From positions 2,156,501 through 2,220,500 of the forward strand of contig NZ_CP045798.1 of NCBI RefSeq assembly GCF_000746025.2: a DNA stretch of 64,000 nt. Reading direction: 5' to 3'. The DNA comes from Thermanaerosceptrum fracticalcis (GTDB lineage: Bacteria; Bacillota; Peptococcia; DRI-13). Positions 1-64,000 of this stretch are shown piece by piece. The notes under the pieces are model-generated. The model saw nothing but the letters and a program-made list of their open reading frames with translations, was not told where the DNA came from and ran no database searches. The position numbers were made by a program, and so were the translations under genes. How positions within the stretch are numbered: position 1 is the stretch's first letter; each line of letters starts with the position of its first letter.

Positions 1-4
1 TCAT
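1..4 (-). CDS. Start codon of a gene leaving the window
   Basis: On the minus strand an ATG at 4-2 follows a purine-rich ribosome site (AAAGGAGAGG, about positions 20-11) at normal spacing. Only the first codon lies in the window, so the product cannot be identified. The gene is divergent from the DUF1540 gene at 227. Confidence 0.35.
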
Positions 5-226
5 CTCGATCCTCTCCTTTGTTTTAGTGTTTTAAGTTGTTCTCATTATAAAAACTAAATTTGTCCATTCTAGGAAGCAGGAAAGGATAATTATTTAACA
101 ATTTATGACCATAGTACAAGAAAATTATGTCTAAAGTATGATGACGTTTTCCTGGTAAAAAAATTTCTAAATATGTATTAGTTATCTTAGTAATGCACAC
201 ACTAACCTACGGAGGTGATAATTAAA

Positions 227-385
227 ATGACAGCTCCCAAAATGCAGGTAAAATGCGGTGTAGACAACTGCCATTTCTGGAAAAATCAATACTGTACCGC
301 TGAAGCCTTAGAAGTTAATACCCAAGGTGACGGCAGAGCACAAACCAGTGACGGAACCTGCTGCACCACTTTTAAACCAAGGTAA
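227..385 (+). CDS. DUF1540 family small cysteine-rich protein
   Basis: A 52-residue protein with an ATG start 8 bases after GGAGGTGATA. It carries the DUF1540 pattern: C-x4-C (VKCGVDNCHFW), then a cysteine after NQY, then paired cysteines near the C-terminus (GTCCTTFKPR). Proteins of this family are short, probably metal-binding, and common in Clostridia, but their role is unknown. It is a single-gene unit closed by a strong terminator. Confidence 0.85.
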   Translation: MTAPKMQVKCGVDNCHFWKNQYCTAEALEVNTQGDGRAQTSDGTCCTTFKPR

Positions 386-401
386 AGATAAGAATGGCTA
401 C

Positions 402-459
402 ATCAATAGATAGACCGCTGGTACCATATCCAGCGGTCTATCTATTGATTAGTTTTTTT
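402..459 (+). terminator. Strong rho-independent terminator after DUF1540
   Basis: A perfect 20-bp inverted repeat (402-421 with 430-449) around an 8-base loop, followed by seven T at 453-459. It ends the DUF1540 transcript. Confidence 0.9.
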
Positions 460-608
460 GCTAACCTAATTCATAAAGCAATCTCCCAAAATTATATTTC
501 TTCCCGATCTTACCACCCACATAGACTCCAATATTCTATTAGTTCTATAATACTTGTTCTATGATATTATATAAATAAACGGAAATACAAGAATAACGAA
601 ATAATTCC

Positions 609-1049
609 ATGCTGGAGTTGAACTCAATGTTTGATCTGGAAACTTGTGTAGCCTTTATCACCAATACAACTTCAAAAAAATTGGCTAATGCCTTTAATGA
701 AAGACTCATACCCCTGGGCATTACCAGGGTGCAATGGACTGCCTTGTACTTTCTTGGCCTCCAGGAGGGAATCAGCCAAAGGGAATTGGCGGAAAAAATG
801 AATATCAAAGATTCAACCGTGGCCAGGCTCATAGACAGAATGGAAAAAGAAGGTTATGTCACCCGCCTCAAAGACCCCTCCGATAAAAGAGTGACCAACC
901 TTATACTCACCGAAAAGGGCAGAAAATTAAGAGAAGAATTCCTACCTGAAGGCCAAAAGATGAGTGAAATATTTTCGCAAAACATTACGAAAGAAGAATT
1001 CGAGACTTTCAAAAGGGTATTAACAAAAATGGTTGATAACATCAGCTAG
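609..1049 (+). CDS. MarR-family transcriptional regulator
   Basis: A 146-residue protein with MarR layout: an N-terminal dimerisation helix, then a winged helix with recognition region SQRELAEKMNIKDSTVARLI and the wing signature DPSDKRV. MarR proteins bind palindromes as dimers and usually answer to phenolics, oxidants or lipophilic compounds. ATG at 609 is used; an in-frame ATG at 627 (MFDLET) is possible. The gene has its own terminator, and the next gene carries a 39-bp palindrome across its promoter, a plausible target. The inducer is unknown. Confidence 0.9.
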   Translation: MLELNSMFDLETCVAFITNTTSKKLANAFNERLIPLGITRVQWTALYFLGLQEGISQRELAEKMNIKDSTVARLIDRMEKEGYVTRLKDPSDKRVTNLILTEKGRKLREEFLPEGQKMSEIFSQNITKEEFETFKRVLTKMVDNIS

Positions 1050-1054
1050 TATAT

Positions 1055-1089
1055 AAACCTCAATTAAGACCCTTAATTGAGGTTTTTTT
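1055..1089 (+). terminator. Terminator after marR-like gene
   Basis: A 14-bp inverted repeat (1055-1068 with 1072-1085) with a 3-base loop, ending in a T-run to 1089. Confidence 0.88.
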
Positions 1090-1122
1090 GCCACAAGATC
1101 GTGAAAGTTATTACAATAACTA

Positions 1123-1173
1123 TTGAACTCTGCCATATATTTGCTATACTAATAATTAGTATAGCAAATATAT
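1123..1173 (+). promoter_or_regulatory. Promoter overlapped by a 39-bp operator palindrome
   Basis: A -35 box TTGAAC (1123-1128), a 16-bp spacer and a -10 box TATACT (1145-1150). A perfect inverted repeat with 19-base arms (1135-1153 and 1155-1173, one centre base) covers the -10 box and the start region. A bound dimer would block transcription. The neighbouring MarR-type regulator is the likeliest ligand, by inference. Confidence 0.75.
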
Positions 1174-1194
1174 TTTATGGAGGAGGTCCATCTT

Positions 1195-1548
1195 ATGGCC
1201 AAATCAAGAGAAATTTTAAATCAATTTTTAGGAGGTCTTCAGGAAGTAGGGAAAACCAACCCAGAACAAGTCAACGCTTTTATGAACCTGTTAGGCGCAG
1301 CATACAAACCAGGCGCCCTTGATGTTAAAACAAAGGAATTAATCAGTGTAGCTATCGGGGCATACAACAGATGCGAATACTGCATCGTTTTCCATGTTTA
1401 TAAAGCCCTGGAGGCAGGGGCTACCCGTGAAGAAATTATGGAAGCGGCTATGGTAGCCGTTGCCTTTGGTGGAGGTCCCACCATGGCCTACACAGTCTCA
1501 TTGTTAAAAGAATCCCTAGATGAATTTGCACCTGATTTTAATAAGTAA
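1195..1548 (+). CDS. AhpD-like carboxymuconolactone decarboxylase-family protein
   Basis: A 117-residue single CMD domain. The AhpD catalytic set is present with exact AhpD spacing: E48, C60-E-Y-C63 and H67, as in the E-x11-C-x2-C-x3-H relay of mycobacterial AhpD. Such proteins use the CxxC pair to reduce peroxides or peroxiredoxins with electrons from lipoylated partners. ATG 1195 is chosen because GGAGGAGG lies just before it; an upstream in-frame ATG at 1177 would run through that site. The next gene encodes a dihydrolipoamide dehydrogenase with its own lipoyl domain, the expected donor. Confidence 0.85.
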   Translation: MAKSREILNQFLGGLQEVGKTNPEQVNAFMNLLGAAYKPGALDVKTKELISVAIGAYNRCEYCIVFHVYKALEAGATREEIMEAAMVAVAFGGGPTMAYTVSLLKESLDEFAPDFNK

Positions 1549-1561
1549 GAATATAAGCTCA

Positions 1562-1599
1562 AAAGGCAGCCGCAATGCTGCCTTTATTGCACTTTTTTT
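1562..1599 (+). terminator. Weak terminator or attenuator between AhpD-like gene and lpd
   Basis: A 9-bp stem (1562-1570 with 1577-1585) followed, after seven bases, by a T-run (1593-1599). The gap before the T-run suggests partial termination with read-through into lpd. Confidence 0.5.
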
Positions 1600-1617
1600 A
1601 CCGAAAGGAGTAGCAAT

Positions 1618-3315
1618 GTGTTACTAGAAATAAAATTAGAGAATTTGCCTAATCACGCCAAGGAAGCGAAGGTAACAGAAGTTTGCAAAAAAGCCGGCGA
1701 TAAAGTTAATGGGAACGATATCCTGTTTACTGTGGAAGCAAACAAATCCGCCATGGAAATCTATGCAGACGCCGTTGGGATTATGGAAAAGATAACCGTA
1801 CAAGTTGGAGACTTGGTAAAAGTCGGCCAGGTTGTCGCCATCATTGATGGCGAGAAAGTGCAGGCCCACAATACAACAAACCAATTCGACTATTTCGCGA
1901 ACCTCTTAAAACCCATGAAACAGGAAATTAAGACGGACGTTGCCATTATTGGCGGTGGACCGGGGGGTTATGTAGCCGCTGTTAAAGCAGCACAGCTAGG
2001 GGCTAACGTTGTTTTAATAGAAAAAGACTCTCTTGGGGGAACCTGTCTAAACAGGGGATGTATTCCTACGAAGGCTCTCGTTCGTTCAGCGGAAATATAC
2101 TCCCACCTGAAAAATGCAGAACATTATGGCTGCTTAGCTTCCCATGTCTCCCTCGATATGAAAAAGGTTTTAAACAGAAAGAACACAGTTGTTAATCAAC
2201 TAGTCCAGGGGATTAAATATCTTTTAGATAAACATAAGGTAAAAGTTATTCAAGGAGTGGGGGAACTCCTTGACACTGAAACTGTTTTTATAAGGAACAA
2301 GACCCACGAGACATATGTCAAAGCAAAAAATATCATTATCGCCACAGGATCTAAAAAGGCAGTCCCCCCTATACCGGACCTAGACCTGGAAAATATCATC
2401 GACAGTGACCAGGCCTTACAATTAGATAAGCTCCCGGATAAACTCGTGATTATTGGCGGCGGAGTTATTGGTATGGAGTTTGCTTTTATTTACGCAAACT
2501 TCGGTGTCAAAGTTTCTGTCATCGAGTATTTCGATGAAATCTTAGCCAGTTGTGACTCCGATATTTGTGAAGAAATAGGTCAAATCGCTGCTGCCAAAGG
2601 AATTAGCGTGTATAAGGGAGCCAGACTCAAAAAAATTATCAAGAGTGAAGACGGGCAGTGTATTGTTTCATTTATCAAGGATAAAGAATACTACCTTACA
2701 GCCGATAAGGTACTTGTGGCGGTAGGAAGACAACCAGAACTCGATGGTTTAGGTATAGAAAAATTAGGGATTGAACTGAATGAGCACGGAAAAGGCATTA
2801 AGGTAAACAGCAAGATGCAAACCAATATTTCAAACATCTATGCTATCGGCGATGTAACAAACAAAGTACTCCTGGCCCATGTGGCCTCTCACCAGGGAAT
2901 TGTGGCAGTAAAGAATATCATGGGGCAACCTTGTGAGATGGACTATGAGGTCATACCAAGTGCCATTTTCACAGACCCCGAAATAGCTGTAGTAGGAATG
3001 ACCGAAAAGATGGCTCAAAAGACAGGTGTTTCCCTTGAGGTTGGTAAGTTTCCCTTTGCCGCCAGCGGCAAGGCACTAACTCTGGGAGAATACAGAGGTT
3101 TTGTGAAAGTCATCAAAGACAAGGCAACAGGCAAACTTATAGGCGGTGCCATCATCGGCCCTCATGCCACAGACCTGATTGCCGAACTTGCTCTGGCTAT
3201 TAAGAACCAGTTGACACCGGAACAGGTTATTGAAGTAATCCATGCCCACCCCACTACCGCAGAAACTATACATGAAACAGTACTGTCTTTGGAAGGTAGC
3301 GCCATTCATTTTTAA
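1618..3315 (+). CDS. lpdA: Dihydrolipoamide dehydrogenase with N-terminal lipoyl domain
   Basis: A 565-residue E3 flavoprotein that oxidises dihydrolipoamide with NAD+, or runs in reverse. Residues 1-80 are a biotinyl/lipoyl domain with the modifiable lysine in EANKSAME (about K43). FAD binding is at GGGPGGYVAA, the redox disulfide is GGTCLNRGCIPTK (about C143/C148), NAD binding is at GGGVIGMEF, and the C-terminal HAHPTTAE gives the catalytic His-Glu. GTG at 1618 is chosen after GAAAGGAG; an ATG at 1616 is out of frame. No E1/E2 genes adjoin it. The partner is the AhpD-like gene, so a thiol peroxidase role is inferred. Confidence 0.93.
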   Translation: MLLEIKLENLPNHAKEAKVTEVCKKAGDKVNGNDILFTVEANKSAMEIYADAVGIMEKITVQVGDLVKVGQVVAIIDGEKVQAHNTTNQFDYFANLLKPMKQEIKTDVAIIGGGPGGYVAAVKAAQLGANVVLIEKDSLGGTCLNRGCIPTKALVRSAEIYSHLKNAEHYGCLASHVSLDMKKVLNRKNTVVNQLVQGIKYLLDKHKVKVIQGVGELLDTETVFIRNKTHETYVKAKNIIIATGSKKAVPPIPDLDLENIIDSDQALQLDKLPDKLVIIGGGVIGMEFAFIYANFGVKVSVIEYFDEILASCDSDICEEIGQIAAAKGISVYKGARLKKIIKSEDGQCIVSFIKDKEYYLTADKVLVAVGRQPELDGLGIEKLGIELNEHGKGIKVNSKMQTNISNIYAIGDVTNKVLLAHVASHQGIVAVKNIMGQPCEMDYEVIPSAIFTDPEIAVVGMTEKMAQKTGVSLEVGKFPFAASGKALTLGEYRGFVKVIKDKATGKLIGGAIIGPHATDLIAELALAIKNQLTPEQVIEVIHAHPTTAETIHETVLSLEGSAIHF

Positions 3316-3495
3316 CACCCTCTATATAACCCCCTGACATCACGTAGCCGGTAGAAGTTAAAAATTTTACCGCAAAGGCACTAACTAGGCTTAAGCAATT
3401 TAAAGGATATTATTTAAAATATGTCGAATTTTCTTTCCTAGGTAAATTTGCCCAACTGCCTGTGCAACGTATGTTACTTTTTTAGGGGGTTAAAA

Positions 3496-4488
3496 ATGAT
3501 TGAGCATAATGAACCTGGACTGATAGCCAACTTAGGAATAAAAGAACTGTTAGATGCCCTTCCTTTTTATGTTTTATTAGTAGACGAGAAACATCATATA
3601 CTCCTGGCTAATAAAGCAGTGACATCTCAGTTTGGACTTGAGCTTGCTGATATCGTTGGAGGTTACTGCCCCAGAATTATACACGGTTCCGATGAACCTA
3701 TCCCCCATTGTCCATTGGAGGATGCTGTTAAGACCGGCCATGCAGTTGAACGGGAATATTTTGAGCCAAAATATAATAAGTGGTTTGCTTCGGCCATTTA
3801 CCCGTCCGGCTGTAAGACGGCTGATGGCGGAACCATATATATTCACATGACTCATGACATTACTTTGCGTAAACAGGCCGAAGAAAAACTTAAATTAAAC
3901 ATAGATAAAATGCAAAGGATAATAAACGCCGGTATCCAGGCCTTAACCACCATAGTTGAAAAAAGAGATCCCTATACGGCAGGACACCAGTTTCATGTTA
4001 GTAAGCTAGCTCATAGTATTGCTGTGGAAATGGGCTTGCCCCGGGAGCAAGCTGAAGGAATCCGGGTAAGCGGACTAGTCCATGATATAGGTAAAATCGC
4101 CGTCCCCATAGAAATCTTGAGTAAACCGGGAAAAATAAGTGAGCATGAATTAAATATCATCAGGACCCACCCTCAGGTAGGGTACAACATTTTGAAAGAA
4201 ATCGAGTTCCCCTGGCCCGTAGCCCAAATTGTGCTGGAACATCATGAAAGACTGGATGGCAGCGGCTATCCCCAAGGATTAGCTGGGGACAGTATTATAC
4301 TTGAAGCCAGAATTATCAGTGTAGCCGATGTGGTCGAAGCCATGTCCTCCCACCGTCCTTACCGGCCTGCTCCTGGAATCGACAAAGCATTGGAGGAGAT
4401 TTCCCTTAATAAAGGAAAATTATATGATCCCCTGGTAGTAGATACTTGTATTAGACTATTTACGGAGAAAGATTTTAATTTCGAGTGA
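3496..4488 (+). CDS. PAS-HD-GYP domain protein (likely c-di-GMP phosphodiesterase)
   Basis: A 330-residue soluble protein. A PAS sensor domain spans about residues 14-125 and contains several cysteines and histidines (GYCPRIIHG, PHCPLED), which could bind metal or haem. The HD-GYP domain follows from about 150, with HDIGK near 196 and HHERLDGSGYP near 250. HD-GYP enzymes cleave c-di-GMP. ATG 3496 is chosen because AGGGGG precedes it. A decayed paralogue of the C-terminal part lies at 29194. Confidence 0.92.
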   Translation: MIEHNEPGLIANLGIKELLDALPFYVLLVDEKHHILLANKAVTSQFGLELADIVGGYCPRIIHGSDEPIPHCPLEDAVKTGHAVEREYFEPKYNKWFASAIYPSGCKTADGGTIYIHMTHDITLRKQAEEKLKLNIDKMQRIINAGIQALTTIVEKRDPYTAGHQFHVSKLAHSIAVEMGLPREQAEGIRVSGLVHDIGKIAVPIEILSKPGKISEHELNIIRTHPQVGYNILKEIEFPWPVAQIVLEHHERLDGSGYPQGLAGDSIILEARIISVADVVEAMSSHRPYRPAPGIDKALEEISLNKGKLYDPLVVDTCIRLFTEKDFNFE

Positions 4489-4502
4489 CTTTATTCCTTT
4501 TT

Positions 4503-4548
4503 AGACCTTAAGGCACATCCCCTGTGTCTAAAGGTCTTTTGTTTTTTT
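4503..4548 (+). terminator. Terminator after HD-GYP gene
   Basis: An imperfect ~15-bp hairpin (AGACCTTAAGGCACA with TGTGTCTAAAGGTCT) followed by a T-rich tract to 4548. Confidence 0.8.
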
Positions 4549-4685
4549 ACTTTTCCTAGTACAATCGAACTAATTTTTGCTTATTCTTTGTCCAGAGTTA
4601 CTAAAAGAACATCTTCTTTCCGACTTAAATTAGTCTTGCTGGAGGATTGCACAAAAAGAAGTAATGCTTTATCATTCTAATTAAT

Positions 4686-4700
4686 TGAGAATATTTATCA
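4686..4700 (+). promoter_or_regulatory. Candidate Fur box upstream of the iron importer
   Basis: TGAGAATATTTATCA matches the 7-1-7 Fur consensus TGATAATnATTATCA at 12 of its 14 defined positions. It lies 84 bases before fbpA-like 4784. Iron repression of the operon is inferred from this match and from gene content. Confidence 0.45.
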
Positions 4701-4783
4701 TATATTCGAGGAGGGATTTTTAAGGTATTATATTGCCAATACATTATCAGCTTTAGAATAACTAATATCTACGGAGGTTTTTC

Positions 4784-5818
4784 ATGAAAAACAAAACATT
4801 ATTATTAATATCGCTACTGATATTCATTATCACATCTTTTGCCGCCGGCTGCGGTAAAACGCAAACCCCACCGGTAGCCCAACCCGAAGTAAAAGAGCTT
4901 ATTGTTTATTCCGGAAGAAAAGAAGCCTTAATTAAGCCAATAATTGAGCAATTCGAAAAACAAACAGGTATTAAAGTAGTATTAAGAACAGGCGGGGCCT
5001 CGGAACTGGCTAATGCCATCCTGGAAGAAAAAAATAATCCCAAAGGTGATGTGTTTATTGCCAATGATGGCGGCACACTGGAAAAGCTTAAAATGGGACA
5101 GGTTTTATTACCTTATATGCCTGCAGACTTTGAGAAAGTCCCTGCCGACTTCAAGTCTCCCGACGGCAGCTGGATAGGGCTTTCTGTCCGGGCCCGGGTT
5201 ATTATGTATAACACCAATCTGCTTTCTGAAAAGGATGTACCCAAATCTGTACTGGAATTAACGGATAAAAAATGGCAGGGCCAGGTAGCCATTGCCAGCA
5301 GCGCCAATGAATCCTTAATCGGTCATGTCACCGTTTTGCGCAAAACAATGGGCGATGCCGCTACGGAAAAGTTCCTGAAAGGATTAATGGATAATAAGGT
5401 GCAGGTCTTAAAAGGTCATACGGAAGTACGCAAGGCTGTGGGAGCCGGAGAGTTTAAGTTAGGCCTGGTTAACCACTACTATTACCACCTTCAGAAAAAG
5501 GAAGGCTCACCTGTAGCAGCGATTTACCCGGATCAGGGTCAAGACCAGATGGGTACTGCCACCAATATAGCAGGGGCAGCTATTATCAAAGGCGCCAAAA
5601 ATATTGACAATGCCAAGAAATTCATGGATTTTCTCCTCAAACCGGAAGTGCAAAAATTATTCGCAGAACTTAATTATGAAATACCCGTGGTAGAGGGAGT
5701 ACCAGTTTTCGAAGCCAAGTCCTTAAAAGAGTTTAAACGAGCTGCGGTAAATATTGAAGTATTGGGTCAAGAGCTTAACAGTACCATGAACATGTTAGAA
5801 AAAATCGGTATGCCGTAA
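4784..5818 (+). CDS. fbpA: Iron(III) ABC transporter substrate-binding lipoprotein
   Basis: A 344-residue periplasmic-binding-protein-type lipoprotein. The signal peptide ends in lipobox FAAGC, with lipidated C23. The mature domain has the FbpA/FutA start (ELIVYSGRKEALIKPII) and a tyrosine cluster NHYYYH, typical for direct Fe3+ coordination. It is the first gene of a three-gene importer operon, 18 bases before the permease, with an ATG after GGAGGT. Confidence 0.9.
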   Translation: MKNKTLLLISLLIFIITSFAAGCGKTQTPPVAQPEVKELIVYSGRKEALIKPIIEQFEKQTGIKVVLRTGGASELANAILEEKNNPKGDVFIANDGGTLEKLKMGQVLLPYMPADFEKVPADFKSPDGSWIGLSVRARVIMYNTNLLSEKDVPKSVLELTDKKWQGQVAIASSANESLIGHVTVLRKTMGDAATEKFLKGLMDNKVQVLKGHTEVRKAVGAGEFKLGLVNHYYYHLQKKEGSPVAAIYPDQGQDQMGTATNIAGAAIIKGAKNIDNAKKFMDFLLKPEVQKLFAELNYEIPVVEGVPVFEAKSLKEFKRAAVNIEVLGQELNSTMNMLEKIGMP

Positions 5819-5836
5819 AGCGAAGGGGACAAGAAG

Positions 5837-7450
5837 ATGGTCATAAAAATTAAAAGGGCACTAAGTGCCCTTTTAACCTATTGGAACCATGGGTGGCATA
5901 AACCGCCTTCCATAACTTTTGCTTTCCTCGGTTTTGCCATCAGTTTGATGATGGCGCTTCCCCTCTGCTATATAATTTTACGAGCACTGGGAAGTGATCA
6001 GGCCGTCTGGATTCGGCTTTTCAGCACCAGGATACCCCAATTATTATGGAATACCCTAAGTCTAACTCTTGTTGTAACTATCCTTACCTTGTTCATAGGG
6101 GTTGCCTTAGCCTTCTTAGTGGAAAGAACAAACCTGCCAGGCAGTAAAGTCTGGCGCTGGCTTTTAGTTTTACCGCTGGTTATACCCCCTTACATTGGGA
6201 CATTCTCGTATATCACTTTATTTGGCAGCACGGGTATCTTGAAAAACCAGTATATCAATGTTTATAGCTTTCCCGGTGTAGCCTTCATCATGACTTTGTA
6301 TACTTTCCCCTATGTTTTTTTACTGGTTAGTGCCGCCTTGCAGCGTATTAATCCCCACTATGAAGAGGCCGCCCGCTTGTCAGGCTTAAAACCGTCCCAA
6401 ATATTCCTGAGAGTAATTCTCCCCTTGCTGCGACCCAGTATGGGAGCCGGTAGTATTCTGGTAGCCCTCTATGTCTTGTCTGATTTCGGGGCCGTAGGCA
6501 TGTTAAGATATTTTACCTTTACCAGTGCTATTTACACCCAGCTAATCGGCAGGTATGACCGGTCCGGGGCGGCAGTCCTCAGCCTGGTACTGATCTTTTT
6601 AACTTTTCTTCTCTTATTCCTGGAATGGTATACCAAAAGAAATAAAGCCTATTACCAGGCTAAAGGTATCCTGAAAAAACAGGAACCTATCAATTTGTGC
6701 TACTGGCAAATACCCGCCCTCATCTTGGCAGGCAGTGTTTTCCTATTTTCTGTTGCCATTCCCCTGGGGACGTTAATCTACTGGCTAATCTTGGGACTTT
6801 TCAAACAAATTGCCTTCAGTGAATTCTGGAAATATACCTTTAACAGCTTCCTGGTTTCTTCACTGGCAGCTACAGTTTCGCTGGTATTAGCCAGCATCAT
6901 CGGCACTCTGCATAAAAGAAACGCCGGCTTCCTGGGGGCATTTATGGCCAGGCTTTCCTTTGCGGGTTATGCTTTACCGGGTGTAATCATTGCCATTGGT
7001 CTTCTCTTTTTCGCCAATTCTTATTTACCCTGGATCTACGGCACTTTTTTGATGCTGGTTGTTGCCTACATTATAAGGTTTATGCCCCAGGGTTTACAGA
7101 GTTTTACATCCTCCCTGACCTTAATCAGCCCCAGCCTGGAGGAAGCTGCCCGGTCCCTGGGAGAAAGCCCATGGGGCGTCTTACGGAGAGTAACCTACCC
7201 GTTAGCGCTTCCCGGGCTCAGGGCAGGCTGGACGCTGATGTTTATTAGTTCTCTTAAAGAACTGCCTGTGACCCTGCTTTTAAGGCCCGCAGGTTTTGAT
7301 ACCCTCTCTGTGCGCATCTGGCTTGAAGCCAGCGAAGGTTTTTATCTAGCCGCCGCGCCTGCGGCACTTCTCTTGATCTTAATTTCTATTATTCCCATCA
7401 GGCTCATTGTGGGGAGAGACGGAGGATACAAACATGAAGGTGTCTCTTAA
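5837..7450 (+). CDS. fbpB: Iron(III) ABC transporter permease, fused two-domain type
   Basis: A 537-residue membrane protein with about 12 hydrophobic segments in two homologous halves, as in FbpB/AfuB/ThiP permeases. Each half carries an EAA loop that contacts the ATPase: EEAARLSGLKPSQIFLRVILP and EEAARSLGESPWGVLRRVTYP. It probably forms the whole translocation channel. Its 3' end overlaps the ATPase gene by 17 bases, implying coupled translation. Confidence 0.9.
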   Translation: MVIKIKRALSALLTYWNHGWHKPPSITFAFLGFAISLMMALPLCYIILRALGSDQAVWIRLFSTRIPQLLWNTLSLTLVVTILTLFIGVALAFLVERTNLPGSKVWRWLLVLPLVIPPYIGTFSYITLFGSTGILKNQYINVYSFPGVAFIMTLYTFPYVFLLVSAALQRINPHYEEAARLSGLKPSQIFLRVILPLLRPSMGAGSILVALYVLSDFGAVGMLRYFTFTSAIYTQLIGRYDRSGAAVLSLVLIFLTFLLLFLEWYTKRNKAYYQAKGILKKQEPINLCYWQIPALILAGSVFLFSVAIPLGTLIYWLILGLFKQIAFSEFWKYTFNSFLVSSLAATVSLVLASIIGTLHKRNAGFLGAFMARLSFAGYALPGVIIAIGLLFFANSYLPWIYGTFLMLVVAYIIRFMPQGLQSFTSSLTLISPSLEEAARSLGESPWGVLRRVTYPLALPGLRAGWTLMFISSLKELPVTLLLRPAGFDTLSVRIWLEASEGFYLAAAPAALLLILISIIPIRLIVGRDGGYKHEGVS

Positions 7451-8405
7451 CAACGTTACGAAGACCTACGATCTCAAGGGTTCCCCTGCTGTCAACAACA
7501 TCAGCTTTACTGTAGAGCATGGGGAAATCCTTTCATTGTTAGGTCCCAGCGGCTGTGGAAAAACCACGACGCTCAGGCTCTTAGCAGGTTTTGAAGCTCT
7601 GGACAGCGGGTTCATCTATTTTGATGAGAAGCTTATTGCCAGCGCAAATTTGACCCTTCCTCCTGAAGAGCGCAATATCGGCATGGTCTTTCAAGATTAC
7701 GCCTTATTCCCTCACCTCAATGTCTTTGAAAACATCACCTTTGGTATCAGAGATAAAAAAATAAAGCAGCAAGAATGTGAAAGATTATTACGCCTGATCA
7801 ATCTTACGGGTTTAGAAAAGCGCTATCCCCATGAATTATCAGGGGGTCAGCAGCAGCGGATTGCCCTGGCCCGGGCTCTCTCCACTAAGCCAAGTTTGAT
7901 ACTGATGGATGAACCCTTTAGCAACCTGGATACTTCTCTCAAAAAACAGATGCGAGATGAAATTAAAAGAATTGTTAAAGATTCCGGCGTATCGGCTGTG
8001 ATGGTAACCCATGACCCTGAAGACGCTCTGGTCATGGCCGATAAAATCATCATTATGAAAAATGGAGTAATTGAACAACAGGGCCTTCCCCATGAGTTGT
8101 ACAAAAGACCCGCCACAGAATTTGTGGCGCGTTTTTTGGGAGAAGCGAATATATTGGATATCAGCAGCTTTAAGGAAACTGCTACTGGCAAGGTGGTTCT
8201 CCGGCCAGAGGATATATGCTTATCAAAAGAAGGGATTTATGAAGGTGTGGTAGAGAAAAGTCAATACCTGGGTAACCGGGTGGAAGTGGCACTTTTGTAT
8301 CAAAACCAGACCATACTGGCGAAAGTACCAAATACCCTCGTTGTCGAAAATGGTCAAAGGATTAGTTTTTCCATTAACTGGGATAGCGTATATTTTTTGA
8401 ACTAA
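7434..8405 (+). CDS. fbpC: Iron(III) ABC transporter ATP-binding protein
   Basis: A 323-residue ATPase with Walker A GPSGCGKTT, Q-loop VFQDYALFP, signature LSGGQQQR, Walker B LILMDEPFSNLD and H-loop VTHDPEDAL. A C-terminal TOBE-like region (VVLRPEDICL) is typical of the FbpC/PotA/MalK class. ATG 7434 is chosen because GGAGG lies just upstream. It completes the fbpABC-type importer. Confidence 0.9.
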   Translation: MKVSLNNVTKTYDLKGSPAVNNISFTVEHGEILSLLGPSGCGKTTTLRLLAGFEALDSGFIYFDEKLIASANLTLPPEERNIGMVFQDYALFPHLNVFENITFGIRDKKIKQQECERLLRLINLTGLEKRYPHELSGGQQQRIALARALSTKPSLILMDEPFSNLDTSLKKQMRDEIKRIVKDSGVSAVMVTHDPEDALVMADKIIIMKNGVIEQQGLPHELYKRPATEFVARFLGEANILDISSFKETATGKVVLRPEDICLSKEGIYEGVVEKSQYLGNRVEVALLYQNQTILAKVPNTLVVENGQRISFSINWDSVYFLN

Positions 8406-8429
8406 TCTAATCCTGTCTAATCTTCGAAC

Positions 8430-8624
8430 TTATGCCCTTTGGCGGTGCAACCACATTGCCTTGGGCTCCGGTAGCAAGAATATCAATAACGTACCCGCTA
8501 ACATCACCAGGCCACCGGTCATAATGGCCTGTGCCAGCGAACCCGTCATGTCCCGCAAATATCCAGACACCACCGGTGCAAGAATAGCGGATTTTTTTAA
8601 CCCTGCTCTATCTCCTACAGATAT
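8430..8624 (-). pseudogene. C-terminal remnant of an MFS transporter
   Basis: The minus strand encodes, up to the stop at 8430, a stretch like the end of a major facilitator protein: a loop SGYLRDMTGSLAQAIM, a last membrane helix (GGLVMLAGTLLIFLLPEP) and a basic tail. There is no start codon, and a stop lies just upstream, so only about 64 codons remain. The source protein cannot be named. Confidence 0.6.
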
Positions 8625-8676
8625 TTATTATTTTTTATTATATTTTTACAAATCTGCTAAAACAACAGACACTGAA

Positions 8677-8714
8677 AAAAGACCTAGCTTATGTTGGTTT
8701 TTGCTAGGTCTTTT
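8677..8714. terminator. Bidirectional terminator hairpin
   Basis: A 12-bp inverted repeat (8677-8688 with 8703-8714) flanked by A and T runs. It can serve either strand and separates the iron operon from the decayed region. Confidence 0.75.
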
Positions 8715-8728
8715 CTTCTACTAAAATT

Positions 8729-9082
8729 TCAATTCAAGGCCAGAAGAGGGGCCTTTCGGTATTCTAAAAAAATATTAAGTTTTTGCAAAGGCAAAGAGGA
8801 CAAGAAATCGGCTATCCCCAACCTCTGGCGCATCCCCCGGGAATACTCGGCCTCTTTTCTGTAACCTGCCTCCCGGAGTCCAACTCTTTCTAAAGCCGCT
8901 TGTATCCTTTTTTCCGACTCCTTTATGGATATCCCGTATACCAAAAGTTCTCCACAGCCGTCAACAGTGTGGTTTTTAATCTCCATGGGGAAAACAATAC
9001 TTCCCCCGGCCGCAGCACTGATTCCCGGGTATCTGGTGTAAATTTTCAACCCAGACCCGGCCTTCGCAAATTGCATTGGCAA
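8729..9082 (-). pseudogene. Remnant of an ABC-2-type transporter ATPase
   Basis: The minus-strand frame preserves an ABC core: a loop ending in LLVYGISI, then ALERVGLREAGYRKEAEY and a signature YSRGMRQRLGIA. The Walker A region and everything past the signature, including Walker B, are missing, so it cannot encode an active ATPase. The 3' part includes a ~40-bp segment (8766-8805) that recurs at 25147-25185. Confidence 0.6.
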
Positions 9083-9088
9083 AAAATA

Positions 9089-9135
9089 AATAGAGTACTG
9101 ACCACATACACCAACATTTTTTTCCGGGAGATCTT
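9089..9135. repeat. Dispersed repeat, copy A
   Basis: AAATAGAGTACTGACCACAT followed by a T-rich stretch and GGGAGATCTT. The same segment occurs at 19053-19097 in the same orientation. The two copies bracket the symporter, two-component and 5-oxoprolinase genes. Probably the end of an old mobile element, but no transposase is left. Confidence 0.7.
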
Positions 9136-9203
9136 ATTTTATTAGCACTGTTCTCCTGACTCACTCACGAGCCAAGATTTGGACAAGAATCAGTTAAGGA
9201 ATC

Positions 9204-9217
9204 GGAGAAGTATTTGC
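9204..9217 (+). promoter_or_regulatory. Weak candidate sigma-54 promoter
   Basis: A GG-N10-GC pair inside CGGAGAAGTATTTGCA matches the -12 element (TTGCA) well and the -24 element poorly. It lies 80 bases before the small protein at 9297. Much weaker than the site at 14179. Confidence 0.25.
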
Positions 9218-9296
9218 AGGAGACATTACGTTTCATGTAGAAATGAAATCTCTAATATGACCTCATCTATAGTTATTTATAAAGGCAGGTTTTATT

Positions 9297-9434
9297 ATGG
9301 AAAAAATAGGATGGCTGGGGCTTCCCGTAAAGACCTGGCTGGTCATCGGGGTGCCTTTTATTCTCTCCGCCCTGGCCCCTTATACGATTGCCATGTATTT
9401 GATTAAAAGGGGACGGGTAGATGAGCATGAATAA
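9297..9434 (+). CDS. Small membrane protein paired with a sodium/solute symporter
   Basis: A 45-residue protein with one membrane helix (about residues 14-36, WLVIGVPFILSALAPYTIAM) and a charged C-terminus (KRGRVDEHE). Its last bases overlap the start of the symporter gene. Tiny proteins directly before SSS-family transporters are a recurring arrangement, described as symporter accessory proteins. The function is inferred from position only. Confidence 0.65.
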   Translation: MEKIGWLGLPVKTWLVIGVPFILSALAPYTIAMYLIKRGRVDEHE

Positions 9435-10920
9435 GTCTCTGATTTATCTGGTTTTTTTTACCCTTTACACAATTCTTATGCTTTCAGTGGGTAAATACGG
9501 TATTAATAAAACCAAATCAAGCCGGGACTTTTATGTAGCAGGTAATTCTTTAGGGCTGTCTTTGAGTATTTTTACTTTTGCCGCCACCTGGCTAAGCGCA
9601 GCTTCTATGCAGGGTTTGACAGGTTCTATTTATACTTATGGCTACTCTGCTGCATTGTACGCTGTTATCGGCTGGTTTCTGGGGGCTTCCCTCCTGGTAA
9701 TCCTGGCAGTAAGGTTAAAGGATTACGATATTGTGACAATTCCCGAGTTTTTCCGCATCCGGTATGGGAGTCGTCTTTTTCAAGCCATGGGTGGAGCCAT
9801 TATTATAGTCAGTTATATATTCTATATCATGCTTCAAATCAGGGGCTTTGGTATTGTCTTGACCCAGCTTTTGGACATACCCTATACTCTCTCCATTTTC
9901 CTGGTTTATCTTTTTATTCTCTATACCACATTTGGCGGACTGTATTCGGTGGCCCGCACCGACGCAGTTAATTTTATCTTAATTGTCATGGGTACTCTGG
10001 TGGCACTTTCTCTGGTTATGGGTAATCTGGGCGATATAACGGAGATCCATCGCCAGGCCATGCTCATCGACACTAAGCCATTTCAGGGCTTTGCCACTCA
10101 AACACCACGGGGCTCCTTGTTAGATCCTTTTGCCTTTGGTTTACACCCTCCCCTCTTGATTGTAACTGTATTTTTTGGCTGGGGTTTGGGACTTGCGGCT
10201 AACCCCCAGTATGCCATCAGAATTATCTCGGCCCAAAGCAAAGAGGTGGCTTTGAAGATGATAGGACTTTCTGTGCTTGTTCTGGCCTTTATCTACATTT
10301 GTCTCATCCTGATCGGTATAGGTTCCCGTGTTCTTATTCCCAGCCTTACAGGAGTGTCTTCAGTTGACGAAATCTTTCCCTATATTATTAATAATATCCT
10401 TTATTCCAGGTGGAGCGGTTTTGTACTCATCAGTCTAATTGCCACCGCTATCTCCACGGCAAATTCCCAGCTGCTTCTAGTTGCCAGCGGGTTCAGTCAT
10501 GATATCTACAAAAACTATCTTAACCCCCAGGCAGAAGAAGACAATCTCTTGTTCGTAAACAGGGTTTTTATTTGTATTGGAGGCACCCTGGCTTTGCTTC
10601 TTTCTATCACCCCTCCTTTGAGCCTTTTGACCTTCGGCGGCCATGTCTGGGGGATCTTTTCTTCAACCTTTTTGGTTCCTTTATATGGTGGTGTCTTTTG
10701 GCATAAGGCTACTAAGGAAGGGGCCATAGCCTCCTTTTGTGGTGGACTGGCAGGCTTGACCCTCTTCTATCTGGTATCCCTATATTTAAGGGGCAAAGCA
10801 GGGTTTCTCGATCATATCACCGTCCACCCCGCTGTTTTTGGCGTTTTCGTCTCCTTTGTCCTTTTTTACGTGGTCAGCGTCATAACATATCAAAAAGAGG
10901 GGAAGAAAATTGAGAATTGA
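9421..10920 (+). CDS. Sodium:solute symporter (SSS family)
   Basis: A 499-residue membrane protein with about 13 helices and the SSS look: DFYVAGNSLGLSLSIFTFAATWLSA near the N-terminus and a central FGGLYSVARTDAVNF. The solute is not readable. Its place before a sensor kinase and an NtrC-type regulator, and near a 5-oxoprolinase operon, suggests an organic or amino acid. ATG 9421 and 9427 are both possible. The 3' end overlaps the kinase start. Confidence 0.88.
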   Translation: MSMNKSLIYLVFFTLYTILMLSVGKYGINKTKSSRDFYVAGNSLGLSLSIFTFAATWLSAASMQGLTGSIYTYGYSAALYAVIGWFLGASLLVILAVRLKDYDIVTIPEFFRIRYGSRLFQAMGGAIIIVSYIFYIMLQIRGFGIVLTQLLDIPYTLSIFLVYLFILYTTFGGLYSVARTDAVNFILIVMGTLVALSLVMGNLGDITEIHRQAMLIDTKPFQGFATQTPRGSLLDPFAFGLHPPLLIVTVFFGWGLGLAANPQYAIRIISAQSKEVALKMIGLSVLVLAFIYICLILIGIGSRVLIPSLTGVSSVDEIFPYIINNILYSRWSGFVLISLIATAISTANSQLLLVASGFSHDIYKNYLNPQAEEDNLLFVNRVFICIGGTLALLLSITPPLSLLTFGGHVWGIFSSTFLVPLYGGVFWHKATKEGAIASFCGGLAGLTLFYLVSLYLRGKAGFLDHITVHPAVFGVFVSFVLFYVVSVITYQKEGKKIEN

Positions 10921-12685
10921 TATTGAGAATAAAATCCTAATCCCCTTTTTGCTGCTGATAATCATACCCACCTTAATGGTAGGAGGGGTATTTTACTGGA
11001 ATAGCAACAAGCTTTTAATAGAGAGTCAGAAGAATAACATGGCCAATGATTTGACCCATGTCGTTCATTATCTCGATAACTTTGCCCTGGAGGTAGAAGA
11101 AGGTAATCTCTCCCAGGAGCAGGCACAAAACCAGGCCCTTAAATACCTGACTAAAAGCCGTAAAGAGACTATTATGGTTTATGACCAGAAAAAAGGCCTC
11201 CTATTGACAGGTGCAGAACCGCAAGACAGGTCTAATTGGACTGCCCAGACCAGTGTTTGGTTTGAAAACAATGAATCCAAAATTAATGCGTACATTCACT
11301 ATCCTAAGTGGGACTGGGTTATTGGTATTTCTTATGACACCAAGGGCTTTGCTTATGAACTGCTGGAGATGCAGAAGTATACTCTACTCATTGCGCTGAT
11401 TGGTATCATTGTGGCCGTGGAATTAAGTATTCTCCTGGCTCACAATATATCACGGCCTATCAAGAATCTGGCCGAAGTATGCGACCAAATTGCGCAAGGT
11501 AATTTAGAAAATAAAATGTCCTTAGAAAGAACTGACGAAATCGGCGTTTTGTCAAGGGCCCTCCATAATATGCTAGAAAGACTCAAGGAAAACAGCAAGA
11601 AATTGGAAGCCATGAAAAAATCTAATGAGGACATCCTTCGCTGTATTGACATTGGCATCATCGCCGTCAATAAGGAAGGGGGTATTATCGGGATCAATCA
11701 GGCCGCTAACAACCTCATGGATAACAACTATGTAGTGGATGAGAACGACCAGTATGTGGGTGAGCTATCCACCCTCCTCATGGAAAACCTCCATCGTACC
11801 GTAACTACAGAACAGCCCGTACACAATATTGAGTGGAAAATAAAAGACGGGCAATCTACCCGGTATCTTGTAGTGACAACAGGCCTTTTACGCAGCGAAG
11901 ATGGTGGTTCTAACGGAGCTATCTGCAGTTTCAGCGACATAACCCAACGGAAAAAGGTGGAGGAAAGGATAGAAAGGATCAACAGGCTTGTCTCTCTAGG
12001 GGAATTAGCTGCAGGAATGGCCCATGAAATCAGAAATCCCCTGGCAGGGATGAAGACCAGTTCCCAGGTATTGCTAAACAGGCTTAAGGACCAAACCTCC
12101 AATAAAAATTTGATTGAGGGTGTTCTGTTCGAAATTGACAGACTCAATATGCTGATAGCCGACCTTTTGAATTTTGCCCATCCCCGACCGGCCGACCGTA
12201 CTTACGTAAATGTCGTAGAAATTATAAAAAAAGCCCTGGAACTTACGGAAAATGAGTTGGAAAAGCATAATATCAAACTTGAAGTGAGCGTGGAAACCAA
12301 GGACACCATGGCCTACATTGACAGAAACCAGATGGAACAGGTTTTTTTAAATATTATTATTAATGCGGTTAAGGCGATGAAAGCGGGAGGCAAGCTCTCC
12401 ATCAAGGTATATAAGAAAGAAGACAGCATGTTCCGTAAACTGAAAGTAGCTTTCTCCGATACAGGTGTAGGCATTGAACATGAGAATATTAGCAGAATTT
12501 TTGACCCGTTCTTTACGACCGATCCTGGCGGTACTGGCCTGGGCTTATCGGTTGTTCACAAACTTGTGACGGCAAACGAGGGTGATATCGAGGTTACCAG
12601 CAAAGTGAACCAGGGCACTACTTTTATTATTGGCTTGCCCTGGGAGGAGGTACATCCCCTTGAAGAAGAGAATTCTCATCATTGA
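10910..12685 (+). CDS. Membrane sensor histidine kinase (Cache-HAMP-PAS-HisKA-HATPase)
   Basis: A 591-residue kinase. A first membrane helix (about 9-30) and a second (about 163-185) bracket a small extracellular Cache-like sensor. Then come HAMP (about 187-235), PAS (about 243-350), the phospho-acceptor MAHEIRNPL (H372) and an ATPase with N-box NIIINAVKAM and G-boxes DTGVGI and GGTGLGLS. TTG 10910 is chosen after GAGGGGAAG and overlaps the symporter stop. It should phosphorylate the regulator encoded next, perhaps sensing the symporter's substrate. Confidence 0.92.
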   Translation: MRIDIENKILIPFLLLIIIPTLMVGGVFYWNSNKLLIESQKNNMANDLTHVVHYLDNFALEVEEGNLSQEQAQNQALKYLTKSRKETIMVYDQKKGLLLTGAEPQDRSNWTAQTSVWFENNESKINAYIHYPKWDWVIGISYDTKGFAYELLEMQKYTLLIALIGIIVAVELSILLAHNISRPIKNLAEVCDQIAQGNLENKMSLERTDEIGVLSRALHNMLERLKENSKKLEAMKKSNEDILRCIDIGIIAVNKEGGIIGINQAANNLMDNNYVVDENDQYVGELSTLLMENLHRTVTTEQPVHNIEWKIKDGQSTRYLVVTTGLLRSEDGGSNGAICSFSDITQRKKVEERIERINRLVSLGELAAGMAHEIRNPLAGMKTSSQVLLNRLKDQTSNKNLIEGVLFEIDRLNMLIADLLNFAHPRPADRTYVNVVEIIKKALELTENELEKHNIKLEVSVETKDTMAYIDRNQMEQVFLNIIINAVKAMKAGGKLSIKVYKKEDSMFRKLKVAFSDTGVGIEHENISRIFDPFFTTDPGGTGLGLSVVHKLVTANEGDIEVTSKVNQGTTFIIGLPWEEVHPLEEENSHH

Positions 12686-14042
12686 TGATGAAGTTATTTT
12701 AGCCAGCTCCCTGCGGGAGGGTCTAAAAGATTTGGGGTATGAAGTTGAAACAGCATTCAGTGGAGAAGAAGGACTGGATAGGGTCGTAATCTTTCAACCC
12801 CATTTAGTCTTTTTAGACCTGCGCCTCCCCGCAACGGGAGGAATCCAGGTCTTAAAAGAAATAAAGAACATCGATAAGAACATCGAAGTGGTCATGATGA
12901 CAGCTTATGCTGATACTAAAACGGCTGTAAGCGCCATAAAACTGGGCGCCTATGATTACTTGAACAAACCCTTTGAATTAGACCAGATTGCCATCATGGC
13001 AAACAAAGTCTTAGAGAATATCAGTCTTAGGAACCAGACCTTTCTCCTTAATGAGGATAAAAAAAGAAATATAACTCCCATTATTGGTGAGCACCCCTCT
13101 ATGCTGGAGGTACTGAGACAGGTTAAAATCCTGGCAAGACATACCGACACCACAGTCCTGATCCGGGGAGAGACTGGTACAGGTAAGGGTCGATTAGCCC
13201 TTGACCTCCATTATCTTAGTGCTAGAAGAGACAGGCCTTTTGTAGAGATTAACTGTGGGGCCATACCAGAAAATTTACTGGAAAGTGAGCTGTTCGGTTT
13301 TGAAAAAAATGCCTTTACCGGGGCTCAACAGGCTAAAAAGGGGTTATTGGAACTAGCCGATGGTGGAACAGTCTTTTTGGATGAAATTGGGGAGCTTTCC
13401 TCGGATATGCAGGTCAAGCTGCTAAAATTCCTCGATGAGAAAAGGTTTAAACGTATCGGCGGCCTCCGGGAAATAGAAGTGGATGTCAGGGTCATCACCG
13501 CCACCAATTCCGATTTAGAAACGGCCATCAAGCAAAGGACCTTTAGGGAAGATCTCTACTATCGTTTGAATGTTGTCCCCATCTATCTCCCCCCTTTAAG
13601 GGAAAGGGGAAATGATATCATTACTTTGGCCCAGTTTTTCTTTCGGGATTTCAGCAAAAAAATGGGCAAAGATATTTTAGACCTTTCGGAAGAAGTAAAA
13701 GAAGTATTCCTACGTTATCGCTGGCCGGGAAATATTCGGGAGCTTAGGAATGTGGCTGAACGCATAACTATCCTTTATAACATTGAAAGGGTGGAAATCC
13801 AGCATCTCCCTCTGGAAATTAGAGAAGGCTTTCCGAAAGCCGAGGAGTCAGTGCCCCTGGGGGAAGTACATTTAGAGCCCGGCTTGTCTTTAGAAACTCT
13901 GCTGGAGGAAATAGAACGAAAGTATATTGCCAAAGCCCTGGAAAAAGCAGGCAATAATATTACCAGAGCTGCGGAAATGCTGGGTATGAGCAGGTATGCT
14001 CTGCAAAGGCGACTTGAAAAATACAACATGCACAACGGGTGA
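12660..14042 (+). CDS. NtrC-family sigma-54-dependent response regulator
   Basis: A 460-residue three-domain activator: receiver (phosphorylated D53 in FLDLRLP), AAA+ ATPase (Walker A GETGTGKG; sigma-54 contact loop NAFTGA in place of the usual GAFTGA; Walker B GGTVFLDEIGEL) and a Fis-type helix-turn-helix (NNITRAAEMLGMSRYALQRR). TTG 12660 lies 9 bases after GGAGGAGG and overlaps the kinase gene. A near-consensus sigma-54 promoter 137 bases downstream of the gene points to the 5-oxoprolinase operon as target. Confidence 0.93.
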   Translation: MKKRILIIDDEVILASSLREGLKDLGYEVETAFSGEEGLDRVVIFQPHLVFLDLRLPATGGIQVLKEIKNIDKNIEVVMMTAYADTKTAVSAIKLGAYDYLNKPFELDQIAIMANKVLENISLRNQTFLLNEDKKRNITPIIGEHPSMLEVLRQVKILARHTDTTVLIRGETGTGKGRLALDLHYLSARRDRPFVEINCGAIPENLLESELFGFEKNAFTGAQQAKKGLLELADGGTVFLDEIGELSSDMQVKLLKFLDEKRFKRIGGLREIEVDVRVITATNSDLETAIKQRTFREDLYYRLNVVPIYLPPLRERGNDIITLAQFFFRDFSKKMGKDILDLSEEVKEVFLRYRWPGNIRELRNVAERITILYNIERVEIQHLPLEIREGFPKAEESVPLGEVHLEPGLSLETLLEEIERKYIAKALEKAGNNITRAAEMLGMSRYALQRRLEKYNMHNG

Positions 14043-14055
14043 TATCGCACACATG

Positions 14056-14079
14056 ACGGGCGAAATCGCCCGTTTTTTT
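14056..14079 (+). terminator. Terminator after the two-component system
   Basis: An 8-bp stem ACGGGCGA/TCGCCCGT (14056-14063 with 14066-14073) followed directly by seven T. Confidence 0.88.
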
Positions 14080-14178
14080 ATGATTAATCCCATGCTTCTG
14101 ATCAACCCCGTAGATATAATGCCTGAGTTTCTGGGCTTTTTAGGCTTGACCAGGGGTTATATATAACAGACGATGCTT

Positions 14179-14194
14179 GGGCACATATTTTGCA
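14179..14194 (+). promoter_or_regulatory. Sigma-54 (-24/-12) promoter of the 5-oxoprolinase operon
   Basis: GGGCAC-N5-TTGCA matches the consensus TGGCAC-N5-TTGCA at all but the first position, with the required GG/GC spacing. It lies 110 bases before pxpA, and the only sigma-54 activator gene in the window ends 137 bases upstream. Confidence 0.8.
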
Positions 14195-14303
14195 ATATGA
14201 ATTACCACAATAAAAATATCTTGGTAGTGAGGTGATATATGATTTGCTAATTAAGTAGGCAGTTTGTTTAAAGATTATTGGTAGTAAGGAGGAATACTGG
14301 TTC

Positions 14304-15068
14304 ATGCGTGTTGATTTAAATTCTGATTTGGGGGAAAGTTTTGGCGCCTACACCTTAGGCATGGATGAGGCGGTACTGGGCGTGATAACTTCGGCTAACA
14401 TTGCTTGCGGTATGCATGCCGGAGACCCCCAGGTGATAGCTGCCACAGTTAAAATGGCAGCCCAAAAGGGAGTGGGAATAGGTGCCCATCCCGGTTACCC
14501 CGACCTGCAGGGTTTCGGGAGAAGGAACATGGCTCTGAGCCCAGCCGAAGTGAAGGATTATGTAATTTATCAAATAGGTGCCCTGGAGGCTTTCGCCCGG
14601 GCCGCCGGTCAAAAACTCCAGCACGTCAAACCCCATGGAGCCATGTATAATATGGCTGCGAAGGACTATGGGCTCGCTCTAGCTATCGCCGAGGGGGTTA
14701 AGAGTGTCAATCCGGAGCTTATTCTCTTAGCCCTGGCTAATTCCGAAATGGTAAAAGCTGCCCGGGACGTAGGCCTGCGCGTGGCCCAGGAGGTATTTGC
14801 CGACCGCACCTATAATGCCGATGGTACCCTGGTAGCGAGAGGGACCCCGGGGGCCATGATACACGACAAAAGAGTAGCCATTCCCCGGGTGGTAAGAATG
14901 GTAACTGAGGGCAAGGTCACCGCCATTAATGGAGAAGATATCGCCATTAGTGCCGATAGCATCTGCGTCCATGGTGATAACCCCGAAGCCATCCATTTTG
15001 TGCGCGAAATCCGGGATGCCCTCCAAGCAGCCGGTGTTTCTATCGAACCTTTACAGAACTTCATTTAA
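14304..15068 (+). CDS. pxpA: 5-oxoprolinase subunit A (LamB/YcsF family)
   Basis: A 254-residue LamB/YcsF protein, the usual full length. It opens with VDLNSDLGESFGAYTLGMDE and carries SANIACGMHAGDP, GIGAHPGYPDLQGFGRR, HVKPHGAMYN and ICVHGDNP, the family's conserved metal/active-site blocks. With PxpB and PxpC it performs ATP-dependent opening of 5-oxo-L-proline to glutamate. It is the first gene of the operon, with an ATG after AAGGAGG. Confidence 0.95.
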   Translation: MRVDLNSDLGESFGAYTLGMDEAVLGVITSANIACGMHAGDPQVIAATVKMAAQKGVGIGAHPGYPDLQGFGRRNMALSPAEVKDYVIYQIGALEAFARAAGQKLQHVKPHGAMYNMAAKDYGLALAIAEGVKSVNPELILLALANSEMVKAARDVGLRVAQEVFADRTYNADGTLVARGTPGAMIHDKRVAIPRVVRMVTEGKVTAINGEDIAISADSICVHGDNPEAIHFVREIRDALQAAGVSIEPLQNFI

Positions 15069-15086
15069 CAACGAGGAGGAGATAAC

Positions 15087-16304
15087 ATGGCAAATATCCC
15101 TGCATCAAACAAAACCGCTCTAGTCAAATCCAATTGGAACGTTCTTCTAGGAGCAGCCTTTCTCATGGCTACCTCTGCTATTGGTCCTGGCTTTATCACA
15201 CAAACCGCAGTTTTTACTGAAAAATACCTGGCCAACTTCGCTTTTATCATTATGGCGTCAGTGGTATTGGACATCGGCGCCCAGATGAACGTCTGGCGCG
15301 TCATCGCCATTTCCGGTATGAGGGGCCAGGATGTTGCCAACAAAGTACTACCGGGCTTAGGCTATTTTGTAGCCTTCTTAGTAGCCCTGGGCGGTCTTGC
15401 CTTTAACATTGGTAATATTGGTGGAGCATCTTTAGGAATCAACGTCCTCTTAGGTATCGATCCCATCATGGGCGCTGTCATTTCTGCCATGATCGGTATA
15501 TTCATTTTCCTCAACAAAGAGATGGGCAAAGCCATGGATACTTTTGCTAAAGCCCTGGGCGGTGTCATGATCCTTTTGACCCTTTATGTGGCCATCATTA
15601 CTAAACCCCCTGTCGGCGAAGCCTTTATTCGTACCTTCCTTCCCACGGAAGTTGCCTTCTTACCTATCTTAACCCTCCTCGGGGGCACCGTAGGGGGCTA
15701 CATTACCTTCGCCGGCGGTCACCGCCTGATCGATGCCGGTATTACAGGGATGGAAAATCTCAAAGAAGTAACCAAAGGCTCTGTTACTGGTATTATTATA
15801 GCCTCCATCATGCGGATCGTGCTCTTTTTAGCTGTATTGGGCGTAGTGGCCGCTGGCCATAAACTGGATCCTGCCAACCCCCCTGCCTCCGCCTTCAAAA
15901 TCGCGGCCGGTGACATCGGGTATAAGGTTTTCGGCATCGTTTTATGGTCTGCTGCTATTACTTCCGTGGTCGGTGCGGCCTACACCTCCGTTTCCTTCCT
16001 CCGCTCCCTGCACAAGACCTTCGAAAACAATTACAAATGGTGGATCATTGCCTTTATCGTCGCTTCTACCGGCATTTTTGTAACCATTGGGCGGCCCGTC
16101 AAACTCCTCATCCTGGCAGGCGCCTTAAACGGCCTTATCCTTCCCATCACCCTGGGCACCATGCTCATTGCCTCCAAGCGTAAGGACATTGTGGGCGATT
16201 ATCAGCAGCCTACCTGGCTCTTATTATTCGGGATCTTCGTCGTTATTTTTGCCATCTATGCCGGCGGGGTTTCTCTCCAGGGCATGGCTGCCTTATTTAA
16301 ATAA
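15087..16304 (+). CDS. ycsG: NRAMP-related membrane transporter (YcsG type)
   Basis: A 405-residue protein with about 11 membrane helices and NRAMP-fold similarity. The helix-1 metal motif DPGN of true NRAMP transporters reads IGPGFITQT here, and the helix-6 MPH motif reads GGHRLID. Canonical Mn2+/Fe2+ binding is therefore unlikely. B. subtilis has the same relative (ycsG) between ycsF and ycsI. Position inside the oxoprolinase operon suggests uptake of 5-oxoproline or a related compound; that is inference. Confidence 0.85.
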   Translation: MANIPASNKTALVKSNWNVLLGAAFLMATSAIGPGFITQTAVFTEKYLANFAFIIMASVVLDIGAQMNVWRVIAISGMRGQDVANKVLPGLGYFVAFLVALGGLAFNIGNIGGASLGINVLLGIDPIMGAVISAMIGIFIFLNKEMGKAMDTFAKALGGVMILLTLYVAIITKPPVGEAFIRTFLPTEVAFLPILTLLGGTVGGYITFAGGHRLIDAGITGMENLKEVTKGSVTGIIIASIMRIVLFLAVLGVVAAGHKLDPANPPASAFKIAAGDIGYKVFGIVLWSAAITSVVGAAYTSVSFLRSLHKTFENNYKWWIIAFIVASTGIFVTIGRPVKLLILAGALNGLILPITLGTMLIASKRKDIVGDYQQPTWLLLFGIFVVIFAIYAGGVSLQGMAALFK

Positions 16305-16310
16305 ACAACC

Positions 16311-16336
16311 AAAGAGGAGGCCTGGCCTCCTCTTTT
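16311..16336 (+). terminator. Intra-operon hairpin after ycsG
   Basis: A near-perfect palindrome: AAAGAGGAGGCC (16311-16322) and its complement (16324-16335), ending in four T. It may attenuate transcription between ycsG and pxpB or define an mRNA end. Confidence 0.6.
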
Positions 16337-16376
16337 CCTAATACCTCTGTTATCATTATCTATAGGGGGGATTCTC

Positions 16377-17108
16377 TTGTACGACAAGACAAAATATCTC
16401 ACAGCCGGTGATAAGGGTCTCGTCATAGAATTCGGCAACGAAATAAGTAAACCTATCAACGAAAAAATTCGCAGCATGGTCCTGGCTATCGAAAAAGCCG
16501 GGCTCACCGGCCTATCAGAGCTAGTGCCCACCTACCGCTCCTTATTAGTATATTACGATCCCTTACAATGGTCCTGTCAAAAACTCATCCAGAGACTACA
16601 GGAACTCGAAGGGGAGCTTAATTCCCTGCAATTACCCCAACCCAAAGTCACCCTTTTGCCCGTCCTTTATGGGGGAGAATATGGTCCCGATTTGCCCTTT
16701 GTCTGTAAGAATGCGGGCCTGACTCCAGAAGAAGTTATTAACATCCACACCTCCCGCGACTACCTCATCTATATGATCGGCTTCACCCCCGGTTTCCCCT
16801 ATCTAGGGGGGATGGATGAGCGAATTGCCACGCCAAGACTCCAAAACCCCCGTACGAAAATACCCGCAGGGTCCGTAGGGATTGCGGGGAGCCAGACCGG
16901 AGTTTATCCCATCGAAAGTCCCGGGGGCTGGCAGTTGATCGGGCGTACCCCTGTGAAGCTATACGATCCCCACCGGGCTACCCCTGTCCTTTTAGCGGCC
17001 GGTGATTATGTACGCTTTTACAGCATTAACGAAACCCAATATCAGGAAATATTAAAGCAGTGCCAGGATGGTACTTACCAGGTAGAATGCCGTGAGTATC
17101 AGGGCTAG
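16377..17108 (+). CDS. pxpB: 5-oxoprolinase subunit B (KipI family)
   Basis: A 243-residue allophanate-hydrolase-subunit-1-type protein with GDKGLVIEFG at the N-terminus, YMIGFTPGFPYLGGMDE in the middle, then GSVGIAGSQTGVYPIESPGGWQLIGRTP. TTG 16377 follows AGGGGGGATT. In B. subtilis the orthologue KipI also inhibits the sporulation kinase KinA. The main role here should be 5-oxoproline hydrolysis with PxpA and PxpC. Confidence 0.93.
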   Translation: MYDKTKYLTAGDKGLVIEFGNEISKPINEKIRSMVLAIEKAGLTGLSELVPTYRSLLVYYDPLQWSCQKLIQRLQELEGELNSLQLPQPKVTLLPVLYGGEYGPDLPFVCKNAGLTPEEVINIHTSRDYLIYMIGFTPGFPYLGGMDERIATPRLQNPRTKIPAGSVGIAGSQTGVYPIESPGGWQLIGRTPVKLYDPHRATPVLLAAGDYVRFYSINETQYQEILKQCQDGTYQVECREYQG

Positions 17109-17123
17109 AGGAGGTGAAGAAGA

Positions 17124-18173
17124 ATGGGTTTTTGTAAAGTTATTAAACCAGGTTTATTTACAACTATCCAGGATCGTGGTCGTTTCGGTTACCAGCAGTC
17201 AGGAATGCCTGTGGCCGGAGCCATGGACGAGTTTGCCTTAAGGGTGGGTAATATCCTGGTCGGAAATCCCGAAGGAGAAAGCTGCCTGGAAATCACCCTC
17301 CTGGGACCAACCCTGGAATTCTTATCCCAGGGGCTAATTGCCCTAACAGGAGGCGATTTAGGAGCGCAGCTTAATGGGAAAGAGCTTCCCCTGTGGGAAG
17401 CCTGTGAGGTCAAAGCAGGAGATATCCTGAAATTCACTGGTGTGAAAAAAGGCTGTCGGGCTTATCTGGCCGTTGCCGGGGGCTTTAACGCACCCGCGGT
17501 AATGGGTAGTAAAGCCACTTATGTCAGAGGAACCATCGGTGGCCTGGAAGGCCGGACTTTACGGGAAGGGGACATCTTAGAAAAGGGCCCCAGCAATTCA
17601 GCAGGACTGGCTGGCAGGAAAGTACCCCAGGACGATATTTACACCCTGAGTAACCACATCACCCTGCGGGTAGTTTTGGGGCCTCAGGCGGAGGCCTTTA
17701 CAGCAGAAGGGATCAATACCTTCCTTACGAGTTCTTATACCGTTACTAATGAAGCCGATCGTATGGGCTATCGCCTGGAAGGAGAAAAAATCCAGCACCA
17801 AAAAGGTGCCGATATAATCTCAGATGGCATTGTCATGGGTTCTGTACAGGTGCCTGGTCACGGCATGCCCATCGTCATGATGGCGGATAGACAAACTACG
17901 GGTGGTTATACAAAAATTGCCACCGTCATTACCCCTGACCTGCCCTTGCTGGCCCAGGCCAAACCCGGTGATAAAGTTAGTTTTCGGTCCGTTTCCATCG
18001 ATGAGGCCCACAGCATTTACCGTATATATGAGGAAAAAATTGCTGCTCTCAAAAGGACCCTTCGCTCCTCGGTGCCACAAGATAAAAGCTCCGTACCTAA
18101 AGGGCCGAAAAGGACCTTGAAACTTTTAGTTAATGGTAAAGAATACCTGGTTGATGTGGAAGAAGTACAATAA
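17124..18173 (+). CDS. pxpC: 5-oxoprolinase subunit C (KipA family)
   Basis: A 349-residue allophanate-hydrolase-subunit-2-type protein with VIKPGLFTTIQDRGRFGYQ, GMPVAGAMDEFALR, ALTGGDLGAQLNG and GMPIVMMADRQTTGGYTKIA. The core ends near residue 310. An extra tail follows: a Ser/Pro/Lys linker and LKLLVNGKEYLVDVEEV, which looks like the first strand of a biotinyl domain that then stops. Fifteen bases separate it from pxpB. Confidence 0.93.
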   Translation: MGFCKVIKPGLFTTIQDRGRFGYQQSGMPVAGAMDEFALRVGNILVGNPEGESCLEITLLGPTLEFLSQGLIALTGGDLGAQLNGKELPLWEACEVKAGDILKFTGVKKGCRAYLAVAGGFNAPAVMGSKATYVRGTIGGLEGRTLREGDILEKGPSNSAGLAGRKVPQDDIYTLSNHITLRVVLGPQAEAFTAEGINTFLTSSYTVTNEADRMGYRLEGEKIQHQKGADIISDGIVMGSVQVPGHGMPIVMMADRQTTGGYTKIATVITPDLPLLAQAKPGDKVSFRSVSIDEAHSIYRIYEEKIAALKRTLRSSVPQDKSSVPKGPKRTLKLLVNGKEYLVDVEEVQ

Positions 18174-18194
18174 TATCCGTGAGGTGATTGATAA

Positions 18195-18989
18195 ATGAAG
18201 GAGTTACAACTATTTAATGCCAAACCCCCAGAGGTCAGGGAAGCTATCCGCAAGGGAGAGTTAAAAGCGCCTACCTCAGGTATGTGTGCGGGCTATGCCC
18301 AAGCCAATCTGGTGGTGTTACCCCAGGATCTAGCTTTTGACTTTCTCCTCTTCTGCCAACGCAATCCCAAGCCCTGCCCTGTTTTGGACGTAACCGATAT
18401 AGGTTCCTATAAACCGGTTTTAACCGCGACTAATGCCGATCTGCGCACCGATATTCCCGCTTACCGGATCTACGAATATGGCAAACTGGTTGGAGAAGTG
18501 GATAACCTCCTGGATATTTGGCGGGATGACTTAGTGACCTTCCTGCTAGGCTGTAGTTTTACCTTCGAAAGTGGGTTGCTCCAGGGTGGAATTCCCGTAA
18601 GACACATGGAAGAAGGGCGCAACGTGCCCATGTATATTACCAATATCCAATGTAAAGAAGCCGGGAAATTCCGTGGGCCTACGGTAGTAAGTATGCGACC
18701 TATCCCCTATCATCAGGTGATTAAGGCCGTTCAAATAACCGCCCGTTATCCTGCTGTGCACGGTGCCCCTATCCACATTGGCGACCCTGCCCTGATCGGT
18801 ATTAAGGATATTAACAAACCCGAATTCGGCGATCCACCCATAATCAAAGAAGGGGAAGTCCCGGTTTTCTGGGCTTGTGGGGTTACACCACAAGCTGTGG
18901 CTATGGAGTCTAAACCTCCCCTGATGATTACCCATGCTCCAGGTCATATGTTTATTACGGATATTAAAAACGAAGAATTAGCTTTGTAG
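18195..18989 (+). CDS. ycsI: DUF1445 / YcsI family putative hydro-lyase
   Basis: A 264-residue full-length DUF1445 protein with the N-terminal block [20 protein letters not shown] and the C-terminal [26 protein letters not shown]. Its family is the ycsI partner of pxpA/B/C in bacteria and forms part of mammalian D-glutamate cyclase, which interconverts D-glutamate and 5-oxo-D-proline. A role in D-oxoproline or D-glutamate handling is thus reasonable. It is the last gene of the operon. Confidence 0.9.
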
Positions 18990-19052
18990 CAGAGGCAGAA
19001 AAAGAAGGCGATGGAAAAGACCGTTTAATTTCACTTCATATCCGGCATGGTT

Positions 19053-19097
19053 AAATAGAGTACTGACCACATACACCCATTTTTTCTGGGAGATCTT
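19053..19097. repeat. Dispersed repeat, copy B
   Basis: Same element and orientation as 9089-9135: AAATAGAGTACTGACCACAT, a T-rich stretch, then GGGAGATCTT. It lies just after the 5-oxoprolinase operon. The rest of 18990-19398 holds only the CIRCE element and no gene. Confidence 0.7.
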
Positions 19098-19245
19098 CCG
19101 AACTTTTGTAAACATCATTCCCACTCCACTCATAAAATAATATTTTTAAAGTTCAGAACGTAACCCGGAAATTGTGTCCATTACTCTTTTACCCTTTTTC
19201 AGGCATGCAACCGTTGTGGTAACTTAAAGTTGTGCAGATATTTTA

Positions 19246-19272
19246 TTAGCACTCCCTTGCGGCGAGTGCTAA
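19246..19272 (+). promoter_or_regulatory. Perfect CIRCE element (HrcA operator) without a chaperone gene
   Basis: TTAGCACTC-N9-GAGTGCTAA is an exact match to CIRCE, the HrcA repressor operator normally found before groESL or hrcA-dnaK. No gene follows on either strand: the plus side runs 126 bases into the 3' end of a minus-strand permease. It is probably a leftover of a rearrangement. Confidence 0.85.
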
Positions 19273-19398
19273 TTCCCTTTTTATTCCAAGAAATGCCTTT
19301 TTCTTGTTTCAAGAGAAAATAAGGCTGATTTTTAATAATTATAACCCATTAATCAAAAATAAGCTTAAAAATGGCCATAAATCTCATTCTCTCTATAT

Positions 19399-20346
19399 TC
19401 AACGTTTCCCTTTATCATAAGGTTCCCCAGCTGCTCGCGGCGCCTGGGAAGACTTAGAGAACAGAACTAGTGCAATGAGGGTAACAATGTAGGGAAATGT
19501 TTTTAAAAGGATCCCCGGGATCTTGGCCATGGCTGGAATCACTTGGGAAACGTTGGCAATGGTGCTGGCAAAACCAAAGAAGAGAGTTGCTCCCAGTATC
19601 CCCAGGGGTTTCCATTGCCCGAAGATCAGTGAGGCTAGGGCAAGGAATCCCAATCCTCCCACCGTACCGTTAAATTCTCCCGAAATGGCTACAAGGATAA
19701 TAGCTCCACCCAGTCCAGCATATGCGCCTGAGATCATAACTGCTATATAACGCATACGGTAAACATTTATTCCTGCCGCATCTGCAGCATGGGGGTGTTC
19801 ACCACAGGCCCTCAAGCGCAGGCCAAATGCTGTTTTATAAAGTAGGAACCAGGAGACAAAAAGAATAAGTAACACTAGCCATGTGGTGGCGTAAGTTTGA
19901 GTAAAGAGGAGCTTACCCAAGATTGGAATGCCCGATAGAACCGGGATATCCTGCCGGACCAGGCTATGGACGATCTGGATATTACCGCTGCCCGTAATAT
20001 TCCTGGCCAAATAAGTGGTGAGTGCACCCGCAATCATATTGAGGGCAGTACCGCTGATTACCTGATTGGCATTAAGGCTAATACAGGCAAAAGCGTGGAG
20101 CAGTGAAAAAAGAGCACTTATAATAAACGCTGCTGCCAAACCTATCCAGACAGCTGTACCTGGGAACAAGACTTCAAATCTGGAAATAACCAGCACCCCC
20201 GTAAACATTCCGGCAACCATGAGCCCTTCAAGGCCGATGTTGACGACGCCGCTCCGTTCGCTAAAAAGTCCGCCCAATGCGGTGATAAGTAAGGGGATGG
20301 TAAAAGCAATGGCATAGGGGAATACCTGAACAATAAGTTCCCACAT
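19399..20346 (-). CDS. nupQ: Nucleoside ABC transporter permease (NupQ type)
   Basis: A 315-residue permease of the branched-chain/ribose-like family with about 8-9 helices. The family block SERSGVVNIGLEGLMVAGMF is present near residue 30 and YRMRYIAVMISGAYAGLGGA later. It is the last gene of a four-gene minus-strand importer operon, with one base between it and the preceding permease gene. Confidence 0.88.
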   Translation of the reverse strand: MWELIVQVFPYAIAFTIPLLITALGGLFSERSGVVNIGLEGLMVAGMFTGVLVISRFEVLFPGTAVWIGLAAAFIISALFSLLHAFACISLNANQVISGTALNMIAGALTTYLARNITGSGNIQIVHSLVRQDIPVLSGIPILGKLLFTQTYATTWLVLLILFVSWFLLYKTAFGLRLRACGEHPHAADAAGINVYRMRYIAVMISGAYAGLGGAIILVAISGEFNGTVGGLGFLALASLIFGQWKPLGILGATLFFGFASTIANVSQVIPAMAKIPGILLKTFPYIVTLIALVLFSKSSQAPRAAGEPYDKGKR

Positions 20347-20347
20347 A

Positions 20348-21415
20348 TTACCTTACACCTCCCGTTCTTCTCTTCAGCCTGTCCCAGGATCTTTCAATAA
20401 GGATACTGGTAGCAGAGAAATAAATAATCGTGGCAATAATGGTATCGGCAATTTCCGGCGGGATTTTCGTCATGGCGTTCATAAAACCTTTCCCCGTATG
20501 AAGCAACCCGAAGAAAGTCGCTGCTCCCAAAACACCCCAGGGTGAATTAGCCCCTAATAGAGATACGGCAATGCCATCAAATCCCTGGGAGGGCAGGATA
20601 CCAATTTGGATATTGGAGGCATAGCCAACGTAGAAAGTTGCGCCGCCCAGTCCTGCTAAGGCACCGGCTATGGTCATGGATAAAATGATGTTGCGGTTAA
20701 CATGGATCCCCGCATACTGGGCTGCATGCCTGTTGAAACCCACCGCTTTCAGTTCATAGCCCAGGGTTGTCTTGTCCAGAATGAAGGCAACAATGACTAC
20801 AGACAACAGGGCCAGTATTACACCAAGGTTGATATAGGAGCCTTCAAACAAATTGGTAAGCCAGTTCACCTTCAAGGAGGCGGCCTGGGAGATCTTTCTG
20901 GACTCTGTTTCCAGGTACTCGCCCTTAAAATACCCGGGAACAACGTAGTAAACCGTCCAGTAGGCAATCCAGTTCATCATGATTGTGGAAACGACTTCAT
21001 GCACATTGAACCTCGCTTTCAGCCAGCCAGGTATAATGGCCCAAATCCCTCCTCCGAGAATGGAGGCTATTATCATCACCGTAAGAAGTACAGGCTTAGG
21101 CCAATCAAAGGTCAATCCTACAGCCGTTGCAGCGAGGCCTCCAATAAGCATCTGTCCGGCAGCACCGATGTTAAAAAGTCCGGTCCTGAAAGCAAAGGCG
21201 ACGGAAAGTCCTGTCAGAACCAGGGGAGTTGCCGTTGCTAACGTATTCCCCACGCGTTCCACGTTCATAAGTCCGCCCTTGAATAGAAAGAGATATCCTT
21301 CAACGGGATTGTTCTTGGTAATTACCATGAGAATGGCGCCGGCCAGCAACCCCAGAATGACAGCCACCAAGGCCAGGACGTATTCTTTACTGTATCTTGT
21401 CTTCAAGGGAATCAC
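20348..21415 (-). CDS. nupP: Nucleoside ABC transporter permease (NupP type)
   Basis: A 355-residue permease with about 9-10 helices and the family block FRTGLFNIGAAGQMLIGG near residue 80. It pairs with NupQ to form the channel. Its start overlaps the ATPase gene by 29 bases. Confidence 0.88.
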   Translation of the reverse strand: MIPLKTRYSKEYVLALVAVILGLLAGAILMVITKNNPVEGYLFLFKGGLMNVERVGNTLATATPLVLTGLSVAFAFRTGLFNIGAAGQMLIGGLAATAVGLTFDWPKPVLLTVMIIASILGGGIWAIIPGWLKARFNVHEVVSTIMMNWIAYWTVYYVVPGYFKGEYLETESRKISQAASLKVNWLTNLFEGSYINLGVILALLSVVIVAFILDKTTLGYELKAVGFNRHAAQYAGIHVNRNIILSMTIAGALAGLGGATFYVGYASNIQIGILPSQGFDGIAVSLLGANSPWGVLGAATFFGLLHTGKGFMNAMTKIPPEIADTIIATIIYFSATSILIERSWDRLKRRTGGVR

Positions 21416-22925
21416 CTCTCTTCACTCCGGCCATCATTAGACCAACTTCATTCTCGTCCGTCTCGGCAGTATTGACAATCCCTATCAATTCTCCGTTGTT
21501 GATGACAGCTATACGATCCGATAAGTTAAGAATTTCATCAAGTTCCAGCGACACCAGTAAAACAGCCTTACCCTTATCGCGCTGCTCTACCAGCCGCTTG
21601 TGGATATATTCAATGGCCCCTACGTCCAACCCCCGTGTGGGCTGGACAGCAATCAAAAGTTCCGGGTTATGGTCGATTTCCCGTCCGACAATGGCCTTCT
21701 GCTGATTTCCGCCAGAAAGGGAACGGGCCACGGATAGAGCCCCCTGGCCGGCACGCACATCAAATTCACTCATGACTTTTTCTGCATGGCGCTGGATGGC
21801 CTCCCGGTTCAAAAGACCCTTTTTGGAGTATGGTTCCTGGTAATAAACTTTTAGGATTAGGTTGTCCTCCACGGTATAATCTAAAATAAGGCCGTACTTG
21901 TGGCGATCTTCCGGAATATGGGCCATCCCCATATTGACGCGAGCACGTATGGGCAGTCCAGTTATATCAGTGCCCTTTAAGAGAACCCTGCCGGATTCCG
22001 CCTTCCTCAAACCTGTAACAGCTTCCACCAGTTCCGCCTGTCCATTCCCCTCTATACCGGCAACACCGACTATTTCACCAGAGTGTACATCCAGGGAGAA
22101 GTTCTTCAACCCCATAATCCCCCGGTTATTTTGTACGGACAGGTTTTCTATCTTTAAGACCACATCACCGGGCTGACGCTTTTTCTTTTCTGTTTTGAAA
22201 GAAACCTGGCGCCCCACCATCATCTCTGCCAGTTTTGCTTCTGTGGTTCCCGCCACATCCACGGTGCCCACCAGCCTGCCGCGCCGAATGACTGTGCACC
22301 GGTCTGCAATAGCCATTATCTCCTTCAGCTTATGGGTAATAAGGATAATAGATTTCCCTTCTGCAACAAGGCTTCGCATGATCTTCATTAGTTCCTGGAC
22401 TTCCTGGGGGGTCAGCACTGCCGTAGGCTCATCGAAAATAAGAACCTCAGCATTACGGTAAAGCATCTTGAGGATTTCCACACGCTGCTGCATGCCGACA
22501 GAAACATTCTCAATCTTTGCATCGGGATCCACATTCAGCCCATATTTACCTGAAAGGTCTTTGATACGTTCTGCTGCCGACCTAATATCCACAACAATAC
22601 CCTTTTTTGTCTCGCGCCCCAGGATGATGTTCTCTGTAATCGTGAAATTATGGACTAGCTTAAAATGCTGGTGTACCATTCCGATTCCTAAGTCATTAGC
22701 TACATTGGGATTGGAAATGCTAACCTCCCTCCCGCGAATCCGGATAATACCGCCGTCGGGTTGATAGAGGCCAAAAAGAATACTCATCAGCGTTGATTTA
22801 CCAGCGCCGTTCTCACCCAGCAGTGCATGGATTTCACCTTTTTTCAACTGAAGGGTGATATCGTCACATGCAATTACACCAGGGAACTCCTTTCGTATAT
22901 TCAGCATTTCCACGATATACTCCAT
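21387..22925 (-). CDS. nupO: Nucleoside ABC transporter ATPase, two ABC domains (NupO type)
   Basis: A 512-residue protein with two ABC cassettes. The first has Walker A LLGENGAGKS, signature VSVGMQQRVEI and Walker B VLIFDEPTAVLTP. The second has a degenerate Walker A (GIEGNGQAE) and signature LSGGNQQKAIVGRE, as is usual for sugar/nucleoside importers of the RbsA/NupO class. It energises uptake through NupP/NupQ. Confidence 0.92.
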   Translation of the reverse strand: MEYIVEMLNIRKEFPGVIACDDITLQLKKGEIHALLGENGAGKSTLMSILFGLYQPDGGIIRIRGREVSISNPNVANDLGIGMVHQHFKLVHNFTITENIILGRETKKGIVVDIRSAAERIKDLSGKYGLNVDPDAKIENVSVGMQQRVEILKMLYRNAEVLIFDEPTAVLTPQEVQELMKIMRSLVAEGKSIILITHKLKEIMAIADRCTVIRRGRLVGTVDVAGTTEAKLAEMMVGRQVSFKTEKKKRQPGDVVLKIENLSVQNNRGIMGLKNFSLDVHSGEIVGVAGIEGNGQAELVEAVTGLRKAESGRVLLKGTDITGLPIRARVNMGMAHIPEDRHKYGLILDYTVEDNLILKVYYQEPYSKKGLLNREAIQRHAEKVMSEFDVRAGQGALSVARSLSGGNQQKAIVGREIDHNPELLIAVQPTRGLDVGAIEYIHKRLVEQRDKGKAVLLVSLELDEILNLSDRIAVINNGELIGIVNTAETDENEVGLMMAGVKRGDSLEDKIQ

Positions 22926-23046
22926 CTCATCGTCTCCTTTTTACCCTTGGCAAATTAAATCCCCAAGATTTGTTCTTATTTTCTAATAACACTGCCTTTT
23001 CCTTGTTATTAAATAATCAAGATATTATTCATCCAACTTGAAAAAG

Positions 23047-23073
23047 AAAAGGGCGGATAATTCCGTCCTTTTC
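23047..23073 (-). terminator. Attenuator between nupN and nupO
   Basis: On the minus strand AAAAGGACGGA pairs with TCCGCCCTTTT (one mismatch), followed by a T-rich stretch. It sits in the 173-base gap after the binding-protein gene, where partial termination commonly keeps binding protein in excess. Confidence 0.65.
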
Positions 23074-23098
23074 TCTCCTCTCATGAAGTAATGATTAC

Positions 23099-24214
23099 TT
23101 ACTTAATCAGGTTTCCCTGCTTGTCGGAAACCGTAATGCTGCCGGATTGCAGCTTGGCAAATACATCGGCAACCTTTTTCTGCACATCCTCGCTGAGATT
23201 GGGATTTTTCTTGGGGATACCCACGCCATTGTTCTTGGCATTGAAAACAAGAGTCTTACCGCCTAGGAATTTACCTTCTTTCTCCGCTTTAATCATATCA
23301 TAAGCAGCCTGGTCGATGTATTTCATAGCGGAAGTGAGGATCACAGATTTTTCCCCGTCATATTTACCTTCTGCGTACTGGTCCACGTCAACGCCTACAA
23401 TCCATACTTGCTTGCCGGCTTTGGCCCGTGACTTGGCTTCATTGATGGACCCTATCCCCACACCACCCGCAGCGCAGAAGATAGCTTTGACACCCCTGTC
23501 AAACATCTGGGCGGCCAGTTGCTGACCTGCAGCTACATTATCGAAGCTCCCCTGGTAGATAACATTTGCCGGCTTAATAGAAATCTTTGTACCAAAGTTG
23601 CTGTTGGCATACTGGATACCTTGCTGGAATCCCCAGTTAAACTTTTGGACAGGCGGGATTTCCATTCCACCAATAAAACCTACTTCGCCTTCCTTGAGCT
23701 GCAGCGCAGTGGCAACACCCGCCAGGAAACCGGACTCATGTTCGGCAAAGAAAATGGAAACGGTATTTTCCTTTACAACCGCCTTGAAATCCCCAGCATG
23801 GGGGTTACCGTCGATGAGCACAAATTTTGCACTCTTATACTTATCCTGCGCTTGGTAGATTGCCGTCTCAAACTTGAAACCGGGACATACAATAAACTTG
23901 TAACCGGCATCATGAAGATTCCCGATTTCCTTTAGGTAGTCTGCTTCCGTTGTTCCACCAGGCTTCAGGTACTTGGTTTCGATCCCGAACTCCTTACCTG
24001 CTCGCTGTATGCCTTCCCAAGTACCCTGGTTGAAGGATTTGTCATCAATAGTACCAGCATCGGTAACCATACCAACCTTAAAAGCCGGGGTTTTAGGGGC
24101 TTCAGTTTTAGGAGCTTCCCCTTTAGGGGGTTCCGTTTTGGACGAACCACAACCAGCAACCATTGTTACCAGCATCAACAGGGCTAGCAGAATCGCAATG
24201 CTTTTCCTAAACAT
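23099..24214 (-). CDS. nupN: BMP-family nucleoside-binding lipoprotein (NupN type)
   Basis: A 371-residue lipoprotein of the Bmp/PnrA family. The signal peptide ends in VAGCG, followed by a Pro/Lys/Glu-rich linker with APKTEAPKT-like repeats. The body starts with KVGMVTDAGTIDDKSFNQGTW, the family hallmark. It should deliver purine nucleosides to the NupOPQ transporter. It is the first gene of the operon; no purine riboswitch is seen upstream. Confidence 0.9.
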   Translation of the reverse strand: MFRKSIAILLALLMLVTMVAGCGSSKTEPPKGEAPKTEAPKTPAFKVGMVTDAGTIDDKSFNQGTWEGIQRAGKEFGIETKYLKPGGTTEADYLKEIGNLHDAGYKFIVCPGFKFETAIYQAQDKYKSAKFVLIDGNPHAGDFKAVVKENTVSIFFAEHESGFLAGVATALQLKEGEVGFIGGMEIPPVQKFNWGFQQGIQYANSNFGTKISIKPANVIYQGSFDNVAAGQQLAAQMFDRGVKAIFCAAGGVGIGSINEAKSRAKAGKQVWIVGVDVDQYAEGKYDGEKSVILTSAMKYIDQAAYDMIKAEKEGKFLGGKTLVFNAKNNGVGIPKKNPNLSEDVQKKVADVFAKLQSGSITVSDKQGNLIK

Positions 24215-24433
24215 GATCCACTCGTCTCCTTCTTATATATTTTATACATACAGTAATATTCTAACACTTAACAGTAACATTTTCTAGTTCGTCCCCTTTT
24301 ATTTACGGAATCTTTTTTCTATTTAACATTTAGGAATCGCTTTAATTTAGATTCGTTACCTTTCATTATAGTGATAATATTTATGCAATTATTCAATCTC
24401 ATAAATCAACACGTCTTTACAAGGGTGCAAGGG

Positions 24434-24463
24434 TGCGACAAGGGGACGGTTCTCCCTGTCGCA
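24434..24463. repeat. GGGGACGGTTCTC hairpin repeat, copy 1
   Basis: TGCGACA and TGTCGCA arms (24434-24440, 24457-24463) enclose AGGGGACGGTTCTCCC. Three related copies lie at 24807, 25902 and 26182. The layout resembles REP-like palindromes mobilised in trans. Confidence 0.75.
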
Positions 24464-24594
24464 TAGTCACAAATATTACTCGTCCCAAATCCCTCAATTA
24501 CTGCTTTTTCCACTTTTTCCAGTTCATAATACAAAATATTAAAAAAGTCATGCAAAAGCTTATGCTTCTTAATCAGCAGTAAAAAAAAGCTCAC
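24464..24594 (-). pseudogene. C-terminal scrap of an unidentified protein, copy 1
   Basis: The minus frame encodes a fragment with FFNILYYELEKVEKAVIEGF and then SNICD, ending next to hairpin repeat 1. A diverged copy of the same ending (FWNILNFKPEKTEDVVLDGS, then RICD) lies at 25933-26091 beside hairpin repeat 3. Two scraps each joined to the same repeat suggest a mobile-element protein, but the family is not recognised. Confidence 0.4.
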
Positions 24595-24661
24595 AAACCA
24601 AAAAGTGCAAACTTTCCATCATCCTCACCTAAACTGGATTTGTACAACATAATTCTCTATG

Positions 24662-24795
24662 CTCCCCCTTGTCGGAGCTTTTCTCTTCGGATTACCCCTG
24701 TGCAAACACTTTTCTCATCGGCTAGCAACAAGTGCTCGCCAGTCCCTGTTGGACTTTCACCCTGTAAATGACGCCGAAGCTGGGAACTGCACCCA
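24662..24795 (-). mobile_element. Possible group II intron fragment
   Basis: The minus strand carries GGGTGAAAGTCC, CTAGCCGATGAGAAAAGTGT and GGGGTAATCCGAAGAGAAAAG, in the order of domain I landmarks of some bacterial group II introns. No reverse transcriptase or domain V is present nearby, so this is at most a dead fragment. Confidence 0.35.
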
Positions 24796-24806
24796 ACCCA
24801 AAAAAA

Positions 24807-24837
24807 TGCGACAGCGAGAACCGTCCCCGGTGTCGCA
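24807..24837. repeat. GGGGACGGTTCTC hairpin repeat, copy 2 (inverted)
   Basis: TGCGACA and TGTCGCA arms around GCGAGAACCGTCCCCGG, the reverse complement of the copy 1 core. It directly abuts the dapA scrap at 24842. Confidence 0.75.
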
Positions 24838-24841
24838 TGAA

Positions 24842-24890
24842 CACCTACAGATAACATGGGAAGAGTTAAGCTGTCGTCTCCGCTAAAAAT
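24842..24890 (-). pseudogene. 49-bp internal fragment of dapA
   Basis: Identical to dapA positions 26750-26798 (encoding [15 protein letters not shown]). It lies directly behind riboswitch copy 1. It is what remains of a duplicated riboswitch-dapA unit after deletion of the first ~185 codons and loss of the rest at hairpin repeat 2. Confidence 0.85.
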
Positions 24891-25131
24891 AAAGCTAAAG
24901 GCATTAACCTTTAGCGTAAACGTGTTACAGTTACCCCCTTCCCTGTCCCTGGTGACATAGTGCTCCATCTGATAACGGGCTCATATCAGATGACAGTCCT
25001 GCATTTCTTCAATGCGGTCCCAGCGTGAAACCTTGGCCGGTCTTCCACACTTCGGCGAATGCCCCTTTGGTCCAGTTCCTCGTTGCCACACTCCCGGGAT
25101 TACTCTTGGCGATTCGCGACCCCTACCTCAC
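24885..25131 (-). promoter_or_regulatory. Orphan lysine riboswitch, copy 1
   Basis: Transcribed leftward. The aptamer (25131-24952) has the L-box landmarks GAGGTAGGGGTCGCGA, GCCGAAGTGTGG, CTGGGACCGCATTGAAG, GGACTGTCATCTGA and TGGAGCACTATGTCACC. The terminator stem GCTAAAGG/CCTTTAGC (24894-24915) is followed by a broken T-run. The ancestral promoter is degenerate (-35 GTGACG, -10 TATAAC near 25230-25201) and separated from the aptamer by extra sequence. No intact gene follows. Confidence 0.88.
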
Positions 25132-25244
25132 TCTTGGAGCGAGGTAAAAAATATTAAGTTTTTGCAAAGGCAAAGAGGACAGGAAAGGCGCAAGGGGTAT
25201 GTTATAGCATGAATTAAAAATATCCGTCACTAAAACTAGATCTT

Positions 25245-25793
25245 TTAACTAAAAAATCTTTTTAGCAACCCTGCGAAAGCTGCACCATGCCGTGCTTCAT
25301 CTTTACACATTTCATGTACCGTGTCATGAATTGCATCGTAACCAAGCTGCTTTGCCTTTGTGGCCAGATCCTTCTTGCCCTGGCAGGCACCATGCTCTGC
25401 TTGCACCCTCATGGTCAGATTTGTTTTGGTATCGGCGGTAACAATCTCTCCCAGCAGTTCTGCAAACTTTGCCGCATGCTCTGCTTCTTCAAAAGCAATT
25501 CTTTTATATGCCTCAGCAATTTCGGGATAACCTTCGCGGTCCGCCTGTCTGCTCATCGCCAGGTACATTCCAACTTCTGTACACTCACCCGTAAAATTGT
25601 CCTTTAAAGCTTGCACAACTTCAGGATCTAAGCCCTTAGCAACACCAATTTTATGCTCATCAGCCCAATTTAAATCTCTACCTTCTGCTTTTTCAGTAAA
25701 TTTCTCAGCTACAGCACCGCATTGGGGGCATTTCTCAGGCGCAAACTCCCCTGTATGTACGTAACCACATACACTGCACATAAATTTTTTCAT
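25245..25793 (-). CDS. Reverse-type rubrerythrin (NADH-linked peroxidase component)
   Basis: A 182-residue protein with the rubredoxin-like Fe(Cys)4 domain first (C6, C9, C22, C25: MCSVCGY and CPQCGAV) and the di-iron four-helix domain second. The iron ligands are in [18 protein letters not shown] and DEARHGAAF. This order defines reverse rubrerythrins, which reduce H2O2 and O2 in Clostridia. It has a strong promoter with two palindromes and is monocistronic. Its start follows AAGGAGGAATTAC. Confidence 0.93.
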
Positions 25794-25811
25794 TGTAATT
25801 CCTCCTTGTAT

Positions 25812-25869
25812 ATTAAGAAATTCTTAATGTTTATATATTAATAATAGTAACAATTACTATAATTGTCAA
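25812..25869 (-). promoter_or_regulatory. Rubrerythrin promoter with two operator-like palindromes
   Basis: Minus strand: -35 TTGACA (25869-25864), 17-bp spacer, -10 TATTAT (25846-25841). ACAATTA-tag-TAATTGT (25866-25850) overlaps the -35 box and spacer. ATTAAGAA-t-TTCTTAAT (25828-25812) lies just after the start point. A PerR-type oxidative-stress repressor is a reasonable reader, by inference. Confidence 0.7.
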
Positions 25870-25901
25870 GAGGTTTTTCATAAGAAATTACCTTAGTGTG
25901 C

Positions 25902-25932
25902 TGCGACAAAGGGGACGGTTCTCGTTGTCGCA
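25902..25932. repeat. GGGGACGGTTCTC hairpin repeat, copy 3
   Basis: TGCGACA/TGTCGCA arms around AAGGGGACGGTTCTCGT, same orientation as copy 1. Confidence 0.75.
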
Positions 25933-26091
25933 TATTCTCACCCCAGATCCATCCAATACTACGTCTTCCGTCTTTTCTGGTTTAAAATTTAAAATATTCC
26001 AAAAGCCACGCTCCTGTTTTTGATGCAATAGAAGTGTAACACGCAAAACATCTAAAAAATCAGGAGGTAAACCATGAATCACTATGAGCAA
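25933..26091 (-). pseudogene. C-terminal scrap of an unidentified protein, copy 2
   Basis: Minus-strand fragment with LLHQKQERGFWNILNF and PEKTEDVVLDGSGVRICDN, diverged from the scrap at 24464-24594 and likewise ending at a hairpin repeat. No complete gene surrounds it. The rest of the gap 26092-26468 holds hairpin copy 4 and a terminator. Confidence 0.4.
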
Positions 26092-26181
26092 GAGATCGAT
26101 ATGTGCTATGAACTCAAAGAAACTCCCAAATCTTCCAAAGAGTCATATTTCCGAAGAGTAAATACATTCATCCAGTTTATA

Positions 26182-26203
26182 CACGAACCGTCCCCAATGT
26201 CGC
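26182..26203. repeat. GGGGACGGTTCTC hairpin repeat, partial copy 4
   Basis: CACGAACCGTCCCCAATGTCGC retains the core in inverted orientation and only one arm. Confidence 0.55.
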
Positions 26204-26238
26204 CAACATCATTTCCCTTTTTTTGAATGTCCTAAACA

Positions 26239-26283
26239 CACAAAACCACCTCAACAGCTTCCATCCTGAGAGGTGGTTTTGTG
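26239..26283. terminator. Hairpin downstream of dapA
   Basis: A perfect 14-bp stem CACAAAACCACCTC/GAGGTGGTTTTGTG (26239-26252 with 26270-26283). It lies 186 bases after the dapA stop and is the first strong hairpin there. The stem itself supplies a T-run in both directions. Confidence 0.65.
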
Positions 26284-26468
26284 AAGCGCTCATTTCTTTC
26301 CTAATGGAAGGTACAGTTAATGTTGACAACGATTAAAACCTGCGAATTTTCCTGCAATAGATCCTAAATCATAGCGGCCTTTCCAACGATCTTCGTAGGA
26401 CCTTTCGATTCTTCCGCCAGCGTACTTATTGCATTAAACCCCAAGAGCATCTCTCTAAACGAAATAAA

Positions 26469-27350
26469 TTAAATAAGATTTAGCTTAGTTAAAGCTTCTG
26501 TTATGGTTTCCGTTTCTTTTGCTGAAGCTTCAACCAGAGGGAGGCGCAGCTTACCTGAAGGTAACCCCAAAAGAGATAAAGCTTTCTTCACAGGAATAGG
26601 GTTAGTCGTCACAAAAATTGCCCTAAAAAGAGGAAAAAGCTGCTGGTGAATAACTCTAGCCTGATGAACATCACCGCTCATGTATGAATCAATCATTTTT
26701 TTAAGGGAATTTCCTATAAGATGGCCTGCTACGCTTACCACACCATAAGCACCTACAGATAACATGGGAAGAGTTAAGCTGTCGTCTCCGCTAAAAATTA
26801 AGAAATCTTCCGGGAGAAGAGTCTTTAGGGTGGAGACCTGGTCAAGATTCCCCGCAGCTTCTTTCAAGGCTACAATGTTCCCTATGCCTGCAAGTCTGGC
26901 CACAGTTTCTGGCAATAAATTTGTCCCGGTTCTTCCGGGGACATTATATAACATGACGGGAAGTGAGGTTTCAGTCGCTATGGCCTTAAAATGCTGGTAC
27001 ATACCCTCCTGGTTAGGTTTATTATAATAAGGTACAACAGCCATAATCCCGTCCACACCGATTTTCTCGGCCTCCTGTGTCAGGTAAATACTGTCCGCCG
27101 TGGAATTAGACCCTGTACCGGCAATAATCTGCCCCTTGTTTCCGACGGCCTCTTTAACAGCAGTAAAGAGACTTAATTTTTCTTTTAGAGATAAGGTAGG
27201 AGATTCCCCAGTAGTTCCTGCAATAACAAGACCGTCATTACCCGATTCGATGAGGTACAGAGCTAACTTTTGTGCACCCTCATAATCCACGCTTAAATCA
27301 TCTTTAAAAGGTGTCACCATAGCCGTAATCATTCGGGGAAATTTACTCAT
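26469..27350 (-). CDS. dapA: 4-hydroxy-tetrahydrodipicolinate synthase
   Basis: A 293-residue (alpha/beta)8 lyase that condenses pyruvate with aspartate semialdehyde, the first step of the lysine/diaminopimelate branch. Seen: the [10 protein letters not shown] substrate loop, Y135 in [10 protein letters not shown] and Schiff-base K163 in ALKEAAG. The length is normal. It has its own promoter and lysine riboswitch (27619-27863), so lysine should stop transcription. No other dap or lys gene is adjacent. Confidence 0.96.
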
Positions 27351-27618
27351 TAAATAACAGCTCCTCTCCTTCTATAGCATTAATTACTTCTCTCTTTGTC
27401 ATCGTCAAAAATTTATACCGTCCTTGTTGCTGCCCCTTTTCTTAACTAGCCAGCATTAACCCAACCTTTCATATAAATTCGAATTATCCTTAGATACTCA
27501 TCGATGAGGACCCCCTTCCTGCTTCTGACCCTGCAACTAGAAGCAGTATATGCATAAAAAAGTTAAAGGTGCAAAGGGAGTCACTTGAAATAACCTTCTA
27601 CAGATTAAGAAATGACTA

Positions 27619-27863
27619 CAAAAAAAGCTAAAGGCATTAACCTTTAGCGTAACCGCTCTGGTTACCCCCCTTCCCTGCCCCTGGTGAGATAGTGCTCCAT
27701 CTGATAACGGGCTCATATCAGATGACAGTCCTGCACTTCTTCAATGCAGTCCCAGCGTGAAACCTTGGCCGGTCTTCCACACTTCGGCGAACGCCCCTTT
27801 GGTCCAGTTCCTCGTTGCCACACTCCCTGGATTACTCTTGGCGATTCGCGACCCCTACCTCAC
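27619..27863 (-). promoter_or_regulatory. Lysine riboswitch controlling dapA
   Basis: Transcribed leftward. P1 is formed by GTGAGGTAG (27863-27855) and CTATCTCAC (27692-27684). Between them lie GGGGTCGCGA, TTCGCCGAAGTGTGG, GCTGGGACTGCATTGAAG and AGGACTGTCATCTGA, the L-box conserved elements. The terminator is GCTAAAGG/CCTTTAGC (27627-27648) with an uninterrupted T7 run. dapA starts about 270 bases beyond it. Confidence 0.95.
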
Positions 27864-27900
27864 TCTTGGGAGTGAGGTAAAAAATATTAGGTTTTTGCAC

Positions 27901-27930
27901 ATTATAGCATGAATTAAAATTACACGTCAA
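27901..27930 (-). promoter_or_regulatory. Promoter of the riboswitch-dapA transcript
   Basis: Minus strand: -35 TTGACG (27930-27925), 18-bp spacer, perfect -10 TATAAT (27906-27901), about 38 bases before the aptamer. Confidence 0.8.
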
Positions 27931-28032
27931 TCAAAACTCATTAAGTCCTTCAATAATATCGGAAATATACCCAGAGCCCGCTGCATTTAATACCTTGACC
28001 GCATACAATTCGGCTTCAGGAGCAACACCCTC
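27931..28032 (-). pseudogene. Fragment of a subtilisin-like serine protease (S8)
   Basis: The minus frame reads GVAPEAELYAVKVLNAAGSG then YISDIIEGLNEF and a stop, a clear match to the conserved S8 stretch that follows the catalytic His region. Only about 33 codons remain, with a stop immediately upstream. The dapA promoter begins at its end. Nothing else is recognised between 28033 and 28117. Confidence 0.6.
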
Positions 28033-28117
28033 TCACTGGCAGGCCCAGTCAGCACTACTGCCGCATTTATTAATGGTAGATCCTTAATTTTTAGATATGC
28101 AGCGTAATGTACTCGCA

Positions 28118-28906
28118 TTAGCCAGACAGTTTTTTTCCCAAATTATTTAGGAGTTCTTGTTCATTAACACCGTCTTTTGGAAAAGTCACTAGGGCTAAAT
28201 CTATTTTCTGGATCCCTTGCTCAGTAAACCACTTGCGAAATTTTTCTGTTACCACTGCTGCTCCTTCAGCACCAGTAAGCGGTAAAACCAGCAGCAGATT
28301 GCGTTTCCTGGTAAGGAATACGGAGTCTATTTCTCTCAATTGCTCCTTCACTTTATTCCGGAGGTTGACAAGTTCTTTTAAGTGGGGTAAGCTCCGCATT
28401 TCATCCGGCATCCTAATCTCTAGTAAAGAGAGTAAGCTACCGCCACGCTGGGCCCGTTTGACCTCATTGCGGACCTGCTCTTCTAATTCGGCCTCGGTCC
28501 AAGCCTCCCTGTTATCCTCAGGGGGAACCAAGGGTCCAAGGACGCCCTCTACCCGTTCCAGTAAACCTTCTTTGGTAAAAGGCTTCCGGATGTAGTTAAC
28601 GGCACCAGCTTTTAAAGCCCTTTGCACGGTGACCCGATCTGCACGACCTGTAAGTATAATGACCGGCAGGTAGGCCCACGCTTGCTCGGAACGCATCCTT
28701 TCCAGGGCAGTAAGGCCATCCATCCCTGGTAGGGTGATATCCAGGATAATCAAGTTTACCTCCTGATAGCGTTTTGGGAAACGAAAGAGGTCCTCTGCAT
28801 TGACTAATTCCAATACTTTTACGCCGTACTGTTCCAGGGTTCGCTTTACTTCCAGGCGAACTATGTTGGAATCTTCTACAATCAAAACCTTTTTTTCTGT
28901 TGACAC
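28118..28906 (-). CDS. Response regulator with unclassified C-terminal domain
   Basis: A 262-residue protein. Residues 1-125 form a receiver domain: acidic pocket IVEDS, phospho-acceptor in IILDITLPGMDG (about D55), TGRA and switch lysine in IRKPFTKE. A charged linker follows. The C-terminal ~110 residues have alternating helices and strands like a degenerate GGDEF/nucleotidyl-cyclase fold, but no GGDEF motif is seen. It has an ATG with AAGGAGG upstream, inside a decayed GGDEF gene that probably preceded it in an operon. Confidence 0.8.
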   Translation of the reverse strand: MSTEKKVLIVEDSNIVRLEVKRTLEQYGVKVLELVNAEDLFRFPKRYQEVNLIILDITLPGMDGLTALERMRSEQAWAYLPVIILTGRADRVTVQRALKAGAVNYIRKPFTKEGLLERVEGVLGPLVPPEDNREAWTEAELEEQVRNEVKRAQRGGSLLSLLEIRMPDEMRSLPHLKELVNLRNKVKEQLREIDSVFLTRKRNLLLVLPLTGAEGAAVVTEKFRKWFTEQGIQKIDLALVTFPKDGVNEQELLNNLGKKLSG

Positions 28907-28914
28907 TTACTTTT

Positions 28915-29103
28915 CTACCTCCTTAAAAAGTAGAACAGGTCCCGGCCAGCTTCCTTGGCCCGGTACATAGCGGCACCAGCTGCCCTAAGAAGTTTTTTCA
29001 CCTGTAGCCCCGTCTTCCGGGAAACAGGCTACTCCTACGCTAATAGTTCCGAGTAATACGCTATCATCGACTATCTCAATCAAATAATGATTCAACAATT
29101 AAT
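28915..29103 (-). pseudogene. C-terminal remnant of a GGDEF diguanylate cyclase
   Basis: The minus strand encodes YLIEIVDDSVLLGTISVGVA, then CFPEDGATGEK; after a one-base frame change it continues LLRAAGAAMYRAKEAGRD and a stop at 28915. This is the conserved end of a GGDEF domain. The catalytic half is gone and the frame is broken. It may originally have signalled together with the response regulator downstream. Confidence 0.72.
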
Positions 29104-29193
29104 TTAGAATTCCTGCCAAGTTTAGACAATTTCAATAATGATTCGATTCTGTTATGTTAATAATAATTACTTTTAGCGGTTATTTAGTATTCT

Positions 29194-29412
29194 ATGCTTC
29201 TTATGGTAAAGAATCTGTTATGTACAAATACCGGTGGTATACCACAGGAATTTATGATTCCTAGGAATTACAAAGTCTATATGGCTCAACCGATTCTAGA
29301 TATAGATAAGGCATTAGAAGAAATTTCACAAAATAGAGGGATTTTGTACGACCCTGCGGTGTTAGACGTTTGTATGAAAATTATTAACAAGAATGGCTTT
29401 AAATTAATGTAA
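29194..29412 (+). pseudogene. C-terminal remnant of an HD-GYP protein
   Basis: Residues from about 33 on (ILDIDKALEEISQNRGILYD) closely match the end of the HD-GYP protein at 3496-4488 (GIDKALEEISLNKGKLYD). No HD or GYP motif remains, and the first 30 codons look random. It is a dead copy of a related gene. Confidence 0.7.
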
Positions 29413-29466
29413 AAGGAGCCACAGTAGGTACCGATAACGTCCAAGGTAAACAATGCCAAGGCATCA

Positions 29467-30147
29467 TTACAAAGCTAAATAAAATAAGAATCCTAAGTAA
29501 TGAACTGTACTCCCACCCAAAACAAACAAATGCCATATCCCATGATTAAACGGTATCCTTTTCCATAAATAAAAGATTACACCAAAGGTATACATCAAGC
29601 CACCTGTTAATAACCAGGTAAATAATCCTTGAGGTATCATCTCTAACATAGGCTTAACAGCTATCATAATTAGCCATCCCATAATGACATATAGGCCGAT
29701 AGAAAAATATTTCATTTTCTCCAGATTGACAACTTTGAGAATGATTCCTCCTATGGCTAGAGCCCAAATAATGCCGAAAATCGTCCAACCCCAAGTGCCT
29801 CGCATAGATACAAGTGTAACTGGCGTGTAGCTGCCGGCTATCAGTAAGTAAATAGAAATATGGTCAAAAACTCTTAACACTCTCTTAGACTTCTCATGAA
29901 AAACACTATGATAGAGGGTGGAAGATAAGTAGAGGAAAAACAATGTAAAACCGTAGATGCTAAAACTTACTATTCGCCATACATCACCACGGATACTTGC
30001 AAAAGCAACGAGTATGACCAGGGCAGCGATACTAAATAGAGCACCGATACCATGACTTATACTGTTAAAAATTTCTTCTGCCAGACTATATCTGTTTATT
30101 AGTTTTTCATTATTGTTTCCAAAACCCATGAAGGCGCCGTTAGTCAT
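29467..30147 (-). CDS. Hemolysin III / PAQR-family membrane protein
   Basis: A 226-residue protein with seven membrane helices. The family's metal-site motifs are present: EEIFNSISHGIGA near the N-terminus, STLYHSVF in the middle and GIWHLFVLGGSTVHYLG near the end. The YqfA/Hly-III group lacks an agreed biochemical role. ATG 30147 follows GAGGTGA; MGFGNN at 30129 is an alternative. It is the last host gene before the prophage. Confidence 0.9.
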   Translation of the reverse strand: MTNGAFMGFGNNNEKLINRYSLAEEIFNSISHGIGALFSIAALVILVAFASIRGDVWRIVSFSIYGFTLFFLYLSSTLYHSVFHEKSKRVLRVFDHISIYLLIAGSYTPVTLVSMRGTWGWTIFGIIWALAIGGIILKVVNLEKMKYFSIGLYVIMGWLIMIAVKPMLEMIPQGLFTWLLTGGLMYTFGVIFYLWKRIPFNHGIWHLFVLGGSTVHYLGFLFYLAL

Positions 30148-30254
30148 CTGATTAATTCACCTCTAGCTATTATCTTGTTGGTTTATATTATATCCTATTT
30201 CCAGTTAATCATTTGCTATAATATGGATATTTTAAAAAGTGGCTTATAAAATCA

Positions 30255-30285
30255 AAAAACACACACCTAGCCGGTGTATGTTTTT
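30255..30285. terminator. Hairpin upstream of the hemolysin III gene
   Basis: Thirteen-base arms (30255-30267 and 30273-30285) with one mismatch and a 5-base loop, with A/T runs on both sides. It can end transcripts from either direction. Confidence 0.6.
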
Positions 30286-30339
30286 ATTTAAATTTTGGTG
30301 GAGGTGAACTAATACTCTTAAAAACCCTAACTTTCACCC

Positions 30340-30590
30340 TTTGTTACTAGACCACGAAAAAAGGACCGCGATAATGCGATCCCTTTTCGGTAACATCCCT
30401 TTTCGTTTGTATTATGCCTCTCTACCGGCAAGCCAACTATCCCCTTTTTATAGGCCCCCACCAATGTGTTCGACGGTCACACATTGTGTCTCATCCGTCC
30501 CGAGTAGAGAAGCAGGAAAGCTAAGTGATCATGCGCCCCAATTTTACACACTAGATATAGGAAAAACTAAGGGAAAGAAAAAGTATTAAA
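30340..30590 (-). other. Gene-free region, possible small structured transcript
   Basis: No convincing coding frame lies between 30148 and 30641. On the minus strand the segment ends in a terminator-like hairpin GGATCGC-ATTAT-CGCGGTCC followed by six T (about 30377-30354). A leftward small RNA is possible; it does not match any RNA family known to me. The left prophage end should also lie about here. Confidence 0.3.
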
Positions 30591-30641
30591 TTTTTTTGCA
30601 TGGGTAGCATGGGGGCCCTCGTCATTCCCACCTCCCCTCTT

Positions 30642-31025
30642 TTAGTATTTTTTGGCCAATTCAATATCCTGCTTGGCCTTGCCAGCAATGGCTTTTTGTG
30701 TTTCCTTGAAGCTTTCTACCAGGCTAAACAACGTATGTACTCCAAGGGAACCACCGGCCATAAATATTGCCACTAATAAAACACCAACAAAAGGAATCTT
30801 AAAAGGAACATTGATAATTACAAACATATCCAGGCTCGCCCCGTAAGAAATCACTACAGAGAAAACAAAGGCAACAACAATCTGCCATACAACATAATCG
30901 TTGCTGAGCTTCTGCAAGCGCGGCGCAGCCTTGAATATTATTTCCACAGCCCTTTCCACGACAATAGCCAAAAAAACAACCACCCCAACCAAAGACCAAT
31001 TAACCGTAACCAAAGCACCGTCCAT
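30642..31025 (-). CDS. Holin-like membrane protein
   Basis: A 127-residue protein with hydrophobic segments at about 8-28, 44-62 and 74-98, and a charged C-terminal tail (SFKETQKAIAGKAKQ). Size, topology and place directly after the M23 endolysin fit a holin. Sequence similarity to a named holin family is not obvious. It is the last gene of the late operon. Confidence 0.6.
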   Translation of the reverse strand: MDGALVTVNWSLVGVVVFLAIVVERAVEIIFKAAPRLQKLSNDYVVWQIVVAFVFSVVISYGASLDMFVIINVPFKIPFVGVLLVAIFMAGGSLGVHTLFSLVESFKETQKAIAGKAKQDIELAKKY

Positions 31026-31028
31026 GAA

Positions 31029-31616
31029 TTACGCCTCCTTTCCCTTTCCCGCCAGTGTAATGATCTCTAAAAACTCATCCTCATTGTGCCAATTCACAGC
31101 AGCACCGGCCATTTCCAAAGGCTTTCTAGCCTCCACAAACACTTTGCCGTCAGCTACGCGACGAAGTACTTCCAGGCGCTCCCCGTCCACGGAACCGGCG
31201 ATAACTTTATAACCGGACAAGCCAATCATGGCCAGAGGATCTACATATGCACCATACAACTTGATATCAAAGTGGAGATGGGGACCTGTGCTTTTACCAC
31301 TTGTCCCTATTTCTCCAATCAATTGGCCTCTCGTAACTCTTTGCCCAGCTCTTACGTGAACCTTAGATAAATGGCTATAGTATGTTTCTGCCGTTCCGTC
31401 ATGGGATAAGATAACACGAATCCCGTATGCCCCACCGCTGTTTCCAGCAGATTTCACCCTGCCGTCTGCAGCCGCATAAACAGGAGTACCGGTAGGAGCC
31501 GCAATATCTATACCTGTATGGAACTTCTGAACTTTTTCAATAGGGTGAAAACGTAATCCGTAATCGGAAGTAATAACTCCGCCTTGGACTGGATAAGAAA
31601 AATTGTGGCCGCTCAT
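31029..31616 (-). CDS. M23 peptidase, phage endolysin
   Basis: A 195-residue LytM-type zinc peptidase. Zinc ligands are in FHTGIDIAAPTGTPV (H-x3-D) and GPHLHFD (H-x-H), with KVQK before them. It opens with a 'YPVQGGVITSDYGLRFHP' strand typical of the fold. About 60 extra residues at the C-terminus (VIAGSVDGERLEVLRRVADG) may bind the wall. It has no signal peptide, consistent with holin-dependent release. It should cut peptide cross-links in peptidoglycan. Confidence 0.9.
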   Translation of the reverse strand: MSGHNFSYPVQGGVITSDYGLRFHPIEKVQKFHTGIDIAAPTGTPVYAAADGRVKSAGNSGGAYGIRVILSHDGTAETYYSHLSKVHVRAGQRVTRGQLIGEIGTSGKSTGPHLHFDIKLYGAYVDPLAMIGLSGYKVIAGSVDGERLEVLRRVADGKVFVEARKPLEMAGAAVNWHNEDEFLEIITLAGKGKEA

Positions 31617-31882
31617 TATTGAATCACTCCAATCTTAGAAAGCCATCCAACCAATATCTGCCCCGCTATTAAGAAAAACACGGCCCATGCACCCAATTTC
31701 ATCATGTCGGTTCTAAACTCTTTGAAGTCGGCCTTCGTCACCTGGGCCTTTTCAAAGTCGTCCATTCTTTTATCAGCTTCGTCCTGACGGACCTTGAGTT
31801 TCTCTGTACATTTCTCCAGATTTTCAAGTTTATTTTGGTGTATACCCCAATCCTTTTCATGCATACAAACTTCGTGGGCCAT
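31616..31882 (-). CDS. XhlA-like small membrane protein of the lysis cassette
   Basis: An 88-residue protein with a long charged coiled coil (about 10-58) and a single C-terminal membrane helix (LGAWAVFFLIAGQILVGWL). This is the layout of haemolysin XhlA (PF10779), which assists holin-mediated lysis. ATG 31882 follows AGGTGGAGAC; an in-frame upstream start is unlikely. Its stop overlaps the endolysin start. Confidence 0.75.
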   Translation of the reverse strand: MAHEVCMHEKDWGIHQNKLENLEKCTEKLKVRQDEADKRMDDFEKAQVTKADFKEFRTDMMKLGAWAVFFLIAGQILVGWLSKIGVIQ

Positions 31883-31895
31883 GTCTCCACCTCCC

Positions 31896-32723
31896 TTAAA
31901 AGAGATTAGCAAAGACTATTTCGCGAACTTGTTCACCAGCAAAAGCCACTTTGCCGCTTTTAGCTTGCTGATATACATGGGCCACTTTGTAATAAGGAGA
32001 TATGAACCCGATATTAGATACGGGAATAGTCTTTTGCTCATCGGCCCACACAATTATGAATGTTGGCAATCCTATGAATTGCCCTTTTACATTAAACGCT
32101 CCCCCACCGCTATTTCCGGGGTTAATCGCGGCATCAGTTTGAATCCATTCGTTTCCACCAATCACCCGCTTGCTGCAGGATACAATCCCCGCGCTCACAG
32201 TATCAGTAAAGCCCAAGGGGTTCCCAATACAGAAAACCTTGTCCAAGAGCTTTACTGGCTCATCCGGGAACTCTACCGGCATTAGCAGCCCTGAGTCGGC
32301 AGCAATTTTTAAGATGGCTATATCCTGGCCTAAGTCGCCGTAAAGGACCTTCGCATTAATGTTGGCCGGCAAAGAATCAAGGATAACATTTATTTCCTGA
32401 GAAGGGTCAAGACCATCTAATACGACATGACAGTTAGTTGCTATGTATCCGTCTTTGTCAAGGACGATACCACTTCCAAGCGAAGTGCGTCCATCCTTTA
32501 ATTTTGCCCTTACAGTTACCACAGACGGCAGCAAAGGAGGAATAAGCTCGTACTCGTGGGTTTGGGCCTTCTCGATGAAAGATAATACTTCTGCCCTTTT
32601 GATTAATTCCTCCGGCTTGAAAGTGTTGTCCGGATAGCCGGAAACGGCCTTCTTCTTCAACATGCGCTCAATCAAAGAATAATACCATTTTCCAGGCAAT
32701 ACATCTTTAAACAACTCCAACAC
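31896..32723 (-). CDS. SLH-domain trypsin-like serine protease (HtrA-like)
   Basis: A 275-residue protein. Residues 4-52 form one S-layer homology motif (FKDVLPGKWYYSLIERML, then GYPDNTFKPEELIKRAE). From about 66 there is a chymotrypsin-fold S1C protease with the full triad: H in ATNCHVV, D in GQDIAILK and S in PGNSGGGAF. There is no PDZ domain and no signal peptide. It opens the lysis cassette, behind a terminator-like hairpin. It may reach the envelope at lysis or act on virion proteins. The GTG at 32723 is uncertain. Confidence 0.85.
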   Translation of the reverse strand: MLELFKDVLPGKWYYSLIERMLKKKAVSGYPDNTFKPEELIKRAEVLSFIEKAQTHEYELIPPLLPSVVTVRAKLKDGRTSLGSGIVLDKDGYIATNCHVVLDGLDPSQEINVILDSLPANINAKVLYGDLGQDIAILKIAADSGLLMPVEFPDEPVKLLDKVFCIGNPLGFTDTVSAGIVSCSKRVIGGNEWIQTDAAINPGNSGGGAFNVKGQFIGLPTFIIVWADEQKTIPVSNIGFISPYYKVAHVYQQAKSGKVAFAGEQVREIVFANLF

Positions 32724-32730
32724 CTTCTTT

Positions 32731-32764
32731 CTAAAAAATTAGGGAGGCTAAAAGCCCCCCTTGG
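32731..32764 (-). terminator. Terminator-like hairpin before the lysis cassette
   Basis: On the minus strand GGGGGGC-TTTTA-GCCTCCC is followed by TAATTTTTT. It lies between the giant virion-protein gene and the SLH protease gene and may lower lysis-gene expression. Confidence 0.55.
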
Positions 32765-32857
32765 CAGGGGTAATCCCTTATCGCATCTCCCTCTTTTATC
32801 ATGCCATAATTCGACAAATTTGTGGGATGTTCGACAAAATATTACCGCCTATTTAGT

Positions 32858-35800
32858 CTATTTTCTTAAAAAATTTTCTTCGTAAAACTTATTCACAGCT
32901 CGAACAATATCAATCATGTCAGACCGTACTGCTGCAGCTTCCAGGGTCTTATTAGGCCTATCCGACTTCTCGATAAAGTGCAGCGCATCCTCCAGGACAT
33001 CTATAGCCTGAGAGGCTGCATTAAAGACATTATTGACTGCAGCCAATTCCCCAGGCAACTTCTGCCCTTCGTGCAAGCGCCTGTAATCAGCCACCTGAGT
33101 TTCCACCTGCTTCTTATAATCATAAAAATCACTCACCGACTGGGGTTGCCGGTACGCATCTGCCACAAAACCTTGAGAAAGCCCTCCCAGGACCGGAATA
33201 CCAGGCTTGCCTCCGAAAGTCATATCAATGGATTCCAGGAACACCCGGCCTAAAGTACCGGTATACCCTTCTATAAGCCGCTGCAGCCGTTTGGGCGACT
33301 TAAATGCTTCCGGTATTCCCGGCACATCTGCAAGTCCCTCACTGATCTTTCGCACAAGAATACTGGTGTATTCGTTATACTGCAACTCCGGTGAAACCCG
33401 TTTGTCCGATTCGCTTAAAATCGGATTACCGCGCCAATCTCTACCGGTTGCGTCGCGGTAGAAGGGTTCAATGGCAGATGGAATGATCTCAGGGACCAGG
33501 GCTTGATTAATGGTCTGTGCAAACTCCTTCCAGGCATTAGGATTATCCTTTAGGTATTTATCCAGCAACCTTTCCGGAATAGCCCCAAACATAATCCCAA
33601 GCTCCCACGGCCTCGGCACCGGGAAAAACCAGCGTGTAGTTTTTGGGTCCCCAAGGGGTATATTCCAGAAGAAATCCCGGCGCCACCAGGGTAGTTCCCG
33701 GTAATTTTCGTTCTCCCGGGTGAGCCACAAGTTAAATAAGGTGGGAATAGTAATATACAACAGCCCTTTGGCTATGGTACGCCAGGGGTGCTTAGCCAGT
33801 AACCGGCCTACGTTTACTGTCCCTTGGATTGAGGGGTTTAAGAAATTGACAAGCCTGTTAAGCTGTGCACGTCTTACCCAACTACCCATCTTGCGGAAAT
33901 CCACGGAAAGGTTACGCATACGGGCTACATTGCGAGCTATTTCTTCCTGGGGTAGAATCTCAAGGAGCTTTTGCTCATCCATGGCTTTAATATCGGCATC
34001 GGAAAAACCGGCAGCTTTCAGGTATTTTTTCATGCCTTTCTTCATTTCCGCTAACCGTCCCGCCATTTCCCCAGGCTCAATCCAATCCTGGAGGAAGCGT
34101 AAAGGTGTACCAAAGGCTTTAAACCCGGCCCATAATCCCTGCCCCACATAACCTTCTTTTGCCAGGCCCCAGGCCTCGTTTAATTTTAGCACAAACTCAT
34201 GAGCTCTATTGCCGTTAGACATAATCTGGTTAATGGCTTCCTGGGCAAACTCCCGGTCATTGGCTGTAAAATAGTTGGTTGTCCCGCCTTTTCTGGCAGC
34301 CAGTCTATACCACTTATCACCTTTGAGTGCGCTCCAAAATCCCTGGAAAATATCCACAGGGTTTAAGTGGGTATCCGATGAGACTAGGTTATGGAAAGTG
34401 TCCCGGGCGGCGTTGCGGTAAATGAATTGCGGGGTATAGATAATTCCTGTCTTTTGTACCTGGGCGAGATTCATCAGAACCTTAGTCACCAAATTTACAT
34501 TTTCCGGTGTTAGCCCCTTAATAGCCTCATACAGGTCCGGGTGAACATCATAAAGGACGGGCTCTCCATCCCGGTAGACTACCACCTGATTGGGACCGGC
34601 CAGATATTGGGGATTGAATATCCGGGCCATGGTATCCAGGTCCAGGCTATCAACGAATTGTTTAGCGTCGCCGTACACCTCCTCAATACCTTCCATCCCC
34701 TCGAAAACGTCATACAGATACTTCTTAACCTTTTCCAAATTGAACTGTACGGCTTTCAGCTGGACCGGGGCACGTGACATTATCTTGCCTTTACCCTCCG
34801 CCTTATCAGCCATATCGGCCAATTCCAGAAGCAGCCTGTTCCTCATGGCCACACTGCGGTAAATAAAAGTGTTATTAATATCGTTTTCCTCGGGGTCCAT
34901 AATATCTTCCCCGCCGCCCTTTAAACCTTTCACTACCCGTTTGGCTGCGCCAAGTTTTTGACTTGTCCCGGCAACATAGTCAAAAGCCTCTTTAATCCGT
35001 TTTAGGCTTACATAATTGGGGTTTGCCAGTTCAATCTTAGCCTTATCGGCCTTACTGTATATGCCGCCCTGGACCAAAAGATCGTAAGCATTTGACCTGT
35101 ACTCCCTGGTCTTATCAAAGATTTTCTTAAACTCCGGGTGTTTTGCCTCCAGTATGCGAATCTGCTCGTCGTAGGTTTCCGGAGAGTCAGGCATTTCCAG
35201 GCCGCGCTGTAAATAGTCTTTACTACGGCGAGCTATGGAATAAACCCAAAACTCCCGGCGGGTTTGCTCATCCTTGTGGATCGGCTTAGTGATCTCAAAA
35301 TAAGAGGGGCCCACCTTCTTACCATCCAGGTCAGATTGATAATATCCGGGCTCTCCCTTGGGGTTAATGTCGGCCAGAGCTATTCCTTCCCAACCCCGCA
35401 AAGTAGACAGCTCGTTTGCAATCTTCTCCTGAAATACCCGTCCCCCAAGCTCCCCGGCGGCCCATTCCACGGGATAAGTTGCATCCACAATACCGGTATA
35501 GATCTGGCGCAACATCCTGGTCAAGTCCACAGGCGCAGGATAGCGGGGATCGCCTTTAAACCAGACGGATTTCATTCCACGGGCCACAGGGTCCAAATTC
35601 ACCAGGCTATAAATATCCCGGGCAATCATCTCTATAACACCCATTACGTCCCGCGGAATATACTTCTTAATATATTCCGAAAGTTCCGGGTATGCATGTT
35701 CGGTTTTATCCCGGTCCGTGAGATAAAGCCTTATAAACTCAGCAATACCTTCCCGCCGCTGCTTAAACTTAGGATAACTCGGCCTAGAAGTCACCGCACC

Positions 35801-38800
35801 CAAAGCGAGAAGATCGCTATCTATCTTTGCCGCTCCGGCACCCAGGCGTTTTTTGATTGTAGTAATCTCTGACAAAGTATAGAGCTTATCAAAGTAATGG
35901 CCTGCTTCATGAGAAAGTGTTGCCAGGTCGTTAGCCTTAGCAATCCTGGTTATGTGCGTTCTGTTGTCGAACTGACCAAGACGGGACCAATGAATACCAC
36001 CTTTTTTTACGGCCATCTCCAGTTTCTTTTCAAAATCCTTGACGATTTCAGAGGCCCTTTTCGCTTTTCCCGTTGTATTCTTACCAGTAGCGGGACCTAC
36101 TCCAGTCTGCCCCAACTTACTGGTAAGCCCTTCCGTATCCCTTTTACCCTCATATTTTTTGGCTACCTCACGCTTGGCATCCAAATACTCAAAATTAGGT
36201 AAAACTTCAACTCCTTCCAAGGTGGTTGTACCATAAGAAAGGTTATCATCAATCACCAGTTCAATTTGCTTGGCCAGCGCTACGTTTTCTTGCCCGTTAT
36301 CATTGATAATGCGCTTCAGGGCTTCCTCCACCTCACCAGGACTAGCTCCCGTAAGCTGCATTATTCTTTCCAAGGGCTTACTTGTAAGGCGTTTCGTACC
36401 AGTAGTGATCCTTTCCCCGTACTGGTTAACAGTAGAAAACCGCTTACCTTTAATTGATTGAGTCAATTCTGTAAGCAGCCTAACGGCCTCTGCCTGAATA
36501 AACTCCTTCAACTCAGGATGTTCGTACATATAGGCTTTTATGCGCCGATCGCCTACATCCTCGATGGTCCTGTCATCAATGGGAATACTAATCTCTTTTG
36601 CTTTATTTGAAAGTTGCTCATCTTTAAACCAATCTGGCAAATACTTCCTATCGTGTCCCTTGATAGTTGAAAGCAGGTCTGTTAAACTGATCTCAGAGAG
36701 ATCTCCTAGCGTACGTAACCCATTTGACCCTTCAGGGTCATTAGGCCGTGCTAAGATGGACGATCTCTCTATATTTATATTTGTGGCCAAATGGTCATAA
36801 TACTTTTTGCCGTCATGGTACTCCTTGACTATTAGCTTTGCATTATACAACTCATCCCCTATTTGCAAAGCGCCATAAAAAACATGGACCATCTTCCCAT
36901 CATGCTTATTTTTGGGTGGAACCGACGCCACCTTGACCGCTTCCCTTAAAAGATCCGGGAGGGCGAGGGCGGCAACAATCTGGGGTTTACCTCCGTGGCT
37001 AAACCCGTGCTTAAGCCGCCTTTCGGTAATAAGTATTTCATAGCCTGTGTCTTTATTTTTATATGTTTTATTGAAAAAGGGCTTTAAGAGCTCCCGCGCC
37101 TGGGCCCTCATCACGGCAGGTTCACCGTCAAGGATTTCATTCCCGTTAAGTCTAACCACTTTTATAGGTGGTTTTTTCAATACCTCTTCCTTAGACAAAA
37201 AAGCTGCTTCCACTGCTTCCTCGGCCTCTTGCCCAATATCCCCGGGAGCCTTTTTCGTTTTCGGTTCCCCCTGGGCAGGAAACAACCGCATATAAGTGGC
37301 CAGGATCGGGTCGAAATCATCGTCCTTAACAGCAAACCGCGGTTGCCCTTCATAAAGGACCGCCTCTTTCATAAGGGGAGTTATCGGAAGCGAAAGCTGT
37401 TTTCCCCCCTCAATCCATACTTCTTCTACCCTTGCACCCCACTTTTTCCCGTACCTGTTTAGAAAATCAGGGATCATCTTGTCGTAGAACCCCTTCATTC
37501 CCTCGCCGCCGACTTTGAGGTCAAGATCCGTCAAAACCCCGTTTTGAGTACTATTGAGCGCATCGGCATGAGCAAGAGCATCCTTTTTCATAGAATAAGA
37601 TTCCACGACTTCACCGCCAGGTCCGACAACGTCAAAAATCTTGTCTGTCTTTCCGACCTTCTCGCGGTTGAAAACAACTTTGTATTCTCCTTTTCTGCCT
37701 TCACCGTTGATGATCTTAGCAGCGATTTCTTTCCCGACAAAATTTTCTAATTCGGCGGCTTCAACCACTTTGTGCATGATTTGATGATCAAGCTTATCGA
37801 AAGCTTTTAACATATAAGAATCATCGTTTTCGATCTTTGAATACTCTATTCTGCTAACCTGCTTGCTCAGATTATACCTCTCAGCCTGCTGTTCCCCTGT
37901 GGTCCAGGCTATCCTGTCAAAGCCGTTTTCGGCAGCATAGCGGAGCATCCGCTTTAAGACAAACTCATGCCAATTTTTACTGAAAGGGGCTTCAGGGACA
38001 CTGCCGGTCATCTGCCAAGCACGCTCGACAGCCTGTTTTTTGGCCTCCGGACCTATATCCTTGGAAACCTTAATCTTTTCAGCTCCATATAAAATATGAT
38101 CAACAACCCAATAATCCTCGGTCTCCCTAAGAGAAAAACCTTCGGGCAGTCCGTCGCCAATATAACCCTTCTTTCTTCCAGTTTGGTGCCAGTCAGACTG
38201 TACTTCCTCCAGGAAAAGAATCCTTTCACCATCTGGGCCAATGCGTTCATTAAACCGAACATGAGCTAGAACATTTGGTTCCTCCCAATGGGAAGATTGA
38301 TATACGGGTCCCGCCCTAGCAATTTGTTCCAGAGACATATTATCTATGTCTTTACCAAAATCAAACGGTAAAACAAGCAGCAACTCGCGGTAGTCTTTAC
38401 CTCCAGGTTCCTGAAAAGATGAATACCTTGGCTTTAAAGGAATCTCAACAAAGCTTTCATATGCCTCTCTAGCTTTTAAATAATCTTCTGCCAAGTTTCT
38501 GAGATTTTCAGGAATCTCCGATATTTTTATTCTTCCATCAGTTAATTTATTGGGGAGATTATAAGCATCTAATTGAGACATGCCGCTCTTTAGTGCTTCT
38601 TGAACAAATAAAGAATGTACTCTGTTTGCTTCATCCAAAGCGGCCTTATATGCCCGATATTCTTGTTCTGTACTCATTATTTCCTCTACTTCGATTTGAT
38701 GGCTCCTGATCCAGTTCAATACTTCCTGCTTGGTAAGTTTCCCACCCTTAGCCAGAAGATCGTCCATACCAGTCCATTTCATTTCATCGGCTTTGACTCC

Positions 38801-41800
38801 ATTTTTCTCGATGATAGAACGGACCATTTCCACCGGGGCAATATTAGGCATTTTCTCCTGAATCACTTTTTCCAATTGAGAGTAAAAGGGAGGAGCGTAC
38901 TCTTTAACAGAGTAAGAGGTTTTTTTAGCTGATTCTTTGCCTTTTACACCTTCAAAAGCCTTCTCCCAGTCGCCCCTTGCGAAGGCCTCAGCCTGGGTTT
39001 TGATATTTTCCGCAAGATTTTTCTCTACGTTTTTCCGGAAATAAGTAAGCCTTTTAATAATCTTCTGAACCCATTCCTTGAACCGCTTTATCATTTCCGC
39101 AAAATAGGATTTTCCTTCGCTTTGGAAATCGTCCCGGCTCATAGCATAATCAGCAATAATCTCGGAAAGGTGTTCCTCGGCCCGATCCTTGTCAAGCCCA
39201 CGTTCCACCAGGAAATTAATTGCCTTCTCATAGTCCTCCATATTTGACATTTGCCACATACTGGTCCAAAGTTCCGCATATTCGTGAATGATCTCCTGGG
39301 TAATCGGCATGTTCGGGTTGGCCAAAAGCTCAATGGAAGTCCTAAAAGCAGCCCCGCGCTTCTCTATCATGGCTTTACCTGCAATATACGCCTTGCTACC
39401 TTCTTTTAGTCCGTGGGCCTTGAGTAACTCAGAGGTTATTTCATCAGTGAACATATTAGTAAAGTTAACAATGTGCTCTACGTCTAAACCGGCTTTCTTG
39501 GCTCCTTCAAGGTATTTTTCCGTCATCTCCAGGATTTTTTTCTGCTCTTGCTGGTCTATGCCGTATTCCTTCATGAAAGTTCTAACCCTCTCAAGGGGTA
39601 GTTCGGAGAGATCAGTTTTAGCATGTAAACCTCTCGCTCCATCAAGAGCATTGGTCCATGCTCCAACGGCTGATCTCTCTATTTTTGTTGCCTTATGGTC
39701 ATACAGTTCTCCATCCAGAGCAACGTGAATATCGCTCTCTATCACTTCATCAACAGGTTTTAAATACTCTACATAATTTTTAGGGGTACTGCCGGTCATA
39801 CCATTATCAGCAATCCATTGAATAGAATTTTCATCTTTTTTGACAACTTTTACTCGTTTAGGCTTATCACTGAATGTTTCTTTAAGAACCATGCTAAATT
39901 CGCTTGCCTTAGTTGTTACCGTTTCACCCCTTAGCAACTTAGGGCTAACACTATTAAATATCTTGCTAAACTCCTTGGCATCCATTTCAGGTTTTAAAGC
40001 CCTGTCTTTTACAAATTGACCATATGCAGTTTGCGCTGAGTATCCTTTAGCCTTATAATCAGCAGCTAAATCCTCAGCACTGGCAGTCAATCTTTCCGGG
40101 GCATAACTAGAAACAACAACCCTCTCAACCTGTTCATTGGATTGAGGAACATCAATTTTAACCGTATCACCGGCCTTAACAAGCCCTTTTCTCTGTTCGA
40201 TAATTTTCGTCCCCGCCTCGGGAGATTGCTCAAAAGCTCTTATTTCAGGTCGTACTTCGGCTTTAATTTCTGGCTCTGGTAATAGTCTTTTGCCTCTGGA
40301 GATAGGAATAACTTTGCCAGTGGCTTGTTCCGCTCCTTCTACAGCCTGGGCGAATACGGTGTTAGGATCCTGGTCTCTATTCTTGCCGCCTCTGCCGCGC
40401 ATTTGCTTGAAATAATTCGGGTCCTTTGCGCCCATGGCCAATTCTTTGGGCGTGAGCTTACGACCGATCTTCTTTTCGGTAAGGTAAATATCCGACTTGA
40501 ATACAGCCAGACCATTAATATTTACCATTTCGCGCTTCGTATCAATATGCGCGTCTGTGACAGGATCAGTTTTCACCCATATACCTATCCCTTTTTTAAG
40601 TTCTTTATAACCCTGTTTTTTTAGTTCTTTAGCCGTATAGCTTTTATCAAAAACAGTAACCGGGCCGGAATACGTCCCAAAACCGGCCTGAGCTCCTTCA
40701 TGGAATCGTTCCTCATTGCTTTTCTTCACACTGGACAATTCCAAAACATCGACCGGGATCCCTAACAAAGCGGAAACAACAGCACCGCCACCAAAAGCCA
40801 TAGCTAATTCATCAGCAGTAGGCATAGGAGCATTGGGGTCATAATAATATCGCTTGATAAACGGTTCAAGCAGTTCAGCCACTATTTCTTCCGTTCCTTC
40901 ACCAAATATATTAGCCACCCTTTTAACTGCCGCTTGGCCAACGGGAGACTTAATATACTTCTCTACAAGTTTTTCCGGGCTTAAAACACCTTTCCCCATG
41001 CCGGGAATACCGCCAAACAGCCGTTCAATAGCGACTTCTTTAATCCCGCTTGTCATTCCGGCTTTTCTAGCTGTCTGAATATCCGCGCCGCTTTGTAAAG
41101 CCTCACCGGCGGCATTTCCCGCTGCCATGCCGTATAATAGCTGTGTGCCTATAAGCGGAGACAAAGCATGAGCCGCAGCAATAGGAGCCACTTGCCCAAC
41201 TGTGCCGACCAGTTCACTTGTAACCTGCTGCCATTTAGGCAGGTGGGCATATTCTTCATTCAAAGCCTGTCTTTCCAGCGCGGATTGTTCTTGTAGATCC
41301 AACACTTGCTGGACAAGAGAGTCTCGGCTTGCAGTTAGTTTTTTTACTGCTTCAGGATCATACTGCTGCGCTTTGATACCAAAAATACGGGAAAGGATTG
41401 GATGGTTTTTCTCAAAATTTAGAGCCTCGTCTATGCCGGAAGCTAATTCCGCTCCTTGGGCCGAAGATAACCCTCTTTGAAAGGTTTTAAAGCCTTGCAT
41501 AATGTTTTTGGCTATTGCGGAAAGGAAACCTGGCTTATTATCAGTTCCAGCAGGTACGGCAGGCGAAAAACTACTTGTATCAACAGGCTTGAATGATGGT
41601 TCCATGCCAGCCCTCATCTTGGCCCAAGAAGGTATATCTGATATCTGCGGTTTCTGTATTTCCGGGTCCTTGATTTTTTGATCCAATTGACGGGCAAAAT
41701 CTTCGCTCCCACCAAGCAGTTCCTTTTCCTGGCGTTGTATATCCTGCCATTCTATCTTCGGCATAGTGGCAGCTTTCCGCTGCGCTATAATATCATCACC

Positions 41801-41905
41801 GGTTGGATACGCACCAGCACCAAATTGGGCTTTTGCTTTTCTCTCGGCAATTATTTCATCACCAGTTTTGCCAGTGATAATTCTACTTTTATTTTTTTGG
41901 GCCAT
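32858..41905 (-). CDS. Giant polyvalent phage protein (3015 residues), presumed ejected internal virion protein
   Basis: It combines several modules seen in large polyvalent phage proteins. An amphipathic hydrophobic stretch lies near 225-270. A PFYSQLEKVIQEKM/KWTGMDDLL region is at about 1000-1070. A module at about 1185-1490 carries EEVQSDWHQTGRKKGY, AWTTGEQQAERYNLS and GGEGMKGFYD. An LPD3/nuclease-like region is at about 1595-1710 (YEILITERRLKHGFSHGG). HEAGH at 1999-2003 is a zincin motif, and an LPD38-like C-terminal third starts near 2440. Such proteins are thought to enter the cell with the DNA. Its neighbour is a 416-residue coiled-coil protein, probably also internal. Confidence 0.85.
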   Translation of the reverse strand: MAQKNKSRIITGKTGDEIIAERKAKAQFGAGAYPTGDDIIAQRKAATMPKIEWQDIQRQEKELLGGSEDFARQLDQKIKDPEIQKPQISDIPSWAKMRAGMEPSFKPVDTSSFSPAVPAGTDNKPGFLSAIAKNIMQGFKTFQRGLSSAQGAELASGIDEALNFEKNHPILSRIFGIKAQQYDPEAVKKLTASRDSLVQQVLDLQEQSALERQALNEEYAHLPKWQQVTSELVGTVGQVAPIAAAHALSPLIGTQLLYGMAAGNAAGEALQSGADIQTARKAGMTSGIKEVAIERLFGGIPGMGKGVLSPEKLVEKYIKSPVGQAAVKRVANIFGEGTEEIVAELLEPFIKRYYYDPNAPMPTADELAMAFGGGAVVSALLGIPVDVLELSSVKKSNEERFHEGAQAGFGTYSGPVTVFDKSYTAKELKKQGYKELKKGIGIWVKTDPVTDAHIDTKREMVNINGLAVFKSDIYLTEKKIGRKLTPKELAMGAKDPNYFKQMRGRGGKNRDQDPNTVFAQAVEGAEQATGKVIPISRGKRLLPEPEIKAEVRPEIRAFEQSPEAGTKIIEQRKGLVKAGDTVKIDVPQSNEQVERVVVSSYAPERLTASAEDLAADYKAKGYSAQTAYGQFVKDRALKPEMDAKEFSKIFNSVSPKLLRGETVTTKASEFSMVLKETFSDKPKRVKVVKKDENSIQWIADNGMTGSTPKNYVEYLKPVDEVIESDIHVALDGELYDHKATKIERSAVGAWTNALDGARGLHAKTDLSELPLERVRTFMKEYGIDQQEQKKILEMTEKYLEGAKKAGLDVEHIVNFTNMFTDEITSELLKAHGLKEGSKAYIAGKAMIEKRGAAFRTSIELLANPNMPITQEIIHEYAELWTSMWQMSNMEDYEKAINFLVERGLDKDRAEEHLSEIIADYAMSRDDFQSEGKSYFAEMIKRFKEWVQKIIKRLTYFRKNVEKNLAENIKTQAEAFARGDWEKAFEGVKGKESAKKTSYSVKEYAPPFYSQLEKVIQEKMPNIAPVEMVRSIIEKNGVKADEMKWTGMDDLLAKGGKLTKQEVLNWIRSHQIEVEEIMSTEQEYRAYKAALDEANRVHSLFVQEALKSGMSQLDAYNLPNKLTDGRIKISEIPENLRNLAEDYLKAREAYESFVEIPLKPRYSSFQEPGGKDYRELLLVLPFDFGKDIDNMSLEQIARAGPVYQSSHWEEPNVLAHVRFNERIGPDGERILFLEEVQSDWHQTGRKKGYIGDGLPEGFSLRETEDYWVVDHILYGAEKIKVSKDIGPEAKKQAVERAWQMTGSVPEAPFSKNWHEFVLKRMLRYAAENGFDRIAWTTGEQQAERYNLSKQVSRIEYSKIENDDSYMLKAFDKLDHQIMHKVVEAAELENFVGKEIAAKIINGEGRKGEYKVVFNREKVGKTDKIFDVVGPGGEVVESYSMKKDALAHADALNSTQNGVLTDLDLKVGGEGMKGFYDKMIPDFLNRYGKKWGARVEEVWIEGGKQLSLPITPLMKEAVLYEGQPRFAVKDDDFDPILATYMRLFPAQGEPKTKKAPGDIGQEAEEAVEAAFLSKEEVLKKPPIKVVRLNGNEILDGEPAVMRAQARELLKPFFNKTYKNKDTGYEILITERRLKHGFSHGGKPQIVAALALPDLLREAVKVASVPPKNKHDGKMVHVFYGALQIGDELYNAKLIVKEYHDGKKYYDHLATNINIERSSILARPNDPEGSNGLRTLGDLSEISLTDLLSTIKGHDRKYLPDWFKDEQLSNKAKEISIPIDDRTIEDVGDRRIKAYMYEHPELKEFIQAEAVRLLTELTQSIKGKRFSTVNQYGERITTGTKRLTSKPLERIMQLTGASPGEVEEALKRIINDNGQENVALAKQIELVIDDNLSYGTTTLEGVEVLPNFEYLDAKREVAKKYEGKRDTEGLTSKLGQTGVGPATGKNTTGKAKRASEIVKDFEKKLEMAVKKGGIHWSRLGQFDNRTHITRIAKANDLATLSHEAGHYFDKLYTLSEITTIKKRLGAGAAKIDSDLLALGAVTSRPSYPKFKQRREGIAEFIRLYLTDRDKTEHAYPELSEYIKKYIPRDVMGVIEMIARDIYSLVNLDPVARGMKSVWFKGDPRYPAPVDLTRMLRQIYTGIVDATYPVEWAAGELGGRVFQEKIANELSTLRGWEGIALADINPKGEPGYYQSDLDGKKVGPSYFEITKPIHKDEQTRREFWVYSIARRSKDYLQRGLEMPDSPETYDEQIRILEAKHPEFKKIFDKTREYRSNAYDLLVQGGIYSKADKAKIELANPNYVSLKRIKEAFDYVAGTSQKLGAAKRVVKGLKGGGEDIMDPEENDINNTFIYRSVAMRNRLLLELADMADKAEGKGKIMSRAPVQLKAVQFNLEKVKKYLYDVFEGMEGIEEVYGDAKQFVDSLDLDTMARIFNPQYLAGPNQVVVYRDGEPVLYDVHPDLYEAIKGLTPENVNLVTKVLMNLAQVQKTGIIYTPQFIYRNAARDTFHNLVSSDTHLNPVDIFQGFWSALKGDKWYRLAARKGGTTNYFTANDREFAQEAINQIMSNGNRAHEFVLKLNEAWGLAKEGYVGQGLWAGFKAFGTPLRFLQDWIEPGEMAGRLAEMKKGMKKYLKAAGFSDADIKAMDEQKLLEILPQEEIARNVARMRNLSVDFRKMGSWVRRAQLNRLVNFLNPSIQGTVNVGRLLAKHPWRTIAKGLLYITIPTLFNLWLTRENENYRELPWWRRDFFWNIPLGDPKTTRWFFPVPRPWELGIMFGAIPERLLDKYLKDNPNAWKEFAQTINQALVPEIIPSAIEPFYRDATGRDWRGNPILSESDKRVSPELQYNEYTSILVRKISEGLADVPGIPEAFKSPKRLQRLIEGYTGTLGRVFLESIDMTFGGKPGIPVLGGLSQGFVADAYRQPQSVSDFYDYKKQVETQVADYRRLHEGQKLPGELAAVNNVFNAASQAIDVLEDALHFIEKSDRPNKTLEAAAVRSDMIDIVRAVNKFYEENFLRK

Positions 41906-41915
41906 ACAATCACCC

Positions 41916-43166
41916 CTATTTGCTGTTTAAGATTTTTTCCAATATCGCTACAGCTTCATTTTTGGGCAAGAAACCAGCCAGCGTCTTTAATTCTTCGGGA
42001 TCCAACCACTGAGCATTTTGCCTTAGCCATTTCTCAGGATCGCCGCTATTCATCATAGATGAATATAAAGCCCCAATTGTTTTAGGGTTCTTCATATTCG
42101 CAGGATTGGTCGGGTCTTTTTCCCAATTAAACTTATCCCTTGCCAAAGCGGCATTTCTTTCGGCAATGCTTATTTCTCTATTCCTGAGAGCCTGTGCAAC
42201 CAAATCCTGCTTCTTCTGATAATCAAACTGATCCAGCCAGCGCTGATCAAGGAGTTTGTCCCTACTGACTTGATAATTATATTCTTGCTGTTTTTGAGCA
42301 AAGTTTCTATTACTTTCCAGGACAGATTGATTAAACGCTCTGTCGGTTGAATAGCGCTGGTAGTCGGCGTTTTGCAGGCTAGATAAAAGGTTGATCTGAT
42401 CCATCGTTAGCCCTTGCTCCTGCAGGTAACGGTTATAGGCCGCTTGTGTAAGTGACGGGAGCAATTCATTAAGCCTGTTTTTCACATCAGATTCAGATTC
42501 TTTGGCCGCCGCTATCGCATAAGAGCTAGGAATGCCGCCTGTCAAGGAGGAAGCAGCACCCAAAACATTCTGTGATGTTTTCTTGCTTTCATTCTCAATT
42601 CTTTCCTTGGCTGCCAGGTATTCAGGACTACTATATACAGAATTGGGGTTAAAAGCTGGAATTGAATTAAGCTTTGCCAATAAAGCTTCTATTTTAGAAG
42701 AATAAGGACTTTGATATACTCCTGAAACAGCAGGGGCAGCCGGAGCATTTACGCCAGGTATGCTTCCCACCAAATAAGATTGCCCGTTATAATTAAAATA
42801 CTGATTTCCCTGCTGGTCTCTGGAAAGGCTGCCCATACTCCCCCGTGCTGCTTCGGGAATAGTTTCGTCTGCTATCCTGTACTGCTGCCCGTTTGAAACA
42901 TACCACTTGGACCCGTCTTGTTCGGTGGTTATATATCCTCCATATGACGGTGTAGGACTGCTTCTACTTGCTGTCGTTTGAGAAATTGTTTGAGATGTCG
43001 TTTGAGAAGAAGCAGGCGTGTATACCTTATCTAAACTAAACCCAGGATACTGCTGAGCATAAACCTGCGCCTGCTGAGCCGCCCATTGCGCTTTTCCAAA
43101 ATCTTTTTCAGCATTTTTAATTAAATCTACGAGATATTTCCTTTCATTTTCCAGATCAAGAGCCAT
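41916..43166 (-). CDS. Probable internal virion protein, Gln/Ser-rich coiled coil
   Basis: A 416-residue protein without a recognised domain. It has a helical N-terminus (1-40), a Ser/Thr-rich linker (TSQTISQTTASRSS), two short repeats around an NGQxY motif (VSNGQQYRI, NYNGQSYLV), then about 200 residues of predicted coiled coil rich in Q, N and R. Position directly before the giant protein, 10 bases apart, suggests a short-tail or ejection component. Confidence 0.6.
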   Translation of the reverse strand: MALDLENERKYLVDLIKNAEKDFGKAQWAAQQAQVYAQQYPGFSLDKVYTPASSQTTSQTISQTTASRSSPTPSYGGYITTEQDGSKWYVSNGQQYRIADETIPEAARGSMGSLSRDQQGNQYFNYNGQSYLVGSIPGVNAPAAPAVSGVYQSPYSSKIEALLAKLNSIPAFNPNSVYSSPEYLAAKERIENESKKTSQNVLGAASSLTGGIPSSYAIAAAKESESDVKNRLNELLPSLTQAAYNRYLQEQGLTMDQINLLSSLQNADYQRYSTDRAFNQSVLESNRNFAQKQQEYNYQVSRDKLLDQRWLDQFDYQKKQDLVAQALRNREISIAERNAALARDKFNWEKDPTNPANMKNPKTIGALYSSMMNSGDPEKWLRQNAQWLDPEELKTLAGFLPKNEAVAILEKILNSK

Positions 43167-43183
43167 AAAAACATTCCCCCTTT

Positions 43184-43888
43184 CTAAACATCGGCGGAAA
43201 TTCGCCTGTAATCATTACCGATATACTCAACAACGGCAGTCTTTCCTGCCGCTATTATTACTCCGGCCCCGCCTGATTTCTTAATAGTTATGTCATAACC
43301 AGTATCATTGAAAACTGTATATCTTCTCCCGGCAACAGCAGGGGCTATAATATTGGCGGCCCCGCTGGAGTTGGAAACAATCAGCGTACTTGCCGTTTGC
43401 TCTGTTGATGATAACGTCCAATCCGACGAACCACCGCCATAATCATGGCTGGCCTGCCTGTATGTAATATCTGGCTGGGATACGGTAGGAGTATTAATCA
43501 CCGGAGAATTAAGAGTTGATGTGTCTATTGTTTTATTTGTCAAAGTCTGTGTGGCGGTAAGCAAGGCAATCGTCCCAATAACCACAGACCAGTCACTTGA
43601 AACATAAGAACCCGTATCCCTGGCAGTAGTACACTTTTTAATAAAATCTGAGCCTATCCATACATCGCCCAGGGTATAAGGCGGCGTCGGCTGTGTTGTA
43701 AAGATACTGTTTTTCCCGGAAGCTATCGAGATTTTTGAAGCCAACTCAGCTGAAAGATTGATAGTGTCAATGTTCATTAATAAAAAGTTAAGTTCCTTGG
43801 AGAGCTTGGAAACAAATTGATATAAAGTTTCCACTTGTTCCTTTACATCATCTTTCCGGCCTGGAATTTTGAAAATATCAGCCATCAT
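43184..43888 (-). CDS. Probable phage tail/fibre protein
   Basis: A 234-residue protein. The N-terminal 50 residues are helical. A phage-structural linker follows with PPYTLGDVWIGSD and a TATQTLTNKTIDTSTLNSP segment, typical of tail fibre shafts. The C-terminus is beta-rich (RRYTVFNDTGYDITIKKSGG). ATG 43888 overlaps the preceding stop by one base and follows GGAGAG; TTG 43891 or ATG 43885 are possible. Confidence 0.6.
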   Translation of the reverse strand: MMADIFKIPGRKDDVKEQVETLYQFVSKLSKELNFLLMNIDTINLSAELASKISIASGKNSIFTTQPTPPYTLGDVWIGSDFIKKCTTARDTGSYVSSDWSVVIGTIALLTATQTLTNKTIDTSTLNSPVINTPTVSQPDITYRQASHDYGGGSSDWTLSSTEQTASTLIVSNSSGAANIIAPAVAGRRYTVFNDTGYDITIKKSGGAGVIIAAGKTAVVEYIGNDYRRISADV

Positions 43889-45198
43889 CAATCACTCTCC
43901 AAATAGAATTTCCGGGAAATCTGATACACCTTTCCCCTGCCTACGCCTTCCAACATAATCTGAAAATGGTCAGCCTGCTGGATACGCAGGGGAACAGTAA
44001 AACTTGACAACCCTTGGGCCGTATATGATTTGACAAGCTGAAAATCACCATTATTGATTTTCACATACACCGCCAAACTTGAACCGGATTCCAGGTCCAC
44101 CCTGAAAGCCAATTCACTGTATATTTTTTTTCCGCTGTAGTATTCATGGAAAACCTGGCTGTAAGCCTTCCAATGCACCTTTTCATTCCCGGAATTGAAT
44201 TTATAAAGCTTACCATCGGCACATAAAGCATAAAGGCTGCCGCCCATACGGGCAAACTGGATGACATTAAGGTTGTCCTCCAAGTGCCACATCTTCAAAA
44301 CAGGATCGAACACAAAAAGATAATATTCAGAACCATCATGCAAACTGAGATAATATTTTCTCCCGTCTGTCCCGGCCACACCGCTCACATAATCCTTGTT
44401 CAATTCCCGGGAAATCAAGAGAGGCTGGCCGCCAACATAAAGATTAACGCCGTTTCGCCATAAAGTGTATAAAGCCCCTTGCACCTCCTGCACGGCATCG
44501 TGTGACAAAGAGCCTTGTTTCAACACTTCCTGCACCTGAAAATTAGCCGGCTTGTCGCCATACAGCTCATGCAACACATCAGCTTTAAAAAATTCAACAT
44601 GATTATCGTAGGCGAATATCCCTGTAAACCTGCCCTCACTGGCCACATCAACCGCAAAAGAATCCGTTGTGGCTGTGCCAAGACTTGTCCAATTTTGGAA
44701 ATCACCAAGGGCCGAGGCGTAAATATGATTATCCTTACAGCCCCACACACGATTATTAAGAGTGGTAACGAAATTCATATCCGGGCAGCTTCCCTCAGCA
44801 GGATACGCCAGTCCGTTTCCGATATTGCCGAAAGTATTCGTTGACGGGTTGTAATACTTCTTATCGGGAAATATCAGCACTACCCCCTGAAAATCAACCA
44901 TACACTTTTTACTTGCAGTAACCGTCCCTTTAGTCACGCCGTCATACTTAAAATCCGTCCCATCCACATAAACAAGTTTGTCATTAATAGCAAATAGGGC
45001 TTTGGGATTCGTAAGAGTTGCCACCAGCTCTCTTGAGGGCCTCGGTGAAAGGCAAGGATATTCGTCAGAACAAAGATTCAGCATATCCGGCATTTCCCCA
45101 GGGGTTTTATTTTCGCTGGCATTATACCCCTTGAATATGATTATTTCGTCTTTTATGAACTTGTCGTACTTCGTAATGATCGGTAGCATGAGCTTCAC
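43888..45198 (-). CDS. Tail nozzle / packaged-DNA stabilisation-like protein
   Basis: A 436-residue beta-rich protein. It starts with a segment typical for podovirus nozzle proteins (FKGYNASENKTPGEMPDMLN followed by PCLSPRPSR), then repeats that look like propeller blades (VYVDGTDFKYDG, VWGCKDNHIYASALGDFQNW, RGKVYQISRKFY). It lies one base before the 235-residue protein and one after the adaptor gene. Assignment rests on pattern and position. Confidence 0.6.
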   Translation of the reverse strand: MKLMLPIITKYDKFIKDEIIIFKGYNASENKTPGEMPDMLNLCSDEYPCLSPRPSRELVATLTNPKALFAINDKLVYVDGTDFKYDGVTKGTVTASKKCMVDFQGVVLIFPDKKYYNPSTNTFGNIGNGLAYPAEGSCPDMNFVTTLNNRVWGCKDNHIYASALGDFQNWTSLGTATTDSFAVDVASEGRFTGIFAYDNHVEFFKADVLHELYGDKPANFQVQEVLKQGSLSHDAVQEVQGALYTLWRNGVNLYVGGQPLLISRELNKDYVSGVAGTDGRKYYLSLHDGSEYYLFVFDPVLKMWHLEDNLNVIQFARMGGSLYALCADGKLYKFNSGNEKVHWKAYSQVFHEYYSGKKIYSELAFRVDLESGSSLAVYVKINNGDFQLVKSYTAQGLSSFTVPLRIQQADHFQIMLEGVGRGKVYQISRKFYLESD

Positions 45199-45801
45199 CT
45201 ACCAATAATTTTTAACCAGGTTATTAGTCGATGTGTCCGGATACCGCTCCATAACCCAGGATTTTAATTTTATAAGCTCAGTATTATATCTCAAGGCATG
45301 ATTGTTGTAGTCATTGATTTGCTTCTGGTCATAAGCAATCTGTGCCATAAGGTAATATTTGAAAAGGTCGTATTGCCCATAATAATCGCCAAGAATTAAT
45401 TCGACATCGCCAACATTTGCCTGAGTAATTTCGGTCGGAGTATCATACCTATAAATCACAAGCCCGTCCGCAAGGTCAGAGCTTGGAGTAGGATAAAGAC
45501 AAATATTCCCGTCTATTTCGCAGTATGAATATAACTTATCCTGGTAGTTGTTTGGGCCGCGCTTATCATACCTGCGATTGCCGACAAAAAGGTCTTTAAT
45601 ATCATTGATTGTATAACCTGTTATAGAATAATCCGCTTGTCCAGCAACAATATCATACTTTTCTATGATTAGTACTTTGCCTTTGAGAATATCGTCAAAA
45701 AGATACCTTTGCAAATTGTTAAGTATGGTTATTTTTTCTTCTTCCGGCATAATATTTGGTAATTTTTCGTCCACTTTTTGAATGATATATAAGGCTTTCA
45801 A
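45199..45801 (-). CDS. Head-tail adaptor-like protein
   Basis: A 200-residue, mainly helical protein with a central beta segment (YSITGYTINDIKDLFVGNRR, then YCEIDGNICLYPTPSSDL). This matches the size and style of podovirus gp4/gp11-type adaptors that sit under the portal. It is immediately upstream of the nozzle-like gene. No direct motif proves it. Confidence 0.5.
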   Translation of the reverse strand: MKALYIIQKVDEKLPNIMPEEEKITILNNLQRYLFDDILKGKVLIIEKYDIVAGQADYSITGYTINDIKDLFVGNRRYDKRGPNNYQDKLYSYCEIDGNICLYPTPSSDLADGLVIYRYDTPTEITQANVGDVELILGDYYGQYDLFKYYLMAQIAYDQKQINDYNNHALRYNTELIKLKSWVMERYPDTSTNNLVKNYW

Positions 45802-45822
45802 AATATCACCACCTTATCAGGC

Positions 45823-45927
45823 TTATATTGCGCATTTTAATCCAACTATGCACCTGTGCCCGCCCCGATAAGCCCAGCTACGGCGAAAAAAAGCAATGCC
45901 GTACTGGGCAAGTTCAGGGCCGGGCAT
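45823..45927 (-). CDS. Possible 34-residue phage peptide
   Basis: ATG 45927 follows a very good ribosome site (AGGAGGTG). The frame gives MPGPELAQYGIAFFRRSWAY and 14 more residues. Another frame over the same bases encodes a glycine-rich hydrophobic stretch (ALLFFAVAGLIGAGTGA) without a start codon, so the real product is unsure. Confidence 0.35.
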   Translation of the reverse strand: MPGPELAQYGIAFFRRSWAYRGGHRCIVGLKCAI

Positions 45928-45939
45928 GGGCAACACCTC

Positions 45940-46176
45940 CTATTTCTGTATAGCAACAATTTCCAAATATTCTTCTTCGGTAAGCTGTTTTATTTCTCCA
46001 TTTGGGTCAAGTTTGTAGAACCAAAGCGGTCGGTCACCGTCTAGAATGCTTTGAGCGATTTCAGGGCTCACTTCCCTTATTATTGAACCCTCTTGCACCT
46101 GGTGCACTTCCTTTTCCGTTTCGTGTACAGCCAAGCATATGCCATTCGTTGCGTCAAATTCAACAAAATAAGCCAT
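45940..46176 (-). CDS. Small acidic phage protein, unknown
   Basis: A 78-residue soluble protein (MAYFVEFDATNGICLAVHET at the start, EEEYLEIVAIQK at the end), strong ribosome site GGAGGGGAG. It lies between the repeat fibre and the adaptor genes. No family is recognised. Confidence 0.65.
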   Translation of the reverse strand: MAYFVEFDATNGICLAVHETEKEVHQVQEGSIIREVSPEIAQSILDGDRPLWFYKLDPNGEIKQLTEEEYLEIVAIQK

Positions 46177-46188
46177 ATTCTCCCCTCC

Positions 46189-47508
46189 TTAAATGGCAGT
46201 GTAGATAGTGAAGGACACTTTGTGCCTAACATCCCCTGGATATGTGCCGCTAAGGTTACGGTAAACTGTAAAGTCTCCAATTGAAATATCATTCAGGTTC
46301 AAAGTGGTTGTAGTGCTGTAAGAAGCGTTAATGTCAGACCTATTCATAATCTGATAGTTTCCATTCACCGCCGTAATGGTCACGGTGCCAGCAGCGCCAG
46401 CATCACCAGCGGCCACATCATAAGCATAAAATTGGGTAATGTTAAGCAGGGAGTTTGCTGGTGCGGTATAGGTATTCGTACCATTTCCTGCGTACTCCAC
46501 ATGCGTTGTCGTTTTGGAAAACTTGGTAGTATCGTTGAGCGTCGATAGCTTGGATATAATGGCGCTTCTGGCTGTCGCAGAAGCAGCCATAGCGTTCCTT
46601 GCAGTTGACGATTTAAGAGCTATATTCATGGCCGTCGCCGAGGCAGCTACCGCATTCATGGCCGTCGCCGAGGCAGCTACCGCATTCATGGCCGTCGCCG
46701 AGGCAGCTACCGCATTCATGGCCGTCGCCGAGGCAGCTACCGCATTCATGGCCGTCGCCGAGGCAGCTACCGCATTCATGTCGGCGTAATCAGCCGGGTT
46801 GAGGCCAGCCTCACCGGCCACGAACTTACCTATCGCCATGTTGGAACCGGCCACGATGTTGAAGGCAGTGGAGCTATTACGGATAGCGTTTCTGGCCGTC
46901 GCCGAGGCAGCTACCGCATTCATGGCCGTCGCCGAGGCAGCTACCGCATTCATGGCCGTCGCCGAGGCAGCTACCGCATTCATGGCCGTCGCCGAGGCAG
47001 CTACCGCATTCATGTCGGCGTAATCAGCCGGGTTGAGGCCAGCCTCACCGGCCACGAACTTACCTATCGCCATGTTGGAACCGGCCACGATGTTGAAGGC
47101 AGTGGAGCTATTACGGATAGCGTTTCTGGCCGTCGCCGAGGCAGCTACCGCATTCATGGCCGTCGCCGAGGCAGCTACCGCATTCATGGCCGTAGCCGAG
47201 GCAGCTACCGCATTCATGGCCGTCGCCGAGGCAACTACCGCATTCATGGCCGTAGCCGAGGCAACTACCGCATTCATGGCCGTAGCCGAGGCAACTACCG
47301 CATTCATGGCCGTAGCCGAGGCAGCTACCGCATTCATGTCGGCTAAACTCTTAAATTCATCAAACGCTGGCCCTATTAGGTGACGTAATAGCTTACCAGT
47401 TTGCGAGTTAGCATCTGCGACAGCAAACGCGTCAACGATGTTGTTCCCTATTAGGCCAGCCACCAGGTTGCCAGCCAGGTCTCCTCCAAGCGGTACAAAT
47501 ATAGACAC
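46189..47508 (-). CDS. Decapeptide-repeat phage fibre protein
   Basis: A 439-residue protein. A short N-terminus (~57 residues) precedes three blocks of the decapeptide [10 protein letters not shown] (7, 4 and 5 copies with A/V variants), separated by two identical spacers that include [20 protein letters not shown]. The C-terminal ~115 residues are beta-rich ([18 protein letters not shown]) and could form a tip domain. Similar 10-residue repeats occur in phage fibres and probably form a regular trimeric shaft. GTG start after GGAGGTAG. Confidence 0.75.
46621..47340 (-). repeat. 30-bp coding repeats with 234-bp higher-order duplication
   Basis: The 30-bp unit GCCGTCGCCGAGGCAGCTAC+CGCATTCATG recurs at least 16 times with few substitutions. 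A larger unit, starting at ATGTCGGCGTAATCAGCCGG (46778 and 47012), repeats at a 234-bp distance. Near-identity at the DNA level indicates recent expansion and likely length instability. Confidence 0.93.
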
Positions 47509-47509
47509 G

Positions 47510-49006
47510 TTATACTACCTCCTCGTAGATAATACCCCATTCTCCGTTTTGAATGGCTAATCCCCAACGGTATACCTTCCCCGTACTGGGGTCGGGTGCC
47601 CTATGTGGCATATTATCTGCCAAATGTGCAGTAATGGTATCATCAATCTGCTTGACCGTTTTGGTGTTTCCCACTCCGGCCAGGGCATTTACAGCAGCGT
47701 CGGCATAATTTTGGGCAGCAGCTTGAGCTGCGTCTGCTTTGGTCTGAGCTCCGCTTTGCGTTTCCATTGCAGCCTTTTCAGCGGCAGTCAAATGCAGGTA
47801 GTCCCCGCTGTTCAGCCCAGATAAAGCATTATGCTCGCTTACGCCACCCTCTAAAAAGTAAGCCCAATATGTTGCATTGCTTGGGTCAATTCCCTGGCAA
47901 GCCTGCAGGCAATAATAAGCATCTCCTTGGTACGATACAACATCGCCAAAGGTATAATTCACCAATGGATCATATGCACCTCGCGGTGACAATGTGGCCC
48001 CCTTTTCCCCTTTTTGGGCTATAAGCTGCCAATATGTTGAATTAGTGGGGGCATTACCTGTAGTTTCTTGCTTGGCAATATATGAAGACCCGTAATAAGT
48101 GACAATGTTTCTTGGCTGGTATGTGGTTGACGGGTTATATTCTCCTTTTGTAACCAAATTTCCAATAGCTGCCTGACGTGCAGCTTCATTGGAAATACGT
48201 GTATTCTCGTTCGCAATCCTTGTGTTTTCGTTGCTAATCCTTGTATTCTCAGCAGTAACACGATCACTTTCAGCTGTGACTCTGTTGGCTTCGTTGGTTT
48301 CCCTTATGTTTTCGTTAGACACACGAGTATTTTCCGCGCTTACTCTTGCATTTTCGGCTGTAACTCTGCCGCTTTCCGCGGTGACGCGTCCGCTTTCTGC
48401 TGTCGCTCTGGCGCTCTCCGCAGACGCACGACTGCTTTCTGCCGATATCCTGGCCGCCTCGTTAGACTCCCTGGTATTTTCACTGGCAAGGCGGGCATTC
48501 TCGTTTGCTATCCTTGTATTTTCTGCGCTTACCCTTGCATTTTCCGCAGCCACACGTTGGCTTTCTGCTGTATTAAGATCGACCAGCAGCTGCTGCAAAA
48601 CAGGATATTCTTCCTGTGAAGGGACCGCCGAACCGTCATTCAGTTGTCCACGCACCTCAAAAGAAAACTGGGTAGATGTAATCCTGGCCGCGCCATTGTC
48701 GGAATATACCTCAACAGTGGCCCGGACAATACCGGGATAGGTCAAGCATTGCTGGTGAAGCACATAACTAATTTTTCCTGCCTTTGCATCCTCGATAGTT
48801 GCAGCGTCAACAACAGCATTCCCGTCAGCCTTTAGGCAAGTAAAGGTTATATTTGACGCGCCAGTCAAATCAAACGGCTGTCCGTCATGTGTAAGAGTAA
48901 TAATCAGCTTATTCCCCTGCACGTCCTGTTCGACAACGACAAAAACAGGGGACATTTCGCGGTTTTTCAAAGGTATTGTGAGATAGTACTGTTTTTGGAG
49001 CGGCAA
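47510..49006 (-). CDS. BppU-type receptor-binding / baseplate protein
   Basis: A 498-residue protein. Residues 1-120 resemble the BppU N-terminal domain (LIITLTHDGQPFDLTGASNI). About 150-285 is an uninterrupted seven-residue repeat of the type AENTRIS/NENTRIA, a long trimeric coiled coil. Two carbohydrate-binding-like modules follow (YNPSTTYQPRNIVTYYGSSY; YTFGDVVSYQGDAYYCLQ). An Ala-rich helix and a small C-terminal domain end it. Likely contacts the cell surface. TTG start, one base after the fibre gene in operon order. Confidence 0.75.
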   Translation of the reverse strand: MPLQKQYYLTIPLKNREMSPVFVVVEQDVQGNKLIITLTHDGQPFDLTGASNITFTCLKADGNAVVDAATIEDAKAGKISYVLHQQCLTYPGIVRATVEVYSDNGAARITSTQFSFEVRGQLNDGSAVPSQEEYPVLQQLLVDLNTAESQRVAAENARVSAENTRIANENARLASENTRESNEAARISAESSRASAESARATAESGRVTAESGRVTAENARVSAENTRVSNENIRETNEANRVTAESDRVTAENTRISNENTRIANENTRISNEAARQAAIGNLVTKGEYNPSTTYQPRNIVTYYGSSYIAKQETTGNAPTNSTYWQLIAQKGEKGATLSPRGAYDPLVNYTFGDVVSYQGDAYYCLQACQGIDPSNATYWAYFLEGGVSEHNALSGLNSGDYLHLTAAEKAAMETQSGAQTKADAAQAAAQNYADAAVNALAGVGNTKTVKQIDDTITAHLADNMPHRAPDPSTGKVYRWGLAIQNGEWGIIYEEVV

Positions 49007-49053
49007 AATAAATCACCTGCCTTTAAAAACAATTTTGAGTGACAATCTTTCGC

Positions 49054-49089
49054 AAAAAATAAGGCAAGGGTATCTAAAATATCCTTACC
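49054..49089 (-). terminator. Terminator between the capsid transcript and the BppU gene
   Basis: On the minus strand GGTAAGGATA pairs with TACCCTTGCC (49089-49080 with 49072-49063), followed by TTATTTTTT. Partial termination here would keep capsid mRNA above fibre mRNA. Confidence 0.7.
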
Positions 49090-49113
49090 ATGTTAAACTT
49101 CAAGCATATGCCA

Positions 49114-49530
49114 TTAGGACAAAACAGTTCTGTTTTCCTCGAATTTCTGCGTCAATTCCAGCTGAAAATTCGCTGCTTCGGCAAGCTGTCTTTCGGCCTG
49201 GTCTATGGCCAGATACACAAACCGCGGAATATATACCGTCTCGCCGCGCTTGATCAGCCATATTTTGCCGTTGACCTGGACTGAAATATCATCTTTGTAC
49301 TTTTTGCTGTCCTTGAAAGCCCTGAACGGCACCCTTTCATTCAGGTATGAAACAATCTCTTGCGGATCAGCGCCAGGTTTTTCATCGGGCGCTTTTTTGC
49401 TATGCACCACCTGGACAACAGGCGCGGCAGCCTTTTCTTTCAAAGCGGCCTCCAGCCTTTGATTAATAATGGCTTCAAGTTGGTCCTCGGTAATACTGAT
49501 TTTTTTCTCTTTGCTTTTTTCAGCGTCCAT
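49114..49530 (-). CDS. Phage structural protein of unknown type
   Basis: A 138-residue protein: a charged helical N-terminus (ITEDQLEAIINQRLEAALKE), an Ala/Pro/Lys linker, then a small domain with FKDSKKYKDDISVQVNGKIW and a helical end. It follows the capsid gene, where head-completion or decoration proteins are common. ATG 49530 is chosen after GGGAG. Confidence 0.55.
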   Translation of the reverse strand: MDAEKSKEKKISITEDQLEAIINQRLEAALKEKAAAPVVQVVHSKKAPDEKPGADPQEIVSYLNERVPFRAFKDSKKYKDDISVQVNGKIWLIKRGETVYIPRFVYLAIDQAERQLAEAANFQLELTQKFEENRTVLS

Positions 49531-49558
49531 AAATATCAACTCCCTTTATTGTAATAGG

Positions 49559-49594
49559 AATATGGGGGCAGAACATAAATCCCGCCCCCATATT
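49559..49594 (-). terminator. Strong hairpin after the capsid gene
   Basis: An 11-bp stem AATATGGGGGC/GCCCCCATATT without a following T-run. It could stabilise capsid mRNA or act as a weak terminator. Confidence 0.5.
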
Positions 49595-49598
49595 AAAT

Positions 49599-50903
49599 TT
49601 AGTTAGCGCCACTTTCAAATGGCGTACATACCTCGTTCCGAACCATATATTCCTGCACGAGTATTTCCGCTACTTTAGTAGCCTTCCAGCCGGAAGTTGC
49701 GCGCTGGTTGAGCGGGTCGGCAGTACCGGCAGAACCAAGCTGTTTAATGATGGTTTCTAGGCCGCCACCTTCTACCTCGGTTACGCCATAAGCATTTTTC
49801 CCGATGAAAAGCACTGAATATACATCGCGGCCTTTAGCGCCGGCTTCGCCAGGATAGATAATGTCACTGGCAGCAGGATCATGAGTAGGAGTTTCGCTGA
49901 TAGTAATAGTTGCACTTCCCGCGCTCCCGGCAACCGCACTGGCGACAGTATACAAATACCCGTCAACAATAATCTTCCTGCCAACCAAAGCTGCGGCATC
50001 GGTGGACGATAACGCCTCAGTAATAGTAATGACTTTAGAAGCATATGAAGATACAGTCAACGTCCTGGTGGTCGAGGTTAAATCAGCCGCATGGAATATC
50101 TTCGCCTCAGTCGTCTCCACGAAACGCACACCATGAATGCGGCCAATCTCTCCAGCGAAAATGTTTTCGGAACCGGCATATTCGTTGGCGCTCACCCACT
50201 CGTCATCTTTGGTAAGGCTGTATACCACATCGGGATGGACAATTGCCACGTAGTTTTTGCCATCCACCGGCTGAGCTTTCCCATTTTTCAGGGTCCGCAC
50301 TCCTAGGCGAACATTTTCCACTCCGAAATAATCATTTCCGGAGGCTTCCCCGCCTACAAGCAAGTAACGCGCCAAGCGGTTGCCCTGGCCGTAAATGACG
50401 TTGGTCCCGCCGTTAATAATGTCCCTGACGACAGTATCCAGGGTTTCTCCCGCTTGATTCCCCAAAAGCTCCGTAGCTTGCACTAGGTTGTCGTCAATGG
50501 CGGTCAACTCCAGCATATCGGAAATAGTGATATAGTCGCCAAACTGGCTAACCGTCGCTTCAACCGTGGTGACATTCAGGCTCTTGCCCTGGGGAGTAAC
50601 GCCCTCAGTCAAAGGAGTAAGAGCTTTGGGCAGCGGGCTGTACTTCCGAAACTCAATGGTTTTGCCCTTATTCTTCGGAATGGGCTTCTTCTGGCCAAAT
50701 TGATCATGGACCAGCTTCGGCTTTGCATTGTCGATCAGGTACATATCATAATAAGTTTTCATTTCCGGGGACAGGTCTTGCCCTGTGCCGGTCTGCGTGG
50801 TCGTGTTTACAGGTCCAGGGACCGTATCAAACAATCTCAGATTGGTAGTAAACAATTTGAACGGGCTGATAAAAAGCCCAGGAATACCGGCAAATTGATA
50901 CAT
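49599..50903 (-). CDS. Major capsid protein, N4-gp56 family
   Basis: A 434-residue HK97-fold capsid protein of the N4-gp56 type: KTYYDMYLIDNAKPKLVHDQ followed by FGQKKPIPKNKGKTIEFRKY, then LTEGVTPQGKSLNVTTVEAT and ISDMLELTAIDDNLVQATEL. ATG 50903 follows AAGGAGGGATT; the upstream in-frame extension is dropped. Residues 21-26 read NLRLFD, like the Prp cleavage motif of ribosomal protein L27, and the scaffold has a matching site. Cleavage would release a 25-26-residue leader. Confidence 0.9.
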   Translation of the reverse strand: MYQFAGIPGLFISPFKLFTTNLRLFDTVPGPVNTTTQTGTGQDLSPEMKTYYDMYLIDNAKPKLVHDQFGQKKPIPKNKGKTIEFRKYSPLPKALTPLTEGVTPQGKSLNVTTVEATVSQFGDYITISDMLELTAIDDNLVQATELLGNQAGETLDTVVRDIINGGTNVIYGQGNRLARYLLVGGEASGNDYFGVENVRLGVRTLKNGKAQPVDGKNYVAIVHPDVVYSLTKDDEWVSANEYAGSENIFAGEIGRIHGVRFVETTEAKIFHAADLTSTTRTLTVSSYASKVITITEALSSTDAAALVGRKIIVDGYLYTVASAVAGSAGSATITISETPTHDPAASDIIYPGEAGAKGRDVYSVLFIGKNAYGVTEVEGGGLETIIKQLGSAGTADPLNQRATSGWKATKVAEILVQEYMVRNEVCTPFESGAN

Positions 50904-50942
50904 ACAAAATCCCTCCTTGATTTTTTTGTTTGTCAAGAAGGG

Positions 50943-51980
50943 CTAAAATCTGATTTTTTCGCCCCTCTTGACACGTTCGGCGATTTCCCGCCTATCTTCA
51001 GCGGTAAGTTGTATAACAGAAGATTTGTGGATTACCCCGGAGGAAGGTTTTGCACCCACTTCCGGTGGCCGCATAGTTCCGGCCCTAATGGCTTCCAGCG
51101 TAGCACTTTCTGCCCTCTTAGCCGTTTCAGCCTGCGCTTTGCCAATCAATTCCTCATGAAAAGCGGCAAGATAAGCGGCTTCAACTTCAATTCCTGATTC
51201 AAGCAGTTTCAAAAATTTTGGACCATACTTCGGGTGTTCAGCGGCAGCCCGCAAGTCAAAATCAGGATATTTCCCAGGTTTTTCAGGAGTGCCGCGCATG
51301 ATGGCGGCTTCCTGCTGCCATTGGGCCACTTTTTGATTTATGGCTTCCATTTCTTTTTCAGCTCTAAGTTTCTTGTTCTCATTCTCAAGCTGTAGCTGTC
51401 GCTTGTATGCTTCCGGCGACATACCGGCCTGCTCGGCCAGGTCCGGCAATACCTCATCTTCCAGCTTGGCATTGAGATCGGCGATACTTTTTGCGCCGTA
51501 TCTCGTCATGAGCAGGTCAATAACAGGCTGCACCTCGTTCAAACGCGACTCTAAAATCTTAGTCTGCTTGAACCGCTCGTCGATAATCTTTTGAGTATGG
51601 GCGGCAAAAAGGTCTTTAAACTCGCCTCTTACCAGCTTATAGTACGTCTTTTCCTTTTCCTCCGGAGAAAGGTTGGCATACTGGCTGCCAATATCGGCAT
51701 CTTGCTTATCTTTTTGCCCTTCCTTTTGTTTTTGCCCAGGAGTGGTCTGGACAGAAGCTGGCACATTGGTATCGTCCACTTTGCCATAGATAACCTTGGG
51801 CTTGTCCGTACCTTTACCAGCTTTGGGCGCTGTACCTACTGTACTTTGGCCCGTACTCCCGTCAGTTGTGCCTGTGCTTGTCGCTGCCCCTGTACTAGCC
51901 GCCCCGGCAGCAGCCCCATCAAACAGGGTTAGGACCGTTGGCAGAAGGACATACTTTTGGGTTTTCTCACTCTTTAACAT
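50943..51980 (-). CDS. Capsid scaffolding protein
   Basis: A 345-residue highly charged protein. A hydrophobic N-terminus contains TVLTLFDG (residues 15-22), then comes a Gly/Ala/Thr-rich linker, a central helical region (EEKEKTYYKLVRGEFKDLFA), a long coiled coil (QLENENKKLRAEKEMEAINQ) and a basic C-terminus (AERVKRGEKIRF) that can bind capsid protein. Size, coil content and place just before the capsid gene identify it. The TLFD site suggests Prp-type processing. Confidence 0.8.
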   Translation of the reverse strand: MLKSEKTQKYVLLPTVLTLFDGAAAGAASTGAATSTGTTDGSTGQSTVGTAPKAGKGTDKPKVIYGKVDDTNVPASVQTTPGQKQKEGQKDKQDADIGSQYANLSPEEKEKTYYKLVRGEFKDLFAAHTQKIIDERFKQTKILESRLNEVQPVIDLLMTRYGAKSIADLNAKLEDEVLPDLAEQAGMSPEAYKRQLQLENENKKLRAEKEMEAINQKVAQWQQEAAIMRGTPEKPGKYPDFDLRAAAEHPKYGPKFLKLLESGIEVEAAYLAAFHEELIGKAQAETAKRAESATLEAIRAGTMRPPEVGAKPSSGVIHKSSVIQLTAEDRREIAERVKRGEKIRF

Positions 51981-52007
51981 AATACTTTCTCTCCTTTTTT
52001 AAAAAAT

Positions 52008-52107
52008 CGCCGTCTTTCCGGTGTGCCAGGGCCTAGCCCATATGAGAAAAGAGAGCATAGGAAAGCTAATTCCTGCTGCTCTCTTCAATTACATCGTCTT
52101 TCCGATG
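52008..52107 (-). promoter_or_regulatory. Multi-hairpin leader RNA before the scaffold gene
   Basis: In the 140-base gap before the scaffold gene the minus strand folds into CATCG-GAAAGA-CGATG (52107-52092), a long hairpin AAGAGAGCA/TGCTCTCTT with inner AGGAA/TTCCT (52085-52049), GGGC-TAG-GCCC near 52040-52030, and CCG-GAAAGA-CGG (52021-52010). The same six-base loop is shown on two different stems. The scaffold ribosome site follows after TTTTTTAAAAAAGGAG. A regulatory RNA or protein-binding leader is inferred. Confidence 0.55.
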
Positions 52108-52120
52108 AGTCAATGACTTA

Positions 52121-52285
52121 TTACTCATGTTTGCTGCAAACTACAGCTACTGTTCCAGAACCGCCTTTTCCGTTATGTAGCGGATATGTGTTTATAGCTT
52201 GCATAGCCTCTTCAAATCCTTTTTTGTCCGGGCATTCCTCAGCTCTTTTACAGTTATAACATGTGTTTACCATTAACCATGTCAT
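52121..52285 (-). CDS. Small cysteine-rich phage protein
   Basis: A 54-residue protein with CYNCKRAEEC and VVCSKHE, a likely zinc site. ATG 52285 follows AAAGGAG at good spacing. It lies between the Prp-like gene and the structured leader of the scaffold gene. Function unknown. Confidence 0.7.
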   Translation of the reverse strand: MTWLMVNTCYNCKRAEECPDKKGFEEAMQAINTYPLHNGKGGSGTVAVVCSKHE

Positions 52286-52306
52286 AACATTCGACTCCTT
52301 TCGACA

Positions 52307-52337
52307 ATTTTCAACCACATTATACCACATTTTCAAC
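52307..52337 (-). promoter_or_regulatory. Candidate phage promoter with direct-repeat operator
   Basis: Minus strand: GTTGAAAAT occurs twice, 22 bp apart (52337-52329 and 52315-52307), on both sides of an extended -10 box TGTGGTATAAT (TATAAT at 52324-52319). TTGTCGAA follows at 52308-52301. It would drive the small zinc protein, scaffold and capsid genes and lies partly in the end of the Prp-like gene. Confidence 0.5.
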
Positions 52338-52970
52338 TTTTACGTGGTTGGGATATCCAAGCGCAATCTGTTTAAGGCCAATTAATATGGTTTCAAAAAC
52401 GATATTTACGGCATGTTTTTTGCCTTCATCACGGACCGGGACAATTCTGACCTCTAAAGAACCCGTGGTAATCTCATTTTTGATGTACTCAAGGCCATGG
52501 ATATTTGCCAAAGTACCCATGAGAGCATAACCCAGCGCGGACACACCGGCGCAAACAGGGTCATTGCCTGGATTGTACCCGGCATGGCCAGTAATTTTTA
52601 AACCAGTGAATCCTTTCTTTTCGTTGTACCTATAGGTAATGTATATCCCATTACCTTCCTCTATGTCGCAAGGAATATAAGTTTTGGCGAAAATATCAGG
52701 CTTGCAGGGATAAAACTCACCATTTACACCCTTGATAATAAAGTCACCCTCTCGCGCTATGTGTATTCCTTCCAAGGTTTTGATCCTTAGTCCCATGGTG
52801 TTAGATGTTTGCCCATCCGGTAACTCCTCGAAAGTCTCATCATTTAACCATACGCCTTTATCAAAATATTTTGGGCTGATAAAGTCACATACCTCATTCC
52901 AGTTTTGCCAATTAAGCTGTATCGCTTCAATTACAACCGGGGCTTTACGATACCTTTTGATATTACTCAT
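52320..52970 (-). CDS. Phage Prp-like cysteine protease with N-terminal phage domain
   Basis: A 216-residue two-part protein. Residues 1-100 match a small phage domain (KAPVVIEAIQ, GDFIIKGVNGEFYPCKPDIF). Residues 105-216 form a Prp/YsxB fold with GLKITGHAGY (H129), NDPVCAGVSAL (C140) and an end FETILIGLKQIALGYP. H129 and C140 correspond to the catalytic pair of S. aureus Prp, which trims ribosomal protein L27 and phage 80-alpha capsid/scaffold proteins. Here it lies between portal and scaffold genes, with LxLFD sites in scaffold and capsid. Confidence 0.85.
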   Translation of the reverse strand: MSNIKRYRKAPVVIEAIQLNWQNWNEVCDFISPKYFDKGVWLNDETFEELPDGQTSNTMGLRIKTLEGIHIAREGDFIIKGVNGEFYPCKPDIFAKTYIPCDIEEGNGIYITYRYNEKKGFTGLKITGHAGYNPGNDPVCAGVSALGYALMGTLANIHGLEYIKNEITTGSLEVRIVPVRDEGKKHAVNIVFETILIGLKQIALGYPNHVKVENVV

Positions 52971-52992
52971 TACATTCTACCTCCCAGATTAG

Positions 52993-54834
52993 TTATACTG
53001 CAGGTCCTCCCTGTTGTTTTAGCAATTCCTCGCCGCCCAAAAGTCGGATAATCTCCCACATCTTGGCCATTTCTTGTTGCATGGCCGTCGTTTGTTGCTG
53101 GAATTGCTGCAGCAGGTCGCCATTCTCGGCTATTTTCTGCAATATAGTTTCTTTGCCCTCGAAGTTCATCATTTCCAAGGCAATTTTAGCTTCAGGCGCG
53201 CGTTGCGGAGCGAACATGCCTATCTGGAACATCTCTTTAGCCATTTCGTTGTACAAAACGGTTGAAAACGGGGATTTCTTCTCTGGTACAATCGTCACAT
53301 CAAAAACCGGTTTCCTGTATTTCGGCCGGTAGTTTTTGTCCTGGATGAATGTCTGGGTATCAAGATCAAATATCATGCCTTCATTCGGGTATGCTGGAGG
53401 TAGTGGCTGAGGAACAATACCGGCATTAGTATACGTCACATATTGATATTGACCATTCTGGCCGGTGATACGGAAATCCCTTTCCTTATCATAGAACTGC
53501 CTAACCAGCTCGATGGTTTTATAAACCATGCTGGTCAGGTTTTCATACGTCATGCCTATCATATCCCTCGACAATTTATTCCCGGCCTCTTGCAGGGCAT
53601 ATATCGCCCTGGCCGCCGTCACGCCTTTCCCGCCTTCGCCACTTGCAAACACGTCATTGGCAGTGATCTCTTTCATCTCTTGGATTTTGTTTTGCCTATG
53701 CTGCGCGATGAAAGGATCAAGCGGCTTGGCTTGGAACATACGGATATATTCTTCATTTAACGGGCCATCAACTTCAATGATGTCTTTCGAAAAATCAACA
53801 ATATCATCCTTCGATACCGAACCGCCGCGCTTAATAAACCAGCGCATCTTCCCAGCAATCAAGGCGTTTTTGGATATAATCTGATCAAGTTTGTCAATAT
53901 ACATCTGCGGATTCTTGGCCAGGTCTACCAGCCCAAAACCGGTCGGATAGCCTTCCTCAGGGAACAGAACATCGAAATCCACAGGATATTCGCCGTGGTC
54001 ATATATGCCACGGTCTTTGTATTGTTCGTCCTCCATGCTGTTGTAAAGGACCGTGCTGCCCACAAACTTGACCAGGTGCAGTTGTATCCGCCCGTCATTC
54101 CCGCGCCGGCGCATATACCAGTCCACAACTACACTTTTTTTGGTGATGTCTATATGGTCGTCATATGCGTACTGCTTGGGGTCTATAATCCGTTTGCCCT
54201 TGATGATAGTAGTATCATCAAGTATGTTGGCATAAGTGTCGGCCAGGACTTCATCATCTTCCAGTCCTATGATAAAGAAATTGCTCCCGTCCTGGATATC
54301 CTTCACTCCCGGCTGCCAGGCCAGATTAAGAAGATCAAGCCTTGTCACAACTATATCGCCCATCCCCTCCAGCTTCTCCGCATCCCAGAATTGGCCATAT
54401 GGCACGCAGCCATTCAGTAGCTTGTACCACCAACCATTTGCATACGTCCTGCGGAAGCGGTTGGAATCATATATTGCTGGGATGATTTTTGACAGCATCT
54501 CAGCTTCTTTTTTGTCAGCTTCTTTCCGCGGCAAAACGTTGAACGAAGGATAATTGTCCATCGCGTCTGCGTGTTTATTTGCGATCATGTTGAAAAGATA
54601 CATAGTGACAGGCTCCGGGTCGTTTTTTCGAAGCTGGCTTCGGAATAAATCCCAATGCCGCCCCTTCCACCACTTGTGATTCTCGATGATCCGCTGGTCA
54701 AGCTGCTCTTTGCCGGCAAAATACTCCTTCAGTATTTTTGCCCCCTCAATTGCAAGGTCAATGTCCGTAGAAGTGTTCTTTTTGGCCTTCTCGATTGATA
54801 CATTATAGCCAAAAACGCTAATCTTTCTTGGCAT
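52993..54834 (-). CDS. Portal protein
   Basis: A 613-residue protein with a portal-type N-terminus (EGAKILKEYFAGKEQLDQRI, then ENHKWWKGRHWDLF), a central stem/wing region (YPVDFDVLFPEEGYPTGFGL) and a Gln-rich coiled C-terminus. It forms the dodecameric DNA channel at the head vertex. Size and order after TerL support this. It resembles portals of short-tailed and N4-gp56-capsid phages. Confidence 0.87.
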   Translation of the reverse strand: MPRKISVFGYNVSIEKAKKNTSTDIDLAIEGAKILKEYFAGKEQLDQRIIENHKWWKGRHWDLFRSQLRKNDPEPVTMYLFNMIANKHADAMDNYPSFNVLPRKEADKKEAEMLSKIIPAIYDSNRFRRTYANGWWYKLLNGCVPYGQFWDAEKLEGMGDIVVTRLDLLNLAWQPGVKDIQDGSNFFIIGLEDDEVLADTYANILDDTTIIKGKRIIDPKQYAYDDHIDITKKSVVVDWYMRRRGNDGRIQLHLVKFVGSTVLYNSMEDEQYKDRGIYDHGEYPVDFDVLFPEEGYPTGFGLVDLAKNPQMYIDKLDQIISKNALIAGKMRWFIKRGGSVSKDDIVDFSKDIIEVDGPLNEEYIRMFQAKPLDPFIAQHRQNKIQEMKEITANDVFASGEGGKGVTAARAIYALQEAGNKLSRDMIGMTYENLTSMVYKTIELVRQFYDKERDFRITGQNGQYQYVTYTNAGIVPQPLPPAYPNEGMIFDLDTQTFIQDKNYRPKYRKPVFDVTIVPEKKSPFSTVLYNEMAKEMFQIGMFAPQRAPEAKIALEMMNFEGKETILQKIAENGDLLQQFQQQTTAMQQEMAKMWEIIRLLGGEELLKQQGGPAV

Positions 54835-54850
54835 TTTTGCCCCTCCTCTC

Positions 54851-56263
54851 CTATGCTCTCATAAAGCCGTAGTGATCTCTAACTGGCTCAGTATCTAATG
54901 GGTTGTATGGCTGCTCTGTAATACCCACACTTGGCGGTGCTGGTATCGGGTTATCCATAAATAGGTATCTGGCCTCATCGTAGCAGTGGTCCTCTCCAGA
55001 TGTATCCACATCCTCTACATCATGATCATCATAAACGAGCGTTGGGATCGTGCGATTGAAGCCCTTGTTCCAGCTAAAGCTATACATCATGGGATAACCG
55101 TTCTCATCAAAAGTCAAGCGGTAGTGAAACTGCATTTTGCCGGGAATACGTTTATTATCGCCCGGCTCCCAATACACGCCATAATTTTCAAAAGTCCAAG
55201 CTATACTTTCTCCGGTGTCACGCTGGAATATGGCCGGATCTGCAATTCCACGGAAGTGTATGCCCTTGTAATATTTGTCCTCAATCTCCTTTATCTTTTC
55301 CGCAACCTGTCCAGGGGTCCAGCGCAGGCCCCGGTCAGGTTCATTGGTGCAGCCGTAAAGCTCGCGCTCGCGGTATAGCCGCCCGTCATGGTCCATAGCC
55401 CACCAACCGACGGAAAACGGCCTTGTATAGCCCCAGTCCAGCGTCCGAAACCGTTTCCACTCGCGTGGGACAAGAAACGGGCTGATAACATGCGTCCATT
55501 GGCGGTCCTTGTAATGGGTTGGGTCATCTCTCCACTCAACAAATACCTGGCCCTGGAAAGTGTTCCAATCACCAAACAGCAGGGCCTTTCTTTCTGCCTC
55601 CGGGAGCTGTGCCAGAGCTGCAATATAGTTGGGGTCGTTATTGAGGAGAATCGGGTTATCGAACACTGTGGCCGGGATAAATACCCGGTCTTTAACATAC
55701 TCCCTACCGGCGACTTTTACCCTGGCTATGTATCTCTTAAAAGGCTGCATTGATAAAATAAACCGTTGTTTTACCCATCCGTGACCAATTCCACCAGGGT
55801 TTCCTGTAGCCGCTATGCTTACGTGAGTCCCTGGGCCCCCTGGCCGGTTACGAGAAAACATATAGGAGTATTCGTCCCATGTAAAATGCGTAAGCTCGTC
55901 AAAGTTTATTTCATCGAATCGCTTCCCCTGATATTTAAGCCGGTCCTTCTTGTGCTGCATTGAACCAAAGTAAACCTTGGCACCAGAGGGGAAGGTCCAG
56001 ACGTGCTTGTTGTCATTGTATTTGGCCGCAGGAAAAGCCTTCTTATAAAGCTCAAGACTCCTGTCAATGAGCTGTGACGCTTCCGGGAAGGTTTTACGGA
56101 AAATGATGGCCCGGAAATGCGGGATATGTACCTGTCGTAACGGTCTAACAATGATGGCGTCCGATTTCCCGCCACCGGCAGCCCCACCATAAAACACCTC
56201 TGATTCAGGACGGGAAAGGAAAATGCGCTGCTTTGGCTGTGGGGTCCATATTACTTTAGCCAC
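54851..56263 (-). CDS. terL: Terminase large subunit
   Basis: A 470-residue packaging motor. Walker A is at about residue 26-34 (GGAAGGGKS), Walker B is FDEINFDELTHF, and the coupling motif is AATGNPG. The RNase-H-like nuclease part begins near LDWGYTRPFSVGWWAMD, with a later acid in IADPAI and a C-terminal DDHDVEDVDT stretch. It overlaps the small subunit gene by 13 bases. Confidence 0.93.
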   Translation of the reverse strand: MAKVIWTPQPKQRIFLSRPESEVFYGGAAGGGKSDAIIVRPLRQVHIPHFRAIIFRKTFPEASQLIDRSLELYKKAFPAAKYNDNKHVWTFPSGAKVYFGSMQHKKDRLKYQGKRFDEINFDELTHFTWDEYSYMFSRNRPGGPGTHVSIAATGNPGGIGHGWVKQRFILSMQPFKRYIARVKVAGREYVKDRVFIPATVFDNPILLNNDPNYIAALAQLPEAERKALLFGDWNTFQGQVFVEWRDDPTHYKDRQWTHVISPFLVPREWKRFRTLDWGYTRPFSVGWWAMDHDGRLYRERELYGCTNEPDRGLRWTPGQVAEKIKEIEDKYYKGIHFRGIADPAIFQRDTGESIAWTFENYGVYWEPGDNKRIPGKMQFHYRLTFDENGYPMMYSFSWNKGFNRTIPTLVYDDHDVEDVDTSGEDHCYDEARYLFMDNPIPAPPSVGITEQPYNPLDTEPVRDHYGFMRA

Positions 56264-56931
56264 TGTCCTTTCCTCCCTGGCCCTCCCTGGGGCACGTCCA
56301 TATCTAATATTCCCAGTTCAATTGCGTCCTCATCTGGTTCCGCCATTGCCGGAATTTCAATAATGCCGCTTTCTTCTTCATCTTCATTACCAATACCAGC
56401 AGACTTTCTGGCAATCTCCAGCTTTTCTCTCTCAATCTGTAGCCGTTGTTTAGCTTCTTCATCCAGGATCCCCTTAATTGTGCGAGAGAGGCGAGTTGCG
56501 GCCTCTAGTCCAGCTGCAAGGTCTTTGAGACGGCGGGTGTCAACGGTATCAAATTCCTCCTCGATTAACCTTTCATCAAAATTCCCTTTGCCGTAGCCAG
56601 TTCTTAATTTGACAATATGCCGGTTGAATTGCTTTGGGTCCTGTAGGATGGAATTAGCCAGGCGGATAATTGCAGCCGCTGCCTGGTCTGCCAGAATCAT
56701 TTCCTCGGCCATTTTTTCAGATTGTTTTTCCTGGGCCTTTTGTATAGCCTTGGTAAATGTTTTGTTGTGATAATCCGCGCGTAGCTCCACCCAGTTTTCC
56801 TTCTTACCACGCTGGCCAATAGAATACAGACTAACACCATATTTTTTTTGTAAATCTCTGTAAGAGAGATTGTTTTTAATAAAGTCCGTTTTTATCTTGG
56901 TCCAAGGGATTTTACGCTTTTCAATTGTCAA
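56251..56931 (-). CDS. terS: Terminase small subunit
   Basis: A 226-residue protein. The N-terminal helix-turn-helix (NNLSYRDLQKKYGVSLYSIG QRG) is for DNA recognition. A long helical oligomerisation region (about 75-175) and an acidic tail (NEDEEESGIIE) follow. It precedes terL and is the first gene after the promoter at 56955-56978. Confidence 0.8.
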   Translation of the reverse strand: MTIEKRKIPWTKIKTDFIKNNLSYRDLQKKYGVSLYSIGQRGKKENWVELRADYHNKTFTKAIQKAQEKQSEKMAEEMILADQAAAAIIRLANSILQDPKQFNRHIVKLRTGYGKGNFDERLIEEEFDTVDTRRLKDLAAGLEAATRLSRTIKGILDEEAKQRLQIEREKLEIARKSAGIGNEDEEESGIIEIPAMAEPDEDAIELGILDMDVPQGGPGRKGQWLK

Positions 56932-56954
56932 GGTAAAACCCCCTTTCTACAAAT

Positions 56955-56978
56955 TTCGACATTTACAGCTTGAGTATA
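56955..56978 (-). promoter_or_regulatory. Late-operon promoter with TGTCGAA element
   Basis: Minus strand: extended -10 TGTGGTATACT (TATACT at 56978-56973), then 11 bases, then TGTCGAA (56961-56955). The same arrangement, GTGGTATAAT plus TGTCGAA, lies at 52324-52302. It immediately follows a terminator and precedes terS, so it probably starts the late transcript. Confidence 0.5.
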
Positions 56979-56986
56979 CCACATCA

Positions 56987-57014
56987 CAAAAAAAATGGGG
57001 GTTGTCAGCCCCCT
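56987..57014 (-). terminator. Terminator of the early/replication operon
   Basis: Minus strand GGGGG-CTGACAA-CCCCC followed by A and eight T. It separates recombination/replication genes from packaging genes. Confidence 0.85.
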
Positions 57015-57015
57015 A

Positions 57016-57309
57016 TTAAATTTGATTATCCTTCTTTCTTCGATATTCCGCAGCTGCAGGACAGGTTGCAAAATGACTTTCATAGCCATAATCGGTATAA
57101 AAGCCGTTTTCTACCTGTTTGCCGGTAACAACTTCTCCTTTATCAGTAACAATAGTAGTATCACTATCCTTGGCATCAGCTAATATTAACTTTCTAGTGG
57201 TATTTACCGGCATTAGTCGGCCTGCATGTGTTCTTATCCAATAGATATCTGCACCACAACCCTTGCATTTTCCTTTAGGTAGTTGTTTTGTCAGTTCTTT
57301 CACGGTCAC
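57016..57309 (-). CDS. Small zinc-ribbon phage protein
   Basis: A 97-residue protein. CKGCGADIYWIRTHAGRLMP gives a zinc knuckle with a 'W...MPV' pattern common in phage proteins of unknown role; a third cysteine lies in HFATCPAAAEYRR. The start overlaps the RusA stop by 4 bases, so it is translated with it. Confidence 0.75.
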   Translation of the reverse strand: MTVKELTKQLPKGKCKGCGADIYWIRTHAGRLMPVNTTRKLILADAKDSDTTIVTDKGEVVTGKQVENGFYTDYGYESHFATCPAAAEYRRKKDNQI

Positions 57310-57662
57310 AACCTCCTTATCTTCACTTCTACCCTGGGATTCTTCGGGTCCACATCGAACGTATCGTTAAAGCCGGCGATTTGCTTCCATCCGTCATTCT
57401 TTATAAGCCCGGCTCTCTGAAAACCATCTAAAATAAACTTTTTCCCTGCCGAGATATTGTCTAAGTCTCGCTTTTTATTTGGTTCAAACCATGTTATATC
57501 CAATTCAGCTCTTTCAAAAGGTTTTAACATTTTTGCTGGCCATGCTACTGCATTTGTATATGTTTCCTTTAAGTCTCTGTAATTAGACCAATGACCTTTT
57601 GCAGCATCTATAATCTCATTTAGCCCTGGGAGCTGCATAGGTATTACTAATTTATCGTTCAT
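57306..57662 (-). CDS. rusA: RusA-family Holliday junction resolvase
   Basis: A 118-residue protein. The RusA catalytic block is present: KKRDLDNISAGKKFILDGFQ then RAGLIKNDGW, supplying the acidic residues that bind Mg2+. It should cut recombination intermediates before packaging. ATG 57662 after AAGGTGA is chosen over a GTG at 57674. Confidence 0.88.
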   Translation of the reverse strand: MNDKLVIPMQLPGLNEIIDAAKGHWSNYRDLKETYTNAVAWPAKMLKPFERAELDITWFEPNKKRDLDNISAGKKFILDGFQRAGLIKNDGWKQIAGFNDTFDVDPKNPRVEVKIRRL

Positions 57663-57670
57663 GGTAGACT

Positions 57671-57826
57671 TCACCTTGCAGATACAGGTTTTAACCTATG
57701 CTGGTTAAATTTATGACCGCACCTCTTACAAATATAACTTTTACCATCTATCCAGGCTTCGGTATTTACTTTATATTTATCCCAAGAACAGTGAGGGCAA
57801 ACTTTAAGCATTGGCTGTTTCCTCAT
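57671..57826 (-). CDS. Small zinc-ribbon protein
   Basis: A 51-residue protein with two CxxC pairs (VCPHCSW and ICKRCGHKF) about 20 residues apart, a treble-clef or Ogr/InsA-like zinc ribbon. ATG 57826 follows AAGGAGGTG; longer in-frame starts are ignored. Possibly DNA-binding. Confidence 0.7.
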   Translation of the reverse strand: MRKQPMLKVCPHCSWDKYKVNTEAWIDGKSYICKRCGHKFNQHRLKPVSAR

Positions 57827-57900
57827 TGTCCTTAACACCTCCTTAAAACTCAATGCCACATGGCGGCTTATTATACTTCGCATAATCGTTGAAGTGTGCA

Positions 57901-58353
57901 TCATTTCATAAAAACTAACCAGTGTGTTTTACTCCTTCGATTGCCAAACAGCGGTTTCTGTCCAATAGCATCAAAAATTTCACTTAACTTAATCTGTTCT
58001 TCATTCCATTTGAAAATCAGCGTTCCGTTTGGTTTGAGAACCCTCATACATTCTTTGAATCCTTTGGCAATGTCATCTTTCCAGTTCTCTGTAAGAAGAC
58101 CGTACTTTTTGGCCAACCATGAATTATTACCAGCTTTTCGTAAATGTGGAGGGTCGAATACCACTAGATAAAAAGTGTTGTCGGGGAAGGGCATATTCCT
58201 AAAATCAGCAATCACATCAGGATTGATATTAAGTACCCGACCATCACATAGAGTTGTTGTCAACTGTCTATTATCCATATACAAAGCATCTGAATTCTGT
58301 TTATCAAACCATATCATCCTGCTGCCTGCTGTGGCATCTAAAACACGCTGCAT
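57901..58353 (-). CDS. Phage class I SAM-dependent methyltransferase
   Basis: A 150-residue short methyltransferase. ATAGSRMIWFDK is a degenerate SAM-binding motif I. VVFDPPHLRKAG corresponds to the DPPY catalytic motif of N6-adenine enzymes, and a C-terminal FKWNEEQI/THWLVF completes the core. No separate target-recognition domain is present. It may modify phage DNA or another small target. Confidence 0.75.
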   Translation of the reverse strand: MQRVLDATAGSRMIWFDKQNSDALYMDNRQLTTTLCDGRVLNINPDVIADFRNMPFPDNTFYLVVFDPPHLRKAGNNSWLAKKYGLLTENWKDDIAKGFKECMRVLKPNGTLIFKWNEEQIKLSEIFDAIGQKPLFGNRRSKTHWLVFMK

Positions 58354-58377
58354 AACCTCACCCTTTACTTCACATAA

Positions 58378-59112
58378 TTAACAGACTGCGCGATAACTTT
58401 TTCCTTGCACTTCCACAATTTTGCACATCTCCCTAAGCCTATCCGCTGTCCTTACCCCAATACGTTCCGTCAATTCTGACGGCGGACAGTTCGTGGTTAT
58501 AATCAAGGGTTTTTCGTTCTCATACCTATGGTCGATGATGGAATATAACTTTTCCCGCACCCAATCCGTCACCTTTTCCGCCCCAAGATCATCCAGTATC
58601 ACCAAAAATATATTTCTCACTTTTCCTTCAAGAGGTGAATATTCGCCGTTATATCCCCGACGTATTTCCTCTAACAGATCCGGGACCTTAACCAATACAC
58701 CTGTTAATCCCCGGTGAAAGGCCGTTTTAAGAATACCAACTGCCAGATGAGTTTTCCCCGTACCCACCGAACCGTAAAGCAATATTCCATCTTTAACAAA
58801 AGGATTAAGCCTTTTGGCATACTCGACACAAACTTCATAGGCTTGTTTATTTCCGGCATGGACCTTGTATGAATCCAGAGTCCTTTCCTGCCACTTTCCA
58901 GCCATAGCTGCCGCCTGCTGTTTTTCCATCTCTGCCTTCACCTGTTGCCTGCATTTTCTGTACGACCAGGGCGCTGCCTCGCCATACATCTTCTTTGCCT
59001 CCTCAGAAGGAGCAACAGGCTGCCAGCCCTTCATAGGCAAAGGGCAATCACCCAAACTTAAACAAACATCGCAATACTGCATAACCATTCTGGCCATCTC
59101 AGCTTCAAACAT
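58378..59112 (-). CDS. dnaC: DnaC-like helicase loader ATPase
   Basis: A 244-residue AAA+ protein. The N-terminus has cysteines (YCDVCLSLGDCP), probably zinc-binding. Walker A is GSVGTGKTHLA and Walker B is FLVILDDLGAEK, followed by ITTNCPPSEL (sensor 1) and RTADRL. It should load a replicative helicase at the phage origin. It overlaps the preceding initiator gene by one base. Confidence 0.87.
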   Translation of the reverse strand: MFEAEMARMVMQYCDVCLSLGDCPLPMKGWQPVAPSEEAKKMYGEAAPWSYRKCRQQVKAEMEKQQAAAMAGKWQERTLDSYKVHAGNKQAYEVCVEYAKRLNPFVKDGILLYGSVGTGKTHLAVGILKTAFHRGLTGVLVKVPDLLEEIRRGYNGEYSPLEGKVRNIFLVILDDLGAEKVTDWVREKLYSIIDHRYENEKPLIITTNCPPSELTERIGVRTADRLREMCKIVEVQGKSYRAVC

Positions 59113-60044
59113 CAGTCAATCCCCCACTCATCGCGATATTCACGATATCCGCCGCCACTTGACATATACTCATCCTCCCAACGTTTGCCGTTCAACCAGG
59201 TGGCAGGGTATGGAATATAGCGCCCGTTTTCTTTGCGCCACTCCTCGGATTTCTTGGCCCGCTCGATGGCAGTCAACATTGTCTCCACGAGCTGCTCGTC
59301 CGGTTGGAGTTTAGCCCACGCTCTTTCCGCCTGGCCTTTGGCTTTTTTCTTCGGGTAGGCTTGCCAAAACTGATCAAAAAGGCTCTCCTGTTTTTTGCTC
59401 TTAAAAGGCGGTCTTGGCTTAGAAGTCTTGGCCCGCTGCTCGCCTGATGTAGCAGTCACCTGTTCGGCCTCTACGCTCCCATCAGGGTCTTGGCCCGCTG
59501 CTCGTTCGTCACCAAAGTCCCCGTTTGATTCACTGTCACGCGCATCGGCGCAAGCTGATGCGCATATATGTGTATTTATATCTCCTGTTACTGCTCCTGT
59601 TACTGTTACTGTTACTGGTTGCCGCAACCGTTCCCGCAACCGTTCCCGCAACGGTTGAATAAACGTTTTTTTACATTGCTCCACAACCGCTAAAAAATCC
59701 TGAAACAGCGGGGTTTGCGGCATTTCTTCCAGCCTCTCGATAGCGCTTTTAACCTGGTTCGGGTTTTCCAACGGATTATGCTTGAGATAGTTTTGCACCA
59801 GCACCACATGCGTACAAGCATCATATTTAACCCTGCCAGTCTGCAGCAGTTCCTCTAACCCTTTTTGAAACCGTTTCTCATCCCAGCCTAAATCAAAACA
59901 AGCATAGGGTGTGGGCAGGAAATAAAAGCCCATAATATTGCGGTGGGGAGACGTCAAAAAATAGAGCATCAAATATCGCGCATCATCCGAAATAGTTCGC
60001 ATTTTCTCGTCTTGCCAAAACCTGCTTTCAACTTTCGTGTACAA
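59112..60044 (-). CDS. Phage replication initiator / DnaD-like protein
   Basis: A 310-residue protein. The N-terminal winged helix (YTKVESRFWQDEKMRTISDD, then ARYLMLYFLTSPH) is typical of phage replisome organisers. A variable middle has a low-complexity stretch (RERLRERLRQPVTVTVTG) encoded by short direct repeats. The C-terminus (QFWQAYPKKKAKGQAERAW) is a common phage motif. TTG 60044 after GGAGGGG is chosen; it overlaps the 3D-protein gene by 17 bases. Confidence 0.75.
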   Translation of the reverse strand: MYTKVESRFWQDEKMRTISDDARYLMLYFLTSPHRNIMGFYFLPTPYACFDLGWDEKRFQKGLEELLQTGRVKYDACTHVVLVQNYLKHNPLENPNQVKSAIERLEEMPQTPLFQDFLAVVEQCKKTFIQPLRERLRERLRQPVTVTVTGAVTGDINTHICASACADARDSESNGDFGDERAAGQDPDGSVEAEQVTATSGEQRAKTSKPRPPFKSKKQESLFDQFWQAYPKKKAKGQAERAWAKLQPDEQLVETMLTAIERAKKSEEWRKENGRYIPYPATWLNGKRWEDEYMSSGGGYREYRDEWGID

Positions 60045-60570
60045 CGGCACCCCTCCACATAAATACTGGGACAATCTTCCTGCCATATTTCACGGCCTCT
60101 TGATGAGTTTTAACTGCCATATCAACCAGGTAAAAACTGCTCTGCCCCCTCGATACTTCCAGGGTCCTTTTGCGCATGGCTGCGCCGGTATCTTGGGCTA
60201 TTTTAAGCCCGTGGCCGGGAAAGAAAAACCTCGTTCCGTATGGAAAGATTTTCGGATCCACGGCCACGGTATAGGAGGAGGGATATACACCGGTAGAAGT
60301 TTTTACATCCCCGTCATTACAAAGTCCTCTGGAATCGTAGGGAGCATAGGCTGTGGTTTCGACAAAAAGGACATCAAACTTAGTCATAAATTCATTGATG
60401 GTATTTTCGAGTTTTTCTAACCGATTGCCGGTTTCTTCTAAAAACCTGTCAGACATTTTTACTAAAGTTACGGTTTGGAAAATGTTTAAGGTAATCGAAA
60501 AAATAAGGAGAATTGAAAGAAAAAGTGATAAGCGCACCAACTGTTTGCATGTTCTGTAAATATCACCCAT
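60028..60570 (-). CDS. Membrane-anchored 3D-domain protein
   Basis: A 180-residue protein. One membrane helix (about 13-35), a short coiled coil (40-65), then a 3D (MltA/RlpA-like beta-barrel) domain with TAYAPYDSRGLC, the acid motifs VAVDP and QDTGAA, and YLVDMAVKTHQEAVKYGRK. The fold usually cleaves or binds peptidoglycan glycan. It is embedded in the replication module, not the lysis module, which is unusual. Confidence 0.8.
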   Translation of the reverse strand: MGDIYRTCKQLVRLSLFLSILLIFSITLNIFQTVTLVKMSDRFLEETGNRLEKLENTINEFMTKFDVLFVETTAYAPYDSRGLCNDGDVKTSTGVYPSSYTVAVDPKIFPYGTRFFFPGHGLKIAQDTGAAMRKRTLEVSRGQSSFYLVDMAVKTHQEAVKYGRKIVPVFMWRGAVVHES

Positions 60571-60608
60571 AAGGAACCTCTCAAGGGGTGGGGGCTTTGC
60601 ACCCCCGT

Positions 60609-61523
60609 TTATTTCTCTTTCTCCCTGTCAAACTCAAACAGACCGCCGGCCTCCTGTTCGGCAAGCTCTTGATCAAATTTCCGGCTTTCTTCCTCGGAAA
60701 AACTGTATTCGGCCTGAATATCGCCGTCTGCCCCGTCAACATATTCGATGGCACCTGTTTCATCCAGGCTTTCGTTGTATATGACGGCCTGGTCTGCCTT
60801 CATGGCGCGCTGGATGTCGATAGACATAATCCCCCAAGTCTTGAGCAAGAGCTTGATAATAGTTTTACGATACATAAAATGCGGGTCTTTCTTCCACATC
60901 CCCTTGGGATTGTTGTATGACTTGCTGTACCGCTTCCCATGCGCCTCCAGTTCAGCGATAGTCATGTATAGCCCTTTAGAAAAGCCATTTGCAAGGCGGA
61001 AAAAGGCATAGTATCCTATGATTTTATCCGTTTTACCTGCTGCCCTATGTTTCCAAGTGGATGGATCTGTGAAAGTCACGTCGCCTGTCAAAGGATTGTA
61101 GCTGGCCAGCTCGTCCTCATACACTTCCGAAACGTGCATGGTGGAATATAGCCCGGTCCGGATGGACAATTGAGCGAAGCCTTTCCATTGCACCTGAAAC
61201 TGGGCCTTCTTCCCCTCCTTGCCGTCATAAGGTATTATTGCGGCGAATCCCAGGTTCGGGTCAATCGGCAGGTCCAACGTCGCTGCCGTGGCCGCCGCCG
61301 CCACAACGGAATGAGGGTCACAAGCGGCCAGTTCCCTATTCGTGTTGGTGACATTGATAACTGAAGCTATAAACCCGGCAGCCTTAGCCCCTAGAATTTC
61401 CTCAAACCGTTTCTTGACGGCTTCGTTCGATAGGAGTGATTTCACCGTCACGGCCGGAAGATTTTTCTTTTCGGCCTGATTATTTAGTCTGTCTTTCAGC
61501 TTGTCTTTATCTTTAAGGTCCAT
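60609..61523 (-). CDS. recT: RecT-family single-strand annealing recombinase
   Basis: A 304-residue RecT protein with the conserved core PHSVVAAAATAATLDLPIDP, NLGFAAIIPY, QFQVQWKGFAQLSIRTGLY and the acidic tail typical of the family. It anneals complementary strands exposed by an exonuclease; the YqaJ-type nuclease at the right edge is the likely partner. ATG after AAGGAGG. Confidence 0.95.
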   Translation of the reverse strand: MDLKDKDKLKDRLNNQAEKKNLPAVTVKSLLSNEAVKKRFEEILGAKAAGFIASVINVTNTNRELAACDPHSVVAAAATAATLDLPIDPNLGFAAIIPYDGKEGKKAQFQVQWKGFAQLSIRTGLYSTMHVSEVYEDELASYNPLTGDVTFTDPSTWKHRAAGKTDKIIGYYAFFRLANGFSKGLYMTIAELEAHGKRYSKSYNNPKGMWKKDPHFMYRKTIIKLLLKTWGIMSIDIQRAMKADQAVIYNESLDETGAIEYVDGADGDIQAEYSFSEEESRKFDQELAEQEAGGLFEFDREKEK

Positions 61524-61692
61524 GATTTAAACCTCCTTGACATTAAAGTTTAACGCCGGTTGTGCATTTATCGCACATAGGCAAGTCATATGCGTCTTTC
61601 TCCCTCCCCGAAGGGAATGGGCGGGTCCAGGCTTCATCCTTATCCTGGTTATCACCGTCAGGTGTTTTTCACGCCACCCGCCCAAAAGTTAT

Positions 61693-62454
61693 TTACCTAG
61701 GACTACCAGTAACCACTAAATACCCCGGTAGCTCTTTTCTGATAGTTTCGATTTCTGCTCGAACAGCTTCACGCCAGTACAAAGGGAGTTTAGGACACTC
61801 CAGAGAGAAGTAAAGCTTTTCTCCCTCTGAACGGGGTTTGTTTACTGTTAGTTCTATTTCTAATTCATCCAGCTTCCCACTTTCGTTAATAATAGGGATA
61901 TAGATTTCAAAGGAAGAAGGGAAAGTTGTAGCAGATTCAGCGTCCTTAATCTTGAAAGCTACAGTCACATTATTGTTGTCCTGGTATATGAAGTCACCGG
62001 ATATTTCTGTTGCCATTCTGATCGTCTGAACTGCAGCCATAAGCTGATCCAGATCAGGAACTTCCTCCGGGTTGCGCCGTTTCAAGAAATCAATAAAGGC
62101 TTTTTGCGTGATTGGCTTATTGAAGGCACTCTTCCACTCTTGGAGTTCTAAAGATTCCTGAAAGCGGTAAACAATGGTGTCCTGGGGTCTGTCCTGTACC
62201 GATTCATCAACAATAACCTGGACCTGCTTTTCATCATAGAAAATAATTGTGTTCCTGGGATTGGGTTTGCCACTGCTATCAACTGTTAAATGCTTAAGTA
62301 GATCAATTACGGCTTGAGCAGAACCAGCAACATAGTTAAAACCTGTGTAATGGAAGCTGTACTCATCTTTTACCTTCTGTTGGCTCTCAATGATATGAAC
62401 GGTTGCTTTCTCCTGACCAGGAGCCATATTAACAATTAATTTTTCATTATCCAT
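61693..62454 (-). CDS. DUF2303 (YfdQ-like) phage protein
   Basis: A 253-residue protein with FNYVAGSAQAVIDLLKHL near the N-terminus and FIDFLKRRNPEEVPDLDQLM in the middle, as in DUF2303 proteins found next to recombination genes of many phages. Function unknown. The 169-base gap before recT has no gene with a start codon. Confidence 0.7.
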   Translation of the reverse strand: MDNEKLIVNMAPGQEKATVHIIESQQKVKDEYSFHYTGFNYVAGSAQAVIDLLKHLTVDSSGKPNPRNTIIFYDEKQVQVIVDESVQDRPQDTIVYRFQESLELQEWKSAFNKPITQKAFIDFLKRRNPEEVPDLDQLMAAVQTIRMATEISGDFIYQDNNNVTVAFKIKDAESATTFPSSFEIYIPIINESGKLDELEIELTVNKPRSEGEKLYFSLECPKLPLYWREAVRAEIETIRKELPGYLVVTGSPR

Positions 62455-62485
62455 AATTACTCACCTTTCTTAATTTGATTTTGGA

Positions 62486-62815
62486 TTACTCATTGACCGG
62501 CTGTTTTCCGGGGAACAGGGAAAGATTGCTTTCCTTCTTCTTAGGTGGGGCTTCAGTTTTAAGCTGAAAATCGCTGGTCATTTGGGCATAATGGACCTTC
62601 TTAACCTTGGGCAAAGACTTTGACATTGAGTAATTTATCCAGATCATTTGCCCTTCGTCTTTTCTTTGAAAGTCCAGTTTAATTGTGATACTGCCTGTTT
62701 GTCCTGCCTTTAAAGCCGCTATTACCTCGGGGTAATGGCGCTGGAAGTCTGCCTCTAGCTCTCCACGGCAGACATTGGCGAGGGATAGATTTTGTACAAG
62801 CTCCTCGAATCCCAA
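62486..62815 (-). CDS. Phage protein of unknown function
   Basis: A 109-residue protein: an N-terminal helix, a beta region (GSITIKLDFQRKDEGQMIWI) and a basic, proline-rich tail (APPKKKESNLSLFPGK). The pattern resembles small proteins that accompany DUF2303, but no family is claimed. Confidence 0.65.
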   Translation of the reverse strand: MGFEELVQNLSLANVCRGELEADFQRHYPEVIAALKAGQTGSITIKLDFQRKDEGQMIWINYSMSKSLPKVKKVHYAQMTSDFQLKTEAPPKKKESNLSLFPGKQPVNE

Positions 62816-62831
62816 TCTCTCTCACTCCTTT

Positions 62832-63158
62832 TCAAAGTAACTGCAATATGACCTTCATACCTTCATCACTAAGGTAATACTCCGCACAGGTTTTCCCGGT
62901 AACGGTACACTTCCTCTTTCCCTTGACCTCGACAAGGCCCTTTTCTACCAGTTCATTTAAACGTGGATGAACAAAATTACGATCAAAGTAAGGGATAGCC
63001 CCGCTATTAGCCATCTTTTTGGCAAGCTCGTTTGCCGTCAGGGGCAAACCAACAAAAACCAAAGCGGCCAAACACTTTAATTGCATCATCCCGCAGCTTT
63101 CAAGGACCTCATCATAACTCATTCGCCGCGTCTCCTTAGTAATTGCGGTAATGCCCAA
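62832..63158 (-). CDS. Winged-helix DNA-binding phage protein
   Basis: A 108-residue protein with a MarR-like winged helix: LTANELAKKMANSGAIPYF as helix-turn-helix, then HPRLNELVEKGLVEV and a wing (KRKCTVTGKTCAEYYLSDEG). It could regulate early genes. It lies one base from the exonuclease gene. Confidence 0.7.
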   Translation of the reverse strand: MGITAITKETRRMSYDEVLESCGMMQLKCLAALVFVGLPLTANELAKKMANSGAIPYFDRNFVHPRLNELVEKGLVEVKGKRKCTVTGKTCAEYYLSDEGMKVILQLL

Positions 63159-63159
63159 A

Positions 63160-64000
63160 CTATTTCCCTCCCTTCTTCTTCGTAATCCGTAGCACCCGGA
63201 TAGTGGGTTGCGTTACCCATTGGTTATAAAGAACCGGCTCTTTCTTGGCAAACTCATCAAAATCAATACTACGCCTACCTTTTTGGGTCTTATAACTCAC
63301 CTCATAATAATGACCGTCAATTTCGGCGGTATAGCCTTTCTCTGCCGCAGCTATCCTGAGCTTAATCTCCTGGTCCATCTTCTCCTTTTGTTTTTCCAAC
63401 AAACTCAACTGTTCAACAACCTGTGCCCTGGCTTCAAGAAGTCCATACAGATCCGACATGTCCACAGATTCGCCGGCATTTTCCTGAGGATAGAGTTTTT
63501 TAATTACCGCATTGGTAGCTTCTGAACCGTCAGGAGGCGGAACTTCCTTGGCCAGTACATGATTCTTCCAGAAATTTTCCGCAATCTCCAGAAGAACCGT
63601 AAAAAACTGCTCATCGAAAGGTATGTACACATAGACCAGCTTGTACCCCCCGACCAGACAGACTAGCCAGCAATACTTGAGCCCCATCACGCCCATTTCC
63701 CACTGGCACTGGCAGAAGTAATCGTCTGGAACCTTACCGTCTTTCCCGTCCTCTCCTTCCTCCCACTCCCCGGCCAGGAGCCGATCGGCTGTTTTGACCT
63801 CCAGGAGACCATCCCCCAGGGGGTTCTCCGGGTCAATAATCTTAAAGTCAATTTGTGTCCTGGCCCACTCGGGAAGATCCGTATTTCCAAAGATAGCGTT
63901 TTGCCGGATAATTTTCACCGAACGGCCCAGGCGTTTTTGCAGTTCTCCCTCGGCTTTATCCCGAACAAAAGGCTCCAGGTACTTTCCAAGCTCCAAGCGG
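63160..64000 (-). CDS. YqaJ-type viral exonuclease, 5' end outside the window
   Basis: At least 280 residues are open to the window edge. The nuclease core is visible: LELGKYLEPFVRDKA, then RTQIDFKI (D), GLLEVKTA (E-x-K) and YFCQCQWEMGVMGLKY (Q motif), as in YqaJ/lambda-Exo-like enzymes. The family's usual N-terminal IGGSD block must lie beyond the edge, so the TTG at 63996 is not the true start. The C-terminal half has a coiled coil. It probably works with RecT. Confidence 0.85.
   Translation of the reverse strand, partial: RLELGKYLEPFVRDKAEGELQKRLGRSVKIIRQNAIFGNTDLPEWARTQIDFKIIDPENPLGDGLLEVKTADRLLAGEWEEGEDGKDGKVPDDYFCQCQWEMGVMGLKYCWLVCLVGGYKLVYVYIPFDEQFFTVLLEIAENFWKNHVLAKEVPPPDGSEATNAVIKKLYPQENAGESVDMSDLYGLLEARAQVVEQLSLLEKQKEKMDQEIKLRIAAAEKGYTAEIDGHYYEVSYKTQKGRRSIDFDEFAKKEPVLYNQWVTQPTIRVLRITKKKGGK

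What the first reader, a model, noticed from the sequence alone, without database searches (positions are those of the whole stretch)
32858..41905. 3015-residue polyvalent internal protein with zincin motif and several modules
One open frame of 9 kb joins a membrane-active-looking stretch, a domain with EEVQSDWHQ and GEQQAERY blocks, an LPD3/nuclease-like region, a HEAGH metalloprotease motif (1999-2003) and an LPD38-like end. It sits where short-tailed phages keep ejection proteins. It may deliver several enzymatic activities, perhaps anti-defence functions, with the DNA.
Basis: partly seen in the sequence, partly recalled or inferred. Interest (0 to 1): 0.65.

Follow-up and report, generated by a model that had tools for sequence, protein, structure and literature searches.

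The report
Giant multi-enzyme phage injection protein
A dormant virus in this bacterial genome encodes a 3015-residue protein, probably packed in the virus particle and pushed into the next cell with the DNA; it joins a conserved tail-end module to a metal protease and to an uncharacterised, very widespread domain that is predicted to have an acetyltransferase-like fold.

Summary
One ATG-started, ribosome-site-preceded frame of 3015 codons lies on the minus strand at 32858-41905, and every motif is at the stated residues. It belongs to a 39-kb short-tailed-type prophage integrated at the tmRNA gene. It is a phage-type polyvalent protein: Pfam LPD3 and LPD38 (7), a class described by Iyer et al. 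2017 (PMC5512222). New detail: (i) residues 2164-2960 form a block that is C-terminal in relatives, with a conserved hydrophobic helix and weak structural likeness to T7-type core protein gp16. (ii) The HEAGH domain is an intact zincin, nearest in fold to the anthrax lethal factor catalytic domain; a zincin motif precedes this block in 37 of 124 non-redundant relatives. (iii) The EEVQSDWHQ/GEQQAERY region is one GNAT-fold domain with unusually rigid polar conservation, found in at least 434 viral contigs and matched by no Pfam family. A second zincin-like site (HEYAE, 874) appears degenerate. The LPD3 'nuclease' reading gained no support. A relative with LPD3 and LPD38 was found by mass spectrometry in purified JC1 virions (PMC9144972). 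Packaging, cleavage and effector targets here are inferred.

The parts
32858..41905 (-). 3015-aa polyvalent protein gene (with stop codon)
   Evidence: ATG at 41905, AGGGGTG site upstream, coupled to the gene ending at 41916
41911..41917 (-). ribosome-binding site AGGGGTG
   Evidence: read directly
40751..41218 (-). residues 230-385: N-terminal region with two hydrophobic segments; relative in another genome of the same class (L003/L006)
39272..39286 (-). residues 874-878 HEYAE: degenerate second zincin-like motif about 178 residues before the GNAT-fold module; in relatives HExxH or HExxxH often occurs at this place
   Evidence: low-confidence model there
37325..38896 (-). residues 1004-1527: GNAT-fold domain with large insertions (EEVQSDWHQ/GEQQAERY domain), no Pfam family
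38183..38209 (-). residues 1233-1241 EEVQSDWHQ; Q1236 and D1238 invariant in 95 sequences
36797..37108 (-). residues 1600-1703: LPD3 (PF18798)
   Evidence: E 2.2e-20
36185..36589 (-). residues 1773-1907: segment shared (39% identity) with a giant prophage protein of another genome of the class
35648..36046 (-). residues 1954-2086: zincin metalloprotease domain
   Evidence: fold; motifs
35897..35911 (-). residues 1999-2003 HEAGH active-site motif; E2052 (EGIAE) is the likely third zinc ligand, D2006 the clade-specific Asp
33026..35416 (-). residues 2164-2960: conserved C-terminal block, proposed ejection-channel (gp16-like) module
33719..33775 (-). residues 2711-2729: conserved hydrophobic, possibly membrane-spanning helix
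   Evidence: 92% of 61 relatives have KD17 above 1.2 here
33209..33709 (-). residues 2733-2899: LPD38 (PF18857)
   Evidence: E 2e-37
41916..43166 (-). 416-aa protein just upstream, low complexity and coiled-coil-like, possible second internal protein
   Evidence: weak match to an unknown phage family
43888..45198 (-). tail or internal virion protein
   Evidence: phrog_511, E 1.8e-38; weak match to Bacillus phage Pascal gp14
49599..50936 (-). major capsid protein
   Evidence: phrog_1357, E 3e-85
52993..54834 (-). portal protein
   Evidence: phrog_156, E 7e-57
54851..56263 (-). terminase large subunit
30296..30307 (.). attL core TGGTGGAGGTGA; second copy at the tmRNA 3' end (genome 2226094, window coordinate about 69594)

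Best explanation
It is a phage-type polyvalent internal virion (ejection) protein of a short-tailed-type prophage. The C-terminal 800 residues, with LPD38 and a conserved hydrophobic helix, are the structural module that places the protein in the virion and, on infection, helps carry DNA across the membrane, working like T7 gp16. The N-terminal 1950 residues are cargo that differs between phages: a hydrophobic N-terminal region, a decayed zincin, a GNAT-fold domain with an invariant polar centre, and LPD3. The intact zincin sits at the border between cargo and the C-terminal module and most likely cuts the polypeptide, freeing cargo in the head or in the cell. Shown here: gene, architecture, prophage context, motif and fold assignments, position and conservation of the C-terminal module. 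Inferred from relatives: virion packaging. Inferred only: ejection through the tail, membrane insertion, self-cleavage, chemistry and targets of the GNAT-fold domain and LPD3.
For: Structural cassette with terminases, portal, capsid, tail fibres, M23 peptidase, and no tape-measure or sheath gene seen. C-terminal block found at the C-terminus in 204 of 204 3'-complete relatives, median 82 residues after it, while N-terminal length in complete frames runs from almost nothing to 3102. Pelagibacter phage HTVC034P has a relative between an internal-virion-like gene and the tail fibre, as T7 gp16. JC1 gp69 (LT-like domain, LPD3, LPD38) gave 51 unique peptides from CsCl-purified virions (PMC9144972). 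Three T7-type core/ejectosome proteins appear among the structural hits at residues 2161-2544 (7eyb_I, 8vb2_A, 9vvp_W; Z 4.5-5.1). Zincin: lethal factor catalytic domain ranks 1-3 (best Z 7.8, 86 residues, rmsd 2.7, 21% identity), with HExxH+D and EGxAE conserved. Zincin motifs just before the C block: 37 of 124 non-redundant relatives versus 1.5 expected from shuffles and 82 of 721 control stretches of the giants. GNAT fold: Z 9.6 over 146 residues, nearly all top rows GNATs. Polyvalent class with zincin self-processing proposed by Iyer et al. (PMC5512222).
Against: No sequence-profile link to T7 gp16 (hhalign probability 0.1%); the gp16-like structural scores are below the level that can be trusted alone. 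No peptidoglycan-cleaving domain found in the protein. Foldseek alone gave no PDB match at E below 0.001 for either model. No relative covers the whole protein. No expression, particle or processing data for this prophage. The host is of a Gram-positive lineage by inference, where the membrane-crossing problem differs from that of T7.
Confidence: 0.72

Rival explanations
1. Mainly a host-takeover or anti-defence effector (DarB-like): the C-terminal block only serves to pack it in the head, as in P1 Dar proteins, and takes no part in DNA passage.
For: Annotations 'DarB-like' and 'DNA methylase' for relatives; JC1 authors call gp69 antirestriction; other giants with the C block carry ddrB-ParB, ART-PolyVal, RadC, DnaJ or methyltransferase domains.
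Against: No helicase, methylase or ParB domain in this protein. The C block is present in relatives with widely different cargo and with little N-terminal sequence, and it lies in the gp16 slot of T7-like phages.
Confidence: 0.3
2. The zincin is an effector that cuts host proteins and not the polyprotein itself.
For: Nearest fold in the PDB is the lethal factor protease domain, which cuts host-cell proteins. Iyer et al. leave this open.
Against: Zincin motifs of different types recur just before the C block, which fits cutting at the border between cargo and anchor. P1 DdrB is processed before packaging (PMC5512222).
Confidence: 0.3
3. A decaying prophage gene with no current function.
For: One zincin-like site has lost its second histidine (HEYAE).
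Against: 3015 codons without a stop; intact active-site motifs in the second zincin and invariant residues in the GNAT-fold domain; intact-looking structural genes, integrase, repressor and a matching 12-bp attachment core.
Confidence: 0.06

Closest known systems
Phage-type polyvalent proteins (Iyer et al. 2017, PMC5512222)
   Same: Several unrelated domains in one polypeptide, zincin metallopeptidase, LPD3, LPD38, next to virion genes
   Different: Contains a GNAT-fold domain outside Pfam that does not obviously match the two RimI-like GNAT families described there
Burkholderia phage JC1 gp69 (4515 aa; PMC9144972)
   Same: LPD3 and C-terminal LPD38 in a giant protein of a podovirus; shown in purified virions
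   Different: Has a lytic transglycosylase-like domain and helicase/methylase-like regions that were not found here; compared through its published domain table only
Vibrio phage 1.183.O gp15 (2707 aa) and Thalassomonas phage BA3 giant
   Same: Zincin with HExxHxxD and EGFAEF directly followed by the C-terminal block
   Different: Only 23-24% identity over that part; different N-terminal cargo with a methyltransferase-like domain
T7 gp16 (ejection protein, core stack)
   Same: Gene position in relatives, size of the C block, C-terminal hydrophobic helix, weak structural likeness
   Different: No detectable sequence relation; no transglycosylase domain found here
Mycobacterium tuberculosis ICL2 C-terminal GNAT-like domain (8g8k, 9obo)
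   Same: Best structural match of the EEVQSDWHQ domain, Z 9.5-9.6
   Different: 11% identity; the phage domain has long insertions and its own invariant H, R, Q, D, W, Y residues

Membership tests
Phage-type polyvalent protein | Several unrelated domains in one polypeptide, including LPD or zincin domains | tested here: met
Phage-type polyvalent protein | Encoded among late virion genes of a phage or prophage | tested here: met
Phage-type polyvalent protein | Packed in the virion and injected | not testable with these tools
   Only a precedent: JC1 gp69 in virions (PMC9144972)
Zincin-like metallopeptidase of polyvalent proteins | HExxH motif plus downstream Glu ligand | tested here: met
   HEAGH 1999-2003; E2052 of EGIAE aligned in relatives
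Zincin-like metallopeptidase of polyvalent proteins | Asp three residues after HExxH (common phage-type clade) | tested here: met
   HEAGHYFD; same in L236, L242, L161, L163, L157
Zincin-like metallopeptidase of polyvalent proteins | Conserved His at the end of strand 2 | tested here: inconclusive
   His in GGIHW here, but F or Y at the aligned place in relatives
Zincin-like metallopeptidase of polyvalent proteins | Zincin fold | tested here: met
   Lethal factor protease domain ranks 1-3, best Z 7.8 over 86 residues; Z alone is borderline, the motif agreement supports it
T7 gp16-type ejection protein | Sequence relation to gp16 | tested here: not met
   hhalign probability 0.1% with a 17-sequence gp16-C profile
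T7 gp16-type ejection protein | Fold of the C-terminal core domain | tested here: inconclusive
   7eyb_I, 8vb2_A, 9vvp_W at Z 4.5-5.1
T7 gp16-type ejection protein | Hydrophobic (putative membrane) helix near the C-terminus | tested here: met
GNAT superfamily | GNAT fold | tested here: met
   Z 9.6, 146 residues, nearly all top rows GNAT
GNAT superfamily | Q/RxxGxG/A acyl-CoA phosphate loop after strand 4 | tested here: inconclusive
   R/K1244-K-K-G1247-Y is 98-99% conserved at R/K and G, but lies after a short helix and is followed by an insertion; the last G/A is variable
BECR/PBECR nuclease (for LPD3) | Profile relation to PBECR2 | tested here: inconclusive
   hhalign probability 0.9%, shallow six-sequence profile

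The most novel reading that the evidence does not exclude
The EEVQSDWHQ domain is an undescribed enzyme family on a GNAT scaffold, carried into cells by a very large number of phages, whose invariant H-x-R, E-x-Q-S-D, R, GGxGM and Y-D residues form an active site that modifies a host molecule or the incoming DNA; and zincins inserted just before the LPD38 block cut cargo from the ejection channel during infection.
Probability: 0.3. Interest if true: 0.7.

Novelty: new member of a known kind. Interest (0 to 1): 0.5.

Why it matters
Giant injected phage proteins are common, but what their parts do is mostly unknown. The data suggest a general plan: one C-terminal ejection-like module, a protease at its border, and exchangeable cargo. 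They also give a predicted fold for a conserved cargo domain that occurs in hundreds of viral contigs and has no Pfam entry. Both can be tested with an existing E. coli phage (PTXU04 carries a HExxxH motif and the C-terminal block).

Tried and rejected
Reading LPD3 as a BECR nuclease: no support from profile comparison with PBECR2. EEVQSDWHQ domain as LPD23: rejected; in plasmid p382 LPD23 lies more than 1000 residues away from it. Sequence homology of the C block to T7 gp16: not found. First zincin-like region as an active enzyme: HEYAE lacks the second His and the model is poor there. Searches that gave nothing: PDB by sequence; Foldseek PDB at E below 0.001 for both models; viral contigs with the whole protein or with single C-block sequences. 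Initial domain borders for 'Z1' ran into the GNAT module and were redone. The 416-aa upstream protein did not match the equally long gene in Bacillus phage Pascal. Residues 1-230, 400-784 and 1710-1939 were not modelled.

Full report
Observation. The window holds one frame of 3015 codons on the minus strand, 32858-41905, with ATG at 41905, an AGGGGTG ribosome site 5 bases before it, and the stop of the preceding gene overlapping that site. Pfam finds LPD3 (1600-1703) and LPD38 (2733-2899) and nothing else of weight; PHROGs finds three giant phage families without assigned function or named after a distant domain.

Setting. Reading along the minus strand, the cluster runs: terminase small and large subunit, portal, probable scaffold, major capsid protein, BppU-type tail fibre, repeat-rich fibre, tail and internal proteins, the giant, a trypsin-like protein, M23 peptidase and a possible holin. 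No tape-measure or sheath gene was seen. The right end has a repressor-like gene and a serine integrase next to the tmRNA gene; the 12-bp TGGTGGAGGTGA at the tmRNA 3' end recurs at window 30296, so the prophage is about 39.3 kb and the giant about 23% of it.

Relatives. No record covers the whole protein. In 55 phage records the matches are to the C-terminal part (Vibrio, Bacillus, Pelagibacter, Escherichia and other phages), to the EEVQSDWHQ domain, or to LPD3. In Pelagibacter phage HTVC034P the relative lies between an internal-virion-like gene and the tail fibre, the position of gp16 in T7. In HTVC028P the EEVQSDWHQ domain is a separate gene just before a 'putative internal virion protein'. 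JC1 gp69, a 4515-aa podovirus protein with LPD3 and LPD38, was found in CsCl-purified virions with 51 unique peptides (PMC9144972).

C-terminal block. 224 frames with this block were gathered. Where the 3' end is complete the block ends a median of 82 residues (at most 225) before the stop, and N-terminal length varies from almost nothing to 3102 residues; a few of the shortest may be frameshifted or partial. A hydrophobic helix at 2711-2729 is kept in 92% of 61 relatives. AlphaFold gave a mostly helical model (mean pLDDT 79.8, pTM 0.73). Against the PDB the stretch 2161-2544 aligned with three T7-type core or ejectosome proteins (7eyb_I, 8vb2_A, 9vvp_W, Z 4.5-5.1). These Z values are weak for a helical protein, and hhalign found no sequence relation to gp16. 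So 'works like gp16' is the proposal; 'is a gp16 homologue' is not shown. Against predicted viral proteins it matches many LPD38 proteins.

Zincin. Residues 1954-2086 match the catalytic domain of anthrax lethal factor best (ranks 1-3, Z 7.8), as Iyer et al. reported for this superfamily in N4 (PMC5512222). HEAGH, the Asp three residues on, and E2052 agree with relatives. Just before the C block 37 of 124 non-redundant relatives have HExxH or HExxxH, against 1.5 in shuffles; the same motifs occur in 82 of 721 stretches of the giants in general, so the place is enriched about 2.6-fold even among these zincin-rich proteins. The residues around the motif differ between relatives, which may mean repeated insertion at this place. 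About 180 residues before the GNAT-fold module 27 of 90 relatives have such a motif; here it reads HEYAE and is probably inactive.

GNAT-fold domain. Residues 1004-1527 have at least 434 relatives in viral contigs, 31 in genome contigs and 5 in plasmid records. Neither this domain nor those of the further relatives scanned matches a Pfam family above its cut-off. The model is confident over most of the domain and nearly all top structural matches are GNAT proteins, first the C-terminal domain of M. tuberculosis ICL2 (Z 9.6, 146 residues); Foldseek alone did not reach significance. In 95 sequences at about 30% identity H1215, R1217, Q1236, D1238, P1307, W1312, R1319, G1337 and Y1474 never change, and many others change in under 5%. 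Such rigidity points to a catalytic centre. The usual acyl-CoA loop is not clearly present, so the chemistry is open.

Mechanism. The protein is made late, packed with the head or core by its C-terminal block, and ejected at infection; the block helps DNA across the membrane, the zincin frees the cargo, and the cargo domains act in the new cell. Gene, context, architecture and folds are shown here; packaging rests on relatives; the rest is inference.

Novelty. The class is known. What appears new is the GNAT fold of a widespread unlisted domain, the enrichment of zincins at the cargo border, and the structural hint that links the LPD38 block with T7-type core proteins. Whether the domain is among the unnamed LPDs of Iyer et al. 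could not be checked, as their supplementary alignments were not held.

Noticed in passing
window 46189-47508 (-): Tail-fibre-like protein made largely of tandem [10 protein letters not shown]-type repeats; may vary in copy number.
   Followed up: partly
window 31896-32723 (-): Protein with an S-layer homology domain and a trypsin-like protease domain directly downstream of the giant, inside the prophage; could act on the host surface or on virion proteins.
   Followed up: partly
window 30296-30307 and L324:6094-6105: Prophage ends: serine integrase at the 3' end of the tmRNA gene with a 12-bp core.
   Followed up: yes
window 24657-24968 and 26469-27350: A small frame repeats a stretch of the dapA product ([14 protein letters not shown]) preceded by TLKVNAFSF, which occurs again at 27537-27716; duplicated fragments around dapA.
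   Followed up: no
L383 (plasmid p382), 1-10803: Giant protein with ten ART-PolyVal stretches, LPD23 and the GNAT-fold domain on a Pseudomonas plasmid.
   Followed up: partly
L012:4757-11920: Dolichospermum phage giant with two copies of the EEVQSDWHQ domain.
   Followed up: no
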